Origin: a virus
Virus record (IMG/VR): IMGVR_UViG_3300021437_000025
Coordinates: 1 to 55,205 of that record
Strand: one strand, 5' to 3'
DNA: 55,205 nt
Below, piece by piece: positions 1-55,205 of the stretch. The notes beneath the pieces are model-generated. The model was not told the origin of the DNA. It made no database searches and worked only from the letters and a program-made list of their open reading frames with translations. Made by a program: the position numbers and the translations under genes. Numbering within the stretch: position 1 is the first letter of the stretch; the number at the start of each line of letters is the position of its first letter.

Positions 1-1
1 G

Positions 2-181
2 ATCTATCAAGCCAAGCAGCAGATCGTCAGCGCCATAGCAGGAGGCCGTACCGACTTGCTCGGCGTCGTCAAGATCGACGAAGCCGCCATCTGCAAACTC
101 GCAAAAGCGTTGAAATCAGCAATGAGTGTCCCCGGTTACGTCGCCGTCAACCGTCCCATCGAAGCCGGGTCCCGCCGTTAA
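2..181 (+). CDS. C-terminal end of the coiled-coil phage protein that begins at 54345
   Basis: This is the end of the gene starting at 54345. The reading frame at the right edge matches codons beginning at base 2 and runs to a TAA at 179-181, giving a joined protein of about 301 residues. The segment seen here follows the long charged coiled coil and is a small globular region. The gene lies directly after the RecT-like and RecB-like genes and before the nuclease-like gene at 229. Its function is unknown; the position suggests an accessory role in recombination or replication. Confidence 0.8.
   Translation: MYQAKQQIVSAIAGGRTDLLGVVKIDEAAICKLAKALKSAMSVPGYVAVNRPIEAGSRR
6..136. repeat. Terminal overlap, left copy (circular genome closure)
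   Basis: Bases 6-136 match 55075-55205 with one difference (C at 132, A at 55201). The first five bases do not match. This is what a circular or circularly permuted genome gives on assembly and implies a unique length of about 55,069 bp. A true short terminal repeat cannot be excluded, but the overlap lies inside one continuous gene, which argues for simple circularity. Confidence 0.85.
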
Positions 182-228
182 GGAGGCACGGTGAGCAAAA
201 GACGATAAGCAGGAGGAGACATCCGCAG

Positions 229-777
229 GTGAAAAAATGGACTGAAGAGCGCGTCGCCTACGCAGTCGCCAGATGTATATTTCCGTGGCGAAGATATGTC
301 GTCGTCCCTAATGTATATTGGGGACTGCTCCCACACGAAGCCGACCTCGCCGTGTTGTCGGACGCCGGCTGGTTGTCGGAAGTCGAGATCAAGATCAGAG
401 TCTCAGACTTCCGGAATGACGCCAAGAAAGCCAAGCATAAATCGCCCGGCCTCTCCGTGCGCGGAGACTGCATCACCGATTTTTATTACGCCATGCCTGC
501 CGATATATGGGCAAAGTCAAATCCGGAATGGCTGCTGCTTGGCGCGGGATTGATCACGGTCGAAGCCAATCACACTTTTCCAGAACACGACATGGCCAAG
601 GTCGTACAAAAACCGATGGCGAGACCGACTGCGCGCAAACTTTCCGAAGCCGAAAGACTGCAACTAATCAGGCTTGGCTATCTCCGATATTGGAGCCGAC
701 GCGAAACCGCGGAAAACATGATCGCCGCAGCCTACGAAGGTGCCGCCGTAATCGCCAGATCGGCGGCAATGCCATGA
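229..777 (+). CDS. MmcB-like / PD-(D/E)XK putative nuclease
   Basis: A 182-residue protein. The N-terminal half carries the nuclease-like pattern EADLAVLS followed by EVEIKIR and SDFRNDAKKAKH, where the acidic residue and the E-x-K would be the metal-binding core of a PD-(D/E)XK fold as in MmcB-type proteins. The start is GTG at 229, chosen because an AGGAGG-like site lies about 12 bases upstream and the sequence then reads MKKWTEERV. It follows the recombination genes across the circular join, so a role in DNA repair or recombination fits. The family call comes from motif pattern only; the C-terminal 60 residues are not recognised. Confidence 0.6.
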   Translation: MKKWTEERVAYAVARCIFPWRRYVVVPNVYWGLLPHEADLAVLSDAGWLSEVEIKIRVSDFRNDAKKAKHKSPGLSVRGDCITDFYYAMPADIWAKSNPEWLLLGAGLITVEANHTFPEHDMAKVVQKPMARPTARKLSEAERLQLIRLGYLRYWSRRETAENMIAAAYEGAAVIARSAAMP

Positions 778-801
778 CGACATCAGAGGGAACGTTCGCC
801 A

Positions 802-1608
802 ATGGGCGATAAAACCGGCATCGCACGGTGTGACGCCACTTGGAATCCTGTGAGCGGCTGCAGTGCCGAGCGCGTTTTCCCACGCGCCTATAATATAAAA
901 TTGCATCTTGAACGACTCCACCAACCGCTGCATTGGCGAAAACCGCGTCGCATCTTCGTCAAATCCGATCTGTTCAATGATGCTGTACCTGCGGGCTTCA
1001 TAGAAAAAATTTTCCGCGTGATGGAACAGGCAAAGCACCACACTTTTCAGGTGCTCACAAAACGTCCTGCGCGCATGTTTGAATACATGACGCGATATGA
1101 CAAGGAAAAAATTGGACCGCCTCCGAAAGTCTGGCTCGGTATAAGCTGCGAGGACCAGGTCACTGCCGATGAACGCATCCCATTGCTGCTACAGACACCG
1201 GCTGCCGTGCGCTTCATCAGCGCCGAGCCGCTGCTTGGGCCGATTGATTTAACTCGACTCAGACCGGAAGGATTGACATGGCAGGACGCACTCACAGGAC
1301 GTGTTCATGCTGGACCAGGTGTATGGGGAAGGGAACATAAACTCGACTGGGTCATCGCCGGCGGCGAGAGCGGCCCCAATGCGCGACCTTCGCACACAGA
1401 CTGGTTCATCAGCCTGCGTAACCAATGCATAGCTGCGCAAGTGCAGTTCTTTTTTAAACAATGGGGCGAATATCTAGGCGCAGGTCAGGATGGCGATCCC
1501 AATCATAGGCCGTTTCACGTCAATTCCAGCGATGCACCAATCCGCATCGGCAAAAAAGCCGCCGGTCGCCTGCTAGACGGCCGCGAGTGGAACGAGTTTC
1601 CAAGCTGA
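802..1608 (+). CDS. Gp37/Gp68 (DUF5131) family phage protein lacking its cysteine cluster
   Basis: A 268-residue protein with the family landmarks in order: TWNPVSGC near residue 14, LHWRKPRRIFV, SDLF, HTFQVLTKRPARM, VWLGISCEDQ, FISAEPLLG, WVIAGGESGPNARP and FFFKQWGEY. Family members normally continue after the first Cys with a segment of the type SPGCxNCYAE, resembling a radical-SAM cysteine cluster. Here the text jumps from GC straight to SAERVFPRAY, so two conserved Cys are absent without a break in frame, and the usual VNSMSDLF is shortened to VKSDLF. The family is common in phages and its biochemical role is unsettled; this copy may be inactive or altered. Confidence 0.8.
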   Translation: MGDKTGIARCDATWNPVSGCSAERVFPRAYNIKLHLERLHQPLHWRKPRRIFVKSDLFNDAVPAGFIEKIFRVMEQAKHHTFQVLTKRPARMFEYMTRYDKEKIGPPPKVWLGISCEDQVTADERIPLLLQTPAAVRFISAEPLLGPIDLTRLRPEGLTWQDALTGRVHAGPGVWGREHKLDWVIAGGESGPNARPSHTDWFISLRNQCIAAQVQFFFKQWGEYLGAGQDGDPNHRPFHVNSSDAPIRIGKKAAGRLLDGREWNEFPS

Positions 1609-1633
1609 AAAATAGACACCGTTCGAGTGCAGC

Positions 1634-1834
1634 ATGAAAGATATCGCCACCAAACCAACCCATGACTATTCTGACAATCTGGAAGAGTTGGCATGGCTTT
1701 TTAATCAGGCCGTCAATCGCGGTTACAATAATCTCAATGAACTGTTGGCCAAGAATCCAGGTTTTTATATATATCTTGCAATTTTATGGCGGCGTTATAA
1801 CCCATACAAATTAAATGATGGAGATACGAAATGA
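1634..1834 (+). CDS. Small hypothetical protein
   Basis: A 66-residue protein, not recognised. It is moderately acidic at the N terminus and aromatic-rich in the second half (YIYLAILWRRYNPYKL), with no clear membrane segment. Its last codons overlap the ATG of the next gene (ATGA type), so the two are probably translationally coupled. It sits 25 bases after the Gp37/Gp68-like gene in the same early rightward operon. AT content is visibly higher here than in the flanking genes, which may indicate a separate origin. Confidence 0.6.
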   Translation: MKDIATKPTHDYSDNLEELAWLFNQAVNRGYNNLNELLAKNPGFYIYLAILWRRYNPYKLNDGDTK

Positions 1835-2181
1835 CGATAAAGTTCTATGGCCATGTAGAAAAGATAGCTTGCGGACGCAGAAATAAAGTTTTGCTCACTT
1901 TGTACGCGTCAACGGAGGTTTGCACATCAAATCCGATCCTAATTGAAGTTACAAAAGGTGAAGCAGAGTTATATCGTCCAGGTGTGAAGGTCGAATTTAC
2001 GATTGATAGGATGATTGAAGGCATAAAGGATGGGATGGAGAGGGCACTAGAAATCTTAATTAAAGCATGGCCGCGTGCACATAATTATGCCAGTGATAAT
2101 GCCTATATTTATCATGCACAAGATGCGGTCAGAGAAAAAATTATACAAGCAATAAGAGCCGAGGCCGAGAAGATTAACTGA
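1831..2181 (+). CDS. Hypothetical protein, possible beta-barrel N-terminal domain
   Basis: A 116-residue protein, not recognised. The first 65 residues alternate in a beta-strand style (FYGHVEKIACGRRNKVLLTLYA, then EVTKGEAELYRPGVKVEFTI) that would suit a small barrel. The remainder is helical, with repeated hydrophobic positions and a charged end (REKIIQAIRAEAEKI). The start overlaps the preceding stop by four bases and its own stop overlaps the next ATG (TGATG), so it belongs to the early operon. It could bind nucleic acid, but no motif proves this. Confidence 0.6.
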   Translation: MTIKFYGHVEKIACGRRNKVLLTLYASTEVCTSNPILIEVTKGEAELYRPGVKVEFTIDRMIEGIKDGMERALEILIKAWPRAHNYASDNAYIYHAQDAVREKIIQAIRAEAEKIN

Positions 2182-2264
2182 TGAACACCAGCGTCATCGC
2201 CGCCACCGGCCCGGATGTAAGTGCTACGGCGATCATCATTCAAAATGAGCCGGATGCATTCTGA
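2181..2264 (+). CDS. Possible 27-residue small ORF
   Basis: A 27-codon frame beginning at an ATG that overlaps the preceding stop (TGATG) and ending at TGA 2262-2264, ten bases before the next gene. It encodes a short Ala/Ile-rich peptide without recognisable features. Coupled spacing is the only support, and it may be untranslated spacer. Confidence 0.25.
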   Translation: MNTSVIAATGPDVSATAIIIQNEPDAF

Positions 2265-2273
2265 GCATTTTCC

Positions 2274-2495
2274 ATGACACATCAGCCCGCTGATACATGC
2301 CGGCATTGCCATCAGCTCCTAACGCGCCGTAGAGCGTGGCAGAAGTTCTGCTCCGCTGACTGCCGGCGGGGATATAACCGCGCCGCACTACAGAAAGAAG
2401 CAGCCGAGGCCCTTGAAATAGTTGAGGCCATTGAAGGCAGACTGGGGCGGGCCTGGCTCAAGGCGTTGAAGGACACACTATGCAAGGCGGCGTAG
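2274..2495 (+). CDS. Small zinc-finger-like protein
   Basis: A 73-residue protein. The N-terminal 40 residues contain CRHCHQLL and FCSADCRRGYN, a Cys4 arrangement (C-x2-C, then C-x3-C) typical of small treble-clef or zinc-ribbon proteins. The C-terminal half is a helix (EAAEALEIVEAIEGRLGRAW). It lies just before the excisionase-like and integrase genes and overlaps the next start by 16 bases. It may be a DNA-binding helper of integration or excision control, but no function can be assigned from sequence. Confidence 0.6.
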   Translation: MTHQPADTCRHCHQLLTRRRAWQKFCSADCRRGYNRAALQKEAAEALEIVEAIEGRLGRAWLKALKDTLCKAA

Positions 2496-2776
2496 AGCCA
2501 AAATGCCTACCGTTGGTGGAAGCCGCGGCATTCGTGAGAGTCGAGGTTGACGACTTCCGGCGGCTTGCCCCATCCTACGGCATCCGCCCGTTCAAGTTTA
2601 TGGGCGTGGACATGTACAGACTGGCAGACATCGAGGCGGCGCTCAATCACGCATGGCAACAATATACCAGCGAGGCCGGATATGGTGGCTCAACGACGCG
2701 GGCCGGAGGTCGAGCCTTCACACTGCTTCCGAGGCCGAAGCCCAGGCGGCGCTCGTCACCAGCATCCATGTCCTGA
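2480..2776 (+). CDS. Excisionase-like helix-turn-helix protein overlapping the integrase start
   Basis: A 98-residue frame. Residues 10-55 resemble the winged-helix/MerR-type fold of excisionase-like proteins: LPLVEAAAFVRV, a turn, DDFRRLAPSYGIRPFKF, then MYRLADIEAAL. The last 40 residues are Gly/Arg/Pro-rich and lie inside the integrase reading frame, a 124-base overlap that is large for a phage. The position directly upstream of int supports a role as the directionality factor for excision. The C-terminal tail may be untidy coding forced by the overlap. Confidence 0.55.
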   Translation: MQGGVEPKCLPLVEAAAFVRVEVDDFRRLAPSYGIRPFKFMGVDMYRLADIEAALNHAWQQYTSEAGYGGSTTRAGGRAFTLLPRPKPRRRSSPASMS

Positions 2777-3609
2777 CCGGCACAGCCGCCGGGCCGCTGT
2801 TCTCTCTGTGGGCTGTGGAATACTGCCAGTGGCACTCGCAGGAATACCCTGATTCATATTTCCGCACCGAGCAGGCAATTCGCTCGCACTTAATGCCGTT
2901 TTTCGGTGGCCTTCCCATCGGCTCGATCACACGCCAACACCTTGAAATCTACAAACATATGCGGCTTGCCGCCGGCGCCGCACCAGCCACCGTCATCAAG
3001 GAAATGCGTGTTTTACAGGCATCCATCAACAAGGCTGTGGCATGGGAAGTCATCCCGCGCAACCGTGCCGCTGGCGTCGATCCGCCGCGCAACTTAAACA
3101 GCCGGCCGCCGCGCTGGTACACTAGGTCAGAGCTGTCCGCGATCTACAATGCCGATCAGTTACACGCACACATTTGGCGGCTGTACGCGAACACTGGGAT
3201 GCGACGCATGGAGGGACTGCACTTGCGCCGGCCGGACGTGGGCAAAGAAGTTATCAAAATCGTGAGTGAGACTGACGCTCGCACCAAGTCTGCAAAGTAT
3301 CGGATCGTGCCGATCACACCAGGGGCACGGATTGCATTGGAGGGACTGCGAAGTGACAGTCAGTACGTGATGCCGCAACTCGCGCCGGAAAGCCTATCGC
3401 GCGCCTTTTCACAGACACTTGATAACTGCGGGCTGGATGGTTCGCTGCACTGCCTGCGGCATACCTACGGCTCGCATCTTGTCATGGCTGGCGTGCCATT
3501 GCGCACAATACAGGTTCTGATGGGACACTCAACAGTGCGCGTCACCGAGCAATACGCACACGTTGATGAGTCCCACCTGATCAGCAAAGCGTCGCTGCTT
3601 TCACTGTGA
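2653..3609 (+). CDS. int: Tyrosine site-specific integrase
   Basis: A 318-residue tyrosine recombinase that would integrate and excise the phage at attB/attP. An N-terminal arm-binding start (MATIYQRGRIWWL) is followed by a core-binding domain and a C-terminal catalytic domain: TGMRRMEGL with the first Arg near 184, H276-x2-R279 in HCLRHTYGSH, H302 in LMGHST, and the nucleophile Y311 in EQYAHV. All catalytic positions are present, so it should be active. It is the last gene of the early rightward operon and ends 52 bases before a tRNA-Glu-derived attP core. Confidence 0.95.
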   Translation: MATIYQRGRIWWLNDAGRRSSLHTASEAEAQAALVTSIHVLTGTAAGPLFSLWAVEYCQWHSQEYPDSYFRTEQAIRSHLMPFFGGLPIGSITRQHLEIYKHMRLAAGAAPATVIKEMRVLQASINKAVAWEVIPRNRAAGVDPPRNLNSRPPRWYTRSELSAIYNADQLHAHIWRLYANTGMRRMEGLHLRRPDVGKEVIKIVSETDARTKSAKYRIVPITPGARIALEGLRSDSQYVMPQLAPESLSRAFSQTLDNCGLDGSLHCLRHTYGSHLVMAGVPLRTIQVLMGHSTVRVTEQYAHVDESHLISKASLLSL

Positions 3610-3661
3610 TATTGAATCGCACAGCACAGTGCGGAGATATTTCACTCAACCTATTGATTAC

Positions 3662-3709
3662 TGGCGTCCCCAGCGGGAGTCGAACCCGCGTTACCGCCGT
3701 GAAAGGGCG
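3662..3709 (-). other. attP: Phage attachment site attP: 3' half of a tRNA-Glu gene
   Basis: Read on the minus strand, these 48 bases are the anticodon arm (CCCTTTCACGG, anticodon TTC), T arm (GGTTCGACTCC) and acceptor end with encoded CCA of tRNA-Glu. There is no 5' half, so it is not a functional tRNA. Its place 52 bases past int is the classic layout for a phage whose crossover site rebuilds the host tRNA gene. The next 120 bases are AT-rich and could hold integrase arm sites. No second copy was seen in the window, as expected for the excised circle. Confidence 0.9.
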
Positions 3710-3866
3710 CATAATGTTATAAATTAAACAATTAGTTACGACGTTTTAACATCACAATTTGACACAGTGAAAATGACTGTTGATGGTGCTTCGATGCCCA
3801 CTATTTTGCAAAAGTGTGGGCAATTTATAGTCAGCATGAGGCGTACCCGTTTCCACGGACACGTGG

Positions 3867-4730
3867 TTAAGAAACAACCGCCCGCTCTTCATAGCGCACC
3901 GGGCTCACATAGTCGAGCGTTTCGTGCAGCCGTTGCCGGTTGTAGAACGCCTCGATCCACTCGAAGAGTGTACTTCTCGCTTCGTTTCGGGTCTTGAAAT
4001 CGTGATCCCAGATGAGTTCATTTTTAAGGCCCGAGAAGAAGCTCTCGGCGCAAGCGTTGTCGTAGCAGTCGCCCTTGCGGCTCATGCTCGGAAGCATGCG
4101 GTAGGCCTTGAGGATTGCCCGGTAAGCGGCGCTCGCGTACACGATGCCCTGGTCGGTGTGGTGGATAAGGCCGGGTCCCGGTTGCCTTCGTTCGATCGCC
4201 ATCACCAAGGCGTCCGTGGCGAGCTGCCGGTTGTGGCGCTCACTCATGGCCCAACCGACGACCCGGCGCGAGTAGAGATCGAGCAGCACAGCCAGGTAGA
4301 GCCAGCCTTCGCGGGTCGGGATAAAGGTGATATCGCCCACCCACACCCGGTCCGGGACGCCCACGGCGAACTGTCGATCCAGCAGATTCGGGGCCGTGGG
4401 CTCGCTGTTGCGAGCGGCATAGGCGAACCGAAAGCGGCGCCGACGGCGGGCTTCGATGCCGTGAAGCCGTCGCAGCCGTGCCACCCGGTTGTGGCCGCAA
4501 CGGATACCTTGGTCTGTGAGTGCGCGCCAGGATTTCACGATCCCATAGGCCTCGCGGGAACGGACATGGATCTCGCGAATGCGCGTGAGCAAGCACCGGT
4601 TCCGCTGCACACGACCGCTCTCGGGCCTGTTCTTCCAGCCGTAATAGCCGCTCCGGGACACCTGTAACGCCCGGCACATCGCCGTCACGCGGTGCTCGGC
4701 TTCGTGGTCGTCGATGAACCGGTATCTCAC
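3867..4730 (-). CDS. IS3-family transposase OrfB (DDE integrase core)
   Basis: A 287-residue transposase subunit. It carries an N-terminal helical HTH_21-type segment (CRALQVSRSGYYGW) and an rve-type catalytic core with WVGDITFIPT (first D), IHHTDQG (second D) and NACAESFFSGLKNE (E), ending in an integrase-type tail (LHETLDYVSPVRYEE). The start is GTG at 4730, overlapping the stop of orfA. In IS3 elements OrfB is normally made as an OrfAB fusion by a -1 frameshift. OrfB looks intact, but the partner orfA is truncated here. Confidence 0.92.
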   Translation of the reverse strand: MRYRFIDDHEAEHRVTAMCRALQVSRSGYYGWKNRPESGRVQRNRCLLTRIREIHVRSREAYGIVKSWRALTDQGIRCGHNRVARLRRLHGIEARRRRRFRFAYAARNSEPTAPNLLDRQFAVGVPDRVWVGDITFIPTREGWLYLAVLLDLYSRRVVGWAMSERHNRQLATDALVMAIERRQPGPGLIHHTDQGIVYASAAYRAILKAYRMLPSMSRKGDCYDNACAESFFSGLKNELIWDHDFKTRNEARSTLFEWIEAFYNRQRLHETLDYVSPVRYEERAVVS

Positions 4731-4996
4731 GACGACTCTCTCGCGAAGTACTGCGCGGCCTTTTTTAAAATGACGTTCTCCTCCTTGAGGCGCGTGTTCT
4801 CGCGCTTGAGCACAGCGATCCCGGCCTCACGCCCGCTGCGACGCCCGTGGCCGGGAAACACGCCGTCCTTACCCTTGGCCTGCAACTGTTCCTGCCACTT
4901 GTAGAGCTGGTTGCGCCGGATACCGAGCTCTCGGGCGACCTCGGCCGCGGGTTTGCCAGAGGTCTCCAGCAGACGGACCGCCGTGAAATCTGGGAT
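4727..4996 (-). pseudogene. IS3-family OrfA, 5' truncated
   Basis: The minus-strand frame encodes the C-terminal 90 residues of OrfA: AVRLLETSGKPAAEVARELG and RRNQLYKWQEQL (helix-turn-helix), then a leucine-zipper-like ENTRLKEENVILKKAAQYF. The frame is open to the boundary with the phage gene at about 4998 but has no start codon, so the first residues and the right IS end have been lost. It ends in a stop overlapping the start of orfB. Confidence 0.85.
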
Positions 4997-4999
4997 GCC

Positions 5000-5338
5000 T
5001 CAGAAATTCTTGTAATCCCACACATGAATTGTACATGCCTGTCTAGCCAGGCGCTGAAATTCACCATTGTGCTCTACGCCGCTGACGCACGTTCCTGCGG
5101 CGTCTTGTTTAATGTGTATCATTTCATGTGCCATTACCGCAAGGAGCGTCTGTAGCGTTCCCACGCTGGCGCTGGATACGCGAATGGTGTGGTCACAATA
5201 ATCCGCCAGCTTTTGATGAGTTCCGATGACATGAAACTCTATGTCGTCTGAGTGCGGCAGATTCCAGCGTTTAAACGGTGGCGTAGTTCGGAGCAGATCA
5301 TACACTGCTGCCAACATTTCAGGGGTGATGTGGAGCAT
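5000..5338 (-). CDS. Phage metallopeptidase-like protein (HExxH)
   Basis: A 112-residue protein with MAHEMIHIKQD, an HExxH zinc-binding site in the SprT/ImmA-like style, followed by CVSGVEHNGEFQRLA, where the second His could complete the site. The start at 5338 (MLHITPEMLAAVYDLL) fits better than the upstream in-frame codon at 5383, which would double the overlap with the next gene. The IS3 remnant begins directly after its stop, yet the ending WDYKNF looks natural, so the protein is probably intact. It is the last gene of a leftward accessory operon; its substrate is unknown. Confidence 0.65.
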   Translation of the reverse strand: MLHITPEMLAAVYDLLRTTPPFKRWNLPHSDDIEFHVIGTHQKLADYCDHTIRVSSASVGTLQTLLAVMAHEMIHIKQDAAGTCVSGVEHNGEFQRLARQACTIHVWDYKNF

Positions 5339-5669
5339 AATCTGCGTACTCAACGGGGATGTTGTGCGCGGTGGCATGTTCAATTTCTGTCTTAAGGCCG
5401 CGCGAACTCTCCCACCCAGGCAATCTTAGAACGAGGAGTTTTTCAGCCAATGACAGAATGTTTAAATCCTGGTGCATCCAGAAATCATGATCCATGAGAA
5501 AGGCATCATCGAGATAGGCAGCGATTGGATGCGTGTGGGATATAGGGGAAAAGATGCGCTGTCCTTGCGACATGAGACGTGCAGCGAATTCATTGACCAT
5601 TTGGAAACGTAGCGCACGGACGGCTGCGCTGTGGTGGCTGTAAGGACAGCCGAGATAGATGTAGCTCAT
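5319..5669 (-). CDS. DUF1937 family protein (nucleoside deoxyribosyltransferase-like fold)
   Basis: A 116-residue protein beginning MSYIYLGCPYSH, with the pattern of the DUF1937 family: an N-terminal beta strand with CPYSH, FSPISHTHPIA in the middle, DHDFWMHQDL, and the C-terminal LRLPGWESSRGLKTEIEHA. The family shares a fold with nucleoside 2-deoxyribosyltransferases and is often found in phages, so a role in nucleotide handling is possible but unproven. It overlaps the metallopeptidase start by 20 bases and its own start overlaps the DUF6378 stop, showing a compact operon. Confidence 0.75.
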   Translation of the reverse strand: MSYIYLGCPYSHHSAAVRALRFQMVNEFAARLMSQGQRIFSPISHTHPIAAYLDDAFLMDHDFWMHQDLNILSLAEKLLVLRLPGWESSRGLKTEIEHATAHNIPVEYADYAPHHP

Positions 5670-6064
5670 TCATCCATCTCCGCCAGAGCTTCACCATAAT
5701 GTTTGTTCCATTCCTGTTCAGCCGCTGATCGTGCGATCACGCGATCTTGTGATGCGCAGTAATTTGCATCATCAATAATCGCCCTGCGCGCACGTTCCTC
5801 ATGCACCATATCCACTGTGCCGTAATAACCCGCACCATCGGTACAGGTGTCGCGTTTATGCTGTCCTGCCTCGCGGCTGCCTTTGATGCCACAAGCCATG
5901 AACAGGCCGATGAACTCAGGTTTAAACGGTACATCAATACCATAGGCCCTTTTAGTCAGTGCACGGAGAATATCGGCACTGCACTGGAAATCATCGAGCG
6001 GATGGCCGTAAGAATCCTGGCGGTCGCCATTAACCAGCTTATTTGCATTTTCAAGTATATTCAT
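5666..6064 (-). CDS. DUF6378 family phage protein
   Basis: About 132 residues when started at the ATG at 6064 (MNILENANKLVNG), which has a GGAG site 6-7 bases upstream; starts at 6076 and 6100 are also in frame. The hallmark is VNGDRQDSYGHPLDDFQ near the N terminus, then FKPEFIGLFMACGIKGSRE and KRDTCTDGAGYYG, typical of the phage DUF6378 family. Conserved acidic and basic residues suggest a small enzyme or nucleotide-binding protein, but no activity is established. It belongs to the same leftward accessory operon as its neighbours. Confidence 0.7.
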   Translation of the reverse strand: MNILENANKLVNGDRQDSYGHPLDDFQCSADILRALTKRAYGIDVPFKPEFIGLFMACGIKGSREAGQHKRDTCTDGAGYYGTVDMVHEERARRAIIDDANYCASQDRVIARSAAEQEWNKHYGEALAEMDE

Positions 6065-6338
6065 CAATGTCTCCATTGCGTGCCCTTGCGCGATCTTCAT
6101 GAGGGTTCATGAGTCTGCGCTCTATTTCGTGCGCGGCGTCATGTAACACTGCTATTGCATGGGAGAGGGAGGCGTATGACCAGCCTTGTTCAGGTTTGAG
6201 TGCGCCAGTTACCAAACGGGTTACACAGTAATTAACAGCGCCATAGTTCCTCTCTATTGGCGCTGATTTCAATGTAGTGATGAGCGCTTCCAAATCATCA
6301 TCAAACTGCTCCCTGTCATGTGTGGTGATGTATGGCAT
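6051..6338 (-). CDS. DUF6899 family small phage protein
   Basis: A 95-residue protein, MPYITTHDREQFDDDLEAL at the start and NYCVTRLVTGAL, SYASLSHAIAVLHDAAHEIERRL and PHEDRARARNGD later, matching the widespread phage protein annotated as DUF6899. It is all-helical in appearance with no catalytic motif visible. It sits between the metallophosphoesterase and DUF6378 genes with almost no spacing. Its function is unknown. Confidence 0.7.
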   Translation of the reverse strand: MPYITTHDREQFDDDLEALITTLKSAPIERNYGAVNYCVTRLVTGALKPEQGWSYASLSHAIAVLHDAAHEIERRLMNPHEDRARARNGDIDEYT

Positions 6339-6341
6339 TGG

Positions 6342-7457
6342 TCACGCTGCTTTCCTTTTGCGCAGGAAAGTCAGGTAATCTGTCGCTTCCTGCACATCCG
6401 GGAACAGGCGCATGCGTCCTGGAAGTGTGGGTGCCATAGGATTGCAGATTGCCGTGATCGATGCGCCGTATGCCTGAGCATCATGACCGAGGGCGGTCTG
6501 ATATGGGTCGAGATACTTGTAACCTCTGGCGCGCGCCAGCCAGTAAACATGGCCACGAGACGCGGATTCTTCCTCATGGAGTGCCCAGTTGTGCAGGTGT
6601 CCGCAAATATAAAGCGCGGCGGCCTCTTTCATCCGTGCAGCTTTTTGCGGGCCGTGCAGGGTGTTCCACATCGAATGACCCTCGAAATTATGCCGAACCC
6701 AAATTGGATAGGTGACGCCATTCGGCGTCTCTACGATGAATCGTGCCTCGTCATTCATCACCGGTACGCGCTCGCCCACGATTTCCTTGATGGTTTCGAT
6801 GAAGAAATTCCAGCCGTCGTGGTTGCCCATGACATGACATAGCCATTTGATGCCACTATCGCACAGGAACCATTTCAACAATTTTTTCGCAGTCGAACGC
6901 GATTGATCAGAATCAGCATAAAGGCGCATCAGACGCCCTACCCAGTTGTCCGTAAGATCGCCCACATTGATCCCGTACATGCCTGGCGTGGATGCGACGA
7001 TTTTTGAGTGTTCACGCAGCAACGTAATATTGCAGCCATTTGAATCAAGATGTGGATCGCCGAAATTGTTCAGGCCGAAAGGTAGATTATCCGGCATTTT
7101 GATGCGGAACCATCGCTCGGACTTCGCGCGCGCTATACGTTTTTCAAAGCGCCGGCACATGAAGTCCACCAGTTCATCGACAGGCAGATCATCTTCTGGG
7201 AACACTGGTAGTTCGGGCTTGGGTTCGTGGTGAGAAATTGGATCAGGATCGGTATGTTCGGCAACTGTCAAGCCGTAATACAGGCGCGCGCCTTCAAGTC
7301 TCGTTTGCAATGTGTTGCGTCCTATTCCAAGCGCATTGGCCGCCATGTTATACGCCGATGGCATGCCGCCCTTTTGATAGCCTTTTTCGTAGGCTTGCTT
7401 GAGGGCAGCGCAGGTTTGTTCAGCGCACTTGCGGGTGAGTTTTGGGTTGGACATCAT
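6342..7457 (-). CDS. Metallophosphoesterase with N-terminal helix-turn-helix
   Basis: A 371-residue protein. Residues 10-60 form a helix-turn-helix-like region (YNMAANALGIGRNTLQTRLE). The rest is a calcineurin-like phosphoesterase core: GDPHLD at 133-138, GDLTD at 166-170, GNHD at 211-214 and GHLH at 286-289, which together bind two metal ions. Such enzymes cut phosphomonoesters or diesters, and several phage versions act on nucleic acids. The HTH fusion suggests the enzyme is directed to DNA or self-regulated. It is the first gene of the leftward accessory group, just downstream of the tRNA. Confidence 0.8.
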   Translation of the reverse strand: MMSNPKLTRKCAEQTCAALKQAYEKGYQKGGMPSAYNMAANALGIGRNTLQTRLEGARLYYGLTVAEHTDPDPISHHEPKPELPVFPEDDLPVDELVDFMCRRFEKRIARAKSERWFRIKMPDNLPFGLNNFGDPHLDSNGCNITLLREHSKIVASTPGMYGINVGDLTDNWVGRLMRLYADSDQSRSTAKKLLKWFLCDSGIKWLCHVMGNHDGWNFFIETIKEIVGERVPVMNDEARFIVETPNGVTYPIWVRHNFEGHSMWNTLHGPQKAARMKEAAALYICGHLHNWALHEEESASRGHVYWLARARGYKYLDPYQTALGHDAQAYGASITAICNPMAPTLPGRMRLFPDVQEATDYLTFLRKRKAA

Positions 7458-7560
7458 GGATTACCATGAAGATTTGTGCTTTTGGCAGGATTTGACATTT
7501 GTGATTTCCCATTTTCAATGACACCAACGGGCAGCGCCACATGAACTTATGATGATTGAT

Positions 7561-7630
7561 GGCGCCTGTGGGGATTGAACCCACGCCTTCGCGGCCTTGA
7601 GCCGTGCGTGCGACGTTACACTAAGGCGCC
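7561..7630 (-). tRNA. Phage tRNA, anticodon CAA by fold (Leu-type codon TTG)
   Basis: The minus strand folds as a 70-base cloverleaf: acceptor GGCGCCT/AGGCGCC, D arm GTGT/GCAC with a short 6-base loop, anticodon stem CACGG/CCGCG with one A-C mismatch around the loop CTCAAGG, a 5-base variable loop, and T arm GTGGG-TTCAATC-CCCAC. CCA is not encoded (ATCAA follows). The anticodon reads CAA, but leucine tRNAs normally have a long variable arm, which is absent, so the identity is uncertain. Its 5' end overlaps the stop codon of the giant late gene. Confidence 0.75.
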
Positions 7631-10600
7631 GTTTTGATTTGATGTATGTATTGCACCTTGTCGTCGTGATTGGTCGTTGTAGAACGCACGACCTTAGAGA
7701 TAACGAATGCTTTCATACGCTGCCTTTCCTCTGGACTCATTTCCTCCCAGACCTGCATGGCCTCTTCGGCACTGAAAGATCGCATTCGGTCACGCATGCG
7801 CTTGGTGTCGGCCTGCGGTCCAGTAGCGCGTGATTCCAGGATTTGCTTGCGTTGCTCAGTGGTGAGGATGATCTTTTGTTTCCTGGCCTCGGCGTTGACA
7901 TCGCTCATGCTTTTTAGATCACCAGATCGAAAATCATCCAACAGGGCAATGAAAGCCTCGTGTCTGGCCTGCGCTTGTGGGAGGCGTGGCGCAACCTGCA
8001 TGTGTCCGAAGTTGATATCTGACACTTTGCGTTCCGCGGCGGTCTTATGTGGTTGATTCGAGATACCGATGGATTGCAGCAGTCCGTTGATTACGGATTG
8101 CGCCATCGTATTGCCCATGTTCTTCTTGAAAAAGCCCTGCGCCGGTATGGGCGTCCATGATTTTAAGATATCCTTGGCGGCATCAACCACCCCGATTTTC
8201 TGCCCGTTCTGATCGCGCCCGCTGGCCATCTCCAACAACGGTCTGCCCCACAGGGGGTTGAGGCGGTGATACCAAAATCCGCGTGGATCGAGAATGAGAT
8301 GCGCGAGATCGCCAACGACTGAACGCGGCGTATATTCACGGCCACCGATGATCAAGCTGAATGGTTTTCCCCAGTTGGTCTTGTGATCATCACTGAACAT
8401 AAGATTGATGGTTTGCGCGGCCACCGACATGATGATAGCCCCGCGGATCAGCGCCATCATTTGCTCACGGCCTTTCGCTGACACGGCCTGGCCGGCGAAT
8501 TTAAGGCGCGCCTCCAAGAAATCTGGCGCAAGCAAGGCGATTTTCAGAGCGTCTTGCAAGGTAGGATTCCGGCCGATGTATTTGTAATTCTGTTCACCAA
8601 AGGCGGCGTTGGCCTGGGATGCGGCGTTCTCAAGAAGCTGATCGCGAGTGAACTTGCCGGCAGCGATATCTTTGGCGTAATACTGCTCGGCGCGCTGCAC
8701 GGCTTGTTCAAACATCGCTGCCTTTAAGCGCGGGATGTAATCCTGAAATAGCCATTCCTGGTAGCGTTTCAGTTGATCTCCTAATTTTGGAATCCTGTGA
8801 AACAGTCCACCAGACGCTAACCCTTCTCCGAAATCAGACATGGCGTTGTGGTTGTATAACATCAATCCATGATTCACGCCTTCACGCAACAATGGGCGCT
8901 TTTCAAAATCTATCTCCGGCGTGCTCAGTGGGTTGACATTATGGAAGATGGCGTGTTCGCCGACGTGGAACTGATGGAATGGGCCGATCAGGATCGTACC
9001 CTTAACAAATGCACCGGCTTCAAGCGCCGCACGGAAAGGTTGCGCACCACCAACTATAGGCACAGATTCCGGGATGGCCACGGTGCGCATCCACGACCGG
9101 CCCAGCAATGCCTTGAGTCGCCCCATCGCTTTGGGGTGGATCCACATATTCCCTTGCAATAGAATTGGCTTGCCTTCGGAGTCATTGCCTACCCACTTCC
9201 ATTTGCGGAGCGCGGGATGGTCCATGTACTGATAATCGGTGGTATCGTGGCCTTTGGCATTCGGCTTGATGAAATACGGCTTTTCGGTTTCACCGGCCTC
9301 CAATGGACTGCCGGCGCCACCGACAGCCACCGTGGGTCGGCCATCGCTTTCAACGCTGCCCATCATGGACTTGAGGGCCGCGCGCGCCTCAATCGCCGAA
9401 CGTATGGACCGCTCTGCCGCCACCATTTGATAGCCGATGCTCTTATTCTTTGGTTTGTAACCAGCCTGCTCACCTTCAAAGTAATTCTCAAATACCTTGT
9501 GCATCGCCTCCCGCGGCTTGGTTCTGAAAATACCGGCGTTGACCTGCGCAATGAGTTTCTTGCCAGCCTTGTCGGGACGCTCCCATTCGCCGCGCACGTA
9601 ATTGTTGACGTAATCCTCAAGAATTCCTGCAGCGTTGGCCAGCGTCCACAGATCATCATGGCGTTGCCGGATCGCGGCTGCCTGTGCTTTCTCTTCGGGG
9701 GTAAGTTTCAGGGCGTCTTCGTAACCCCTGCGATATTCCGGCGCACTATCTTGGGCGCGTTGCGCCAGCAGCTTTTCATCACCGCCAGCCTGCATGTAAT
9801 TGGTGATGGCCTCTTGCTTATCCTTCGTTAATGTGGCGTTAAGCCGTTTGGCGAGTTTGTGCAGGTTGAAATCAATCTCCTGCATGGCCCCCGTATATTT
9901 GCCGATTATTTTCTTGAGTGGCGTGATCTCAGGTGGGCGTGTGTACGCATCGCTTAATTGCTTGGCGTAATCGCGTACCTTATAGCCTAAGGACTTAATA
10001 AAGCCGTGCTCATCGGACGGGAACTCTGATTTGACACCACCCGGCGGCATGAATTCCGCCGCGACACCCTTACCGCCAGCAAGCGGTCCCAACTGGTCCT
10101 CACGGCTGCGGCTGAATGCCGGCATTGGTGCCGCGGCACGACGCCCAAACTCATTATGCGCGGACAGTTTAACTACCTGTCTGGCCAACGCAACGAGATC
10201 ATCTGGATGTAGTTTACCGGCCGAAATGATGCCATGCCGGAATAGCCACGCTTTGAGCGCGGTGAAAATACGCTTGACGACGCCGAACTTCTGCACGGCG
10301 CGGTCCTGCACTAGGTAAGCGATCGTTTCCTCGTCCTTGAGGTCTGGCGGCGTGTCCTCATGCACCAATAGCCGCGCGCGCGAGACAGCGGCGCTCATCG
10401 GATCACGGATCCCGTTCTCGGCACGTTTCAGCGCCTTGCCGACCGTCACAATTATATCGTTGTGAAACTTATCGCCAAGCACATCTCGGAGACCGTGGAT
10501 GCCGGCTTCATGGAGCAGCGTGCCGTAGACGTTGTTCAGTGTCTCGCCGCGTTCCAACTGCGATGCCACCAGATAAGAAGTTCCAGCGTCGTGATAGCCC

Positions 10601-13600
10601 CACACTACGCCGCCACCGGCGGCCTTTACGGCATCGGGCGGGAGTTCGTCGACTTGATCGACGATACGGAGCTTGTTGCGACGCTCAAGATTGCTGACCG
10701 CGGCCTCGCCGAGCTTGCCGACGAGTTCATTGCGGGCGTCAGAAACAGAAACCCCGCCGGAGCGGGGTTGGTCTGATGAACGTATGGGATAATCTAGTCG
10801 GGGTCGGGGCTGTTCAGATTGGCTAGCATCTGTTTGGTGATACTGGCCTCTTCCTCTGGATCGCTCGGAGGCGGCTTCCTGGGCACTGATGCCTTCGTAG
10901 ACGTGGGGCGAGAGTCTGCCGGCACGCTGGGCGTCTTCGAGGGCGGTTGAGAGTCTTTCATGTAGACCATTTTCATCTATTTTCGGTAGAGATTCAAGTG
11001 ATACCGCCATAGCTTTGCCATTACCGTGGCTGTTATCGATAGCCTCAAACATAACGCTGGGGTTATCTTTATAATGCTGCGCTAACTCCCTGATCGTCTT
11101 CGATGCGTTGATGTGTGTTGATTCGTGGCTGTACAGCGATATAGTGCGTCCTTTGATTTCGGCTCTAGGGATCACGCCATTTATTAGCGCGTCTACAGGT
11201 TCGCGGTATATATAACGCACCATGACTCTGCGGCCTGATTTCAAGGCAGCATCAATTTTATTTATGGCATTTTTTGTATTGTCGAGATTACCATCGTATA
11301 GAATGTCCGGCTTCTCTATGAACGTTCTGATAGAGCGTGTTTTTCCAGCACCAGTCCCGCCAGCAGTAAACAACACAGTCTGCGTTTTGCCGTCCTGTAC
11401 TGGTTTCGATAACAAGCGTTCATAAACCATCTTTGCCAAGTGGCTTGAAGGTTCACGAACAGCGTATGACAGCATGGCGCGTGCCTCATTGGAGGCGTTG
11501 TAGTCGTCCGAATACTCTTTGGCATTGTCTGCGCTGACGACATTGCCGAACTTCTTGATGTACCAATCAACGGCCTTCTGTGGATCGGCGTTGATCTTGT
11601 CATCCATCCGCTTGCCGACGGCCTGCTGCGACTCAATGCTAAACTTCGGGCGGCTGAACAATGGCAATCCCTGCATTGCTTTCTCGCGCAGCGCAGGCGT
11701 GATGTTGAAGCCTTGTTGATGTATTGTCGGATACGATGCAGTTTCATCTGAACGAAATGTTTTATAACCCTTAACTTCGCTATTGCGTAAATCAATATCG
11801 CCAACATTCCCGCCGCCCAGTTTCCTTAACACATCATTGGCGATGTTCGGTACGATCTTGTCGTAGAACGCCTTCATGCCTTCGCCGCCGACTTTCAGAT
11901 CGATACCGGAAATCTCGCGCGGTTTGTACTCATTAGGCTCTGGCTGCGCCAGAATCTTATCGGCGGCATCCTTGCCGATGACATTTTGCAATTTATCTGG
12001 TTCAACGATGCGAGTAATGACCTCTTTTCCATTGTGGTCATAGGCGACTAAATTGTGATCCTTCGTATACTGAATGCGGCTGAGTTGTTTGCTGAGATCA
12101 TAACGCGCCGCCTGCTGTTCGCCATTTGTCCATGCAATGTGGTCATAACCATTCTCGGCGGCATAGATGATGAGGCGCTTGAGCGCGAGAGAAACCCATG
12201 CGTCTGTTTTGCCGACGAAGGGGGCTGATGGAGCCATCGGCCGCGAGCCTTTTTTGTCCTGCTCATCAAAGCCTTCGCGTTTCCCTTGCTGTGCCCAATC
12301 GCTTTGCAGTTCTTCGATGAACAAAACTTTTTTGCCATCGGCATCAGTGCGGTCATTAAAGCGTATATGGGTGAGGATATTTGTTTGGTCGAAGTGGGCG
12401 GAGCGGAATGCGCGATTCTCTTTCTCCCCAACGGAAGCAGTTATCGCATCGAGGCGACCGCGATCTTCACGGGACAATTTGTCCTTGTTGTTGTAAAACC
12501 AATCTGCGCTATGCAACCCATATTTATCGCGCAGTGATTTCATCACTTGTTGTTCTGGTTCGCCATATGGAGCAGGCAACGTCAACAGCATCTCTCTGTA
12601 ATTCTTGCCGCCGGGCAACTGAAATTGTGAGAATTTTGTGCCTATCTTTGTTGTGCCACCGAATACATCATTTACAACTTTTTCAGCCCAACCTTCATCA
12701 TTCGCAAGGTGGGGGAATTTATTTGTCAATGCACGATAAGCGTCCTCATCATTGGCAATCGTTAGAAGTAAATCGTCATCTATATTGCCTGCACTGCGTG
12801 CGGCTTTCAGAACCTCTGGCAGCGCATATTTGCTATTGCGATTTATCGGATGTTCGCCAAGCGTTACATCATTCACCTGTACACCATTGGTCTTGAGGAA
12901 GTCGCTGATCTGTTGTTTCGTAACCGGCCCCTTCTGCAATGCTAGCCAGTCATTGATACCAGACCATTCGATCTCATCCTTCTTGACGCCTTTGAGATTG
13001 GCGATGGTGGCATTCCACTGTTCCGGTGTAGCTGAGTTTTGTTTAATTGCATCAACCTGTCGGCCCAATTCAGAATAGAAAACCGGCGCTTTCTCTTTTG
13101 GACGACTGAATAAAATGCCTTTGTCTGGTTGTGGAGCGGCGGTAGCCGCAGCCCTGCTCTGTAAATCTGGATAATCGGCGAGGACTTCTGGTGGTACATG
13201 CTCCCCATCACGTATCGCGCGCTCCAATACGAAACGCCGTGTTTTATCAAGTGCTGTTGTGCGTGATGCCGTGCCAGGGACTAGATTGGTTTCTCCATCA
13301 GGCAGATGAACGCGCATGTCATTACCAGTCCGTTGTACACGCATAATCGCATTGAACTCATCGCGTGACATCTCCCACGGCTCTTTAACCTTTGCAGATT
13401 CCAGCAAGTCACCTTGCCCAGTGGACTCATTGGTATCGAAAAGATCGCCGTGGCCGGTCAGTGAGACTGGCTCACCACCGATTTTCTCCTCGACTTGCTG
13501 GCGGCGCGCTTCAACGCCGTCGAGCGTGACTTCTTGTGATGTTGCTGCTGGAACTAACTCTGAGGCCGAGGCACCCTCTTTGGGTACGGCTGGCGTTACT

Positions 13601-16599
13601 TCTGCGGCAGTGGGTACATTGGCTGCTGGGGTGCCGAAGTCAGTCCTTTCGGCAGCTTGATCAGATACTCCGGCACCGGCAGTTTGTTGGCCGTGAGGAT
13701 GGCGTGGTGCAACATCGGCACCGTGATCTTCCGCGGCCGCAGTGGCTTCGGTGGTCTTATTCCTGGCATGGGAGATTTTCTCCTCTGTGGTGGTTGCGGT
13801 GTTGTTGCCGAAGATGTCGCCGGTCGCGGCCTGGCGTTCTTCATTATGCGCCTGCTGGCCGAGGTCTGACAACAAGGCCGCCAGCCGGCGCGGGCTGCGG
13901 CTGTTCTCACGCATAATCCGCGCCATCGTATCGGCGTCTGGATCGCGCTCAAAGGCATCGGTCTGTGCCAGTGCATCATTAACGGACACACCGGAACGTC
14001 TGGCGCGCTGCACAAATAATGCGGCTTTGGCGATCTTGGCGGGGATTTCGGTATTGGCAGTGGCGGCGAAGTGCGGCGCTGCGATGGTCATCGCGCGCAG
14101 CACGTTGCGGAAGTCAGGATCGGCCTCCTCAATGGCAGAGGCAATCAGCGTGTGGTTACGGTAGGCGCGGGCGAATACCGCAGCTTGGATGCGGTCGGCG
14201 AGCTGTTTGGTGGGCTGACGGTTGGCGTCAATGAGTCCTGCACGCTCGTTTTGCGGCACGGTCTGCATGAAACGGTTGATGAAATCTGAATTGCTGGCGG
14301 CCAGCACATCACCGTCTTCGGAGGGTTTGAAATCGGTGAGATCGATATGGCTGGCATCGTTCAACGCCGTCTCTGTTGCGGAATAACCAAGGCCCTGTTG
14401 GGCGTTTGACTTGCGCCCCATGTCATTTGCCCTGGTCAGGCGATCATCGAACAGGCGCACCAGCATGGGTTGCTTCATGGATTGGATGTCCTTCGCTGGC
14501 ACACCATGCTCAGCGGCATTATCCATCAATGCCTGCTTGTAATTATCGGCAATGCCACGCTGGTAGGCTTCTTGCACACCAGCTACACGACCGTTATTGA
14601 GTGCGCGTAACACGCCAGGTTGCGCATCGTAATACGATTGGTTCACCGTTCCATCTGCGTTATGCGATGCCTGCACCTGATCAGCATCAACCACAGCATA
14701 GCGCACAGGAAACTTTGCGCCATCTGCGAAAGTGACTCGCGCTTCCTTGCCAAGATGTGCGCCCGCAGGTTCACCGCCGCCTGTCGTGCTAACCATTGGT
14801 GCGCCCACGTCCGGGGTCGGTGCAACGCCCAGGCGGTCATAATCGGGGTTCCTGGCGATGGACTGCATTTGCTCGACGGACGCCGGGCGCGTGCGGTCGC
14901 GGTTTTGGATGGATAGATCGGAAAGCGCCTGTTGCTGTGGCGTGATGATTTCTGGCTGTGTGACTGGTGGCGAAGTTTCCGGTGCGGAGGCTGGAATATT
15001 TTCAGGAATAATTTGCTCTGGTTTTGCTGTGGCTATTGGCGGTTCGGTGACAGCCGCATTCTGATCTAGGTGAGCACTGATAGCCGCCGCCATCTTCTGC
15101 GGGAAGATGATCCCATTCTCGTTCTTGTTAATGATGCCGCCACTGAAACCGGAGAGGGCACGGCGTACTGTTTTGATGTCGCCACGAACAATAACGCCGC
15201 GCCCGTAAGGTTCTACCTTCAAACCTTGATCCGGAGGATTGCCTGAACTCAGCGACCCTTTGTCTTCTTGCCCTTTTTGGACTTCATTGGGTATCTCCTG
15301 TGGAGGCGCAGCACCGGCCGGCTGCGATTCGGCGTTAATTATTTCGGCAGTTTGAGCACGTATTCTATGCTCTATTTCTGTTGGCGTCTCAATAGTGTGC
15401 TGACCAGCAGGAATTGTGCCCTTGAATTCTGGCTGCGCCTCAAATGGTATGCTTTCAACATCAGGTGGCGTGGGTTCTATGGTAAAGCGGCTGGCGACTG
15501 GCGAAGCGGGTACGGCGCCAGGTGATGTGGTGGGTTCTAGTGGCTGTGGTGCGACGGTCTGGTTTATAGTTTCTGTGGCTGTGGGTTTTACTGGTGTCGC
15601 AGGTTTCCCTTTGATAGCACTGGCGACGACCTTGGCACCCAAATGCGCGGCCAATGGCAACGCCGTGCCGACCGCGGCCACGGGATAGGTCTCGGCCATG
15701 CCCTCTGTGATTGGCCGGCCAGCACGGATATTCTCAACACCTCGCTCCGCCTCAGAAACGGCAGGCTGGATAATTCCGGCTTGTACGAGAATGTTCTTAA
15801 CTGCCGAACTAAATCCAGGAACCTTGAATGGTGCGAAGCCGAACGCAGCGAAACCAAGACCAGAAAACGCTCCATCCAGAGTGGCGTCATTGATGGCTTC
15901 ATTGTAGGCGCGTTCTTGGTCATGAGGGAATTGTTGCTGACGGGCTTGCAGGTGGGGGGCAATGGATTGCGCGGCAGACGCGACGCCGGCCCCGAAGAAT
16001 GTACCTGCGATGCCTCCGAGTGGATTGCCGCCAGTAACGGCTTCGCCGATCCCGCCACCGACGGCAGCGCCGGTTATCGTAGGCAACGTCTTGGCGCCGA
16101 CAAATAAAGCCCGCGGTATGCCTATGGATGGTTTGATAAGTTCACTAAAAGGCTGTTCCTGTGTGAAGTCCGGTTGTGGCGTAGTGGGTGCTGATGGAGG
16201 CGCTTGCTGATTGAGGGCCGCAGGTGCGGCGGCGAGTTCGCCGACGGCCTGACCAATACCGGCCTTGACGGCCTCCCCGGATTTTTTAAGGGTGGCCATG
16301 AAGCCTGTGTCTGGCTTCTCATCGTACCGATCAAAGTAATTGGCATTTGCCGCTGGCGTGTCGTATTTATCAAAATAATTCGATGGTTTGGTGGGCGTCT
16401 GATTAAGGCCGACGGCATCGGAGACGGCATGGACGGCGGGCGAGATTTTGCTGTTGATGTCGGCAAGCAACTGCCGCATAGAGGTGGTTGAATCGGCGGG
16501 AACGGCGTCGGTGACCACCGAATCCGTTGGCATGACAGGTGTAGTCGACAACGCCGTGTTGCCGTTGTCGACATCGTACTGATCGAAGTAATTGGACAT
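7621..16599 (-). CDS. Giant polyvalent virion protein with ParB-like, kinase-like and protease-like domains
   Basis: A 2992-residue protein, the last gene of the late operon, probably injected with the DNA. The N terminus carries three NYFD(Q/K/R)YD repeats (near residues 3, 73 and 87), then Pro/Thr-rich linkers. Residues about 570-840 resemble the DdrB-like ParB domain of phage polyvalent proteins. The motif EELQSDW lies near 1430, a zeta-toxin-like nucleotide-binding site GGTGAGKT near 1747, and HEAGIHGLRD, a zinc-peptidase-like site, near 2030. From about 2160 to the end it is helical with a few hydrophobic stretches. It likely protects incoming DNA or disarms host defence. Domain calls are by motif only. 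Confidence 0.85.
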   Translation of the reverse strand: MSNYFDQYDVDNGNTALSTTPVMPTDSVVTDAVPADSTTSMRQLLADINSKISPAVHAVSDAVGLNQTPTKPSNYFDKYDTPAANANYFDRYDEKPDTGFMATLKKSGEAVKAGIGQAVGELAAAPAALNQQAPPSAPTTPQPDFTQEQPFSELIKPSIGIPRALFVGAKTLPTITGAAVGGGIGEAVTGGNPLGGIAGTFFGAGVASAAQSIAPHLQARQQQFPHDQERAYNEAINDATLDGAFSGLGFAAFGFAPFKVPGFSSAVKNILVQAGIIQPAVSEAERGVENIRAGRPITEGMAETYPVAAVGTALPLAAHLGAKVVASAIKGKPATPVKPTATETINQTVAPQPLEPTTSPGAVPASPVASRFTIEPTPPDVESIPFEAQPEFKGTIPAGQHTIETPTEIEHRIRAQTAEIINAESQPAGAAPPQEIPNEVQKGQEDKGSLSSGNPPDQGLKVEPYGRGVIVRGDIKTVRRALSGFSGGIINKNENGIIFPQKMAAAISAHLDQNAAVTEPPIATAKPEQIIPENIPASAPETSPPVTQPEIITPQQQALSDLSIQNRDRTRPASVEQMQSIARNPDYDRLGVAPTPDVGAPMVSTTGGGEPAGAHLGKEARVTFADGAKFPVRYAVVDADQVQASHNADGTVNQSYYDAQPGVLRALNNGRVAGVQEAYQRGIADNYKQALMDNAAEHGVPAKDIQSMKQPMLVRLFDDRLTRANDMGRKSNAQQGLGYSATETALNDASHIDLTDFKPSEDGDVLAASNSDFINRFMQTVPQNERAGLIDANRQPTKQLADRIQAAVFARAYRNHTLIASAIEEADPDFRNVLRAMTIAAPHFAATANTEIPAKIAKAALFVQRARRSGVSVNDALAQTDAFERDPDADTMARIMRENSRSPRRLAALLSDLGQQAHNEERQAATGDIFGNNTATTTEEKISHARNKTTEATAAAEDHGADVAPRHPHGQQTAGAGVSDQAAERTDFGTPAANVPTAAEVTPAVPKEGASASELVPAATSQEVTLDGVEARRQQVEEKIGGEPVSLTGHGDLFDTNESTGQGDLLESAKVKEPWEMSRDEFNAIMRVQRTGNDMRVHLPDGETNLVPGTASRTTALDKTRRFVLERAIRDGEHVPPEVLADYPDLQSRAAATAAPQPDKGILFSRPKEKAPVFYSELGRQVDAIKQNSATPEQWNATIANLKGVKKDEIEWSGINDWLALQKGPVTKQQISDFLKTNGVQVNDVTLGEHPINRNSKYALPEVLKAARSAGNIDDDLLLTIANDEDAYRALTNKFPHLANDEGWAEKVVNDVFGGTTKIGTKFSQFQLPGGKNYREMLLTLPAPYGEPEQQVMKSLRDKYGLHSADWFYNNKDKLSREDRGRLDAITASVGEKENRAFRSAHFDQTNILTHIRFNDRTDADGKKVLFIEELQSDWAQQGKREGFDEQDKKGSRPMAPSAPFVGKTDAWVSLALKRLIIYAAENGYDHIAWTNGEQQAARYDLSKQLSRIQYTKDHNLVAYDHNGKEVITRIVEPDKLQNVIGKDAADKILAQPEPNEYKPREISGIDLKVGGEGMKAFYDKIVPNIANDVLRKLGGGNVGDIDLRNSEVKGYKTFRSDETASYPTIHQQGFNITPALREKAMQGLPLFSRPKFSIESQQAVGKRMDDKINADPQKAVDWYIKKFGNVVSADNAKEYSDDYNASNEARAMLSYAVREPSSHLAKMVYERLLSKPVQDGKTQTVLFTAGGTGAGKTRSIRTFIEKPDILYDGNLDNTKNAINKIDAALKSGRRVMVRYIYREPVDALINGVIPRAEIKGRTISLYSHESTHINASKTIRELAQHYKDNPSVMFEAIDNSHGNGKAMAVSLESLPKIDENGLHERLSTALEDAQRAGRLSPHVYEGISAQEAASERSRGRGQYHQTDASQSEQPRPRLDYPIRSSDQPRSGGVSVSDARNELVGKLGEAAVSNLERRNKLRIVDQVDELPPDAVKAAGGGVVWGYHDAGTSYLVASQLERGETLNNVYGTLLHEAGIHGLRDVLGDKFHNDIIVTVGKALKRAENGIRDPMSAAVSRARLLVHEDTPPDLKDEETIAYLVQDRAVQKFGVVKRIFTALKAWLFRHGIISAGKLHPDDLVALARQVVKLSAHNEFGRRAAAPMPAFSRSREDQLGPLAGGKGVAAEFMPPGGVKSEFPSDEHGFIKSLGYKVRDYAKQLSDAYTRPPEITPLKKIIGKYTGAMQEIDFNLHKLAKRLNATLTKDKQEAITNYMQAGGDEKLLAQRAQDSAPEYRRGYEDALKLTPEEKAQAAAIRQRHDDLWTLANAAGILEDYVNNYVRGEWERPDKAGKKLIAQVNAGIFRTKPREAMHKVFENYFEGEQAGYKPKNKSIGYQMVAAERSIRSAIEARAALKSMMGSVESDGRPTVAVGGAGSPLEAGETEKPYFIKPNAKGHDTTDYQYMDHPALRKWKWVGNDSEGKPILLQGNMWIHPKAMGRLKALLGRSWMRTVAIPESVPIVGGAQPFRAALEAGAFVKGTILIGPFHQFHVGEHAIFHNVNPLSTPEIDFEKRPLLREGVNHGLMLYNHNAMSDFGEGLASGGLFHRIPKLGDQLKRYQEWLFQDYIPRLKAAMFEQAVQRAEQYYAKDIAAGKFTRDQLLENAASQANAAFGEQNYKYIGRNPTLQDALKIALLAPDFLEARLKFAGQAVSAKGREQMMALIRGAIIMSVAAQTINLMFSDDHKTNWGKPFSLIIGGREYTPRSVVGDLAHLILDPRGFWYHRLNPLWGRPLLEMASGRDQNGQKIGVVDAAKDILKSWTPIPAQGFFKKNMGNTMAQSVINGLLQSIGISNQPHKTAAERKVSDINFGHMQVAPRLPQAQARHEAFIALLDDFRSGDLKSMSDVNAEARKQKIILTTEQRKQILESRATGPQADTKRMRDRMRSFSAEEAMQVWEEMSPEERQRMKAFVISKVVRSTTTNHDDKVQYIHQIKTAP

Positions 16600-17546
16600 T
16601 ATTGTCCCAGGTATTGCTTAGCCGAACCGCCTCCGTATTTCTGGTCGAATTGAGAGGCGAGGCCGGGATTCTTCTTCAAGTCGTCAATGGCCGCCTGCGG
16701 TATGGCCTTGATGGGGGGTGCCACAGCGCGCGCGGCCGTGTCTTGAATATTGCCGCTTATTCTGCCTTTTGCAGCGGAAATCTGGCGGTTAACCTGATCG
16801 AGATAATAACTATCATCACGATTGGGCGCTTCCTCGCTAAAATCATCCTGCTTTAATTTTTGTGCCAACTCCAACTTGTCCTTCAAACTCAAGTCATTCC
16901 TTCTTCCGTTGATCAATGCGTTCGTGAAAGAAGCGTTTTGCCGGAACGTATCACGACTGTCCTGTACACGCTGGGCCTGTTCATGCTGAAATTGATCAGC
17001 GCGTTCTTGGGCGATTTGTTTGCGGGTCTGCCGTCCTTCTATGCTCTGCAACATCAGACGCGAGTAGACCTCCGGATCTAGTGCTGCGCCTGCGACGGGA
17101 ACGAAGGCATCGTCGAACGACATCGCTTGACCGCCCGGGAATGAAATCGTCTGCTTGGCGGCATCGACGGTGGTGCCCGCGGGGATGCTCTGACCGTCTG
17201 GAAAGGCGTCGTAGACGTTCTTCAATGTCTGCGTATTTGGGTTTCGTAGGAATGCGCTCCATCCGGCCATGATCTTTGGCGCCGATAGCGTATACGATGC
17301 CTTCACGATGTCAGGTGACTGCTTCATCATCTGGATGGCGAGATCGCCGCGGCCGCGCTTCACAGCCTCGGTGACGAAGTCGTTGAGGACGTTATCCCAC
17401 TGAACTTGGTTGCGCTGTGGTGGTGGCGCTGCCGTGTTGTTGGCCTGCATCGGCGCTGGCGTGGCGGTCGGCGCCGCAGGGTCTGACGCCGCCATCGGCG
17501 CCGCGGCTGCATCCTGTCCCTGTGGTGAATAAAGTGGCGATGGCAT
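16599..17546 (-). CDS. Internal virion-type structural protein
   Basis: About 315 residues from the ATG at 17546 (MPSPLYSPQGQD), chosen because it follows the upstream stop by one base and avoids overlapping that gene. The N terminus is Ala/Pro-rich, the middle helical and Gln-rich (RKQIAQERADQFQHEQAQRVQ), and the C terminus ends in GGSAKQYLGQ. No enzyme motif is seen. It lies between the giant protein and two similar low-complexity structural genes, the position of internal core or ejection proteins in podoviruses. Its stop overlaps the start of the giant gene (TAATG). Confidence 0.7.
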   Translation of the reverse strand: MPSPLYSPQGQDAAAAPMAASDPAAPTATPAPMQANNTAAPPPQRNQVQWDNVLNDFVTEAVKRGRGDLAIQMMKQSPDIVKASYTLSAPKIMAGWSAFLRNPNTQTLKNVYDAFPDGQSIPAGTTVDAAKQTISFPGGQAMSFDDAFVPVAGAALDPEVYSRLMLQSIEGRQTRKQIAQERADQFQHEQAQRVQDSRDTFRQNASFTNALINGRRNDLSLKDKLELAQKLKQDDFSEEAPNRDDSYYLDQVNRQISAAKGRISGNIQDTAARAVAPPIKAIPQAAIDDLKKNPGLASQFDQKYGGGSAKQYLGQ

Positions 17547-17547
17547 G

Positions 17548-18807
17548 TCATTGCACCTGATTGGTGGGATTGTAGAAGCCGACCTTCGGTAGATACGCCG
17601 CCTGCAATCCACGTATGGCCTTGATCTCATCGTAGGTCAGACCGCGGGCGTTAAGATCGGCATCGGAAATATCAGACATCGTCTTCAAATCATTGACTTC
17701 GAGAATGCTTGGTGTGCCGCGCTGGCGCACCATCTTTTTCGCGCTGGCAATGATGCCGCCGCCGAGATTCTTGGCGGTCGTCGTCAGATAATCATTGGCC
17801 TGCGATAATTTGTTTTTGCCGTACTCATAGATGCTCTTGGCGGTCTGTGGCAGACCGGTGACGGCGTCATTGATGGCCTTTTTCGCGGATTCATTTTTGG
17901 TGGTTGCGCTGGCGGCATCTGCTGAGATTTGTTCAGGAGTAATGACGCCGCTGGTGTCGCCGCCGCCAACGCCACCAGAAAAGTCTGGTGATTCTGCGGC
18001 CTGTGCGGCGTTGCCGCCAAACACCTCAGCCACCGGCTGGATGACGTTTCGGCTCGTCAAGTCTACGGCTCTGTCATAGAGACTGCCGGCGCCGCCTTTG
18101 GCGGCCTCCACCAACTGCGCGAACTTACTCTGCGGAGAGGCTGACGCCGCAATTGACGTGGGGATGCCATTGCCGTCACCTATGGCTCCTACATCTTTCA
18201 GCGTTGAAGAGGCGCTGACTACGCTAGGGCGCGTCACGGGTGCTGCCGCATTGATGGCACGACGAACTGGTGACGCAGCGGCGATAGGAGTTGGGGTTGC
18301 CGTCGGCTGCAGGGCTACGGGTTGTGGCTGTGGCTGTGGCGTGGCAGCGGCGATATCATTTCCGGCGCCTACGGGCAGCGGCGAGGAAACCGGCGCACCG
18401 CCGTCTGGCGGTAAGCCCTGCTTCAGCCAGTCCCATGGACGAAAACCGCTACTGGAGTTGGTGGTGTCGTACAGTGGCCGCAGGCTAGGTGACGGAGACG
18501 GAGACGAACCACCAGAGCCGGCGTCACCGGCGGACGCCAACGACAGGGCGCCAGGCGGCATCTGGCCAAGCGGCTGGCCGGTAGGCGACAACACTTGTCC
18601 GCTCGACTGCGGATAATCGCCGGTGGGCTTTGACTTGTCTAAAACAGCAGAACCAGGCAACACAGCTCTCCAAATGTCCATAATGTCTTCTTCATTCTTC
18701 TTCTTATTTTTATACTCCTCGTTCTTGCGCTGCTGCTCGCTGACCTCTCCGGCCAGACGCACACCGTGTTCTAAACCCTCAAGCAGACCACGTCCGAAAT
18801 TAGCCAT
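17548..18807 (-). CDS. Internal virion-type structural protein, Ala/Pro/Ser-rich
   Basis: About 419 residues from the ATG at 18807 (MANFGRGLLEGLEHGVRLAGEV). The N terminus is an amphipathic helix followed by charged residues (EQQRKNEEYKNKKKNEED). The centre is low complexity, rich in Pro, Ala and Gly, and the end is helical (SDADLNARGLTYDEIKAIRGLQ). No domain is recognised. An amphipathic N-terminal helix plus disordered middle is common in ejected virion proteins, which fits its place among the genes just before the giant late protein. Confidence 0.65.
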   Translation of the reverse strand: MANFGRGLLEGLEHGVRLAGEVSEQQRKNEEYKNKKKNEEDIMDIWRAVLPGSAVLDKSKPTGDYPQSSGQVLSPTGQPLGQMPPGALSLASAGDAGSGGSSPSPSPSLRPLYDTTNSSSGFRPWDWLKQGLPPDGGAPVSSPLPVGAGNDIAAATPQPQPQPVALQPTATPTPIAAASPVRRAINAAAPVTRPSVVSASSTLKDVGAIGDGNGIPTSIAASASPQSKFAQLVEAAKGGAGSLYDRAVDLTSRNVIQPVAEVFGGNAAQAAESPDFSGGVGGGDTSGVITPEQISADAASATTKNESAKKAINDAVTGLPQTAKSIYEYGKNKLSQANDYLTTTAKNLGGGIIASAKKMVRQRGTPSILEVNDLKTMSDISDADLNARGLTYDEIKAIRGLQAAYLPKVGFYNPTNQVQ

Positions 18808-18825
18808 GACTTTAATCACCATCAT

Positions 18826-20169
18826 TCAAGTAAAAAATGGTAGTTTAGGGATGGCGAAGCCAGCCGCCTCGCCAAGGATATTACCAAAGACGCTGCCCTG
18901 CTGATTTTGCGCATTGAAGGCGTTGATCTGGCTGTTGTAGAGATTATTGAGGCCGCCGATGCCGGCGCTGAAAAATGGCACCGCCGATGAGCGGCCGGCT
19001 ATCTGTGTGCCTATTGCCTGATCGAAATTACCCACCGCCGAATTGCCGGCGTTGAGCGTGGTGGCGTAGGACGAGCCTGCGGTATTCGGCATGTTGCGGC
19101 CGAAGTTGATGATGCCGCCGCGGGCGGCCTTATCGGTGTTGTATAAGGCGGTGCGGGCATTATTCATGGCGCCGGCCTTGTTGGCGGCGACGGCGGTGAG
19201 GCCGCGGTTCATCGCCTCGGCGTACTGCGGTGAGCTTGGATCGACGCCTGTACTTGTCAGATACCGCGCCAGCTGCTGACGCTCGGCGTCGGCCTGCTGC
19301 TCGACTTCCGCGCCAGCACGCCCTGCCGCAGTTTCGGCGGCCTGACGTTCCAAGCCGCGTTGCGCCATGAGCTCATTGGCACGAGACTTGATATCAGCTA
19401 AACCGGCAGTATAGGCGTTATTGATGTTCTTGGCTTCGGTATTGTAATAACTCTCCGGCAGTCCGCCGACATTCCTGGTCGTAGTCGTAGTAGTCGTCGT
19501 TCCATTATTACCCTGTCCAGCAGCGCCGACACTACTGCCTGGCGTCGAGTTGACGGCAACTACACGACCGTTTTGGATGATAGTACCATCACCAAATGGC
19601 GCAGCATTAGAGGAGGTGGGGCTTAAGCCGATGATCTTCTGTCCTGTTCTTGTATTCAGCCATATGGAATCACCGCCAAAAGACCCGACGCCCAATCTTG
19701 CCGGCCCGGTGTTGATCCACTGTCCGATGCTACTGTCGGCTGCTAGATTAGTCTTGTTTTCTGTGACGGTTTGCCCTATACCGCCCTGCCGTCGTTTCGC
19801 CAGATCGGCGAGTTGCTGATCCCGCTCCTGGGCCAGCACAGTGCCGTACCTATCAGTCATGGAACCGATGAGCTTCTGCGCGTCTTCGTCGCTCATCTCG
19901 GTGAATGCCAGCGAGTCCAGCACGGCGCGGTCCTCGACAGGCTGGTAAGCGCCTAGGTAATTTGTCCATTGTTGCTCGGCACGCTGCTGGCTCTGATCGC
20001 CGATGCTCAACTGCTGGTCCACAACGCGCCGCACCAGGTTCATCTGTTCAGGCGTGACCTCGTTCTTGATCCAGTTGAATTGATCGCGTCCAAGCCGAAT
20101 GGACTCCCTGCTGGCTATGCCGATCTGCGGATCTGGTTTTGGTGCACTGCCTTTACCGCCGCCACCCAT
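18826..20169 (-). CDS. Internal virion / DNA-transfer-like protein
   Basis: A 447-residue protein with the opening MGGGGKGSAPKPDPQIG and a long helical region with many Gln, Arg and Glu, as in podovirus internal core proteins that are ejected with the genome. A Thr run and a glycine-rich stretch (GGIGQTVTENKTN, then TTTTTTTRNVGGLPESYYN) break the helices. The C terminus is Gly/Asn/Ala-rich with an amphipathic character (FFSAGIGGLNNLYNSQINAFN). A clear AGGAGAT site precedes the ATG. It follows the acetyltransferase gene by nine bases. The class is recognised by composition and position, not by a diagnostic motif. Confidence 0.7.
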   Translation of the reverse strand: MGGGGKGSAPKPDPQIGIASRESIRLGRDQFNWIKNEVTPEQMNLVRRVVDQQLSIGDQSQQRAEQQWTNYLGAYQPVEDRAVLDSLAFTEMSDEDAQKLIGSMTDRYGTVLAQERDQQLADLAKRRQGGIGQTVTENKTNLAADSSIGQWINTGPARLGVGSFGGDSIWLNTRTGQKIIGLSPTSSNAAPFGDGTIIQNGRVVAVNSTPGSSVGAAGQGNNGTTTTTTTTRNVGGLPESYYNTEAKNINNAYTAGLADIKSRANELMAQRGLERQAAETAAGRAGAEVEQQADAERQQLARYLTSTGVDPSSPQYAEAMNRGLTAVAANKAGAMNNARTALYNTDKAARGGIINFGRNMPNTAGSSYATTLNAGNSAVGNFDQAIGTQIAGRSSAVPFFSAGIGGLNNLYNSQINAFNAQNQQGSVFGNILGEAAGFAIPKLPFFT

Positions 20170-20178
20170 GGTGATCTC

Positions 20179-20643
20179 CTATGCCGCAATCTGTTTAACA
20201 AGTTCGAGGTCTTTGGCCGTGGGCCTGATCCACGGACAGTCCTCGCGCAACATCCCCAACAACACGCCATCGCGTTCCCCAAATGCCTTACGCACGACGC
20301 CCTCATGCACAAAGCCAAGCCTCAAATTGAAGTCAAGCGAATGGGCGTTGTCCTCGTGGACTATGGCCGTCACGCGCCGGCATTGAAGCTGCCAGAAGGG
20401 ATACCGGAAGATCGGCCGCAACACCTTGCGCGATAAGTACCGCTGATGCTTGCACGCGCACGACATCTCAATGTCGGTGCCGCGATAATGCGAATAGACG
20501 ACGGCGCCGACGAGATCATCACCGTCCCAAAACGAGATGATCGACGGGTCGTCGAACACCGGGCGGCATGGGATCTGACTGCCAACCCAGGCGGCGATCA
20601 GCAGCTTCTGTTCGGCGTCACGCGGGCTGTAGATCTTCAACAT
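20179..20643 (-). CDS. GNAT-family N-acetyltransferase
   Basis: A 154-residue protein with the acetyl-CoA fold pattern: an N-terminal substrate region, DDLVGAVVYSHYRGTDIEMSCAC, then RYLSRKVLRPIFRYPF in the cofactor-binding loop region, followed by RRVTAIVHEDNAHSLDFNLRLGFVHEGVVRKAF, a typical GNAT motif B where an Asn-x-S/x-A helix precedes LGF. It would transfer an acetyl group to an amine on a protein or small molecule. Genes of this type recur in phage structural operons, where they may modify a virion or host protein; the target is unknown. It starts 13 bases past a terminator hairpin. Confidence 0.8.
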   Translation of the reverse strand: MLKIYSPRDAEQKLLIAAWVGSQIPCRPVFDDPSIISFWDGDDLVGAVVYSHYRGTDIEMSCACKHQRYLSRKVLRPIFRYPFWQLQCRRVTAIVHEDNAHSLDFNLRLGFVHEGVVRKAFGERDGVLLGMLREDCPWIRPTAKDLELVKQIAA

Positions 20644-20656
20644 TCAGAACATCTCC

Positions 20657-20683
20657 AATAAAAAACCCGCCGAGGCGGGTTTA
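20657..20683 (-). terminator. Rho-independent terminator after the SGNH hydrolase gene
   Basis: On the minus strand, AACCCGCC and GGCGGGTT form a stem with a three-base loop (TCG), followed by TTTTATT. It lies after the stop of the SGNH hydrolase gene and before the acetyltransferase gene, so it would end or attenuate late transcripts made from the right. Genes further left need read-through or another promoter. Confidence 0.8.
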
Positions 20684-20704
20684 TTTGGTCGGACTGTTTT
20701 CTGT

Positions 20705-21385
20705 TTAGTTACAATTTACACCTGTCAATGCAACAATATATTTTGTCCATGCCGCAAAGCGATAATAACGGGAAAGTTGCGAACTAGCCGACAAATGGAC
20801 GCCATCGGTTTGTAATGATGTACCAGTCGCATAACCGTCGGTTGCCGTGATCTGATTAGGCCACCACCAGTCCAAAAATGAGTTTTTTTGATAGTTGCTT
20901 GCATAAGCGACATTTTGTATTATTTTATTGATGTTGGATCGAGCAGTTAGATCAGTACTAAAATTAGATGCGAACGGCGGAATAGGCCACAAAATCACTT
21001 TTGATCCATAAGCAATAAATATATTTACTATGGTTTGTAAATCACTCTGCATGGAAGCCCATTCCGAAGAGTTATGATCAAGATTAATGTTGTTTGTTCC
21101 TATCATCAGATGCACATATTTGGGCTGTGTAACTCTTGCAATTTCATCAGCCATGTTTGCAATATCCCTGATCCTCGCACCGCCAAATCCAGCATTGATG
21201 GTTGTACAGCCGGAATTTATATTCCACCAGTAGGCTTCAGTATTGGAATCTCCTAACAAAAGCATCTTATGCAGCCCTGTATTTTGGGCTTGTAGGCTGA
21301 TAATCGCTTCGCGCGTTTTCCAATGCGGAAGATCGGCCATGGCGATTGCTGGTATAATTAGTAATATCAGCATTAAAATCTTCAT
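20705..21385 (-). CDS. SGNH/GDSL hydrolase with signal peptide
   Basis: A 226-residue protein. Residues 1-17 form a signal peptide (MKILMLILLIIPAIAMA). The SGNH blocks follow: GDSN at 45-48 with the catalytic Ser, INAGFGGARI with the Gly, IGTNNINLD with the Asn, and DGVHLS with the catalytic Asp-His pair near the end. Such enzymes remove acyl groups from lipids or polysaccharides. Its place directly after the tail fibre suggests deacetylation of a surface glycan, though a Sec signal is unusual for a virion part and may mean a periplasmic or exported role. Its start overlaps the fibre stop. Confidence 0.85.
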   Translation of the reverse strand: MKILMLILLIIPAIAMADLPHWKTREAIISLQAQNTGLHKMLLLGDSNTEAYWWNINSGCTTINAGFGGARIRDIANMADEIARVTQPKYVHLMIGTNNINLDHNSSEWASMQSDLQTIVNIFIAYGSKVILWPIPPFASNFSTDLTARSNINKIIQNVAYASNYQKNSFLDWWWPNQITATDGYATGTSLQTDGVHLSASSQLSRYYRFAAWTKYIVALTGVNCN

Positions 21386-22707
21386 TATTTAATCCTCAAA
21401 ACTGAAATAGTGCTGTCTTTTGAACTTCCTGAAAAGTTAAATAATATTTTCCCTGATGCAGAGCTGGAGTCTGCCACGGAAATCCTAATATTTGCTGCTG
21501 GATTAGTAATATAGCCTGACAACGAGAGAGATTTAACTGCTGATGCGGCTTCCGTTCGCTGAGTCGTTGAAGCAATCACGGTCGTACCATCCCATAGTTT
21601 GGCGTTCATATTAGCCGCTCCAACTGTATCTTGAACCGTTACTGTGCCGTTTGCAAACCATGTTCCAGTAGTTCCTTGTGCAACACTTGGGCCGTCAAAA
21701 TAAATGGCGCTAGTATTAATAAGTACATCTGCCCCCAATGAATTGGTAAACTGTGAAGTATTTGATGCCGCGCCATCCTGCCGCTCTATGACCAGACGGA
21801 ATTGTGTCGTGGTTATGGCTGTTACTTCGATAATATCTCCTGCGGTTGCTGTATATGTTGATCCAGAAGCAACGCCCTGAATGAGCATGTTCACGCCGGC
21901 GGTAAAAGATGCGCCGCCAGTCGTCACCAGCCTTCGTTGCGCACCGGCTTGTGGTGCGGCGGCAAAGCCTGTGGCTGTTATTACGCCCGTATAGCTTATG
22001 GTATTGGCGGTATTAGTCCAGATATCAGGGGTAACGCTTGAGGCTACTGTTGAGAGGCCAAAATTAACGGCACCCGTCATAGTGCCACCAGCTAGAGGAA
22101 GGAGTAATGACAGCGTCCGTGGATTGAGGAGAACGTGATTAGTGCCGTTGCTGAAAAACAGGCACATGGCGTTGGTCTTGATGTCGGCCACAGCCAGCGC
22201 CAGGTTATTTTCCTTGACGATGGTCAGCGGCCCGAAACTGTTGAGATTGAGCGTCGGCGTAGTCGTGGCGTTGTCGGCACTGGCCTTGAGCATGAAAAAT
22301 CCGACCTCTGACAACTGCGCTGGCGCCGGCGTCAACGACGCCGTCAGTGCGTCGGCGGTGCCACCGGCGGTGCCGGCGTAAATCGCCGACCCGGCTTGAT
22401 TGACGAAATAAGCGAGATCGGCTGATGTCAGCACCAGGGCGAAGGCGCTGCCGCTGGCGAACGATAGCGCGCTCGTGCCTAGCTGGGCGCGGGCGATGGT
22501 GAAGACATCGGCGCCGGCGTTGGACGTGGCCTTGACATACTCGTAGTTGCCGCTGGTGTCGGTGAGCTTGGCGTAAAACCAGTCATTGGCCGCCAGTGTC
22601 GGGAAGCGCGTCGCCTTCGTGCCGGCGGTGATTTGCACGGTGGTATCGGCGATGCCGATGGCAATCGCCAGTTTAGATACCGCGTTCTCTTTGAGTTTGT
22701 TCGCCAT
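21385..22707 (-). CDS. Tail fibre / tail-spike-like protein
   Basis: A 440-residue protein, Ala/Thr/Ser/Asn-rich and beta-structured. The N-terminal 130 residues resemble phage fibre bases (NDWFYAKLTDTSGNYEYVKATSNAG), followed by a segment typical of phage fibre shafts (LLPLAGGTMTGAVNFG), a common motif of fibre repeats. The distal half is a beta-rich domain with no enzyme motif. The SGNH hydrolase encoded next may work with it at the host surface. It is separated by only one base from the small upstream gene. Confidence 0.8.
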   Translation of the reverse strand: MANKLKENAVSKLAIAIGIADTTVQITAGTKATRFPTLAANDWFYAKLTDTSGNYEYVKATSNAGADVFTIARAQLGTSALSFASGSAFALVLTSADLAYFVNQAGSAIYAGTAGGTADALTASLTPAPAQLSEVGFFMLKASADNATTTPTLNLNSFGPLTIVKENNLALAVADIKTNAMCLFFSNGTNHVLLNPRTLSLLLPLAGGTMTGAVNFGLSTVASSVTPDIWTNTANTISYTGVITATGFAAAPQAGAQRRLVTTGGASFTAGVNMLIQGVASGSTYTATAGDIIEVTAITTTQFRLVIERQDGAASNTSQFTNSLGADVLINTSAIYFDGPSVAQGTTGTWFANGTVTVQDTVGAANMNAKLWDGTTVIASTTQRTEAASAVKSLSLSGYITNPAANIRISVADSSSASGKILFNFSGSSKDSTISVLRIK

Positions 22708-22708
22708 G

Positions 22709-22948
22709 TCAGTCCTGTAACTGTGTCAATATCTCGTTGATCTTCGCTACTAGTGTATGTTGGTCGGCCACGAGTTTGTTGTAATCGTCCGCCGCCGGCG
22801 CGCCGCTGATATTCGTCGCCGTCAACGTGCCGATGCTTTGGATCTTGCCGCCACGTCGGCCCATGATGATTTCCATGCAGATCACCAGCTTCTCGATGAA
22901 ATCGGGATTGTTACTGGCAATCCCCAAACCTGGTTTGATCTTGGCCAT
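22709..22948 (-). CDS. Small hypothetical tail-region protein
   Basis: A 79-residue protein of mixed character with a C-terminal helix (DDYNKLVADQHTLVAKINEILTQLQ) that looks suited to forming a coiled coil or trimer. It lies between the nozzle-like gene and the fibre gene, with its start overlapping the nozzle stop, so it may be a fibre-attachment or chaperone-like protein. No family is recognised. Confidence 0.6.
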   Translation of the reverse strand: MAKIKPGLGIASNNPDFIEKLVICMEIIMGRRGGKIQSIGTLTATNISGAPAADDYNKLVADQHTLVAKINEILTQLQD

Positions 22949-25050
22949 CAGACCTGCTTCAATTCGGAGATGGACTCCGCCATCTCCAACGGCGGCGATA
23001 TCGTGATGTTGGTAATGAACTCGACCTCGTAGTAATCGGCCATGTAGCCCTTCGGCAGCGTGAAGGATTTGCTGTTAAATACCTGTTTGCTGAATTTCAG
23101 CGCGCCGTCGGCGTAGAGATTGAAGGTGATGCCCTGGAATTGGGTTTTGATCAACTGCTGCGCCAGATCGCCAGCGAAGGTGATCTCCGCCGGCGACTGC
23201 GAGGCAAATGCCGCCTCAGTGTTGTCCGTCGTGGTGGCGCCGATGCCGGCCAATAACGTCGTATTGCTGGCAACGATGGCGGCATTGGCGGCCGTAATGG
23301 CGTCTTGTTCCGCCTGTGTTTGGGTGAAATCGCTGGCAATCCTCGCCACCTTCATATTGCCAGGCTTCGGCAACTTGAATTTCTTACTTTTCCACTGGGC
23401 GGTCTGATTGACGCCGGCGCTGGAATCCCACTGCTTGATAGCAGTGGTATCGACGATATACGCAAGGCCGGTCTCAGGATCGCGCCAGGCACCGTTGATG
23501 GCGTAATTGTTCGTGGACAGCGTCGCCAATGCTTCCTGTGGATCGAATATGAAAGCCTGGCCGTTGTTGTTGATGTCGCGCCAGAAGGCATAGTAGCGGT
23601 CGTCATAAGCAAACGAGATCGCCGCTGAGACGCCGGTAACACTGTCATGAAAGGCGTCGCGGTCGTAGAAATTCCGCGTGACCAACTGGCTGTTCAGCGT
23701 GTCGTTCAGCACCAACCCCATGTCGCTGAGATACAACACGCCATAACCGCTGCTGACGATGCTGAGCTTGCTCATACAGGGATAATTCACGGCCCGCCGC
23801 GTGAGCGACATCCCATCAGGGCTGATGCCTGTGGCAATCTCAGGCGTGCCGGTGGTGCAGACGACGACGGAATTGCCGTAGACGCCGAGGCCGACGATGG
23901 GATAGGCCGTCGCCTTGCAGTAGGCTGCCGGCCACGCATAGGGCTTGTACGGCTCAGAGAAACAGAGGATGTTGCCTTTACTGAATCCTGCGAAGAAACC
24001 GCCGGGTAACGCGACGATGCCGGCGAGATCGCCTGGCGGCATATCAAGGTACGTCGTCGGCTGAACGCCGCCCAACTGGCTGTCGCTCAAACTGTCGTTG
24101 TAAGTCGCAGCCGCCGTCTGCTCGGCGACGAAATAATAGTATTGCTGCGTGCCAGGCGATGTCGTGATCGTGCGGTAGATGCGCTGTTTCAGGCCGTTGA
24201 TGTTATACGGTGCGTAGCGTTTCCACGTCCCGCCGCTGGTGTAGATCTGCGCCGTTGTCAACAGCACTCTGAAAGTGGTATTTGACGGCACATCGTAGAC
24301 CAGGAAGTCGGCATTCAGGTTCGTCATGCCGACCACGCCAGTGATGTTGATCTTGTGACCGGCGTGCAGCCAGTGATTAGCCGTCGTCGTCACCGTCACC
24401 AGCCCGGTGGCGCCTGCATAGGTGGCGCCGCTGAGGCTGCCGGTATTGAGCGGCCCAGTATTCATCCCCGACAGTACCCAAGTACCCAACGCGCCGGTGC
24501 CGAGCGTCGCCGGCGAGATCGCCGACTCCTCGCCCCAGCCGTTGACGAAGGTATAAACGTATGCCCGCGTGACCGTGGTGCCGGCCGGCGGCGTCACCGT
24601 CGGCGCCGTCAATGGCGCCGGTATGCCCAAGGCGTAAAACGCACGTGGATAATCCGTCGCGCCGGCCTCGCCGTAGCCGCTGGGATAATTGTCTATGCCA
24701 TTGACATTGTCGGTCTTGGAAATCGCCATCTCCAAGCGGGTAACGCGCGGCTCACCATCGCCGGTGTAGTAGAGCCGTGTCCAGGTATCTCCCAGGAGTG
24801 GCGCCCGCCAGACATCTATGTTGTCAATCCAATGCAGCCAGTAATCAACGCCGGCGCTGGAAATCCTGTACATGCTTTTCTTCGTGCCTGACTTCGACGG
24901 TGTGTTGACTGGATTCGGCGCCCGCAACGGCTTTAACACGCCGTTCCACAGCTTGCAATTATTGGCGGCCTGCGCGGCGAAGTCCGGCAGTTGCCTGGCG
25001 TCTATGCGCGGCAGTATGCCGCCGAGCCTGGGAATGACGATGCCAGCCAC
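22948..25050 (-). CDS. Tail nozzle / tail tubular protein B-like
   Basis: A 700-residue beta-rich protein. The opening MAGIVIPRLGGILPRIDARQ and the early NNCKLWNGVLKPLR match the start of podovirus nozzle proteins, the tail part analogous to T7 gp12. The centre holds propeller-like strands, including WGEESAISPA and the blade-like WKRYAPYNINGLKQRIYRT, and the end is helical before a beta tail. It would form the tip of the short tail through which DNA exits. It follows two adaptor-like genes, the usual order. Confidence 0.75.
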   Translation of the reverse strand: MAGIVIPRLGGILPRIDARQLPDFAAQAANNCKLWNGVLKPLRAPNPVNTPSKSGTKKSMYRISSAGVDYWLHWIDNIDVWRAPLLGDTWTRLYYTGDGEPRVTRLEMAISKTDNVNGIDNYPSGYGEAGATDYPRAFYALGIPAPLTAPTVTPPAGTTVTRAYVYTFVNGWGEESAISPATLGTGALGTWVLSGMNTGPLNTGSLSGATYAGATGLVTVTTTANHWLHAGHKINITGVVGMTNLNADFLVYDVPSNTTFRVLLTTAQIYTSGGTWKRYAPYNINGLKQRIYRTITTSPGTQQYYYFVAEQTAAATYNDSLSDSQLGGVQPTTYLDMPPGDLAGIVALPGGFFAGFSKGNILCFSEPYKPYAWPAAYCKATAYPIVGLGVYGNSVVVCTTGTPEIATGISPDGMSLTRRAVNYPCMSKLSIVSSGYGVLYLSDMGLVLNDTLNSQLVTRNFYDRDAFHDSVTGVSAAISFAYDDRYYAFWRDINNNGQAFIFDPQEALATLSTNNYAINGAWRDPETGLAYIVDTTAIKQWDSSAGVNQTAQWKSKKFKLPKPGNMKVARIASDFTQTQAEQDAITAANAAIVASNTTLLAGIGATTTDNTEAAFASQSPAEITFAGDLAQQLIKTQFQGITFNLYADGALKFSKQVFNSKSFTLPKGYMADYYEVEFITNITISPPLEMAESISELKQV

Positions 25051-25051
25051 G

Positions 25052-25687
25052 TCACACCTGTGACGGCGTCGTCAGCGTGGAGCGTGTCTTCATCGCCCTG
25101 GTGCGGACATGATGACAACTGTTGATGAACAGCTTCCACCGCGAGGCACCAGTCTGTAGATCAGTGTACGGTTTCTTCGGTATGAGCATGATCTTGCCGA
25201 TGGCGCCGTCGGCGATGCGCTCGTGATATTCCTGGAACAATATATCGTCGATGCCGCTGGCACTGTTCGATGGCTTCAAGCTGACGAACAACTTCAAGCC
25301 AGCGGTAAACGCCAGCGCTGGGATCGGCACGATACGGATGTCGCGGTCATCAGGCGCGACGTAAAACAGCGGGTTGCCCTTCTGCGTCTGCCAGTTGTTG
25401 TATACCATAGCCAACTCATCAGGCGTACGCGCGAAGATCTCAAAGTCGTTGTGCCACGCCTGAATGACATCGGCGACCACGGTATCAACTGGCGGAGCGC
25501 CGGCGGAGTAGGCGTAGGTATGCTGACCTACGACGACATCAATCGGCGTCAGGTTGACCTGCCATATCCATGTGCGGCGGAAGAACTCGATGCACGCTTT
25601 CCTGATCTCGATCAATGCCAACGCCTGCGGACAGCCCGGCACATGCGGCAGGACATCGTCGTAGAAACTCGTGAGGGCGGTCGTCAT
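25052..25687 (-). CDS. Head-to-tail adaptor / tail tubular protein A-like
   Basis: A 211-residue protein. The start (LTSFYDDVLPHVPGCPQALALIEIRKACIEFFRRTW) is a helical region as in phage adaptor proteins, followed by a beta domain with QHTYAYSAGAP and a DIRIVPIPAL strand pair, and a helical end (EYHERIADGAIGKIM). It would join the portal to the nozzle in the short tail. Its place directly before the nozzle gene supports this. The family match is by overall pattern. Confidence 0.7.
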   Translation of the reverse strand: MTTALTSFYDDVLPHVPGCPQALALIEIRKACIEFFRRTWIWQVNLTPIDVVVGQHTYAYSAGAPPVDTVVADVIQAWHNDFEIFARTPDELAMVYNNWQTQKGNPLFYVAPDDRDIRIVPIPALAFTAGLKLFVSLKPSNSASGIDDILFQEYHERIADGAIGKIMLIPKKPYTDLQTGASRWKLFINSCHHVRTRAMKTRSTLTTPSQV

Positions 25688-25688
25688 G

Positions 25689-26015
25689 TCAGCCAGCGGT
25701 TTCCTTCATCAGCGCGAAGAACGATGTCGCCCTGCTGTTTTCGGCAAACTCGGCATCGACGGTCTCCGCCCTGGCGGTGACGTAATCGGCAACTGGTTGT
25801 TCGTATGGAGCGCCAAGCGGGAACGTATCGCCGAGCGCCAGTGCCGTCGTCGGCAGTGACAGGTAACTGCCGATAAACAAATCAGGTCGGACTATGATTA
25901 GCCGCTGGATAGCGCGGTTGGTGTAATTGAGCAGCGTGGCGTCGTCGTATCTAGTCTTACTGTCGTCATTAAGCGGGATCCGCGCCAAATCGACGATGTT
26001 CTGCATAGTTGACAA
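25689..26015 (-). CDS. Phage adaptor-type protein (DUF6682-like)
   Basis: A 108-residue helical protein, with DLARIPLNDDSKTRYDDATLLNYTNRAIQRLIIVRPDL near the N terminus, the signature of short phage adaptor proteins of the DUF6682 type, then DTFPLGAPYEQPVADYV and a helical end. It would bind under the portal or at the tail joint. It is followed after one base by the tail adaptor gene. Confidence 0.7.
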   Translation of the reverse strand: MSTMQNIVDLARIPLNDDSKTRYDDATLLNYTNRAIQRLIIVRPDLFIGSYLSLPTTALALGDTFPLGAPYEQPVADYVTARAETVDAEFAENSRATSFFALMKETAG

Positions 26016-26074
26016 AGGCTATCTCCTGTGGCGCATGCGCGCTAACGTTACTTTGAACTCATGCTCCCACCCAT

Positions 26075-26443
26075 TTATAGGATGATGAATCTTTTACGGC
26101 AGGTGATGACCACGGTGAGACTGGTGGTGCCGTCGCCGGCTGTCACGCGCGGCCGTGTAAAGGCTGGCACTTCCAATATTTGCTCGTGACCTGCGGCGGT
26201 TATGGCCAGAGTTACAGACGAGGCGTTGCGCAGCGCAGCATATGTCGAGCCTGGATCAGGCGCGCCCTCGACCGTCACCGAGCCGCCGACGCCGAACGTA
26301 CCGAAAACTTCAACGGAGCGGTCGGCATAATTGCTGTGATTCGGCGAGATCGGCGCGCCGTCATCGCCATTCAGCATGCCGCCATAGGAGAAGACGATGG
26401 TATCGTTGCCGACGAAGGTAACAGTTGGATTTCGAGTAGCCAC
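26075..26443 (-). CDS. Hypothetical structural protein, beta-rich
   Basis: A 122-residue beta-rich protein (TVTFVGNDTIVFSYGGML near the start, SLTVVITCRKRF at the end). It has no recognised domain. It is encoded between the 171-residue gene and the adaptor genes of the late operon, a region that often carries head decoration or tail-joining proteins. Its start follows the upstream stop by three bases. Confidence 0.6.
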   Translation of the reverse strand: MATRNPTVTFVGNDTIVFSYGGMLNGDDGAPISPNHSNYADRSVEVFGTFGVGGSVTVEGAPDPGSTYAALRNASSVTLAITAAGHEQILEVPAFTRPRVTAGDGTTSLTVVITCRKRFIIL

Positions 26444-26446
26444 GTG

Positions 26447-26962
26447 TTAGTTCTCCTGTAAGACATCCGCCAGCCATTGTGGGCCTTTGGGGTTGGGGTC
26501 TTTGTTGACCGTAAACGGATATTGCAGGCCGCGGCTGCTGGGATAGCGCACGCGGCGCTCATCACCATGCATATATTGCTCACTGCCGATGGCTGCTGGC
26601 TTGGCGCGCGCCAGTCGCTCAACGTACTTGCGCTTTACGATGGTCTTTGTTTCACGCCAGACTTGCACCTGCCTGCCCTGCACGGAAACCGGGACAGGGT
26701 TTTCCTCGTTCTTCTGCCCGGAAGACAAAATGGTGATGATGAGGCGCTCCTCCATAAACGCCAATTCCTCCTCCTGAACATTGCTGAACCTGGCACCGAC
26801 GGTAATAACTTCCGGCTCGGTCAGCGCTATTTCTGAATCCTGCGAATCGACGACTTTTTCAAGACCGCTGATCTGTTCAAATTCCCTTGGTTTCAGTTGT
26901 TCGATCTGCTCACGGCTGGGATCGATTGCCACACGAGGCTTGCTGCGGTTGCTGCTGGCCAT
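26447..26962 (-). CDS. Hypothetical late-operon protein
   Basis: A 171-residue charged protein. The N terminus is rich in Glu, Gln and Arg (EQIEQLKPREFEQISGLEK), the middle holds EEELAFMEERLIITIL, and the C terminus has RYPSSRGLQYPFTVN and GPQWLADVLQ. No domain is recognised. It lies directly downstream of a terminator-like hairpin and follows the capsid-region genes, so it may be a minor structural or assembly protein. Confidence 0.6.
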   Translation of the reverse strand: MASSNRSKPRVAIDPSREQIEQLKPREFEQISGLEKVVDSQDSEIALTEPEVITVGARFSNVQEEELAFMEERLIITILSSGQKNEENPVPVSVQGRQVQVWRETKTIVKRKYVERLARAKPAAIGSEQYMHGDERRVRYPSSRGLQYPFTVNKDPNPKGPQWLADVLQEN

Positions 26963-26986
26963 AAATCTGTCCTCCTAAATTGATGG

Positions 26987-27017
26987 ATAAAACAGAAAGG
27001 GGGCCGAAGCCCCCTCT
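26987..27017 (-). terminator. Terminator or attenuator hairpin in the late operon
   Basis: On the minus strand GGGGGC-TTCG-GCCCCC forms a tight stem-loop with a stable TTCG tetraloop, followed by TTTCTGTTTT. It is placed after the 161-residue head gene and before the 171-residue gene, so it would reduce expression of the tail genes relative to the head genes. Confidence 0.75.
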
Positions 27018-27043
27018 TCCGTAAACTGCTTTGTCGCGGTGGA

Positions 27044-27529
27044 TTAGCTGATCTGTGGCCGCGCCGGCTGAACCAGCACGTCGACAACCGTGTGGCTGAG
27101 ACCGGTGGCGTTCCAGTTCGAGCTGCCGAACGTCCAGGTGCCGACTGTGGTGCTGCCGGCCTTAATGACGTGATAGGCGAACGGACACAGTGTGTCGGGG
27201 ACGCCGGGGAATTGCGGATACACCTTGAAATTGCCCGCGGAATCCAGATCGGCGGCTGGGCCGGCGACAACCTTGACGTTGCCGGGGAGATCCAGACACC
27301 AAACCACGACCATGCCCTTGTTGGGCACCAGCGTGATCGCATTGCCGGTGACGGCATCGGTCGTCGGCGATGCGCCGGCAGTGACCGTCGCCTTCGTCGC
27401 CGCCTTGCCAAGCACGGCGTACTGCAGCGTGGTCGCACCGGTGGAGAAGGTGGTCGCCGCGCCGGAAATACCGGTCAAACCCGCCTTGACGCAGAGGAAT
27501 GTATGACCTTGGGTGAACTCGTTTAACAT
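27044..27529 (-). CDS. Capsid-region hypothetical protein (possible decoration protein)
   Basis: A 161-residue Ala/Thr/Val/Gly-rich protein with strand-like repeats (LTGISGAATTFSTGATTLQYAV) and no charged clusters. Composition and length resemble head decoration or cement proteins. It is the second gene after the major capsid gene and ends 27 bases before a terminator hairpin, which would keep it in the highly expressed capsid transcript. The role is inferred from position. Confidence 0.55.
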   Translation of the reverse strand: MLNEFTQGHTFLCVKAGLTGISGAATTFSTGATTLQYAVLGKAATKATVTAGASPTTDAVTGNAITLVPNKGMVVVWCLDLPGNVKVVAGPAADLDSAGNFKVYPQFPGVPDTLCPFAYHVIKAGSTTVGTWTFGSSNWNATGLSHTVVDVLVQPARPQIS

Positions 27530-27549
27530 TGATTTTCCCTCCTACGGGT

Positions 27550-28098
27550 TCAACTGATTAATGACATTGGGCCACCGCTGGCGCCGTAAACCGCCGGGCC
27601 ACAGGTGTCCACGTACACTGCATTGACGCCTGCCGCGTCAAGGGCCGTCGTGCCACCGATGAAATCAGCGGCCGTCGGATTTACGAGGACAAAGCCGATC
27701 ATTACGGTGCCAGCCGCCTGAACGGGGAAGACGACGCCAGCCAAGGTCGCGCCCTGCGTCCCCATCGCGCTGGTTAGATTGCCACTCGCGTCGATGTAGA
27801 AGCAGTAGACATTGAACTTGTTCAGGTTGGTCGTCCCCACGAGTGCCGCCATGTCCGTGGCGGCGGCCTTCGTCACCATGACGCCGTTGACCACCGCATA
27901 GAACGCATTGCCGGCTTTCGCCAGCGTGCTCAATGCGACTTTGATTGCCAGTCCGGCGGTCTTGCCGGTGAACACCTGATTTAAACGCAAGGCGTTCAGA
28001 TCGGAGAGAATGGCAGTCAATATCCGCCGGATAATGGATCCGTCGTTCTCATCCGACAACGACGTGCTATTGCGCTTGATTGAATTGTCATTTGCCAT
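27550..28098 (-). CDS. Capsid-region hypothetical protein
   Basis: A 182-residue protein. The N terminus is charged (SIKRNSTSLSDENDGS), followed by an Ala/Val/Gly-rich beta region with FYAVVNGVMVTKAAATDM and AGVVFPVQAAGTVMIGFVLVNPT. The latter pattern recurs in phage proteins encoded just after the capsid gene. It may be a decoration or capsid vertex protein. It starts 13 bases after the major capsid stop, with AGGGGG-type purines before its ATG. Confidence 0.55.
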   Translation of the reverse strand: MANDNSIKRNSTSLSDENDGSIIRRILTAILSDLNALRLNQVFTGKTAGLAIKVALSTLAKAGNAFYAVVNGVMVTKAAATDMAALVGTTNLNKFNVYCFYIDASGNLTSAMGTQGATLAGVVFPVQAAGTVMIGFVLVNPTAADFIGGTTALDAAGVNAVYVDTCGPAVYGASGGPMSLIS

Positions 28099-28111
28099 GT
28101 GTCACCCCCGA

Positions 28112-29155
28112 TTAAATGTTGGTGACGCCGGCTTCGACAACCGCCATCCAGCCCTGGTTTTCCAGCAGGCAGGCAAAATAATTCTTCGCGCCTGCGTAAC
28201 CACGCTGGCCACCCGGATCGTTTTTGTCCTTCTGACCCGGAGGCAGCCAGATCATGTCCATGCTTTCCTTGCCGCGGAGCATGACCTGAGACCACGCATC
28301 TTCGGCCACCATGATATACGGGTAGACATCGATGTTGGCTCCGCTGGTCGACACCAAGCCCAGCGCACCGATGGCCGCGCCGGCATCGGCGTAGGACGAC
28401 AGTTCGGGGCTGACGACGAAGCGGAAGCGTTCGCAGCTCCCGACTTCATTCGGGTGCACGACCTTGCGCGAACCGTATTCGCTGACCGGCGTGAATTTCG
28501 GCAGATCGCGAATATCGGACTCGCCGTCCACAGACGTGAACACCAGGAACGCCGCCTCCACTGCATTGGTGGCGAAATTCTGGCTGGGCGCCAGGACTTC
28601 GGTGATCTGCATGGCGTGGTTGGCCAGCAGGTTTTTTGCCACGCGCCGCATCAATGGCAGCGTGATCGTGCCGTTGACGGTGGAGCGTGAAGTGCCGGTG
28701 CCACCATAGAAGACATTGGTGCTGGCCTTGAGGCTGTTGTAACGCACAATCTCGCGCACCAGTCCCAGGCGTTCACCGACTTGCTTCTTCATTTCTGAGG
28801 GTATGTCGTCCTCGTACATATCGAAGGTCTTGTCGGTGAAGGCGTACAGCACCATGTACTGTTGCATAACAACGGTAACGTCCATTGGCGTCAGTGTGTC
28901 GGCTGGCGGTGTCACGCCTTCCTGCGCGAGATGCGCGTTGGCGTCGACCACCCACCGATTGATGGTGTTGTTATTGGTGGTCGTCGCGCCATACGGCAGC
29001 CAGCGCCGGGCGACGTAGGTATCGCTGTTGTTGGGCGGAACTTTCTTCTGCGCCCCGGTAATGCCCAAGACCTCCACCGGGATCGCGTGCTTGATCGTCT
29101 CGGCCTTGAATTTGCCGAGCCGGGCAGGCGTCAGTTGAAGATTTTGCAATGACAT
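28112..29155 (-). CDS. Major capsid protein, N4gp56 family
   Basis: A 347-residue HK97-fold capsid protein of the N4gp56 family. Landmarks in order: SLQNLQLTPARLGKFKAET, KKVPPNNSDTYVARRWLPYG, PPADTLTPMDVTVVMQQY, YAFTDKTFDMYEDD, ANHAMQITEVLAPSQNF, KFTPVSEYGSRKVVHPNEVG and a C-terminal GYAGAKNYFACLLENQGWMAVVE. It forms the icosahedral head. It follows the scaffold-like gene with a terminator-like hairpin between the two, and is preceded by an AGGAGAT site. This is the strongest link to podovirus-like phages of the N4gp56 capsid type. Confidence 0.92.
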   Translation of the reverse strand: MSLQNLQLTPARLGKFKAETIKHAIPVEVLGITGAQKKVPPNNSDTYVARRWLPYGATTTNNNTINRWVVDANAHLAQEGVTPPADTLTPMDVTVVMQQYMVLYAFTDKTFDMYEDDIPSEMKKQVGERLGLVREIVRYNSLKASTNVFYGGTGTSRSTVNGTITLPLMRRVAKNLLANHAMQITEVLAPSQNFATNAVEAAFLVFTSVDGESDIRDLPKFTPVSEYGSRKVVHPNEVGSCERFRFVVSPELSSYADAGAAIGALGLVSTSGANIDVYPYIMVAEDAWSQVMLRGKESMDMIWLPPGQKDKNDPGGQRGYAGAKNYFACLLENQGWMAVVEAGVTNI

Positions 29156-29170
29156 AGGGTTTATCTCCTA

Positions 29171-29200
29171 AAATAAAAAAGGCACCGTGTGGCGCCATTT
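29171..29200 (-). terminator. Hairpin between scaffold and capsid genes
   Basis: On the minus strand GGCGCC-ACAC-GGTGCC is followed by TTTTTTATTTT. It looks like a terminator, yet the capsid gene starts 16 bases further on, so it is better seen as a partial terminator or an RNA-processing and stability hairpin that gives the capsid message a protected 5' end. Confidence 0.6.
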
Positions 29201-29221
29201 TCGGGTGGGTTTGATGATGAC

Positions 29222-30205
29222 TCAGGCCGTGTTGAATGCATCTTCCTCAGTCATCACCTGCTTCTTTGAAGATCCCGGCCCGCCCGCTGGCTGGATGTTG
29301 GATTCCAGTCGGCGACTCTTGGAAGATTCGGCCTGCTTGCGCTGGGCCTCTGCCTCTGCCTTGGACTTCTGCTTTGCCAGATACTCATCGAATTTCTTGA
29401 GTTTCTTGACGAAGGCCCTGGCTGACGAGATGGTCATCACCTCCATCGCCTCATCCTTCGGCAACGTGCCCAGCCATTGGCCGAACTCGTTGCTGTTCAT
29501 TTTTACATCCCAGTCTTCATCGAGCACGGACATCAGTTCCTTCTGCATGGCGTACTGCATTGCATCGTACTGTACTTGTGCTTTTTTGCTGACTTCGCCC
29601 AGGACGCTATCGCTTACCTGGCGTAAAGCGGCGGCCTGTTCTTCCTCGCTCAGCGCACCGGCGCCGGCGAAGACTTCGCCAAGATCTGCGGCCAGGGCTT
29701 CGGCGATTTCATCACCGTAGACCTCGCCAAGTTTCTTGAATGAATCCTTTGTAAACTTCTTTTTGGCGGTGACGAGTTTGCTGTTGACCTCACCCAATTT
29801 GCCGTAGATCTTCTGAAATTCTTGCTTGATGGCGGCCTCGATGCTGCCCAGCCGCTGCGCTTCTTTTAACACCGTTTTGACTTCGTCGTCGCTCATGCCG
29901 GCGACAAGCGCGATGGCAGTGGCCTTGTCTTTATCGTCGACGGTGCTAGTGGCTTTGCCGCCTGCAGTTGTTGCGGCGCCGTCATCAGTGGTGGTGGTGG
30001 CAGCCGTGGCGTCCGTAGACGCGGCGGCATCTGTGGCAGCGGCGGCGGTTACACCGCTGGTTTTGGTATCGGCCCCGGTGTCGCCGGCGTCGAAAGCCTC
30101 GGCTTCCTGGGTATCGGATTTCTGTTGTTCCGCCTTTAACTTCTGGTCTTCGTTGACTACGGCGGTTGACGTATCATTGCTGGCTTGCGGTGCGGCTTCA
30201 GTCAT
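29222..30205 (-). CDS. Scaffold-like protein
   Basis: A 327-residue Ala/Glu/Lys/Asp-rich protein. The first 100 residues are low complexity (AAATDAAASTDATAATTTTDDG). From about 120 on it is highly helical and charged (AAIKQEFQKIYGKLGEVNSKL, LKKFDEYLAKQKSKAEAEAQ). This composition and the position between portal and capsid genes fit an internal scaffold that guides head assembly. The C terminus ends in SKKQVMTEEDAFNTA. Confidence 0.75.
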   Translation of the reverse strand: MTEAAPQASNDTSTAVVNEDQKLKAEQQKSDTQEAEAFDAGDTGADTKTSGVTAAAATDAAASTDATAATTTTDDGAATTAGGKATSTVDDKDKATAIALVAGMSDDEVKTVLKEAQRLGSIEAAIKQEFQKIYGKLGEVNSKLVTAKKKFTKDSFKKLGEVYGDEIAEALAADLGEVFAGAGALSEEEQAAALRQVSDSVLGEVSKKAQVQYDAMQYAMQKELMSVLDEDWDVKMNSNEFGQWLGTLPKDEAMEVMTISSARAFVKKLKKFDEYLAKQKSKAEAEAQRKQAESSKSRRLESNIQPAGGPGSSKKQVMTEEDAFNTA

Positions 30206-30274
30206 GGTTGATCTCCAAATAAAAATGGCGACAATGGCGCCCTTGGGGTTAGTGCGAAACTGCGGGTTTACGGT

Positions 30275-30472
30275 TTAATCGATCATCTTCGGTTGTTTGG
30301 CGAAGGCGAGAATGTATTTCAGTTCTGAGATCCGGCCGCGGACGATGGCCGTCTGTATCTCATTTTTGTTGAGGTCGTCGTTATCAACGTGGCACTTGGC
30401 GATGCGCTCGCGCAGAATTCCTTCCAGCTTCTTCCACAGCGGCGAGTCGACCTCATGTTTCTCAAGCTGCAT
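30275..30472 (-). CDS. Small hypothetical protein downstream of portal
   Basis: A 65-residue helical, charged protein (SPLWKKLEGILRERIAKC, NKNEIQTAIVRGRISELKYILAFA). Its start overlaps the end of the portal gene by 11 bases. Similar short helical proteins are found after portal genes in related phages but their role is unknown. Confidence 0.65.
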   Translation of the reverse strand: MQLEKHEVDSPLWKKLEGILRERIAKCHVDNDDLNKNEIQTAIVRGRISELKYILAFAKQPKMID

Positions 30473-32921
30473 GGCTTATCCCCTGCGGCACGCCAGCGCG
30501 CTGAGATGCGGCCAGAGAATCCTGCACGGCCTTTCTCAACTTCAACAACTCCACATCCTTGCTGCTCTGGATGTTCATGCCCTCCAACTGCTTGTCCATC
30601 GTCTTCAACAGATATTGAAGCTGGCGGCTTTGGTCGTTCTGGTTGGCTTGGAAGGCCATACGACGTTCTTCCGCATCGGTGCGCAGCTGCTCAATCTGTA
30701 GCCGCGGGTCCTGCTGCGGAGGCCCGTTTTTCGGGTCGTCATTGGCGTCGTATTGAAAACGTTCGGGGTTGTAATGTTTGCTGCGCATGAACTCGGCAGC
30801 CCATTTACGGGGATCGATGCCATAGATCGGATTCTGCGACATCTGGCCGAGTTGCAGCATCTCCTGATTCTGCTGGTCGCGTTCAAACAGCACGCTGGCG
30901 CCCTTGGCGACTATTTGCATGTCGCCCTTTTCGTCGTCATCCTCGCCGTACTGCATAATCCAGTCGTAATAACGTGTTACGTGCGGGATGATGATGCTCT
31001 CGTCGAACTGCATCGCCAGCCGCCGCAGCACGCCGCTGGCGTTGTTCTGCAGCATCGTCATGCCGCCGACGGTATCCGGTGCCATGCCAATCTGGCCCTG
31101 TAGCAACATGGGCAGATTTGTGACCTGCTCGGCCATCTTGAGGGCGAATGTTATGATCACCATCAATTCCTGCACGTGCATTTCTATGTTGTACGTGCGG
31201 AAGGCGTGATCGACTTCCTGAATATCGGCGTCCTCCTTGACAATCCACACCTTGCGCGGCGTCAGCACATGAGAGCCGTTGACGGGTTCTATGCCCTTCT
31301 CCCACACCACCACCTGCGGGCCAGAAGCCATGGCGGCGTTGTCGGCCATGTTGCGGCTGGCGGCCTTGAGCAGACGTTGCGGTGTGTCGATCTGCCTGGC
31401 AATACCTATCCCCCACGGTAGGCCGATCCGCTTCTGCCACACCATTATGTCGTACGGGAATTCGCCGGTGTCCAGCACGTTGATGCTGGCGCGAATAACT
31501 GTATCGTTGACCATCGTCACCATGACATCGAAGGCGTCGCCGTCCTTGCACTCGCAGCCGGCGGCCATCATGTCGTCCTTGCCAGCCTCACCGTAGTAAT
31601 ACCAAATCTCAAAACGCTTGTCAGTAGTGTTGCCGCTATAATATGGCCGGCGCCGGTCGTCCTTGTCGTAATTCGTCGGGATTTTGTGCGTCGGCCCCTC
31701 GGCCAATACTTTGTCGATCTGATCGTCGAGATAACCAGGCAGTCCCTTGAGCGCCTTAAGCTTCTTCCTGGTGACACGGTCACGTTCCCAGGTAAAGGCG
31801 CCATCGTGGATGCACTCGCCGCAGTCTGGATCCGGAAAGAAATCCCAGTAATCAATGCGCCGACTGGCCGGGCAGATCTTGTCCTCGATGACGAGTACGC
31901 CCGTGCCGTTATTGACCGTCCACTTCGCCGCTCGGCGATGCATGGGCACCGGGCCCTTGATGATGCCGTTGCCGACGCGGGCGGCGTCCTCGATGACGGC
32001 GCGGATGTGCTGTCCCCACTTCGTCTCCTTGAACCAGTCATCGATACGCAGTTCAGCCTTCTCCGCCTTCTTGGCGGCGATGTCCAACGCGGCCTTCGCT
32101 GCGATGGCCTTGAGCGTGTCCTGAGTATTGGCGTCCAACAACGACGCCGTGCTCTGACCGCCAGCAGGCGGAACGGCGGCCTGCACGGATGCCGTACCGG
32201 CATCGGTCGCGGGTTCAGAGAGTGGCGCTGGCTCTGGTGACATCATCGGTGGTTCGCCGCCACCGGCTGCCATATCATTTGCCAATGGCGGAGCACCACC
32301 ACTGGGTTGCTCATTACCATCCGGGGCGGCCTCTATGGGTGCAGCCTGCCCGCCTGGCGTTGCTGCTGCGGTAAGAGGTGCGGAGGCGCCAGCATCACCG
32401 CCAATATTCAGCGCGGGGAGTTTCGATGCCATATCCTCCAATTCCGGGATCGGTGTCGGCTCGACGGCAAACGCGCGGTCGCCGGAGATCGGCAGCATCA
32501 TATCGGCGATGCGCGCGGCGGCGGCGTCGCAATATGGCCGCGTGATGTTGAGGAACATCGTGCTTCGCGGATCAACCTGATTTTTCTCCCTCGTCACCGG
32601 CGTCAACGACTTGTTGCGTAGCTGCCAGTCGAGACGATTGGCATCATCGATTCCCTCGATGGCATCCTCATCGTCTAACCAATCATCTTCAACGCCACTC
32701 AAATAACGGCCGTCAATCGCTTCCTGCCGTTTTTTCGAGAGTGATGCGCCGAACGCATTCAACAATTGCTTGGCGGCCTCTTGTTCCTGGTTATTGTCGA
32801 CGCCGTCGGGATTGTCGAACGCCTTTGCCTCGGCGATGGCGGCTGCCGAGATCGTCGTATCATCCAGAGGATTCGGGGGCGATATCGGCGCTGCTGTGCC
32901 GGTGGTAATTGGAGGAGCCAA
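30462..32921 (-). CDS. Portal protein (podovirus head-to-tail connector)
   Basis: An 819-residue portal protein. Landmarks are DGRYLSGVEDDWLDDEDA, RLDWQLRNKSLTPVTREKNQVDPRSTMFLNITRPYCDAAAARIADMML in pieces, a long Ala/Pro-rich insert at about 175-265, KKAELRIDDWFKETKWGQHIR and the core DYWDFFPDPDCGE and IGLPWGIGIARQIDTPQRLLKAA. It is the ring through which DNA is packed and ejected. The start appears to be TTG at 32921 without a clear ribosome site; an in-frame stop lies just upstream, and the next ATG would remove conserved sequence. Confidence 0.9.
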   Translation of the reverse strand: MAPPITTGTAAPISPPNPLDDTTISAAAIAEAKAFDNPDGVDNNQEQEAAKQLLNAFGASLSKKRQEAIDGRYLSGVEDDWLDDEDAIEGIDDANRLDWQLRNKSLTPVTREKNQVDPRSTMFLNITRPYCDAAAARIADMMLPISGDRAFAVEPTPIPELEDMASKLPALNIGGDAGASAPLTAAATPGGQAAPIEAAPDGNEQPSGGAPPLANDMAAGGGEPPMMSPEPAPLSEPATDAGTASVQAAVPPAGGQSTASLLDANTQDTLKAIAAKAALDIAAKKAEKAELRIDDWFKETKWGQHIRAVIEDAARVGNGIIKGPVPMHRRAAKWTVNNGTGVLVIEDKICPASRRIDYWDFFPDPDCGECIHDGAFTWERDRVTRKKLKALKGLPGYLDDQIDKVLAEGPTHKIPTNYDKDDRRRPYYSGNTTDKRFEIWYYYGEAGKDDMMAAGCECKDGDAFDVMVTMVNDTVIRASINVLDTGEFPYDIMVWQKRIGLPWGIGIARQIDTPQRLLKAASRNMADNAAMASGPQVVVWEKGIEPVNGSHVLTPRKVWIVKEDADIQEVDHAFRTYNIEMHVQELMVIITFALKMAEQVTNLPMLLQGQIGMAPDTVGGMTMLQNNASGVLRRLAMQFDESIIIPHVTRYYDWIMQYGEDDDEKGDMQIVAKGASVLFERDQQNQEMLQLGQMSQNPIYGIDPRKWAAEFMRSKHYNPERFQYDANDDPKNGPPQQDPRLQIEQLRTDAEERRMAFQANQNDQSRQLQYLLKTMDKQLEGMNIQSSKDVELLKLRKAVQDSLAASQRAGVPQGISHAA

Positions 32922-32938
32922 GCTAAAAACTCACGAAT

Positions 32939-33247
32939 TTATTGCGGGTTCTTGCCATCACCGCCAGCATCGCCAGCATCGCCAGCATCGCTGGCATCGC
33001 TGGCATCGCCAGCATCGCCAGCATCGCTGGCATCGCCAGCATCGCCAGCATCGCCAGCATCGCCAGCATCGCTGGCATCGCTGGCATCGCTGGCATCGCT
33101 GGCATCACTCGTAACCCCAGGTTTCCCATCTTCCATCACCAGATCCCACTTATCCGGATCCTCGATCTCCTGAATGAATGTTTTGGCGTTTTCGTCGTAC
33201 TCAAATTCGCAGACCTGCTTGGTTTCTTTGTGGCGATATTTGATCAT
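32939..33247 (-). CDS. Small protein with a (S/G)DA repeat tail
   Basis: About 102 residues from the ATG at 33247 (MIKYRHKETKQVCEF), with GGAG upstream. Residues 1-45 form a compact domain seen as a short phage protein of the style YDENAKTFIQEIEDPDKWDLV. Residues 47-96 are about sixteen tandem tripeptides SDA or GDA, encoded by 9-bp repeats, giving a very acidic, flexible tail. The gene lies between the terminase and portal genes. The tail may bind cations or a basic partner; length variation between isolates is likely. Function unknown. Confidence 0.65.
   Translation of the reverse strand: MIKYRHKETKQVCEFEYDENAKTFIQEIEDPDKWDLVMEDGKPGVTSDASDASDASDASDAGDAGDAGDAGDASDAGDAGDASDASDAGDAGDAGGDGKNPQ
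32960..33109. repeat. 9-bp tandem repeats, about 16 units
   Basis: Units of GATGCTGGC, GATGCCAGC and close variants (minus strand) repeat in phase with the codons, each giving the tripeptide (S/G)DA. The two variants differ by two bases, TGGC against CAGC. Such arrays expand and contract by slippage and recombination without breaking the frame. Confidence 0.9.
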
Positions 33248-33260
33248 GGGGTTTCTCCGG

Positions 33261-33527
33261 TTAATGAAGTGTGGCAGTCGCGGCTTCGTCTTCATCTTCC
33301 CGGCGGACTGCCAGTTCACACGGGAAGGGAAACTGCTCTAAGGGGGCGTTGTGGCATTTCTGGAAATCGACGAGGAAATACTTGTCACCCGGTTTCCAGT
33401 TCTTCTTGATTCTGTCGTACTTGTTCAGCAGATGGGCGTGATAGGCGTCATTCACGGTCAGCGGTTCAATGCCGTTGTCGAGCAAGTGATCAACTGCGCG
33501 CGCCACCTGTTCCATTGTCATAAACAT
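33261..33527 (-). CDS. Small hypothetical protein
   Basis: An 88-residue protein. It is helical at the N terminus (MEQVARAVDHLLDNGIEPLTVNDAYHAHLLNKYDRI) and then beta-like (DKYFLVDFQKC), with an acidic end. AGGAG lies nine bases before the ATG. It is encoded between the large terminase and portal genes. Unrecognised; small genes in this position in related phages have no known role. Confidence 0.65.
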   Translation of the reverse strand: MFMTMEQVARAVDHLLDNGIEPLTVNDAYHAHLLNKYDRIKKNWKPGDKYFLVDFQKCHNAPLEQFPFPCELAVRREDEDEAATATLH

Positions 33528-33538
33528 GGCGGTGTCTC

Positions 33539-34327
33539 CTAATAATTCATCTCGCGATCCAGGGGTTGAAAATCAATCGTTCTGCTGTGGGTTTTTTTCT
33601 GCGGACTTCGCGGCTTGGCAAACCGCAACATCATCATCATATAACGTGATGCGCAGATCAGGTCGTCTTTGATCTTCACGATTTTGCCGTTATCGTCACG
33701 GTGATACTCGCGGTATTCATCTATGTACATCGTGAATGTCTCGAACACCTTCAGCCGTCCGGTGTCGAACCGCTGCTGCATCTCGAAAATACCGGCCTCG
33801 ACCGATGTACGGCTGCGGGCCCGCTCGGTCTTGTCCTTGGTCTCCGGGAACCGAGCGAATTCTTTTAGCAATTGCAGACCGGCATCGCGGTATTGTTTGG
33901 CGATCTGCTCTGCTGATCCTTTGTCGTGCTGCATGCCATCACTTGGCCACGCCCACTGAATGCCTGGGCACAGTCGTTTGAGTGCGCCGGAATTGGTATC
34001 GGCGTTTTGGCCGCTGCGCTTGTAGCCGCCGATCAAATACAGACAATCGGCGTCGGCATCCAGTGCGCCGACGACGCCGGCGGTGGGATGGCCGGAACCT
34101 CCGAAATCCATTCCGCCGAGGAATTTCCAGAATTCCGGAATTTGGAACGGCTTACAGATGATTTCTTCTTCGGGGCTGAGAAATATCAAACCTACACCCA
34201 TACGAGGAACGCCTTTGCTGCGCGCATCCCGTTGATGGGCCGGGAACGATTTCAACAAATCATTTTTTTCGAGCGCTGATAGATGAGGCACATCATCCCA
34301 TCCGCAGGTGATGACGGCCTTGCTCAC
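33539..34327 (-). CDS. Large terminase subunit, C-terminal nuclease part (separate ORF)
   Basis: A 262-residue protein equal to the second half of a phage large terminase. It starts GTG at 34327 (MSKAVITCGWDDVPHLS) and includes HQRDARSKGVPRMGVGLIF, then the RNase H-like nuclease with GGMDFGGSGHP (D74), WAWPSDGMQH (D130) and KDDLICASRYMM (D222). It would cut concatemers into unit genomes. Its start overlaps the stop of the ATPase ORF (GTGA), one base back in frame, so the two may be made separately, joined by -1 frameshifting, or split by a sequence error. Confidence 0.9.
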   Translation of the reverse strand: MSKAVITCGWDDVPHLSALEKNDLLKSFPAHQRDARSKGVPRMGVGLIFLSPEEEIICKPFQIPEFWKFLGGMDFGGSGHPTAGVVGALDADADCLYLIGGYKRSGQNADTNSGALKRLCPGIQWAWPSDGMQHDKGSAEQIAKQYRDAGLQLLKEFARFPETKDKTERARSRTSVEAGIFEMQQRFDTGRLKVFETFTMYIDEYREYHRDDNGKIVKIKDDLICASRYMMMMLRFAKPRSPQKKTHSRTIDFQPLDREMNY

Positions 34328-35115
34328 GCAGATTTCTCCGCGTGAACTTCGGAAAGAAAATCCTCAACCACTGCAGTACGACCACGTAACGGCGTGAACG
34401 TCAGCATCAGGAGACCGCCGGCGAACCCGCCTGTGGCCATCGTCCGCGTTACGCATTCAGTCCTTATTGCATCTGGTATTTCCTCGTCGGCCCAAATAAC
34501 GTGGCGTTCAGTGCCCTGAAACGCCTCCACGCCCTGGTCATAGGACTTGAAACCCAGGACGGAATCGCCATCTCGCTGGCCGGAATGATCATAATGTGCG
34601 ATCACGGCCTGCTCACAGGCGTTGGGAATTCCGGGCGCGGATCGCGTATCGACGATATCATCGCCTGGTATCAGTCCGGTGCCGAAGTCATTGAATGGCC
34701 CCATCAATTTGTGCTGTTGAATGTCTCGTACAGTCTGCCGCGTCTCCCCAGCCGCCCACGCCTGGATTGGTGTTGTAAACCTATAACCAGGCCACCACTC
34801 CGGATAGCGACCGGTCAGATGCAACGTAGACTCGTAACCGCCCATTCCCTCCGTTTTGCCGACGCGATTTGCGCATAACGCCAGGCGTTCGCGGTGCGGG
34901 CTGCCATCACAGGACGGCGGGCACATGCCCTGCATGGGCTGATGTTTGCCGCCCAGGGCGAAGAACGCCATGTGCCGAGGGTACAACTCACGGCGCAATT
35001 GGCCCGTGTCGGGGAAATAAGTGAACAATTTTGTCCGCGCCAACCATCGCCGCGCCTCAATGTTTAGGGCAAGCAGTTGTTCGGGTCTGAGCTTCTGTAT
35101 TTTCGTCGAGAGCAT
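34324..35115 (-). CDS. Large terminase subunit, N-terminal ATPase part (separate ORF)
   Basis: A 263-residue protein equal to the ATPase half of a large terminase. It carries the Walker A site ANRVGKTEG at about 82-90 and Walker B HVIWADE at about 205-211, followed by GGFAGGLLMLTFTPLRGRTAVV, the coupling motif region. It ends at a TGA just where family members pass into the nuclease half. The motor would pump DNA through the portal. It works with the small subunit encoded upstream at 35531-35983; an inserted gene of opposite strand separates the two. Confidence 0.9.
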   Translation of the reverse strand: MLSTKIQKLRPEQLLALNIEARRWLARTKLFTYFPDTGQLRRELYPRHMAFFALGGKHQPMQGMCPPSCDGSPHRERLALCANRVGKTEGMGGYESTLHLTGRYPEWWPGYRFTTPIQAWAAGETRQTVRDIQQHKLMGPFNDFGTGLIPGDDIVDTRSAPGIPNACEQAVIAHYDHSGQRDGDSVLGFKSYDQGVEAFQGTERHVIWADEEIPDAIRTECVTRTMATGGFAGGLLMLTFTPLRGRTAVVEDFLSEVHAEKSA

Positions 35116-35174
35116 ATTGCACTGTTCTCCAGCAGCCGCTAGATTGCTAGGAGAGGACTCGAAATATAATAGTA

Positions 35175-35240
35175 ACTACTTGATTAAAATACTGTTAGTA
35201 TATGTGACTACTTGCTTATACCCCCAAAGTTACCCCCAAA
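35175..35240. promoter_or_regulatory. Direct repeats around a palindrome in the terS-terL gap
   Basis: The gap holds ACTACTTGATTA (35175) and ACTACTTGCTTA (35207), 32 bp apart, that is, three helical turns. They flank the palindrome ATACTGTTAGTAT (35189-35201), followed by TACCCCCAAA twice (35219 and 35231). This is the layout of a protein-binding site. It could be the operator of the HicB-like gene at 35293 or the recognition site of the small terminase, since packaging sites often lie near the terminase genes. Confidence 0.45.
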
Positions 35241-35292
35241 TTATGTGCTCCACCCCTTTTGAATAGCCCGGCCTTCACCTACACTTGACGCT

Positions 35293-35547
35293 ATGAAAAC
35301 AAAGGTTTTAATCGTGCGGGCAACCTGGGACGAGGAAGCCTCCGTTTGGGTAGCCACTAGCGAGGACGTTCCCGGCCTTGTTACCGAGGCGCCTACGGTC
35401 GAAGCATTGACCGAGAAGCTGAAGGTCATGATCCTTGAACTGCTCGACGCCAACGGCATTCAAGGCGGCGATCTAGTGCCGTTTCAACTTTTAAGCGAAC
35501 TCACCGCAATAGCCGGCAGGCGCCGGCGCCTCAGTGTTGAGTTCTAG
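35293..35547 (+). CDS. HicB-like DUF1902 family protein
   Basis: An 84-residue protein beginning VLIVRATWDEEASVWVATSEDVPGLVTEAPTVEAL in pieces, the DUF1902/HicB-like partial RNase H fold of antitoxins. It ends in a basic stretch (AGRRRRLSVEF). No HicA-like toxin gene is adjacent. It is transcribed against the late operon, between the two terminase genes, and its 3' end overlaps that of the small terminase gene. It is probably a later insertion that acts on its own or as a trans antitoxin. Confidence 0.8.
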   Translation: MKTKVLIVRATWDEEASVWVATSEDVPGLVTEAPTVEALTEKLKVMILELLDANGIQGGDLVPFQLLSELTAIAGRRRRLSVEF

Positions 35548-35983
35548 AATTTGTTTTGGTTTTAGATTCTGCATTAATGTCGAGAACATTCTGAGTGGCC
35601 TCTACAATCGTTTGCAATTCTGCGCGCGAAAGATGCGAGAGCACGCTCTTTCCAGATTGTTCGTTGTCACGCTCGAACAGGCCCAGATGCCGTCCGAGCT
35701 GTGTCCACGCCGAAACCCGCGCCCCGTGTGATGCGTCATCACCATGATGATTGGCCTCTGCCAACAGACCTGCAATAATCATTTCTTGTGTAACGCCGGT
35801 TTTTTCTGATAACGCAGATTGCCGCGCTGCAATAGATTGCTGAACATTAACTTTCGTTAGCAGGCGCGATGCTTGTTCTTTTGCTGTTTTTTTGCTATAT
35901 CCAGCGCGAATGGCAGCCTGCGCACCATTGCAATCCGTCATATATTCGTCGACGAATCGCTGTTGTTTGATTGAGATTGGCAT
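35531..35983 (-). CDS. Small terminase subunit
   Basis: A 150-residue protein matching Terminase_2-type small subunits: ISIKQQRFVDEYMTDCNGAQAAIRAGYSKKTAKEQASRLLTKVNV (in pieces) is the helix-turn-helix DNA-binding region, followed by SEKTGVTQEMIIAGLLAEANHH and RVSAWTQLGRHLGLFERD, the oligomerisation part. It recognises the packaging site and feeds DNA to the large subunit. It is the first gene of the late leftward operon and diverges from the operator-controlled promoter near 36050. Confidence 0.9.
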   Translation of the reverse strand: MPISIKQQRFVDEYMTDCNGAQAAIRAGYSKKTAKEQASRLLTKVNVQQSIAARQSALSEKTGVTQEMIIAGLLAEANHHGDDASHGARVSAWTQLGRHLGLFERDNEQSGKSVLSHLSRAELQTIVEATQNVLDINAESKTKTNSRTQH

Positions 35984-36035
35984 AGATTTTGAAAATTCTC
36001 AGTTTCGGGTTTAATTTTGCCCTATGTGCGAATTT

Positions 36036-36088
36036 GCGAATTATTGTTCTTGACATTATACGAATTATCGTTCATAATTTCTCCCATG
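36036..36088 (+). promoter_or_regulatory. Operator-controlled promoter A (accessory operon)
   Basis: TTGACA (36050-36055), a 17-bp spacer and CATAAT (36073-36078) form a strong rightward promoter. CGAATTATCG sits in the spacer and a one-mismatch copy, CGAATTATTG, precedes the -35. An ATG lies 8 bases after the -10, so the message would be nearly leaderless. The upstream TTTAATTTTGCCCTATGTGCG is identical to the sequence before promoter C at 51720-51740, so the two regions are duplicates. It is probably repressed by the same regulator as promoters B and C. Confidence 0.8.
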
Positions 36089-36427
36089 ATCAGTGTCGGA
36101 CGTGAAAAAATATTTTCCGGAGATTTTCTAATGAGCAATTTCGCCTCCCTGATGCGCCGGGCAGACACGCTGCGGCGGCTGGAACCCGACCACATCCGGG
36201 CGGATTGGTGGGCCGGTTATATGCGTGGCCTGCGCCGTGCCCACCACGGCGAATCGTTCGGCACGGACGCAGAACACCAGATGTGGCTCGCTGCAATAGG
36301 ATCTGACGATGTCAGTCGCGCCGCTCTGGGCGCAGGTTATCGCGCTGGCCTCACATTAGAAATGCGTGAGCCGCCGGGCGGCGATAAAATATTCTCTATG
36401 ATTTCACCATCTAAAATGAAATATTAG
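36086..36427 (+). CDS. Hypothetical accessory protein under the common operator
   Basis: 113 residues from the ATG at 36086, 8 bases past the -10, or 98 from the ATG at 36131, which has CGGAG upstream. The core (RRADTLRRLEPDHIRADWWAGYMRGLRRAHHGESFGT) is helical and basic, followed by DVSRAALGAGYRAGLTLEM. It is not recognised. It is the first gene of a two-gene rightward operon placed between the late and lysis genes and running against both, in the style of a lysogeny or early accessory unit. Confidence 0.7.
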   Translation: MISVGREKIFSGDFLMSNFASLMRRADTLRRLEPDHIRADWWAGYMRGLRRAHHGESFGTDAEHQMWLAAIGSDDVSRAALGAGYRAGLTLEMREPPGGDKIFSMISPSKMKY

Positions 36428-36437
36428 GAGACCTAAA

Positions 36438-36770
36438 ATGAACAGACCGCGTCTTTTGGTTTCATCGCAGTTAGCAAAATTGTTCATTTTCAAAACGCTT
36501 GGCACAGGCCTAGGCTGGCGCAATGGCGGCCAGAAAATGAGCTCACCATTATTCGCAGAAAAACTGTTTAGGGGGCTCCCGAGAGAAAAAGGGATGGTTG
36601 AAATTTCTAAATTCTCATTTTTCCGCCCCCGCAACGGCTGGACAGTGAAATCGCTCAGAAATTTTTCTGAAAACGTAGAACAATCCGGATATTGGATGCA
36701 AGGCAGGCTCGGCCTGCCGTGCGGGGGGATGGTGCTCATCGTCCGCACTCCAAAATTCCAGAATTCATAA
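36438..36770 (+). CDS. Hypothetical accessory protein
   Basis: A 110-residue basic protein (MNRPRLLVSSQLAKLFIF at the start, GWRNGGQKMSSPLFAEKLFRG in the middle, a C-terminal GLPCGGMVLIVRTPKF). Supported by AGGAG seven bases before the ATG and by position 10 bases after the preceding stop, in the same direction from promoter A. No family is recognised. An opposite-strand frame over the same bases lacks a ribosome site. Confidence 0.55.
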   Translation: MNRPRLLVSSQLAKLFIFKTLGTGLGWRNGGQKMSSPLFAEKLFRGLPREKGMVEISKFSFFRPRNGWTVKSLRNFSENVEQSGYWMQGRLGLPCGGMVLIVRTPKFQNS

Positions 36771-36810
36771 CACGCGTTTGAAAATTCATAATCAGCTGAG
36801 AAAGAATCGC

Positions 36811-36864
36811 AGCCACAGCCACAGCCACAATCACAATCACAATCACAATCACAATCACAATCAC
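36811..36864. repeat. 6-bp microsatellite: AGCCAC x3 then AATCAC x6
   Basis: Nine uninterrupted 6-bp units (54 bp). The bases lie in a 206-bp stretch without a clear gene, between the end of the accessory operon and the 3' end of the leftward lysis cluster. If read rightward from a TTG it would code for alternating His-Ser and His-Asn, which is probably not translated. Confidence 0.9.
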
Positions 36865-36976
36865 AACCTCCCCCGGCTCAGGGACACTGCGGGCCGCGCT
36901 CCCACTGGTTCCACGTCGAGCGTCTGTTGTGCAATAGCCTCGCGAATTCATCCTGCGCATTGTTGCTGCACAAAAT

Positions 36977-37435
36977 TTAATTTAACGGCGCGCCATCATC
37001 GCCGATCACCTGTTGATGCGGGCGCTGGTTTTTCTCGACCCATGCACGGCTGGAATTGCCGTAATGGCTGTTGGGATCGAACATCATCGCCATTTCCATT
37101 CTTGTCATTTTATCGGCCCGTGCCCAGGCAGCTTTCAATAATCCGATGGGGTGAGCGGTGATATATTTTCTCTCGCGCCTGCTGAAATCACTCTCCCGTG
37201 CACCGGGCCCGGCGCGATCGAACCTCATCATGCGCTGCTTAACCAGCTCTATAATCTGCTGAGCCGAGAGCGCAGGTTTGGTTTCGGTGCGCGCGGAGCC
37301 GAACGAGTCCAAATAACTGTATGTTAACTTTCCATGCGTGATCAGGGGTGCCTCGCCGCGATCAGGCATCGGGAAGGCCATGCCACCCATATCCTTACCC
37401 ATTGGATCGGCCTTCTTGACCGCCGGCTGCTTCAT
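36977..37435 (-). CDS. Hypothetical protein at the end of the lysis cluster
   Basis: A 152-residue soluble protein. The N terminus is Met/Gly-rich (GKDMGGMAFPMPDRGEAPL), the middle contains SAQQIIELVKQRMMRFDRAGPGARESDFSRRERKYITAHP in pieces, and the C terminus is helical and ends in Asp/Gly. It is the last gene of the lysis cluster, with its start overlapping the previous stop. It is not recognised and no membrane segment is present. Confidence 0.65.
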   Translation of the reverse strand: MKQPAVKKADPMGKDMGGMAFPMPDRGEAPLITHGKLTYSYLDSFGSARTETKPALSAQQIIELVKQRMMRFDRAGPGARESDFSRRERKYITAHPIGLLKAAWARADKMTRMEMAMMFDPNSHYGNSSRAWVEKNQRPHQQVIGDDGAPLN

Positions 37436-37656
37436 TATTTGTTCTCTTGATGAAACCGCATAGCCTGATTCCAGGTCTCGTATGTCTCGCCGGCAGCACT
37501 CATCGTAGACACCACATTACACCAAGAGGCTGCCGATAGGATCGTCTCGAAGGTGATGTTGTCGCCCTTTGGGAAATTGCCATCCGCAGTCTTGATGACG
37601 CGCACGTCTCCGCCGTCCTGTCGTTCAAAGAACAGACCGTCTTGGCTGTGAAACAT
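37435..37656 (-). CDS. Small hypothetical phage protein
   Basis: A 73-residue protein (MFHSQDGLFFERQDGGDVRVIK, then NITFETILSAASWCNVVSTMSA). The pattern with a central helix and an aspartate-rich beta start appears in many phages without a known function. It overlaps the next gene by one base and follows the coiled-coil membrane protein by five bases. Confidence 0.65.
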   Translation of the reverse strand: MFHSQDGLFFERQDGGDVRVIKTADGNFPKGDNITFETILSAASWCNVVSTMSAAGETYETWNQAMRFHQENK

Positions 37657-37661
37657 TGGGA

Positions 37662-37991
37662 TTACCGATAAGTTCGCCCTAAAAATCCAGGCGTATAGCT
37701 GCCACGCATGGCGGATGCGCGCAGCGATGTCAGGAATTCGGTCTGTTGTTTCGCCAGGTCTTTGACCGATTGATTTGTATCATCGAGCTTTTGTTTGAGC
37801 GGTGCCAATGTCAAGTCAAGTACCTCTTTGGTGACGTAGACTTGCTGCGATGCCTCGATCTTCTCAACTTTCTCCTCTGTAGAGGCCACACGCCCCTGAA
37901 CCAGACCCCAGGCCGTGCCTGCGCCGGCGATAGCAATGCTGATCTCACAGATGAGGGTCCACGTCGTCCAGGTCCTGTGGCCATTGCTCAT
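37662..37991 (-). CDS. Single-pass membrane protein with coiled coil
   Basis: 109 residues from the ATG at 37991 (MSNGHRTWTTW). One membrane segment at about 11-30 (LICEISIAIAGAGTAWGLVQG) is followed by a coiled coil (STEEKVEKIEASQQVYVTKEVLDLTLAPLKQKLDD in pieces) and a basic tail. Such proteins in lysis cassettes act as holin modulators or inner-membrane spanin-like parts. It overlaps the o-spanin-like gene by four bases. Confidence 0.65.
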   Translation of the reverse strand: MSNGHRTWTTWTLICEISIAIAGAGTAWGLVQGRVASTEEKVEKIEASQQVYVTKEVLDLTLAPLKQKLDDTNQSVKDLAKQQTEFLTSLRASAMRGSYTPGFLGRTYR

Positions 37992-38275
37992 GGTTGTGCC
38001 CACGCGCGCCACGCCTTCTCGCGCTCGAACTTGTCAAGCATCCACGCCCGCAACTGGCCTTCGCCATCCGGCGACAGACAGGCATCGGCGTCCTTGCTGG
38101 ACGTATCCACCCACATCGGCAGGGGATAATTCACCGGCTGCATCAGCCATGCCGCTGGCGTAACAGGGACTTCTACAGGGACTGTGACCTCTACAGGCTC
38201 CTGGATGACGGCCGGCTGGCTCTGGCAGGCCGCCAGCAGAATGGCGGTCAGAATGAGAATGAGGACGTTACGCAT
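37988..38275 (-). CDS. Rz1-like outer-membrane lipoprotein (o-spanin candidate)
   Basis: A 95-residue lipoprotein precursor. Residues 1-17 (MRNVLILILTAILLAAC) form a lipoprotein signal with lipobox LAAC and the acylated Cys at 17. The mature part is rich in Pro and Val (IQEPVEVTVPVEVPVTP), as in Rz1-type spanins, followed by DACLSPDGEGQLRAWMLDKFEREKAWRAW. It would sit in the outer membrane, bind the inner-membrane spanin and fuse the membranes at the end of lysis, which implies a Gram-negative host. Confidence 0.75.
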   Translation of the reverse strand: MRNVLILILTAILLAACQSQPAVIQEPVEVTVPVEVPVTPAAWLMQPVNYPLPMWVDTSSKDADACLSPDGEGQLRAWMLDKFEREKAWRAWAQP

Positions 38276-38840
38276 AGCTCAACAGAAGGATGACTGCGGC
38301 TACGACGGCGCCGCGTACCCACTGGCCGTCGACGCTTTGCTTCGAGAGATGCTCAACCCAGGCACCCACTGGCATCGCCACCGTTGCCGCCGGCACTACG
38401 TACCATACAGCTGGCTGCCACCAGGCAATAACCAATAGCGGCAGCGCCCACATCGCGCCGCGGATGAATAATGACAGCCACGGCCACTTGTCGAGCCCGA
38501 GCAGGCGTTGCCAGGCTTCGGGGCCGTCTGATGGGTGGCCATCAGCGCCTTTGTCCCATATTAGAGGATCTTGACCGTGGCTGATCCAGCCCAATGTATA
38601 ACCCCAACCCGGCTTCTCGCCTAACCACCACAGCACGCCGCACAACGGTAGCCACGGCCACCACACGCCGGCGATGGCGCAGAGCAGCGCGCCGTGCCCG
38701 AATTTGCAGAGCCGCTCCCACCACAGCGGCCGCCAATCCTTCAAGCCGCAGACATTGAGTTTATAGCCGCCGCGCACCCAATCCATGGTGGCGGACGCCG
38801 GAATCGCCAACAGCATGAGAAAAATGATTATGAAGTTCAT
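38268..38840 (-). CDS. Multi-pass membrane protein in the lysis cluster
   Basis: A 190-residue Trp-rich protein with an N-terminal signal-like segment (MNFIIIFLMLLAIPASA) and three or more further membrane segments (HGALLCAIAGVWWPWLPLCG, FIRGAMWALPLLVIAWW, VVAAVILLLSYA). No family is assigned with confidence; similar Trp-rich membrane proteins recur in phage lysis regions. It overlaps the start of the lipoprotein gene by eight bases. Confidence 0.65.
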   Translation of the reverse strand: MNFIIIFLMLLAIPASATMDWVRGGYKLNVCGLKDWRPLWWERLCKFGHGALLCAIAGVWWPWLPLCGVLWWLGEKPGWGYTLGWISHGQDPLIWDKGADGHPSDGPEAWQRLLGLDKWPWLSLFIRGAMWALPLLVIAWWQPAVWYVVPAATVAMPVGAWVEHLSKQSVDGQWVRGAVVAAVILLLSYA

Positions 38841-38849
38841 CGCAATCGT

Positions 38850-39305
38850 TCAGTTCGTGCTTGTGAGATTCTCGCTTTGGAAAAGGTTCATTTCGATGGC
38901 GCCGTGGCCGTATTGCTTCAACGCGGCCGCAGTATAATGCTGATGTTCGGTTTCGGCTGCGTTCTTGGCGACGGTTGCCAGGTGTTTGGCCTGCGCAGCC
39001 ATCTGTGCAATGCGTGCGTTTTGACTCTTGATAGTTGCGGCAAACATATCATTCGCCGCCTTGGCGATAACCATGTCGGCGCGAGCAGCCGCGGCCTGCT
39101 GTTTGAAGACATCAACCTCTATACGGGCGGACTCAATCTCGGCATAGAGCGTGCCGACGTATACCGAGGCGGCGATAACGGCCGCGCCGACGATGCCAGT
39201 CCGCACCGAGGCCGTGAAATAAGCCAGCGCCATGACACCGGCACCCACTAGCAGGCCGAGCCACGAGTGACCAAGGAATCCGGCGAGGCCGTGCAGTATG
39301 CTCAT
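38850..39305 (-). CDS. i-spanin-like inner-membrane protein with coiled coil
   Basis: A 151-residue protein with two membrane segments (WLGLLVGAGVMALAYF, then GIVGAAVIAASVYVGTLYA) followed by a long Ala-rich coiled coil (ARIEVDVFKQQAAAARADMVIAKAANDMFAATIKSQ in pieces). This is the design of Rz-type inner-membrane spanins, though two membrane spans are more than usual. It would pair with the lipoprotein encoded at 37988. Its start overlaps the stop of the upstream gene. Confidence 0.6.
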   Translation of the reverse strand: MSILHGLAGFLGHSWLGLLVGAGVMALAYFTASVRTGIVGAAVIAASVYVGTLYAEIESARIEVDVFKQQAAAARADMVIAKAANDMFAATIKSQNARIAQMAAQAKHLATVAKNAAETEHQHYTAAALKQYGHGAIEMNLFQSENLTSTN

Positions 39306-39682
39306 TTACCGGCCTCAACAGGCGTACCAAATTGCCGCTCAAACTGCGCCTTCATAGATGCAAGGCACGTTTGCCTGAACTTGCGTGCGAACTGCGCGGG
39401 ATTTTTAAGATCCGCCGCCGGCTGTGCATAAACAAGATCACCGATCTGAAGTATCCAATTTCGCGTTTGATCATCGGTGCTGAATTGCTTGTTGATGGTG
39501 GCAATAAATTTTTCATGAGAATCATGCCTCTCATTGATGGCCTCGCTGGCAATCGCGCCGGCAACGGCCGCCGATTGCACACACTCACTGACGGCGGCGG
39601 CCTTGACATTTTGCGGCACATCTACGCCGGCGGCCAAAATCTGTGAAATAATCATGCAAATGCTGAAAACAATTGCTTTCAT
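39302..39682 (-). CDS. Small exported protein of the lysis region
   Basis: About 126 residues from the ATG at 39682 (MKAIVFSICMIISQILAAG), which starts a signal peptide; the cleaved form begins near VDVPQNV. The mature part is helical and contains two Cys (SECVQSAA, RKFRQTCLASM) that could form a disulfide in the periplasm. It is encoded between the transglycosylase and i-spanin-like genes. Function is not known; it may inhibit or regulate the lysis enzyme or the periplasmic step. Confidence 0.65.
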   Translation of the reverse strand: MKAIVFSICMIISQILAAGVDVPQNVKAAAVSECVQSAAVAGAIASEAINERHDSHEKFIATINKQFSTDDQTRNWILQIGDLVYAQPAADLKNPAQFARKFRQTCLASMKAQFERQFGTPVEAGK

Positions 39683-40335
39683 GGTCTGCACTCCACTTGT
39701 GGTCCCCATGCAGCATAGGCCGGCTGGATGTCGACGAGGATTCTGCGCGGATAGCCGGTGTTCTCAGCGCAAAACCGTTGGTCGCGCAGACCCATGCCGC
39801 ACTGTGCGTCGACGACGACGCGGCTCAATGGGTCTGTGGCGAGACGGCGTTCGCTGTTGAGATTAACGAGGCCGCCGTTGTACGCCCGCAGCGTAAACCA
39901 GTAACGATCACATTCGCCGTGGCCGCGGACGGCGCCGTATAAATCACGGTCGTATTCCACTAATGCCCGCATAGCCCACGCAGGCGTCAGCACATCGCAG
40001 CCCGGCGGCAGGTCCTGGTGTCTGCCGCACATCCATGCGGCGGTGGCCGGCATAAACTGCGCCAGCCCGCGGGCGCCTACAGGTGATCTGGCATCAGCGT
40101 GCCAGCCGCTCTCCTGGTGGATCTGCGCGGCGAATACCGCAGCCGGCGCATTGATGCCGAATTGTGCGCGGACTTCGCGGATGAGCTGCCGTTGATATGA
40201 GAGTGCCTGTGCCGGCACTTCGGCGCCGGCCGCGCGCGGCGAACATTGCGCCGTCAATATGACGACGAATAACAACACCGCCAGCACAACAACCTCGTTT
40301 GAGGTCAGGCGAAAAATTTTTAATTTGTCTGGCAT
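39679..40335 (-). CDS. SLT-type lytic transglycosylase (endolysin candidate)
   Basis: 218 residues from the ATG at 40335. A membrane anchor or signal-anchor (NEVVVLAVLLFVVILTA, about 13-29) precedes an SLT domain with QIHQESGW (catalytic Glu75), GARGLAQFMPATAAW (90-102) and LRAYNGGLVN later. It would cleave the glycan strands of peptidoglycan. The N-terminal anchor suggests signal-arrest-release style export, where the enzyme is held inactive at the membrane until the membrane collapses. It lies among holin-like and spanin-like genes, which makes it the lysis enzyme. Confidence 0.85.
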   Translation of the reverse strand: MPDKLKIFRLTSNEVVVLAVLLFVVILTAQCSPRAAGAEVPAQALSYQRQLIREVRAQFGINAPAAVFAAQIHQESGWHADARSPVGARGLAQFMPATAAWMCGRHQDLPPGCDVLTPAWAMRALVEYDRDLYGAVRGHGECDRYWFTLRAYNGGLVNLNSERRLATDPLSRVVVDAQCGMGLRDQRFCAENTGYPRRILVDIQPAYAAWGPQVECRP

Positions 40336-40339
40336 CACG

Positions 40340-40516
40340 TCACGTCTTCGACTGGCCGCCATTGCGCACTACGTAGGCGCCGATGAGTCCCATCATCGAG
40401 GGAATGCCGATCGTGATAATGGGCACTGCGGATTCACGGATCAGCAATAATGCTGCGAATTGCAACAGCACGACGGCGATGCCGAACACCAAAATAAGTG
40501 CGCGCGACGTTCTCAC
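40340..40516 (-). CDS. 58-residue holin-like membrane protein
   Basis: Begins GTG at 40516 and overlaps the stop of the upstream membrane gene (GTGA). It has two hydrophobic segments, ALILVFGIAVVLLQFAALLL and PIITIGIPSMMGLIGAYVV, and a short basic tail. Size, membrane topology and place directly before the transglycosylase gene suit a small two-span holin or pinholin that would release or activate the enzyme. No family match can be claimed. Confidence 0.6.
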   Translation of the reverse strand: MRTSRALILVFGIAVVLLQFAALLLIRESAVPIITIGIPSMMGLIGAYVVRNGGQSKT

Positions 40517-40797
40517 AACGCCAGCGCCATCGCCACAACGAAGGCGCCGATAACGATGGCGCGTCGCAACATGCAGAAAGCTCCGATGAGGTGGTGGCCT
40601 TCAACCAGCCATTTATGCGGCCGTGCGTATGGAAAAGCCAAGAAATCGCCCCAATACGCCGCCCAAGCGGATGTTAACAACAGCGCCAACTTATAAGCGA
40701 CGATGCCAAGTTGATCTGGTTTCAGCAGCCAGACCACATACAGCAAGGCCAACGTAATCAGCAGCAGCAGGTGCATCCGATGCCAGAGTTTTTTCAT
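40513..40797 (-). CDS. Holin-like membrane protein
   Basis: About 94 residues, MKKLWHRMHLLLLITLALLYVVWLL at the start with one membrane span, a second span around AYKLALLLTSAWAAYWGDFLAF, a histidine-bearing loop (HKWLVEGHHLIGAFCM) and a third segment IVIGAFVVAMALAL. Three spans resemble class I holins and a family of phage putative holins. The start is ATG 40797 or the GTG codon just before. It is followed directly by the second small membrane gene. Confidence 0.65.
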   Translation of the reverse strand: MKKLWHRMHLLLLITLALLYVVWLLKPDQLGIVAYKLALLLTSAWAAYWGDFLAFPYARPHKWLVEGHHLIGAFCMLRRAIVIGAFVVAMALAL

Positions 40798-40994
40798 CAC
40801 GGCCGCCCACCCTTCACCCGCTTGAGGTTGGGATTGGCCTTCTTCGCCGCCGGTGATGCACGCCGCGTACTCGCAGCCAATTCTGCGGCAGCAGTCTTCG
40901 CAGACACTCCCTGACTGGCGGCGATTTTTTGTGCCACGGCCTTGAAGCCTGGGTGTGCGGTGCCATGCCGCGGTTGATAGAGCGGTTTACCCAT
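40797..40994 (-). CDS. Small basic hypothetical protein
   Basis: 65 residues from the ATG at 40994 (MGKPLYQPRHGTAHPGFKAVAQKIAASQG). AGG-type purines lie before the start. It is Ala/Lys/Arg-rich, soluble and likely binds nucleic acid, e.g. SPAAKKANPNLKRVKGG at the C terminus. It is the first gene of the lysis cluster just past a terminator. It is not recognised; proteins of this type are common next to holin genes in related phages. Confidence 0.6.
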   Translation of the reverse strand: MGKPLYQPRHGTAHPGFKAVAQKIAASQGVSAKTAAAELAASTRRASPAAKKANPNLKRVKGGRP

Positions 40995-41009
40995 GAGACC
41001 TCCCGGGGA

Positions 41010-41041
41010 AAATAAAAACGCCCGCGCGGTGCGGGCGTTCT
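41010..41041 (-). terminator. Terminator between replication and lysis clusters
   Basis: On the minus strand AACGCCCGC-(ACCGC)-GCGGGCGTT forms the stem, followed by TTTATTTT. It would end transcripts of the replication operon before the lysis genes. Read-through under late conditions, for example by antitermination, would then switch on lysis. Confidence 0.85.
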
Positions 41042-41102
41042 TTGACACTTCTTGCAGTATGCAGAAAGTAGTACTTTTTTGTGCGCACTGTCAAGCACAA
41101 TA

Positions 41103-41504
41103 TCAATCGGTGCCGCAGGCCTTGAAATATGCGAGCACCGCTAATTCGCCGCGTTGCCGCATCGTGAATAACGTCCGGCGGCTTATGCCGTTTTCGGCGC
41201 AGGCACGCTTCGGCCCAAGTGCGTAGAAATCGCGCATGGCCATTATCGACGGGCCAAGGCATTCATCATCGAGGAGCGCGTGCACTGTCTCAACCAATGC
41301 CGCCAATCCTGATGGAGGTTCTACGCCGGGTGGCGGCATCGAGCGTGGCATTCCGCCAAAAGCAGCATGAGCTGCGCGCCATGTCGTCGTGCTGTCTGTA
41401 TAACCGTTGCTGGAATTAAGCCATTTGCCCCATAGATGTAGCATTGTGCGCAGCCAGCCAGGCGTTGGGCCGATTGCTGGTGACCGTCGCCGCTTTTGCT
41501 TCAT
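41103..41504 (-). CDS. Possible late regulator (Q-like / HTH protein)
   Basis: A 133-residue basic protein. The middle and C-terminal part carries MRDFYALGPKRACAENGISRRTLFTMRQRGELAVL, a helix-turn-helix-like segment (ACAENGISRRTLFTMRQRGE). It is the last gene of the replication operon, just upstream of a terminator followed by the lysis and late genes, the position held by antitermination or late-activator proteins in lambda-like and other phages. The regulatory role is inferred from position plus HTH; no family is certain. Confidence 0.45.
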   Translation of the reverse strand: MKQKRRRSPAIGPTPGWLRTMLHLWGKWLNSSNGYTDSTTTWRAAHAAFGGMPRSMPPPGVEPPSGLAALVETVHALLDDECLGPSIMAMRDFYALGPKRACAENGISRRTLFTMRQRGELAVLAYFKACGTD

Positions 41505-42382
41505 GCGGCGCCGCGGTAGGCTGGTGGCAGATGATCAGCGATTCCACGTGCTGCCGCCCACTGATAGAGCAGCCGTGGTTCTATGTCTCTCCAGTGTTTG
41601 GATCCGAGGTCCAGCTTCAATGTCTGCCAGGCCCATTGCTCGACGTGCGTGATAAACTGCCGGTCGAACCACTCCTTGCCGCCGAGCACTGACTCACCGT
41701 GATTATGCTGCAATTTATGATGATAATCACAGAGAGGAATCGCAGAGTACAGAGGTTTTATGCCAATCCCGGCGCCGGCGGAAATACGCCGCACATGCGC
41801 GGCGACGACATCGCCATCGCAATGAAATTTTTCATCAGCGGGTCGGTGCGCAGATATTTCGCTGCCATCAATGGTGCGCATAATGAAGGGTGCGGCGGTG
41901 GGAATATTTAATGCACGTGCGGCGCATGGCTGAGATTCCAGCCAATCAAGATATTCATCATCACTCCCGATCTCGCGCCACACCACCGGCATCCGGAAAA
42001 ACCCGCTGGCCCGCAGTTGATATGCCTCGTGGCCGTACTGGCCTGCTGGTTCAGCCTTATCGGATCCGTCCGCCAGCGCGGCGATGTCGCCGCTGGCAAT
42101 GGTGATGTGGAAAATGTGGCCGGTTTTTTTCTCTCGGACGGTATCCATGCCACGGAAAATATCAAGCAGCCCTGATTCACGCAGGCGGAATTTAATCCAT
42201 GGTCCGCCAACGCGGCTCTCGCCCCAATCCATCAGCTGCACCTCGTCGTGCAGGATTATCTCCACGTTCCTCCCGCCATAATTTTTAATAACAATAGCGA
42301 GCGGTGGCCGCCACGGTTCTGGAGGCGGTGGACCGCGCGCGTCATCCCTGTCGCCTGCTTTGCCGCGCGAAAAACTCAGCAT
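41501..42382 (-). CDS. DUF968/Ref-like HNH nuclease
   Basis: A 293-residue protein. The C-terminal 130 residues match the Ref/DUF968 pattern: VVAAHVRRISAGAGIGIKP, AIPLCDYHHKLQHNHGE, GGKEWFDRQF, VEQWAWQTLKLDLG and HLPPAYR. In Ref, a RecA-dependent nuclease of phage P1, the HNH-type site contains the His residues of the CxxHHxxQHxHGE segment. The N-terminal half holds a different domain, unrecognised. It would act in phage recombination or repair. Its 3' end overlaps the next start by four bases. Confidence 0.75.
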   Translation of the reverse strand: MLSFSRGKAGDRDDARGPPPPEPWRPPLAIVIKNYGGRNVEIILHDEVQLMDWGESRVGGPWIKFRLRESGLLDIFRGMDTVREKKTGHIFHITIASGDIAALADGSDKAEPAGQYGHEAYQLRASGFFRMPVVWREIGSDDEYLDWLESQPCAARALNIPTAAPFIMRTIDGSEISAHRPADEKFHCDGDVVAAHVRRISAGAGIGIKPLYSAIPLCDYHHKLQHNHGESVLGGKEWFDRQFITHVEQWAWQTLKLDLGSKHWRDIEPRLLYQWAAARGIADHLPPAYRGAA

Positions 42383-42590
42383 GATAGCGCTGTTCTATTC
42401 GTTGACGCGCTGCGGCGGCGATTCGTGCGCGTTCTTCACCGCTCTTGATCTGCCCTGCCATCTGCCGAATCGCGTCCAGACACAGCGCCTGTGTGCTGTT
42501 GAACTTAATTGCCATACGCGCGGCCAGTTCACCGGATTGCTCAGGGTTATCGAGTGCGAGTTGCGCAGCGCCACGTATTGTGAGCGTCAT
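42342..42590 (-). CDS. Small hypothetical helical protein
   Basis: An 82-residue helical protein (LTIRGAAQLALDNPEQSGELAARMAIKF, then EERARIAAAARQRIEQRYHAEF). It overlaps the downstream nuclease gene by 41 bases and the upstream gene by four. Unrecognised; a regulatory or nuclease-partner role is possible. Confidence 0.55.
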   Translation of the reverse strand: MTLTIRGAAQLALDNPEQSGELAARMAIKFNSTQALCLDAIRQMAGQIKSGEERARIAAAARQRIEQRYHAEFFARQSRRQG

Positions 42591-43075
42591 GCGGCAGGTT
42601 CCTGCTTGCGCTCATTGAGCGGCGCGTAGGTTTTCTCGGCCGCGGCCAGTAATTCGCGCTCACACTCTGGCGTGAGTTCGGACCGTGGCTCTGAAACCCG
42701 GCCACGCTTGCGCTTGTCATAGGGCGGCTGCATCTGGATTGCCAACCCCTCACGTAGGCGTTGGATGTGTCGCTGCGCCACCTCTAGATTTTTTGGCGCC
42801 GGCAATGCCGCGATGATGCCAAATCCAGCCCTGGGTGCTGTCTGGTGGAGGCGCTGGATTACATCTGCCGGCGTCGGCCAGCGGCTCTGAGTGCGGCCGA
42901 GAAAATCAAACGCAGCCGCCACACGCGCAGCATGTTCATCGCCGTAACGCGCGTCTGCAAGATCACCGGCCATGACGGCGGCGATGATGGGCAATTCCTC
43001 AGCCGTGGGCGAGTTTTCGAGCTTCCTCGCCAACATTTTCAGCAGTGAGTTCTCGACGATCTCCAGCAGCGCCAT
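42587..43075 (-). CDS. Hypothetical replication-operon protein
   Basis: 162 residues from the ATG at 43075 (MALLEIVENSLLKMLARKLEN). Mostly helical, with ELPIIAAVMAGDLADARYG, FDFLGRTQSRWPTPADVIQRL and a basic C-terminal part (PYDKRKRGRVSEPRSELTPE). It is placed directly downstream of the initiator-like gene, the position of helicase-loader proteins such as lambda P, but no loader motif is recognised. A role as replication partner is therefore only suggested. Confidence 0.55.
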   Translation of the reverse strand: MALLEIVENSLLKMLARKLENSPTAEELPIIAAVMAGDLADARYGDEHAARVAAAFDFLGRTQSRWPTPADVIQRLHQTAPRAGFGIIAALPAPKNLEVAQRHIQRLREGLAIQMQPPYDKRKRGRVSEPRSELTPECERELLAAAEKTYAPLNERKQEPAA

Positions 43076-44033
43076 GCCTGACCTCCCGTGCCTGTTGCAG
43101 CGCCTCCGCGGCGCGATGGATTGCCCCCCTGCGGATTGGTTGGCTTGCGCCATTCCCGCCTCCCGCTCTCGGCGTTACGTCGTCTTCCCACCGGCTTTTC
43201 CGCAGGTAAGTGCTGGCGTGGGGGATATAGCCATCCAGCCACTGACCATGCTCAGCCACGCGCCGTTTCACATCAGCGATGATGTTATCGGCCATCGCGT
43301 CCAGCTTGCGTCGCTTCCAAACGTCAGCCGCGTCTTTCCGGTTTTCGTGTCTTGGATACTCAGCCCAAAACTCATCGAACCTCGACGCGGGGGTCGCTTG
43401 CGACACTTCTTTTTCTGCCTCTTCTTTATATGCCTCTTCTTTATATGCCTCTGGGCTACGCTGATTCTCGTAATTAGTCTGAGCATGCGTAGCGTTTTGC
43501 TCCGCAGTTGTAGAAGTTGAAGATCTTTTCTTCCTGCTACAACTGCGGCAGAGTAGCTGAAGATTGTAAGTGCTTGATTCCCCTCCTTTTGAAACTGGTA
43601 TTACGTGGTCATACTCTAGCTTCTCTGTGGATTTACAGGCGCGACATTTTCCACAATCACGCTCCCACACTGCGCGCTTAACCACATCAGATATGTGGCG
43701 AGAACCATATCCTGAAAGCTCTGCTGCTGTTGGTTTTGGCTGCGCAGGCGCAGCTACTTCAACACGAGATAAAAACCCAGAGTTGACCAGCATTTCTATG
43801 TCTACTGTAATATTTGCTCCTATTTTATCTGCGAGAAATTCTGCATCTTCCGGGACTACGCCATTATTCCTTGCCGCATACAGCCAGATCAGCATCAGGT
43901 GACATTTACAAGAATCAGGCAACTTCGAAAATTCATAATCATCGAGGAGCGCTCGATGTAATTTGATCCATGGTGGATCGCGATCTTTATAATGCTGAAA
44001 ATTCGACCAGTTTTTCACGGATATATGGTTCAC
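42999..44033 (-). CDS. Replication initiator-like protein with embedded HNH nuclease domain
   Basis: 344 residues from GTG 44033 (MNHISVKNWSNFQHYKDRDPPWIKLHRAL in pieces). The N-terminal 95 residues are a winged-helix domain as in phage replication proteins. Residues about 111-170 form an HNH domain with C127-x2-C130, C133, DH at 142-143 and C162-x2-C165. The C terminus (RFDEFWAEYPRHENRKDAADVWKRR, then YIPHASTYLRKSRWEDDV) is the conserved end of phage replisome-organiser proteins. It probably starts DNA replication; the HNH insertion could be a homing-type passenger or a functional nicking domain. Confidence 0.75.
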   Translation of the reverse strand: MNHISVKNWSNFQHYKDRDPPWIKLHRALLDDYEFSKLPDSCKCHLMLIWLYAARNNGVVPEDAEFLADKIGANITVDIEMLVNSGFLSRVEVAAPAQPKPTAAELSGYGSRHISDVVKRAVWERDCGKCRACKSTEKLEYDHVIPVSKGGESSTYNLQLLCRSCSRKKRSSTSTTAEQNATHAQTNYENQRSPEAYKEEAYKEEAEKEVSQATPASRFDEFWAEYPRHENRKDAADVWKRRKLDAMADNIIADVKRRVAEHGQWLDGYIPHASTYLRKSRWEDDVTPRAGGGNGASQPIRRGAIHRAAEALQQAREVRHGAAGDRRELTAENVGEEARKLAHG

Positions 44034-44191
44034 GCTAGCACTGTCTCCAGTAATTCGCCATGGATGGACGCGCACGACAGCCAGATGGTCTCGATCTTGA
44101 TGGCGTCCTTATTTTCCAGCACGACACCACGCAGCAGGTCGATGATTCTAAGCAGCGCATCCGGTTCGCCGTCGAGTTTGACGTATGACAT
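44030..44191 (-). CDS. Small hypothetical protein
   Basis: 53 residues from the ATG at 44191 (MSYVKLDGEPDALLRIIDLLRGVVLENKD). A compact alpha/beta protein, not recognised. Its stop overlaps the GTG start of the initiator-like gene, consistent with translational coupling inside the replication operon. Confidence 0.55.
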   Translation of the reverse strand: MSYVKLDGEPDALLRIIDLLRGVVLENKDAIKIETIWLSCASIHGELLETVLA

Positions 44192-44192
44192 C

Positions 44193-44738
44193 TCAGCACT
44201 TGTCGCCGTACTTCTCAATCAATTCGTCGCGGTAGACGAAGGCGCGGCCGCAGTCTATGTAACTGTTGCATACGAACAGTGACGTTCCGGCGCGGTTGCC
44301 ATGGGCCAGCGTGACCCCATCAGGTCGCAGAAAACTGACGCGACCAATAATGACGATTTCAAGGGCGCATTCGTAGAGCGGTTGATATAGCTTCTCGCCG
44401 TTGGGCGACGGCAGCACCAATACGCCAGGAGCATTGCAGGTTTTGCCGGCGGCAAAACGGTGCCAGACCCTAATAGATGATCGTGGAGAGCAAATATTCA
44501 AGGCGTGATCGATCCACGGCCCCTTATCGCTGTATGGCGGGTTGCAGATCCATGGTTGTGACCACATTGCACCCAAAGCATCAGGATGGTCTTTTGAGAA
44601 CACTGGCTCGGCGACGGCATTAACAGGTGTACACGCCGTATCAATTTTGAAGTTGATGACCTCGCTGCGGATAAATTTAAGCAGCCACTGTGGCGTCCGC
44701 CACTCGTCGCGTTCTTTGAGTGGAGTGTTCGAAGTCAT
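44193..44738 (-). CDS. Phage DNA N6-adenine methyltransferase (Dam-like)
   Basis: 181 residues from the ATG at 44738 (MTSNTPLKERDEWRTP). The phage Dam family landmarks are DEWRTPQWLLKFI, FKIDTACT, WICNPPYSDKGPW with the catalytic NPPY, GVLVLPSPNGEKLYQPLYECALEIVIIGRVSFL and FVCN. It would methylate adenine in phage DNA, protecting it or timing replication. It is encoded in the leftward replication operon and is separate from the methylase in the mobile element at 48370. Its start overlaps the next stop. Confidence 0.85.
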   Translation of the reverse strand: MTSNTPLKERDEWRTPQWLLKFIRSEVINFKIDTACTPVNAVAEPVFSKDHPDALGAMWSQPWICNPPYSDKGPWIDHALNICSPRSSIRVWHRFAAGKTCNAPGVLVLPSPNGEKLYQPLYECALEIVIIGRVSFLRPDGVTLAHGNRAGTSLFVCNSYIDCGRAFVYRDELIEKYGDKC

Positions 44739-45220
44739 GCTGCGTATATGTTTTTCGGAAGGTCGTAACACTGCCGTTTGCCATTCGTGCACTGCCTGCG
44801 TTCATATTTTGGCAGCAAGATGCCAGAGGAGACCATTTGAAAAATGTTGTTCTTGATTCTGCGCTTTTCAAAATTGGTATGAGCCGTGATCTCATCAACG
44901 GTGTGTTTGCCGGCCGCCATGGCGGCGACGATGGCCTTGCGGATTCCGAAGCCGCGGTTGCGTTGACGACATGGCGTCTGCCTGCTGCCGAGCACGGGCC
45001 TTGGCAGTTGTGTGCTAGCCGCTGGCGATATATTGTTTCCGTGATGTGCTCTCAGAACTTCGCCGCTCTTGCCGATGAGCTTGACTGGCGCACCTTTGAA
45101 CACGCACCGCCATTGTTTGCTGAGAGCGGCGTACTTAGAAAAAATTTTCTCGGCCAACGCCGTTTCATCACCCTCGAAGACGATGCTATTTTTGTCCACG
45201 ATGACCTTGAATTTGCTCAT
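44735..45220 (-). CDS. Hypothetical protein with winged-helix-like C terminus
   Basis: A 161-residue protein. The N-terminal 45 residues look like a small alpha/beta domain (FKVIVDKNSIVFEGDETAL). The C-terminal 70 residues (AIVAAMAAGKHTVDEITAHTNFEKRRIKNNIFQMVSSGIL in pieces) look like a winged helix, ending PKYERRQCTNGKRQCYDL. It may be a DNA-binding regulator or accessory protein of replication. It shares four-base overlaps with both neighbours. Confidence 0.6.
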   Translation of the reverse strand: MSKFKVIVDKNSIVFEGDETALAEKIFSKYAALSKQWRCVFKGAPVKLIGKSGEVLRAHHGNNISPAASTQLPRPVLGSRQTPCRQRNRGFGIRKAIVAAMAAGKHTVDEITAHTNFEKRRIKNNIFQMVSSGILLPKYERRQCTNGKRQCYDLPKNIYAA

Positions 45221-45606
45221 GCCAGCAACCTTTCAGCCTCATCAACGTTACTAACGCACCCGGCAACGCCGTTCCAATTGATGACCAGAGCAATGAAATT
45301 GCGCTGCGCTGGCGTCAGGTGGCCGCCGGGACGCTTGCACTCCACGGCCAGAAACCTGCCGTCCTTCAACTGGCCGATGATGTCAGAGCAACCGATGAAG
45401 CCGTATTTGATATAGCGCCGCCTGCCGTTATAGATTCTGTTGGCGTCAATGGTCTGCGCGCCGGAATTTATTCGCTCCACCCAGGCGACCTTGGGATGCA
45501 GTCGCAGGAACTTCTTGACGGCGGCCAGCACATCGCGTTCCAGAATGCTGCTGGCCAGCTGGCTGGCAGCATGCCGCTTCATTTTGATGATCGACGGCTT
45601 CTCCAT
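45217..45606 (-). CDS. VRR-NUC domain nuclease
   Basis: A 129-residue protein of the VRR-NUC family. Landmarks are KVAWVERINSG, RYIKYGFIGCSDIIGQLKDGRFLAVECKRPGGHLTPAQRNF in pieces, where the D of CSDIIG, the E of AVECK and the K are the PD-(D/E)XK metal-binding triad. It would cut branched DNA such as Holliday-type structures or flap ends in late replication. It is encoded in the replication operon. The start at 45606 gives the usual size. Confidence 0.85.
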   Translation of the reverse strand: MEKPSIIKMKRHAASQLASSILERDVLAAVKKFLRLHPKVAWVERINSGAQTIDANRIYNGRRRYIKYGFIGCSDIIGQLKDGRFLAVECKRPGGHLTPAQRNFIALVINWNGVAGCVSNVDEAERLLA

Positions 45607-45785
45607 CGTTTTCTAACCTCTCGTTCAACGGTCTCGGCGAAGTTGTTGCCGCAAATCTGTCTCCACAACTCCAAGCACTGCAGGCTGTACTCGCGCTGAA
45701 CGTCGGTCGGCGCCAGCAGCGGCCGCAGCAGATAATCTACGGCTTCATCGACTGTCGGCGGCCGCGTTCGCCATGCCGCCTTCAC
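45579..45785 (-). CDS. Small hypothetical protein
   Basis: 68 residues from GTG 45785, which overlaps the preceding stop (GTGA). A helical protein with TVDEAVDYLLRPLLAPTDVQREYSLQCLELWRQICG and a basic end (RKRWRSRRSSK). It overlaps the VRR-NUC start by 28 bases. Not recognised. Confidence 0.5.
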   Translation of the reverse strand: MKAAWRTRPPTVDEAVDYLLRPLLAPTDVQREYSLQCLELWRQICGNNFAETVEREVRKRWRSRRSSK

Positions 45786-45952
45786 CAAAACAATTCCAAC
45801 CACAGCAAGCCCAAGGCGGCGCCGAACAAAAAGACGGCGCCCACTATTTCACTGATGGTTCGCGGCCAGTCAGAAACAGAAAACGCTTGCGAATGCTTGC
45901 TTGCGCGGCATCTGGCTCGCGCCGCCTTTATATCGATGACCATGGCGTTCAT
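45782..45952 (-). CDS. 56-residue single-pass membrane protein
   Basis: Starts at the ATG at 45952, overlapping the preceding stop (ATGA), and ends at TGA 45782-45784. The first 40 residues are soluble and basic (DIKAARARCRASKHSQAF); the last 20 form a membrane anchor (IVGAVFLFGAALGLLWLELF). Coupled overlaps on both sides support its reality. Function unknown; a tail-anchored inhibitor or host-takeover peptide is possible. Confidence 0.55.
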   Translation of the reverse strand: MNAMVIDIKAARARCRASKHSQAFSVSDWPRTISEIVGAVFLFGAALGLLWLELFW

Positions 45953-46197
45953 CACGATTCCTCACCGTTTCCGTCACTTCCAATGCCATGCCCGCGCTGT
46001 AGACTTGATCGCAACATAAACATCCGGCCGCGCATCAGTTCAATCACTACATCGCGCAGCAGTTCGGAGGTCGTCATCCCATGCAGATTGGCGTAGGTCA
46101 CGAAGTCATCCTTGATCTCTGGCGGCACATCCGTCGTCAGCCGCTCTGTACACTTACCGAGCGGGCTGGAATTGGCTGGTCGGGAGAATTCAGGCAT
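45952..46197 (-). CDS. Ribbon-helix-helix-like DNA-binding protein
   Basis: 81 residues from the ATG at 46197 (MPEFSRPANSSPLGKCTERL); an ATG at 46203 is also possible. The core is RLTTDVPPEIKDDFVTYANLHGMTTSELLRDVVIELMRG (in pieces), a beta strand plus two helices as in Arc/CopG-type repressors. It is the first gene of the replication operon, downstream of the terminator at 46214-46251. It may regulate its own operon or a nearby promoter. Confidence 0.7.
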   Translation of the reverse strand: MPEFSRPANSSPLGKCTERLTTDVPPEIKDDFVTYANLHGMTTSELLRDVVIELMRGRMFMLRSSLQRGHGIGSDGNGEES

Positions 46198-46213
46198 TAC
46201 CATCTTTTGCGGG

Positions 46214-46251
46214 AAATAAAAAAAGGCCCGGACAAAAAGGGGAACCGGGCC
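46214..46251 (-). terminator. Terminator after the Cro-like gene
   Basis: On the minus strand GGCCCGG-(loop)-CCGGGCC is followed by TTTTTTTATTT. It would stop the leftward transcript from promoter B after the Cro-like gene. No promoter was identified between it and the replication operon, so read-through or antitermination probably controls that operon. Confidence 0.85.
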
Positions 46252-46278
46252 ACGAGGGTTACAACGGAGGAGAACATC

Positions 46279-46569
46279 ATGCACAACAAACTAATTCCGC
46301 GCTCAGCCGCAGCCACAGGCGGTTTGTACCGCTTGATTAGACGCGCCGGTTGTGCGGCGGGTGCTGCGTGGTATGAGCCTGAGCGTCTAACTCCATTCGG
46401 AGGAGGATTAACTGAACGAGTGCTCATGGCTGGCGCGGAAATTGGGAGGGCTACTTTCGGCCACGGCTGGGAATTTCGAGAGGCCGTTTTGTATCTGCCT
46501 TCATACCATCCATGCTGTACGATTTCGCCCATATTCATTTCATGCGGTTTTTCTTGGAATTTTACTTAG
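46279..46569 (+). CDS. Hypothetical protein convergent with the Cro-like gene
   Basis: A 96-residue frame with a good ribosome site (GGAGGAG seven bases before the ATG). The text is Gly/Ala/Arg-rich (AATGGLYRLIRRAGCAAGAAWYEPERLTPFGGG) with a hydrophobic end. No family is recognised. It points opposite to its neighbours and its last 30 bases overlap the 3' end of the Cro-like gene. No promoter was recognised; it may be expressed from elsewhere or be a chance frame. Confidence 0.4.
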   Translation: MHNKLIPRSAAATGGLYRLIRRAGCAAGAAWYEPERLTPFGGGLTERVLMAGAEIGRATFGHGWEFREAVLYLPSYHPCCTISPIFISCGFSWNFT

Positions 46570-46734
46570 TAGCAAACGATGGAGTTTTTCAACATGAGTG
46601 ACGCCTGGATTTGGAATGTCGCCGGAAAGTACCTTCTGATACCAACGGAAGGAAAGGCCAATTTCCGCCTTGATTTCTTCTGGCGTCAAATCGACTGTTT
46701 TTGCCAATCGATGGATTTCATCCAATATGCTCAT
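46540..46734 (-). CDS. Cro-like helix-turn-helix protein
   Basis: 64 residues from the ATG at 46734 (MSILDEIHRLAKTVDLTPEEIKAEIGLSFRWYQKVLSG in pieces). It has a five-helix HTH look: LTPEEIKAEIG, FRWYQKVLSGDIPNPGVTHVEKLHRLL. Size, divergence from the larger XRE protein and position beside a shared operator match a Cro-type regulator that would block repressor synthesis and favour lytic growth. The ATG is 8 bases from the -10, so the message is nearly leaderless. Confidence 0.75.
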   Translation of the reverse strand: MSILDEIHRLAKTVDLTPEEIKAEIGLSFRWYQKVLSGDIPNPGVTHVEKLHRLLLSKIPRKTA

Positions 46735-46741
46735 AGCGAAA

Positions 46742-46785
46742 AGTATGAACGATAATTCGCATAATGTCAAGAATTTTTATTCGCT
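46742..46785 (-). promoter_or_regulatory. Operator-controlled promoter B (Cro-like gene)
   Basis: On the minus strand TTGACA (46765-46770), a 17-bp spacer and CATACT (46742-46747), then the ATG 8 bases on. The spacer holds CGAATTATCG with flanking ATG and TTCAT, identical to promoter C. Upstream of the -35 only a half-site, CGAAT, remains followed by A-rich bases. It is the third member of the shared promoter set. Confidence 0.8.
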
Positions 46786-46807
46786 CCTCGAACCATATAT
46801 CGCATTT

Positions 46808-46824
46808 TGCGGCTTATCATTCGT
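46808..46824 (+). promoter_or_regulatory. Degenerate operator before the XRE repressor gene
   Basis: TGCGGCTTATCATTCGT resembles the shared operator TGCGAATTATCGTTCAT at 13 of 17 positions and ends four bases before the repressor ATG. A weak operator here would allow autoregulation by the repressor or silencing by the Cro-like protein, in the manner of lambda-like switches. The similarity could still be chance. Confidence 0.4.
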
Positions 46825-46827
46825 GGC

Positions 46828-47196
46828 ATGAAAACCCGCGTACTGCCATCAAAGACAGTCATTGCTAACCTGAAAATGCTGCTAAAGACAACCGGCTGGA
46901 GCTGCCGCGAACTCGCGCGGCGCGCAAAAGGCAAGGTTTCAGATCGGCATATCGGTAAAATTCTCGCCGGAGATTCGATTGCCACAGTAGATGTTCTTGA
47001 CTTTATTGCTGAGCCTTTCGGGCTAACGGCGTGGAACATGATCCAACCAGGGTTGCAACTAGAGATGGCAAAGAACGGGAAATTAGAGAAACTGATGGCC
47101 AATTATCACGGCGCGAGCGACGCTGTCAGGAAATATATTGATGAGGTTGCAGAGCGTGCATCAAAACCGGAGATGCAACAAATATCATCGAAGTGA
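46828..47196 (+). CDS. XRE-family repressor-like regulator
   Basis: 122 residues from the ATG at 46828. Residues about 10-66 are an XRE-type HTH (VIANLKMLLKTTGWSCRELARRAKGKVSDRHIGKILAGD in pieces, then VDVLDFIAEPFGL). The rest is a short helical tail (KLMANYHGASDAVRKYIDEVAERA) that could dimerise; there is no S24/LexA-type peptidase domain, so induction would not use RecA cleavage of this protein. It diverges from the Cro-like gene and is the natural candidate for the phage repressor acting on the three operator promoters. Confidence 0.8.
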   Translation: MKTRVLPSKTVIANLKMLLKTTGWSCRELARRAKGKVSDRHIGKILAGDSIATVDVLDFIAEPFGLTAWNMIQPGLQLEMAKNGKLEKLMANYHGASDAVRKYIDEVAERASKPEMQQISSK

Positions 47197-47208
47197 GGAA
47201 AAATACTT

Positions 47209-47385
47209 ATGAAACAAATCATTATGGTGGTATTGATGTGGGTGGTTATTGGTGTTGCATTTGCCCATGAACCAGAGCAGTCTATGCCAGCAGATCAAGC
47301 ATGCCCAATGATGGTGAAAGACAAGGCCGGGAAGGATATTGTCGCTGGCCAAGGTTGCTGCTCTCATCACCAGGGCGTGTCGTGA
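47209..47385 (+). CDS. Small exported cysteine/histidine-containing protein
   Basis: 58 residues, 12 bases after the repressor stop. Residues 1-20 form a signal peptide (MKQIIMVVLMWVVIGVAFAH). The mature part contains three Cys and CCSHHQGVS at the end, resembling the CSHHGGV ends of short periplasmic DUF3761-like proteins. As the second gene of the lysogenic operon it would be made in lysogens and could act at the envelope, e.g. in exclusion of related phages or metal handling. Function is inferred only. Confidence 0.6.
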   Translation: MKQIIMVVLMWVVIGVAFAHEPEQSMPADQACPMMVKDKAGKDIVAGQGCCSHHQGVS

Positions 47386-47459
47386 TGTCCATGTAACGGA
47401 ATACCCATGCCAGGACGATTGCAACACAGATCACTATCCATACGACGGTCGATTTTTTA
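47282..47459 (-). pseudogene. Remnant of a membrane protein gene cut by the mobile element
   Basis: Directly left of the IS1595-type end, the minus strand has an open frame with no start codon: KKSTVVWIVICVAIVLAWVF, a membrane segment, then RYMDITTRPGDES and a stop near 47282. The 5' part would lie inside or beyond the mobile block. The C-terminal half overlaps the exported-protein gene on the other strand, which lowers confidence; chance coding cannot be excluded. Confidence 0.3.
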
Positions 47460-47482
47460 GGGAATTATATACTTGACTCCCT
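47460..47482 (+). repeat. Left terminal inverted repeat of the R-M element
   Basis: Starts GGGAATTATATA and pairs with the reverse complement of 50374-50396, with mismatches at positions 13 and 16 only. It lies 67 bases before the transposase ATG. Confidence 0.85.
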
Positions 47483-47526
47483 CGCTGTTTTAGGTGATAA
47501 TCCGTCCATGAAAAAGGAGCATTCCA

Positions 47527-48231
47527 ATGGACGATAAAGTCACAATCAGTTTCCTGCAAGTGGTGAAGATGTTCCCTGATCAAAAGACCGCCCGCAAGTA
47601 TCTCGAAGGCCGTCTCTGGCCGAAAGGGGCGAGGTGTCCTACCTGCGGCAAGGGCGAACGAATCACTGCCCGCAAAGACGGTTTTTACCGTTGCAACGCC
47701 TGTAAACTGGATTTCACGGTGCGCACGGGCACGATCTTCGAACGGTCCCATGTCGAACTGCATAAATGGCTCTACGCAATGTATCTGCTAGTAACTGCGC
47801 GCAAGGGCATCTCCTCCATGCAACTGTCGAAGGAACTGGATATTACGCAGAAGTCTGCGTGGTTCGTCCTACAACGGCTCCGGGAGGCGTGCGGCAATAA
47901 GCTGGAGGTCCTGCGCGGCATCGTGGAGGTGGACGAGACTTACATCGGCGGCAAAGAACGCGCCAAACATGGCAAGAAGAAGCTGCGGGCGGGACGTGGT
48001 ACGGTGGGTAAAACGGCAGTAATCGGGATGCGTGAGTGCGGTGGCCGCACTGTCGCCAAGCCTATAGAAGTCGCTGACACTGCCAACCTGCACAGCGCCG
48101 TACTCCAGCACAATGAGTTCACGTTCCGCTTGAACGATGGCAAGGTAAAGAGGCATACTTTAGCCCGTCTCGCCAGTTTCGTAGACGCGACCGTTGGGCG
48201 ACGGATCACATACGGGGAACTGACTGCATGA
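47527..48231 (+). pseudogene. IS1595-family (ISXO2-like) transposase with an internal deletion
   Basis: 234 residues; family members have about 300. The N-terminal zinc finger is present (C37-x2-C40, C56-x2-C59), followed by the HTH region HKWLYAMYLLVTARKGISSMQLSKEL and the first catalytic Asp in GIVEVDETYIGG (D136). The text then passes from VADTANLHSAVLQ directly to HNEFTFRLNDG, which in full-length relatives is about 75 residues later. The segment with the second Asp (DEY/H) and HTNGIESxWxxLKRG is gone in frame. It should be inactive and needs another transposase to move. Confidence 0.85.
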
Positions 48232-48386
48232 CGAACGGGCTGAACACGCTGAACCGGATTACAGATGTAGTCCTAGCTTATCATCCGCCCAAGAAAAACC
48301 GAAAAATCAAGCATCAGAAAGCTCGGAAAAACTGGAAAGGGCACCACAAAACACGACGGAAAGCCGCTCATGCACGGGCTACTTGA
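48228..48386 (+). CDS. Small basic ORF of the IS1595-type element
   Basis: 52 residues, starting at an ATG that overlaps the transposase stop. The first 20 residues (MTNGLNTLNRITDVVLAYHP) are followed by a Lys/Arg/His-rich tail (KNRKIKHQKARKNWKGHHKT). Small basic ORFs are often found just after the transposase in elements of this type. It may bind nucleic acid or be a coupling ORF for the methylase gene, whose start lies within its last codons. Confidence 0.5.
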   Translation: MTNGLNTLNRITDVVLAYHPPKKNRKIKHQKARKNWKGHHKTRRKAAHARAT

Positions 48387-49278
48387 CCGCGAGTCACCAA
48401 ATACAGGTCGTTCCGTCTCTCCTATCTATCTCGACGAGTCATTGCCAGCATCATCGAAGGTCGTGCGTCTCAGAACGCGCCGAGTAAAGCGGATCGTCTT
48501 TGGCTGGTATGGCGGGAAATTCAGCCATCTAGACTGGCTGCTGCCCAAACTGCCCGAATGTCACCACTACTGCGAACCTTACTCGGGCTCGGCAGCGGTT
48601 CTCATTAATCGCCAGCCATCGCCAGTGGAGACGTACAACGATATAGACGGCGACGTGGTGAACTTCTTTAAGGTGCTCCGCGACGAGCCGGATGCGCTCT
48701 CTCGCGCCATTGCGCTGACACCATTCTCGCGTGAGGAATTTCATCGTGCGATCACCGACCCTACGGATGGCGCTACGGACCTTGAGATCGCACGGCGTTT
48801 TTACGTCAAGGCACGGCAGGCCCGCACTGGCCTCGCCCAGACTGCCACGCTAGGCCGCTGGGCCAACTGCAAGGACACCAGCCGTGCTGGAATGTCCGGC
48901 GTTGTCTCGCGCTGGCTAGGTGGCGTGGATGCGTTGCCGGAGATCGGTGGGCGACTGCTGCGCGTGCAGATCGAGAACCGTCCGGCAGTGGACGTGATTC
49001 GGCTATATGACAGCCGGGATACGCTGTTCTACTGTGACCCGCCCTATGTGCATACCACGCGGGGCGACTCGAAAGCTTACGGATTCGAGATGGACGAGAC
49101 AGAGCATCGAACCCTCGCTAAGACCGTAAACGCTTGTAAGGGCAAGGTGGCAGTCTCTGGCTATCGTTCCACGCTGTATGACAAGCTGTTCAAGGGATGG
49201 AGACGTTTCGACGCGCCGGAGAAAACGGTCCACAGCGTCAAGCAAACGAGGCAAGAGTGCCTCTGGATGAACTACTGA
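48370..49278 (+). CDS. Dam-class adenine-specific DNA methyltransferase (D12 class)
   Basis: A 302-residue enzyme. The AdoMet motif I is FGWYGGKFSHLDWLLPKLP (about 44-62), followed by HYCEPYSGSAAVLIN and YNDIDGDVVNFFKVLRD, with the catalytic DPPY at 223-226 and VAVSGYRSTLYDKLF near the end. This is the organisation of D12-class N6-adenine methylases. It precedes the endonuclease gene by ten bases and should protect the host or phage DNA at the same site. All core motifs are intact. Confidence 0.9.
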   Translation: MHGLLDRESPNTGRSVSPIYLDESLPASSKVVRLRTRRVKRIVFGWYGGKFSHLDWLLPKLPECHHYCEPYSGSAAVLINRQPSPVETYNDIDGDVVNFFKVLRDEPDALSRAIALTPFSREEFHRAITDPTDGATDLEIARRFYVKARQARTGLAQTATLGRWANCKDTSRAGMSGVVSRWLGGVDALPEIGGRLLRVQIENRPAVDVIRLYDSRDTLFYCDPPYVHTTRGDSKAYGFEMDETEHRTLAKTVNACKGKVAVSGYRSTLYDKLFKGWRRFDAPEKTVHSVKQTRQECLWMNY

Positions 49279-49288
49279 ACTGCCCGGC

Positions 49289-50374
49289 ATGGCGATTGAC
49301 GTTGACTACAAGCGAGGCGCGGCAGACGTTGCCCGCTTATTCAATCTAGCCGAGGACGATTACCGGGCAAAAACGCTACTACCAGTCAGTGCCGAGGCCG
49401 TAGCTGCCGCCGAGACTCTGTTCGCAACCTCCGTGCAGTCCTACCGAGAGACCTTGCTTGGATGCGGTCTTGCACGCCTACAGAATCGGCGCATTAACAT
49501 CCGTTCGCCCTACGCGAACCAAGGTGCTGACTCTTTCAATGGGCGCAGTTTAGATGAGGTCGTAATTAATCGTTTCCTACAAGAGAAGGAAATCCCATCT
49601 GGCAAGGGGCCGTATCTCGCAGTATTCCGTCGCAGCGTGCGGTTCGTACCTGAGACAGCACAGGGCCTGCGGGATAAAGCTGGCTACACAGCGATGCTAT
49701 CTTACCTCAGCGAATTGGAAGCATGTACGGATGATGCTGGCGTGGAGCTTCTCATTCGCTTGCTGCTGTTCAAATTCGTTGAACTGCGCGACAAGGCACA
49801 GGTCGCAGTAGCGAAAATCGGACGCCTGAGCCTCGCGCAATACTCCGTGCTGATCGAGCAGCTTTTACAAACGCAGAGTGGTGGCTTACTGCCGGTCCTG
49901 CTGACAGTGGCTATGTTCCGCACGATCAAGGCGTGCTACAGCCTGCCATGGGAGATCGAATGGCAAGGGATCAACGTGGCTGACAAAGTCAGCGGTGCCG
50001 GGGGTGACATCACCATTCGGCGCGATGGCGCGATCTTTCTAGCCATCGAAGTGACGGAGCGTGTCGTTGACGGACCGCGAGTGGTCTCAACGTTCAACAC
50101 CAAGATCGTAAAGAACGCGATACCGGATTACTTATTTCTTACAACACAACCACCAGCGAGGGACGCGACCGAAGCGGCTGGACATTACTTTGCACAGGGC
50201 CATGAGATGAACTTTCTTGCCATGCGTGATTGGATTTGCAACGTGCTCGGCACCGTCGGCATGGCATGTCGGAAGCAATTCACCGACCAGTTTTTAGCCT
50301 TGCTTCAAGCCGAGGCCCCGGCGACTGTAAAGGTGCGCTGGAACGAGCTTATCAAGGGACTTTTTGGCTTGTAA
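49289..50374 (+). CDS. Type II restriction endonuclease, SacI-like family
   Basis: A 361-residue protein resembling the SacI-family restriction enzymes: RINIRSPYANQGADSFNGRSLDE, FLQEKEIPSGKGPYLAVFRRSVRF, WEIEWQGINVADKVSGAGGDITI, LAIEVTERVVDGPRVVSTFNTKI and YFAQGHEMNFL (each in pieces). The D240 of GGDITI and E254 of LAIEVTE could be part of the metal-binding site. It cuts DNA not modified by the adjacent methylase. The stop lies inside the right inverted repeat. The specific recognition sequence cannot be read from the protein. Confidence 0.75.
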   Translation: MAIDVDYKRGAADVARLFNLAEDDYRAKTLLPVSAEAVAAAETLFATSVQSYRETLLGCGLARLQNRRINIRSPYANQGADSFNGRSLDEVVINRFLQEKEIPSGKGPYLAVFRRSVRFVPETAQGLRDKAGYTAMLSYLSELEACTDDAGVELLIRLLLFKFVELRDKAQVAVAKIGRLSLAQYSVLIEQLLQTQSGGLLPVLLTVAMFRTIKACYSLPWEIEWQGINVADKVSGAGGDITIRRDGAIFLAIEVTERVVDGPRVVSTFNTKIVKNAIPDYLFLTTQPPARDATEAAGHYFAQGHEMNFLAMRDWICNVLGTVGMACRKQFTDQFLALLQAEAPATVKVRWNELIKGLFGL

Positions 50375-50396
50375 GGGAGTTAACTATATAATTCCC
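50374..50396 (-). repeat. Right terminal inverted repeat of the R-M element
   Basis: Read leftward from 50396: GGGAATTATATAG, then TTAACTCCCT, the partner of 47460-47482. It abuts the truncated P63C frame. Confidence 0.85.
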
Positions 50397-50801
50397 CAAA
50401 ATTTCACATCGTTCAGCGATGTGTTTTTGTTGCGGGTGAAGTAAATTCCCTTTATTTCTGGCATCCAGAATTACATCGCATAGGTCGGCAAGGATAGTAG
50501 CCTCATATCCAAATGCAGGCCGCCCACCACCGGGAGGAAAGAACCGAATAGGGCTTCTGATGCGCGCCGATAAGTCTTTTATTTCTAAGCCTTTATAAGC
50601 CAAAGAGTCCAATAAAGTCGCTACTCGCTGCTCGCCGACTTTTGAGCCACCACTAGAGGACATTCCAATGCCTGTTTGTAGGCCGCGCTGCGAAAGAACA
50701 CGGGTGCCATCCTCAAGAACATAGCAAGGGATTTCTATGTCTACAATTCGTAGTGGATGGTCGGCAGACCCATACTCAGCCTTGAGAATTTTATCGGTCA
50801 T
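50397..50801 (-). pseudogene. P63C-domain protein, C-terminally truncated by the R-M element
   Basis: About 135 native residues from the ATG at 50801, which overlaps the transposase stop (ATGA). Landmarks are LRIVDIEIPCYVLEDGTRVLSQRGLQTGIGMSSSGG, FFPPGGGRPAFGYEATILADLCDVILDARNKG and HIAERCEILG, all of P63C-type proteins, which usually continue with RGFARVGIIALVDEATGYQ. Here the frame runs into the end of the R-M element and picks up a foreign tail (NYIVNSLTSQ). The lost second half is not found left of the element. Confidence 0.8.
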
Positions 50802-51610
50802 GCGGAAGCACCTACAGCGCGAGCAATCGTCCTATTAAAAACATCTACCGTCTTGCGATGATTGAACCGATAGCTGAACTCGTTGAGATAGCTAGGCAAG
50901 TGTCTGAGACTGACCTTGTGATATTGCCCAACGATTCCCCGTTTCAGAAGTGCCCAGAACGATTCGATGCCATTTGTATGAATATCACCATCGACATACC
51001 AAAGCTGATGATTGATCGTGCGGTGATCCATAAAACGCTTGATACCTAAATAGCCCTTGTACTCGTCAGTAATAAGGACAGCGTTGTCTACGTCCACATT
51101 TTGACGGACTAATGCTGACAGACTCTTGGCGTTGAGCTTGTCTTTCTGAACTACTTTTGCTTTCACATTGCCGCCCCGCTCAACCATGCCAACGACAGGC
51201 GTTTTCTTAGTGCCTCGCCCGCGTTTATGGGGTTCACCGTCGCCGCCTTTGCGAGGTTTGCCGCCAACATAGGTTTCGTCCATTTCGACTATACCCTGAA
51301 GTAGTTGGCGTTGTTCGCCTTCGGCCATTGCTTTACGTATCTGCATACCCATGCGCCAAGCCGTGTTTTTGTTAACTTCGAGATCGCGTGCAAGCTGGCG
51401 TGCTGACAACCCCTTTTTAGCGTTAAGGACAATGGAAACAGCTAGAAGCCATTTTTGCAGAGGCAGGTGTGTATGATGGAAAATAGTCCGTACAGTAACG
51501 CTAAAAGTGGTCTTACAGGCGTTACAGTGGTGCCGCCGTTCCTTCGGCATGGGGCTGGAGTTGCCGATTGCGCCGCAATATGGACAAAACGGCTTCCCTT
51601 TCCATCGCAC
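50798..51610 (-). CDS. IS1595-family (ISXO2-like) transposase, second copy
   Basis: At least 270 residues from a GTG at 51610; the frame is open upstream to about 51700 and reads QVYKLFPTEADCISHLEAVRW, the usual N terminus, so the real start is probably a non-ATG codon such as ATT at 51672. Present are FCPYCG and HHCNACK (zinc finger), MDETYVGGK (first Asp), LITDEYKGYLG (second Asp) and HTNGIESFWALLKRG (third catalytic part). All catalytic residues are present, so it could be functional and might mobilise the first element. It couples to the P63C gene. Confidence 0.85.
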   Translation of the reverse strand: MRWKGKPFCPYCGAIGNSSPMPKERRHHCNACKTTFSVTVRTIFHHTHLPLQKWLLAVSIVLNAKKGLSARQLARDLEVNKNTAWRMGMQIRKAMAEGEQRQLLQGIVEMDETYVGGKPRKGGDGEPHKRGRGTKKTPVVGMVERGGNVKAKVVQKDKLNAKSLSALVRQNVDVDNAVLITDEYKGYLGIKRFMDHRTINHQLWYVDGDIHTNGIESFWALLKRGIVGQYHKVSLRHLPSYLNEFSYRFNHRKTVDVFNRTIARAVGASA

Positions 51611-51705
51611 CGCCTCAAGATGGGATATACAATCAGCCTCGGTCGGGAATAGCTTATAAACCTGATTAATTATAATTATGGTATAACTTATGCTAGTAGC
51701 ATTGG

Positions 51706-51728
51706 CCCGCTTCGGCGGGTTTAATTTT
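51706..51728 (+). terminator. Terminator upstream of promoter C
   Basis: CCCGC-TTCG-GCGGG is followed by TTTAATTTT. It would isolate the early promoter from rightward transcripts of the mobile block. Its T-rich arm is the start of a stretch identical with the sequence before promoter A. The GGGCCAATGCTAC read leftward from about 51708 could be the outer end of the second IS1595-type element. Confidence 0.75.
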
Positions 51729-51738
51729 GCCCTATGTG

Positions 51739-51790
51739 CGAATTATCGTTCTTGACATTATGCGAATTATCGTTCATAATTTATAACATG
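51739..51790 (+). promoter_or_regulatory. Operator-controlled promoter C (early operon)
   Basis: Two exact CGAATTATCG sites lie 24 bp apart (51739-51748 and 51763-51772), the first upstream of and the second between the -35 TTGACA (51752-51757) and the -10 CATAAT (51775-51780), with a 17-bp spacer. The ATG at 51788 is 8 bases past the -10. A repressor bound to both sites would cover the whole promoter. This is the main early rightward promoter for the recombination genes and integrase. Confidence 0.85.
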
Positions 51791-52045
51791 ATCATCGCAG
51801 GAACAGTTTATACAGACGAAGGATGGCATGCAGTGATCGCCAAGGTGGGGCGGCTGCACATAAAGGCCGTGGTTATTGATTATCCAATCCGCATAATCAA
51901 GCTGCCAGCGACTGCACAGATCAATTATTTTCACAATCCGTTATTAACAGTTCGCAAGGCCGCCAAGAAGATGCTCCTCTTTAGTCGGTCTCACGGCATT
52001 ACGAAAAGCGCGCGGCGCATCCTCAAGGAGGCGCTTATCCCATGA
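51788..52045 (+). CDS. Early hypothetical protein, leaderless start
   Basis: 85 residues (MIIAGTVYTDEGWHAVIAKVGRLHIKAVVIDYPIRI), a beta-rich start followed by a basic helical end (KSARRILKEALIP). No ribosome site precedes the ATG, which is 8 bases from the -10 of promoter C. It is the first early gene and overlaps the next start (ATGA). Not recognised. Confidence 0.65.
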   Translation: MIIAGTVYTDEGWHAVIAKVGRLHIKAVVIDYPIRIIKLPATAQINYFHNPLLTVRKAAKKMLLFSRSHGITKSARRILKEALIP

Positions 52046-52233
52046 AGATCACATTATCGCCATTGTGCCTGGTCTCGGCGGTAAAAGCCGCGATAGAGAA
52101 CTCCGGACACGAACTCCTGAATGACGGCCACGGCGACTTCATTCTTGTGCCCAAGGGCCATAAGCCCATCGCCGATTTTCACCAGCGGCCGACACGCTCA
52201 ACTACCATCACTAACACTCCGGAGGCCACATGA
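52042..52233 (+). CDS. Early hypothetical protein
   Basis: 63 residues. The first 45 form a small alpha/beta unit (LVSAVKAAIENSGHELLNDGHGDFILVPKG); the tail is disordered. It is coupled on both sides by four-base overlaps. Not recognised; small proteins in this position often act on host processes. Confidence 0.6.
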   Translation: MKITLSPLCLVSAVKAAIENSGHELLNDGHGDFILVPKGHKPIADFHQRPTRSTTITNTPEAT

Positions 52234-52586
52234 CGCGGACGTGCCTCGGAAGTCGTAAGGAAGGTGGTATGAAAAAAGAATCTCGCGCACAACTTATCAA
52301 GCGCCTGGAAAAAACAGGCCGCTGGATTGTGCGTATATCAACTGGCGTTGGTTACAATGATTTCAAATGGCAACCAATAGATGAGAAGAATTTCGGCGGC
52401 TCCCTCGATGTCCGTGGCTGTGACCTCAAGGGCGTGAAGCTGCCGGCGTCGGTGGGCGGCTCCCTCGATGTCCGTGGCTGTGACCTCAAGGGCGTGAAGC
52501 TGCCGGGGTCGGTGGGCGGCTCCCTCGATGTCCGTGGCTGCGACCTCAAGGGCGTGAAGCTGCCGGATTGTATGATCATCAGATGA
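52230..52586 (+). CDS. Repeat protein with 20-residue tandem repeats
   Basis: 118 residues from the coupled ATG at 52230, or 105 from the ATG at 52269, which has AAGGAAGG upstream. A short helical start (SRAQLIKRLEKTGRWIVRIS) leads into about three repeats of the form GGSLDVRGCDLKGVKLP-x-SV. The repeat style is that of a beta-solenoid (pentapeptide- or LRR-like), as in many phage and bacterial repeat proteins. Target or role is not known; longer family members would have more repeats. Confidence 0.65.
   Translation: MTRTCLGSRKEGGMKKESRAQLIKRLEKTGRWIVRISTGVGYNDFKWQPIDEKNFGGSLDVRGCDLKGVKLPASVGGSLDVRGCDLKGVKLPGSVGGSLDVRGCDLKGVKLPDCMIIR
52395..52566 (+). repeat. 60-bp direct repeats, three copies (last partial)
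   Basis: Copies start at 52395, 52455 and 52515, each 60 bp, so they stay in frame. The full copies differ by very few bases (e.g. GCGTCGG against GGGTCGG, and one TGTGAC against TGCGAC), which points to recent duplication. The third copy breaks off after 52 bases. Confidence 0.95.
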
Positions 52587-52750
52587 ACAATTGTTACGCA
52601 GATCTCGTCGATGACGACGAGCGTGAGGAGCGGATTGCCGAATATTTGCATCGCAGGCGCTACGAAAAGGCCATGCGCCACGCCCCGGACTGCCGCGACC
52701 CTGCGCACCCAGGCTGCGAATACTGCGAACCAGAAAATTTCACCACGTAA
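52583..52750 (+). CDS. Small protein with C-terminal Cys-rich motif
   Basis: 55 residues from the ATG at 52583, which overlaps the preceding stop (ATGA). The middle is charged and helical (DDDEREERIAEYLHRRRYEKAM); the end has CRDPAHPGCEYC, a possible zinc ribbon. It precedes the RecT-like gene by 12 bases. Not recognised. Confidence 0.6.
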   Translation: MNNCYADLVDDDEREERIAEYLHRRRYEKAMRHAPDCRDPAHPGCEYCEPENFTT

Positions 52751-52762
52751 GCAGGAGGCTTG

Positions 52763-53734
52763 ATGAGTAGAGAGCTCGCCACCATCGGAAAATTTCTCGA
52801 AGACTATAAGTCGCAGATCACCGCCGCGCTGCCGTCGCATTTGAACGCCGACCGCATGGTCCGGCTGGCATTGACGGCGTTCAGCCAGAACAAGGCGTTG
52901 TTGAAGTGTGACCCCACCAGCGTATTTGGTGCTGTCGTCATTGCTTCACAACTTGGTCTTGAGATCGGTGTCGCCGGTCATGGCTTCTTGGTACCGTACA
53001 AAAACAGGGCGCAATTCGTCCCCGGCTGGCAGGGTCTTGTCGATCTCGTCTCGCGGTCGGGCCGCGGAACGGTTTGGACGGGCGGTGTATTCGAGGGCGA
53101 TGATTTCAGTTTTGCGCTAGGTGATTCACCATTCGTCAAGCATCTTCCCCGAGGCGAAGATGACCCGGAAAAACTGATACACACCTACGCCGTCGGCAGG
53201 CCCAAGGGCAGCGAATGGCCGATTATCGAGGTCTGGCCGATTGCGCGCGTCTGGCGCCACCGCGACAAGCACAACAAGGTCGGCGACGACCACTACAGCT
53301 TCAAGCACCCGGAGATGTACGCCCGCAAGGTGCCGTTGTTGCAGGTCATCAAGTACATGCCGAAGTCCATCGAATTGTCGAACGCCCTGGCGCTGGAAGA
53401 AGCTGCGGAAACCGGACATAACCCAACGATCATGGGCGATTTCGTCGTCGTCGAGAAGGAAGATAACGGCGATGGCGAAGGCAGCGGCGCCTGCATCGAA
53501 GGACCGAAGTCGAAATCGGGAGCCGCGCCAGCGGCGGCGGAGGCCGACAGACCGCCGGCGCAAGACCGCCTGTTGACCGACGGCGAACGCAATCACCTGC
53601 GCGGCAAGATGGAGGCTGCCGCGCTGACCGAAGCCGACCTCAAGGGCAAATTCGGCGTCGGTCTGGATGGCATAACAAAATCGCAGTTTGAGGATGTCCG
53701 TAGGTGGGCAGCCAACCCGGCGAAGACCGACTGA
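52763..53734 (+). CDS. RecT-family single-strand annealing protein
   Basis: 323 residues from the ATG at 52763, with AGGAGG upstream. Landmarks: LPSHLNADRMVRLALTAFSQN, LLKCDPTSVFGAVVIASQLGLEIG, GHGFLVPYKNRAQFVPGWQGLVDLV, VWTGGVFEGDDF, IARVWRHRDKHNK and HPEMYARKVPLLQVIKYMPKS (in pieces). The C-terminal 80 residues are low complexity plus a small helical domain (GERNHLRGKMEAAALTEADLKGKFGVGL). It anneals complementary single strands in phage recombination, usually together with the exonuclease encoded next. Confidence 0.92.
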   Translation: MSRELATIGKFLEDYKSQITAALPSHLNADRMVRLALTAFSQNKALLKCDPTSVFGAVVIASQLGLEIGVAGHGFLVPYKNRAQFVPGWQGLVDLVSRSGRGTVWTGGVFEGDDFSFALGDSPFVKHLPRGEDDPEKLIHTYAVGRPKGSEWPIIEVWPIARVWRHRDKHNKVGDDHYSFKHPEMYARKVPLLQVIKYMPKSIELSNALALEEAAETGHNPTIMGDFVVVEKEDNGDGEGSGACIEGPKSKSGAAPAAAEADRPPAQDRLLTDGERNHLRGKMEAAALTEADLKGKFGVGLDGITKSQFEDVRRWAANPAKTD

Positions 53735-54348
53735 TGGAACAACTGGCCTACATCGACATCAAACGCAGCTTCATGGCTGGCGCCGCCATCGGCTTGCAAC
53801 TGGCGGCCTACGAGGCGGCGGCGCGGTATGAACACGAGCCCCCAGGAGACCGACTGACATTTGATGAAGCCACCCATATCTATTATTGGGACGGTCAGCG
53901 CGTGCCCAACGTCACCAGCATAATCGGCGATCTCATCGATTACAGCATGGTTCCGGCGTATACGCTGGAAATCGCGCGACAGAAGGGTGTCGCCGTCCAT
54001 AAAATGATTGAGCTCGAAGCTAGGGGAGACCTCGACGAAGACAGTCTGCCGACGTGGATGCGGCCGGTTCTCGCCGAATGGCGTCGTTTCATCATTGAAA
54101 CAGGTTTTGTCGTCATCGCTTCTGAGCAGCGCGTCTACCACCCCAAGCTGGGTTACGCCGGCACTTATGATCTCAAGGGCAAATTTACGATCTTGAAGCT
54201 ACAGCATGGGAGACCGCCGGCGAGATTCGCCTTGAAGCTGCGCGAGAATGAGCCCTATCGCCTCGAACCCTATGACGACCCCAACGATTTCAACGTCTTC
54301 ACCGCCTGTCTAATCAGGCACAAATGGCAGGAGGTCAACCAATTATGA
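53734..54348 (+). CDS. RecB-like PD-(D/E)XK nuclease lacking its catalytic segment
   Basis: 204 residues from the ATG at 53734, overlapping the RecT stop (TGATG). N-terminal landmarks fit phage RecB-like exonucleases: LTFDEATHIYYWDGQRVPNVTSII, KGVAVHKMIELEARG, EWRRFIIETGFVVIASEQRVYHPKLGYAGTYDLKG (in pieces). Family members then have a strand with xxxDxKTG and a QLxxY helix. Here the frame passes from GKFTILKLQHGRPPARF directly to the C-terminal FALKLRENEPYRLEPY part, so about 40 residues with the catalytic Asp/Lys are missing. It may be inactive. Confidence 0.75.
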   Translation: MEQLAYIDIKRSFMAGAAIGLQLAAYEAAARYEHEPPGDRLTFDEATHIYYWDGQRVPNVTSIIGDLIDYSMVPAYTLEIARQKGVAVHKMIELEARGDLDEDSLPTWMRPVLAEWRRFIIETGFVVIASEQRVYHPKLGYAGTYDLKGKFTILKLQHGRPPARFALKLRENEPYRLEPYDDPNDFNVFTACLIRHKWQEVNQL

Positions 54349-55205
54349 GCGCCGTATTACAGGAAAATCCACAAGAACTACTGCCGACGGAACTCTCAAT
54401 CACGCTGCGGCCGGCGGAAGTCTTGCCATTTCTCGGCCAGTCATCGAGCCTCACCGAGTCCGAGTCCATGGTCATCGACAGTCACGAGATGGCGCAGATC
54501 GCCGCCGACGAGCGCACCGCGCTGGCCAAACAAATCGAGACGTTGAAGAAGAAGAAGGCGGAGTTCATCGAACCGGCGGAGAGGATCGTCGAGCGGGCGA
54601 AGGCGCTGTTCGACAAACCCATCGCTGATCGCGAGGCCGCGCGCACCATCCTCGGCAGGAAGATCACAGACTACCGGGAACATGAACGCCTGCGTATCGA
54701 GGAAGAGAACGCCATGGCGAAGGCCGAGGCCGAGCGCCGACGGCAGAAAGCGGAGGCCGAAGCCGCCGCCGAGCGTGCCCGCGCCGAGCAGATCGCCGCC
54801 GAGAAGCGCCGCGAGGCCGAGGCCTCGGAGGCGGAGCGTAAACGCGCCGAGGCCGATGGCGACAAGCGCAAGGCGCAGGCCGCCGCCGCCGATGTCGCCA
54901 GGCGTCATCAGGAAGCAGAGGCCGCGTTACAAACCGGCGAGGCCAAAGCCTTGCAGAAAACCCAGACCGCCGCAGTGATGACAGCGGCGCCGGTGGTCGC
55001 CGTGCCGCCGGTCATCGCCGGCTCCACGCAGCGCGACAACTGGACAAATGCACTAAAACCAGACGTAACCGCCGATCAAGCCAAGCAGCAGATCGTCAGC
55101 GCCATAGCAGGAGGCCGTACCGACTTGCTCGGCGTCGTCAAGATCGACGAAGCCGCCATCTGCAAACTCGCAAAAGCGTTGAAATCAGCAATGAGTGTCC
55201 ACGGT
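54345..55205 (+). CDS. Coiled-coil phage protein (start; ends at 181 across the join)
   Basis: 287 codons visible to the edge; the frame continues at 137-181 to give about 301 residues. After an N-terminal domain (LSITLRPAEVLPFLG) comes a long Glu/Ala/Arg/Lys helix (KQIETLKKKKAEFIEPAERIVERAKALFD, then many EAERRRQKAEAEAAAERAR-type repeats) and a globular end (NWTNALKPDVTADQAKQQIV). Such proteins follow recombinase genes in several phages, function unknown. The start overlaps the nuclease stop. Confidence 0.75.
   Translation, partial: MSAVLQENPQELLPTELSITLRPAEVLPFLGQSSSLTESESMVIDSHEMAQIAADERTALAKQIETLKKKKAEFIEPAERIVERAKALFDKPIADREAARTILGRKITDYREHERLRIEEENAMAKAEAERRRQKAEAEAAAERARAEQIAAEKRREAEASEAERKRAEADGDKRKAQAAAADVARRHQEAEAALQTGEAKALQKTQTAAVMTAAPVVAVPPVIAGSTQRDNWTNALKPDVTADQAKQQIVSAIAGGRTDLLGVVKIDEAAICKLAKALKSAMSVHG
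55075..55205. repeat. Terminal overlap, right copy
   Basis: Matches 6-136 with one mismatch (55201 A against 132 C). It confirms that the last gene is continuous with the first partial gene, as in a circular genome. Confidence 0.85.

Follow-up and report, generated by a model that had tools for sequence, protein, structure and literature searches.

A single late gene in an IMG/VR virus record of 55,205 bp, analysed here over its full length and referred to as the window, encodes a giant protein of 2,992 residues (P0001) that, judging from sequence comparison and structural modeling, contains a true zeta-type kinase domain of the reordered ng_zeta1 subclass. The conserved residues of this enzyme indicate that it is probably active. 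We propose, with confidence evenly divided for and against, that P0001 is a modular internal virion protein that is ejected, and whose kinase would block the UDP-sugar and envelope precursors of the infected cell. The features on which the analysis is based are listed in Table 1.

Table 1. Features of P0001 and of neighboring virion genes in the window
Feature	Position	Strand	Basis
Giant protein P0001, 2,992 aa, polyvalent virion-type	7621..16599	minus	Single ATG frame; Pfam and PHROG matches
Three NYFDxYD repeats, residues 3, 74, 87	16321..16593	minus	Motif scan
DdrB-type ParB region, residues 563-987 (Pfam core 668-715)	13639..14913	minus	PF18763, PHROGs, P1 DdrB
GNAT-like domain with EELQSDW, residues 1164-1660	11620..13110	minus	Viral relatives, AF2 model, VIA
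Predicted zeta kinase domain, ng_zeta1 type, residues 1667-1920	10840..11601	minus	Pfam, profile, AF2, Foldseek, VIA
Asp1691, catalytic-base position (= ng_zeta1 Asp56)	11527..11529	minus	Alignment
Walker A GGTGAGKT, residues 1747-1754 (Lys1753 = ng_zeta1 Lys115)	11338..11361	minus	Alignment
Arg1812 and Arg1818 (= ng_zeta1 Arg175 and Arg181, equal spacing)	11146..11166	minus	Alignment
Predicted zincin metallopeptidase domain, residues 1991-2140; HEAGIH 2030 and Glu2091	10180..10629	minus	Homology to MW202426 and JC1 giants
Constant C-terminal module, residues 2185-2981	7657..10047	minus	54-58% identity to L093-L096
Virion protein, 447 aa, JC1 gp64 homologue	18826..20169	minus	phrog_8003
GNAT acetyltransferase, 154 aa, JC1 gp63 homologue	20179..20643	minus	phrog_4470
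Head-closure/internal virion protein, 700 aa, JC1 gp61 homologue	22948..25050	minus	phrog_511

Extent and genomic position of the P0001 gene

The initial annotation had described a 2992-residue gene taking up 16 percent of the genome, and the gene indeed consists of a single reading frame of 2,992 codons that starts with ATG and runs without interruption from 16599 to 7621 on the minus strand, a strand that the annotation had left unstated. It accounts for 16.3% of the record, and because the record is linear and end repeats are absent, this figure holds as a share of the genome only if the record is near complete. The start of the P0001 gene overlaps the stop of an upstream 343-aa gene (TAATG), and the two are therefore probably coupled. 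A tRNA-Leu (anticodon caa) was also predicted at 7560-7630 on the minus strand, where it covers the last 10 bases of the P0001 gene, including its stop codon. No DNA-level match to positions 7621-20621 was found among phages, and an NCBIfam search conducted as part of the giant-protein analysis returned 0 families.

The late genes of the record match those of Bcep22-like podoviruses, and P0001 is the last structural-side gene, located in the late operon after the portal, capsid, head-closure, and gp64-like genes. In phage JC1, the DarB-like gp69 (4,515 aa) ends the corresponding virion module, and 51 unique gp69 peptides were identified in CsCl-purified virions (PMC9144972). P0001 resembles gp69 in closing a virion module after gp61-gp64 homologues, in having homologous neighbors, and in carrying a common protease domain. 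The designation of P0001 as a late gene is thus upheld, its position equaling that of a protein detected in virions by mass spectrometry, and by analogy its place in the late operon and the protease domain that it shares with gp69 suggest a role for P0001 in the virion. Beyond the protease, however, no sequence similarity between the two proteins was detected, and gp69 is annotated as an antirestriction protein whereas P0001 has no detected methylase or helicase. The nearest capsid protein is that of MW202426 (54.7%), and the giant protein of MW202426 shares only the protease with P0001. Elsewhere in the window, the large terminase is present as two ORFs on the minus strand (33539-34327 and 34324-35115) that overlap by a few bases and whose matches to TerL families fall in the C-terminal and ATPase portions, indicating either a split gene or a frameshift, and a lipase/esterase-like gene (20705-21385, minus strand) lies in the late operon between the tail fiber and GNAT genes.

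Several phages provide precedents for large proteins that are carried in the particle. In P1, the head proteins include DdrB and DarB, the latter of which begins with 30 residues that target a reporter to the capsid (PMC9024508), while N4-like phages eject a protein of ~3,500 residues (PMC12633501). The initial annotation had drawn on P1 to propose that P0001 is injected to guard DNA. This proposal was not borne out, as P1 DdrB, a protein of 108.7 kDa, is described as helping the addition of DarB to the capsid (PMC9024508), and no Pfam match to a DarB-type methylase or helicase was obtained for P0001 at E <= 1. P0001 as a DNA-guarding protein of the DarB type was therefore rejected, although a giant with a related C-terminus (L095) does contain a strawberry-notch-type helicase pair.

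The zeta kinase domain and its relatives

The Pfam family Zeta_toxin (PF06414) matches P0001 with 35.2 bits compared to a cutoff of 22.3. The best-matching stretch, residues 1763-1843, lies C-terminal of the P-loop, while the alignment to ng_zeta1 begins 62 residues before the P-loop. When the kinase segment alone was compared with solved structures, ng_zeta1 of Neisseria gonorrhoeae was matched (E 2.4e-4), and a profile of 35 phage-type sequences matched ng_zeta1 (6eph) with an E of 7.3e-17 over model positions 18-259 of 263. An AlphaFold2 model of the domain, built on 35 sequences and ending at residue 1920, had a pLDDT of 90.1 and a pTM of 0.87 and gave a Foldseek match with an E of 4e-13. 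In the VIA comparison, 245 residues of this model aligned with 6EPH (Z 27.4, rmsd 2.0 A), and the next folds were AvrRxo1 (Z 12.1) and then streptococcal zeta (10.7). The structural matches end at ng_zeta1 residue 271-272. The initial annotation had recognized a zeta-toxin-like P-loop and had named similarity limited to the Walker A motif as the outcome that would speak against it; such a Walker-A-only reading is ruled out by the Pfam score, the ng_zeta1 alignment, the profile, and the fold. A match to interferon-gamma (E 0.49) was weak and was taken as chance.

In the ng_zeta1 subclass, two sequence blocks are swapped and the catalytic Asp56 is found ahead of the P-loop Lys115 (PMC5923241). 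The block order in P0001 is the same, with Asp1691 preceding Lys1753, and the likeness to ng_zeta1 (6EPG/6EPH/6EPI) extends over this Asp block, the whole kinase fold, and equivalents of Asp56, Lys59 (Lys1694 in P0001), Lys115, Arg175, and Arg181. On this sequence and model evidence, the P-loop call of the initial annotation can be refined to membership of the reordered subclass. There are also clear differences. The ng_zeta1 protein is a free-standing toxin, with an antitoxin and a C-terminal OB domain, whereas the P0001 kinase is a segment of a 2,992-residue protein, and Asn75 of ng_zeta1 is not kept in P0001, where its position is occupied by Ser1711.

To place this domain among its relatives, an alignment of the P0001 and MW202577 kinases was searched against viral contigs with EPSS as a search pattern. 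From 87 pattern matches, 52 viral contigs were confirmed, all 52 of which hold an ORF with the kinase domain. After removal of identical segments, 37 distinct phage-type sequences remained, P0001 and MW202577 included. The invariance of EPSS in this clade is no evidence, since EPSS was a search pattern, but Asp1691, Lys1753, Asp1769, Arg1818, His1829, and Asn1856 were each found in 37/37 sequences, and the Asp1691 equivalent was also present in all five plasmid sequences; Arg1812 was found in seven of the 37 and is absent in 30. In a tree, the 37 phage-type sequences were separated from the 5 plasmid sequences with 100/100 support, and the P0001 kinase formed a long, deep branch. Among 50,697 named phage records, the clade was found only in MW202577, a phage record from an environmental sample, at both E <= 0.01 and E <= 0.001. 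Two scans of genome contigs returned 26 and 591 stretches, and a clade member was confirmed in none of them. The P0001 kinase segment alone, searched against viral contigs, returned 7 stretches with no relative among them, and a search of plasmids with the kinase of one clade member (L044) found none.

These comparisons bear on whether the domain still functions. It could be an inactive remnant or structural filler, as it lies in a region swapped freely among phages and the P0001 copy is divergent. However, 37/37 sequences retain the P-loop, the Asp and Arg positions, and further polar residues despite an overall identity of only 25-33% to the P0001 kinase, and because the active site is conserved, we regard a remnant as highly improbable.

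The comparisons also bear on what the enzyme would act upon. The ng_zeta1 kinase phosphorylates UDP-MurNAc, UDP-GlcNAc, and UDP-glucose at the 4'-OH, with Asn75 and Lys59 binding the lactyl group of UDP-MurNAc, and this phosphorylation of UDP-sugars lyses E. coli (PMC5923241). At the Asn75 position, the phage-type sequences have Ala (25), Val (11), or Ser (P0001 only), and the HN motif that follows is replaced throughout the clade as well; Asn75 is kept in 5/5 plasmid relatives. Owing to this replacement, the substrate may differ from that of ng_zeta1. One alternative is therefore that the kinase acts in counter-defence on another small molecule, such as NAD or a precursor in the manner of AvrRxo1, a nucleotide, or a defence signal. 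The altered pocket across the clade would fit this explanation, as would the rank of AvrRxo1 as second-best fold, given that AvrRxo1 phosphorylates NAD according to the ng_zeta1 paper (PMC5923241). Nevertheless, ng_zeta1 is nearest in sequence, block order, and fold, and P0001 has the equivalents of Lys59, Asp56, Arg175, and Arg181, so that we consider another substrate unlikely, if worth keeping in view.

Domains around the kinase

P0001 combines several unrelated enzyme-type domains (ParB, GNAT-like, kinase, and zincin) and adjoins virion genes, as is characteristic of polyvalent proteins, late-gene giants in which a DdrB-type ParB domain and a zincin accompany other enzymes (Iyer et al. 2017, PMC5512222). 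The N-terminal NYFDxYD repeats, which may be a packaging or binding signal, were not seen as a repeat in a motif scan of 33 relatives that share the GNAT-like domain. The DdrB-like ParB region reported in the initial annotation was confirmed by PF18763 (66.1 bits compared to a cutoff of 27.6; E 4e-18) and by matches to four PHROGs, and P1 DdrB is 35% identical to P0001 over residues 669-931. P1 DdrB also has a C-terminal zincin according to Iyer et al. (PMC5512222), but no kinase or GNAT-like part is described for it in the available sections of the P1 account (PMC9024508).

The motifs singled out by the initial annotation are all present, with GGTGAGKT at residue 1747 and HEAGIHGLRD at residue 2030 as it had indicated. 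It had listed EELQSDW as a feature in its own right, and this motif, at residue 1429, is better described as part of a larger domain that looks GNAT-like by its modeled fold, and which we do not call a GNAT. This domain is encoded by 33 viral loci in ORFs of ~1,200 to 5,300 aa, several of which end at contig edges, and it is common in giant phage proteins (L001-L033, L035, L096). Its AlphaFold2 model had a pLDDT of 73.9, and all 50 of 50 rows in the VIA comparison were of acetyltransferase type, the best with a Z of 10.5 and an rmsd of 3.2 over 130/497 residues. Foldseek returned nothing for this model at E <= 0.001, the sequence had no match in the PDB, and no Pfam match was obtained for the domain.

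Residues 1991-2140, noted as protease-like in the initial annotation, constitute by homology a zincin protease domain. This segment matches the giant proteins of MW202426 and JC1 with 45.4 and 32.7 bits, respectively, compared to 25.4 bits for the best of 200 segment shuffles, and the HE...H motif and downstream Glu are kept in 8/8 aligned sequences (in JC1 as HExxH), five of which were picked because of their HExxxH motif. When the protease segment was searched against viral contigs, 3 stretches were returned, none of them a relative. An HExxH or HExxxH motif also occurs 26-172 residues after the GNAT-like domain in 13 of the 33 proteins with that domain, and in P0001 the kinase sits between the GNAT-like domain and the zincin motif.

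The C-terminal module of ~800 residues is 54-58% identical in four viral contigs (L093-L096), three of them distinct, as L093 and L095 appear to encode one identical giant protein. The parts N-terminal to it differ. A strawberry-notch-type helicase pair is found in L095, no Pfam match was obtained for the N-terminal parts of L094 and L096, and the L096 giant has the GNAT-like domain and lacks the kinase. This combination of a shared C-terminus with differing N-terminal parts amounts, at the sequence level, to a constant carrier with exchangeable cargo. The P0001 copy of the module had no Pfam family above cutoff (weak HTH_32 only), the module had no match in the PDB, and the DNA retrieved for L093-L096 gave no match to any of 25 other window proteins (E 1e-8). 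At three of the four loci with this module, PHROGs gave 0 matches for 10 proteins (nine flanking proteins and the L094 giant), giving these loci no sign of being virion gene blocks and weighing against our preferred explanation.

Carriers of the kinase and its proposed role

Clustering of the parts preceding the kinase at the 52 loci yielded 37 of portal type, 9 of MuF type, 4 of unknown type (L042, L051, L053, and L081), and two that stand alone (L049 and L041). The portal cluster was formed by single linkage on the pre-kinase part and includes short proteins with a separate portal gene, as in L055 and L063, where the portal gene lies shortly upstream of the kinase gene. Of 37 proteins scanned with Pfam, 14 had a portal domain, 7 had MuF, and 20 had Zeta_toxin. 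In L041, a lysozyme/tail-injection-type part is followed by the kinase and then by the start of a DdrB-ParB domain. In L055, a protein encoded downstream of the separate portal and kinase genes (L055:14393-16837) has a Nudix-hydrolase-like stretch and also matches a portal-family PHROG. A virion role for P0001 is supported by the finding that head or ejection proteins of portal, MuF, and lysozyme type carry kinases of this clade, and fusions of VIP2 to MuF and of MuF to portal are a precedent for enzymes mounted on particle proteins (PMC7302621).

Based on these data, we infer packaging, ejection, cleavage, kinase activity, and substrate as follows. P0001 would be synthesized late and packaged into the head, from which it would be ejected along with the DNA. 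The C-terminal 800 residues would serve as the carrier that fits P0001 to the particle or the ejection machinery, and the N-terminal 2,100 residues would be swappable cargo, with the zincin, located between the two, cutting the cargo enzymes free. The freed zeta domain would then act as an ATP-dependent kinase on the UDP-activated sugars of the infected cell, halting the synthesis of wall and envelope precursors early in infection, and it would need no antitoxin because the infected cell is doomed.

The portal protein normally remains in the particle. A kinase mounted on it may for this reason not be delivered, which counts against delivery as the main reading. Moreover, the kinase might instead work late in the producing cell, draining wall precursors and aiding timed lysis, in which case its presence in the particle would be a by-product or a means of sequestering it. 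The late position of the P0001 gene, the lysis of E. coli upon ng_zeta1 expression (PMC5923241), and the fusion of the kinase to MuF and to portal would all be accommodated by such a role, portal proteins being without known translocation. On the other hand, the carrier of P0001 is of the ejected-giant type, lysis genes are already present in phages, and poisoning the wall during assembly would be expected to lower burst size. On balance, we judge late action in the producing cell to be improbable.

Polyvalent proteins, and zeta kinases within them, are already known: Iyer et al. name a zeta-like kinase for conjugative elements and MuF fusions, while the sections of that paper considered here name neither the combination of DdrB-ParB, GNAT-like, zeta, and zincin domains nor a zeta-portal fusion, either of which may be listed in its Fig. 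5F or supplement (PMC5512222). As far as the literature was searched, the recognition that a phage kinase with an altered pocket belongs to the reordered ng_zeta1 subclass, the distribution of one kinase clade over four kinds of carrier (portal, MuF, lysozyme-type, and DdrB), the domain order ParB/GNAT-like/kinase/zincin, and the exchange of carrier and cargo are new.

More generally, we tentatively suggest, while holding it to be doubtful, that uncultured phages share a distinct group of virion-borne, antitoxin-free sugar-nucleotide kinases that are related to ng_zeta1, have another substrate pocket, and are mounted on at least four particle-protein carriers (portal, MuF, lysozyme-type head/ejection protein, and giant DdrB polyprotein), and that these would serve in the early seizure of envelope precursors or of a nucleotide-sugar defence signal. 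The kinase is a defined segment of 266 residues and is directly testable, and the division into carrier and cargo offers a means of predicting which other giant genes, so far without annotation, encode injected enzymes. That a single kinase clade has become attached time and again to particle proteins of several kinds suggests that the phages have a need in common. Should the kinase be delivered, a central envelope pathway would be blocked by an enzyme, rather than by a gene, ahead of phage gene expression.

Follow-up and report, generated by a model that had tools for sequence, protein, structure and literature searches.

Bacteria gain and lose restriction-modification (R-M) systems quickly, and the routes of their transfer are still an open problem. 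The locus analyzed here poses it in a particular form, namely, whether a transposon has brought a complete R-M pair into a temperate phage. The window, that is, the whole stretch of DNA that was analyzed, is a virus record of 55,205 bases (IMGVR_UViG_3300021437_000025, positions 1 to 55,205). It encodes an integrase, a major head protein, a portal/adaptor, an internal virion protein, RecT and an exonuclease, and thus represents a temperate, podovirus-like phage. Complete R-M systems are reportedly rare in phages, nine having been found in 831 phage genomes, and solitary methylases are common (PMC4176335). The initial annotation had proposed a complete R-M pair as passenger of an IS1595-family element inside a temperate phage, and this proposal is supported by terminal repeats, protein domains and phage genes. 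Most probably, the locus is a 2,937-bp passenger-carrying IS1595 transposon with a type II R-M operon, residing in the phage as a non-autonomous copy.

Anatomy of the element

The element (positions 47460-50396) consists of four plus-strand ORFs between terminal inverted repeats (Table 1). The repeats were originally described as 23 bp long with 21 identical positions, and this description holds; they can be extended to 28 nt at 89% identity, and the number of 21/23 matches expected by chance, as estimated from shuffled window sequence, is 0. Both start with GG, as in other members of the IS1595 family. All four genes that had been placed between them (transposase, basic ORF, D12 methylase and SacI-like endonuclease) are found there. 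The first three ORFs overlap, the gap between the methylase and the endonuclease is 10 bp, and the endonuclease ORF reaches the right repeat with its stop codon. The methylase and endonuclease genes (48370-50374) are unrelated to transposition, which makes the element a tIS, an IS1595 element with passenger genes.

Table 1. Features of the element and its right flank (window coordinates).
Feature	Position	Strand	Basis or remark
Left terminal inverted repeat, GGGAATTATATACTTGACTCCCT	47460..47482	+	-35-like TTGACT inside
Putative promoter, TTGACT-17-GATAAT	47473..47501	+	-35 in left repeat
IS1595-family transposase, 234 aa, internally deleted	47527..48231	+	PF12762, PF12760, NF033547; alignment with relatives
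Small basic ORF, 52 aa, conserved family accessory ORF	48228..48386	+	ATGA overlap with transposase stop
D12-class N6-adenine DNA methyltransferase, 302 aa	48370..49278	+	PF02086; alignment
SacI/EcoT38I-type restriction endonuclease, 361 aa	49289..50374	+	SacI-annotated relatives (tblastn), EcoT38I profile, fold
Right terminal inverted repeat, GGGAATTATATAGTTAACTCCCT	50374..50396	-	Pairs with left repeat
Truncated P63C-like phage gene, flanking target	50397..50801 (ORF 50352-50801)	-	phrog_2384
Second IS1595-family transposase, full-length DDE domain	50798-51610	-	Neighbor, outside the element

The promoter-like site is, as a single occurrence in the window, at chance level, and its reading as a promoter is based on the recurrence of the layout across family members. 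Where the transposase directly follows the repeat, the element mostly has TTGACT and, 17 bases on, a -10-like hexamer, and the opposite repeat end often has ATGACT or TTAACT. Transcription probably starts at this promoter and would run from the transposase through the basic ORF and the methylase to the endonuclease, all of them overlapping or nearly abutting.

The transposase contains a Zn-ribbon and an ISXO2/IS1595 DDE domain and scores above the cut-offs of all three profiles (PF12760, 36.6 bits, cut-off 25.4; PF12762, 45.8, cut-off 27; NF033547, 96, cut-off 75). It has 234 amino acids, compared with about 306 in relatives. The alignment pairs its residues 1-195 with residues 1-195, and its residues 196-234 with residues 268-306, of the full-length proteins, so that 72 residues (196-267) have been lost cleanly and in frame. 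The second and third catalytic residues of the DDE triad are gone with them. With two of three catalytic residues missing, this is a defective, non-autonomous IS1595 member rather than an autonomous IS; judging from the alignment, it can almost certainly not transpose by its own means, and its movement would require a related transposase acting in trans. Of the original description as an IS1595-family transposon, the family assignment is supported by the domains; self-movement of this copy is not supported.

In most relatives, the transposase stop shares an ATGA with the start of a small basic ORF that has the pattern LDxIxDxVLxYRPKPK, and the basic ORF of the window fits this pattern (LNRITDVVLAYHPPKK). 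In two family elements (L034:6951-8222 and L100:10465-11730), a C5 DNA methylase is joined in frame to the beginning of this ORF, and in L100 the fused gene overlaps the transposase by ATGA, so that the cargo appears tied into the transposase transcript.

The D12 methylase and the SacI-type endonuclease

The methylase is recognized by PF02086 at 70 bits (cut-off 22), and its motifs YSGSAAV and DPPY are intact. The endonuclease matches the Pfam family RE_SacI at 13.8 bits (E 0.055), under the cut-off of 19.3, and therefore its SacI/EcoT38I membership is based on annotated relatives, a profile search and the predicted fold. Relatives found on plasmids by tblastn are mostly annotated as the SacI family and adjoin a D12 methylase, and a profile of the endonuclease finds EcoT38I at E 4e-9. 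A structure model built from seven sequences (pLDDT 83; the single-sequence model, with pLDDT 33, was useless) matches EcoT38I (7edb_A) along the whole length, with Z 27.8, rmsd 3.7 over 339 residues and TM 0.74. The SacI-like label given at the outset agrees with this modeled fold. Sequence identity to EcoT38I is about 16%. EcoT38I cuts GRGCYC and is located in a P2-type prophage. As to specificity, GAGCTC is not avoided in the window (5 sites observed vs 3.9 expected).

Adjacent genes for a D12 methylase and a SacI-type endonuclease also occur in Agrobacterium, Aeromonas, Calothrix, Halorussus, a metagenome-assembled genome (MAG) and the viral contig L260. As neighboring genes whose association is conserved elsewhere, the two are predicted to form a type II R-M system. 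The lysogen defense and phage self-marking proposed in the initial annotation would follow if, in a lysogen, host and phage DNA were shielded by the methylase and incoming DNA without the methylation were cut by the endonuclease. The pair may, in addition, select against cells that lose it.

Of the PD-(D/E)XK catalytic residues of the endonuclease, D240 and E254 are invariant in the alignment of homologs. The lysine position after E254 is occupied by Thr (E-x-T) in the window protein and in L003, L004, L260 and L261, whereas more distant members, as well as EcoT38I, have Lys here (E-x-K), the usual position of the catalytic lysine, which makes the activity of the endonuclease in this close clade uncertain. 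The substitution would suit a relic whose methylase alone is of use, shielding phage DNA from host restriction, and whose endonuclease is inactive or unexpressed. Such a relic would also be in line with the predominance of solitary methylases among the modification cargo of the transposon family described below and with their prevalence over complete systems in phages generally (PMC4176335). However, the endonuclease ORF is full length and free of stops, and the fold, the Asp and the Glu are kept. Moreover, Thr is common to five homologs from different contexts, which points to a feature of the clade rather than to decay in the window copy. We therefore consider a methylase-only relic unlikely and retain the reading of a complete R-M pair.

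The pair outside the element

Plasmids, a bacterial MAG and several viral contigs have the D12 + SacI pair without the repeats of the window, and the pair thus appears to be an independent module captured by the transposon. A search for the complete four-gene block between these ends, which the initial annotation had suggested, found no other copy in the genome, viral, plasmid and phage collections. The Agrobacterium plasmid CP039918 and the MAG contig JAPPLI010000060 have both genes in identical order (identity to the window about 71-74% for the methylase and about 52% for the endonuclease) but lack terminal repeats of the window type, and the plasmid copy adjoins other transposition genes. 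On an Agrobacterium plasmid (L004, 822-7089), the neighbors of the pair are a recombinase and three transposition genes of a different type, which is one more mobile setting for it.

In the viral contig L260, the pair (72% and 54% identity) follows, in the same order, a different IS1595 transposase, which looks intact and is 33% identical to that of the window. The three genes are enclosed by an inverted repeat with 14 of 16 matching positions (GGGATTATAACCCAAA at 2768, partner ending at 6189). This repeat was first spotted by eye, and 1 of 150 shuffles gave an equally good one; no target duplication was found at it. The contig apparently represents an independent capture of the D12 + SacI pair by another IS1595 transposase.

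A family of related elements in viral contigs

The repeat pattern matched at least 120 stretches in a scan of IMG/VR, and a search with the transposase yielded 149 related stretches; 80 of them were retained. Pairing of the repeats defined at least 134 distinct related elements in metagenomic IMG/VR contigs. Perfect 8-bp target duplications flank 93 of the 132 elements where they could be judged, compared with 59 of 26,210 shuffled pairings; the duplicated sequences are 81% AT, vs 42% in the flanks. Near-identical elements (L055/L120, 99.7%; L141/L143, 96%; L085/L097, 91%) were observed at sites whose flanks are unrelated and whose duplications differ. The family has thus been mobile in nature, and the lineage seems to be widespread in uncultivated phages.

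These data bear on the simplest alternative, a chance match of the repeats around an R-M pair that is an ordinary part of the phage backbone. The absent target duplication at the window copy is the one observation in its favor; on the other hand, no such match is expected in the window, and the same repeats flank other cargo in more than 100 loci with exact target duplications. The pair as a phage backbone component in relatives devoid of the repeats, which had been named beforehand as evidence that would refute the transposon reading, was not seen. Given the family-wide duplications, we rejected chance repeats, whose probability is negligible.

Many family elements do not encode their own transposase: in 39 of the 71 clusters from the repeat scan, there is no transposase ORF of at least 200 aa, and many elements of 200-900 bp are filled by one ORF. 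Non-autonomous one-gene elements of 0.5-1.1 kb (L014, L032, L046, L051, L052, L066, L078, L085, L097 and others) include several DNA methylases and one Mom.

The exact repeat pattern is absent from 398 bacterial genomes, and the best transposase relative among 200 bacterial genomes is 52% identical. Plasmid matches to the transposase are all below 60% identity, and the isolate-phage collection gave remote ones only. The absence of exact repeats (398 genomes) and of close transposases (200 genomes) in bacteria suggests that the family is specialized to phages.

Cargo of the family

Matches to DNA methyltransferases were found for 23 of 102 cargo proteins (two of the 102 are from the window): 11 C5, 8 N6/N4, 3 D12 and 1 Dam. 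Among randomly chosen flanking proteins of the same contigs, there are 5 in 100 (among the 25 families listed), corresponding to an enrichment in the cargo (Fisher p = 0.0004). Mom, Vsr, the Eco29kI endonuclease and the anti-restriction protein Lar were each matched by a single further cargo protein. Homologs of the cargo seeds account for 16 of 42 non-transposase ORFs inside the elements and 13 of 436 outside, a count that is partly circular because the seeds were taken from inside elements. Many cargo proteins are small and unknown; modification is hence a frequent cargo, not the sole one. Three elements (L008, L171, L185) carry phosphoadenosine phosphosulfate reductase-like cargo, two of the proteins matching a PHROGs family and that of L185 being recognized by eye. 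Long ORFs lying opposite real genes, such as one of 417 aa in L074, were discounted as antisense decoys.

Most of the modification cargo consists of solitary methylases, yet at least four other family elements likely carry an R-M pair. In L022, a C5 methylase is accompanied by the Eco29kI endonuclease. L034 encodes a C5 methylase, a 288-aa protein and Vsr, and L100 a C5 methylase with a 289-aa protein, 64% identical to its L034 counterpart, whose homologs adjoin C5 methylases on plasmids. In L121, an N6/N4 methylase and a 202-aa protein are convergent, and the same arrangement is found on a Klebsiella Col plasmid. Given these pairings with methylases, the 288-, 289- and 202-aa proteins are putative endonucleases. 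The flanks of L022, L034 and L100 contain phage-type genes.

Insertion site

The P63C-like gene is truncated exactly at the right terminal repeat, and the remainder of it is absent from the window. When ten P63C relatives (open frames of 167-406 aa) were aligned to the window, nine alignments ended at base 50397, beside the right repeat, and that of L221 ended earlier. The element thus appears to have been inserted in the P63C gene, part of which was subsequently lost.

No 8-bp target duplication is present at the window element. Given the truncation, the duplication may have been lost after insertion; deletion of adjacent DNA and recombination between elements are known causes of missing target duplications (PMC11708052), and one of them is likely behind both the missing duplication and the lost part of P63C. 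An empty insertion site was not found in a close phage relative, as scans with RecT and P63C gave only distant ones.

The missing duplication could also be explained if the R-M pair had been there before, and a rearrangement had brought two IS1595 elements or ends to flank it; the repeat-free occurrence of the same pair in other records is compatible with this. In that case, however, one would not expect the endonuclease stop codon to touch the right repeat, nor the four genes to overlap or nearly do so, as in other cargo-bearing members. The broken P63C gene meets the right repeat and not the R-M pair, and R-M cargo recurs in sister elements. Such a rearrangement is therefore quite improbable, and transposition of a passenger-carrying element into P63C is the preferred reading.

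The second IS1595 transposase is in ATGA overlap with the truncated P63C gene, and a similar transposase directly precedes a P63C gene in L231, L236, L244 and L246. This recurrence indicates that P63C is perhaps cargo of a second IS1595 lineage, so that the R-M element may be nested inside an element of that lineage.

Comparison with known mobile elements

IS1595 elements with passenger genes, to which the initial annotation had referred, are known, e.g. tISCpe8 and MTnSag1 (PMC5704250). Like the window element, they have an IS1595 DDE transposase, terminal repeats (about 25 bp long) and a passenger gene unrelated to transposition, and target duplications are shared with its family. Their passenger is a lincomycin-resistance gene, and they are mobilized by conjugation, whereas the window element has an R-M pair as passenger, a phage as carrier and a deleted transposase. 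R-M systems that move with mobile-element machinery have also been described: PaeR7I was transferred on a plasmid that was linked to IS1/IS5 copies of the host (PMC3031569), and PluTI is cited as a mobile R-M element in PMC6361761. Unlike the window pair, neither of them travels as one IS1595 unit within a phage genome. What seems to be new is the phage-borne IS1595 family with modification-rich cargo; an incomplete literature search found no published account of such a family or of its cargo bias.

The chances seem about even that a phage-specialized IS1595 lineage shuttles modification, restriction and anti-restriction cassettes between unrelated phages, with transposase-less elements being moved in trans. 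If so, phages would have a transposon-based means of trading modification genes and whole R-M systems, and the R-M pairs and many solitary methylases in small transposons with the same ends would be a concrete, testable vehicle for R-M travel. The data suggest that some phage methylases have moved by transposition, not by homologous exchange.

Other features of the phage genome

Close to the RecT gene, a 118-aa ORF (52230-52586) with three tandem copies of DVRGCDLKGVKLP encodes a repeat protein. Some palindromes are strongly depleted across the whole window: CTCGAG and GACGTC are both absent, with 11.8 and 10.3 occurrences expected, respectively, which may reflect host restriction.
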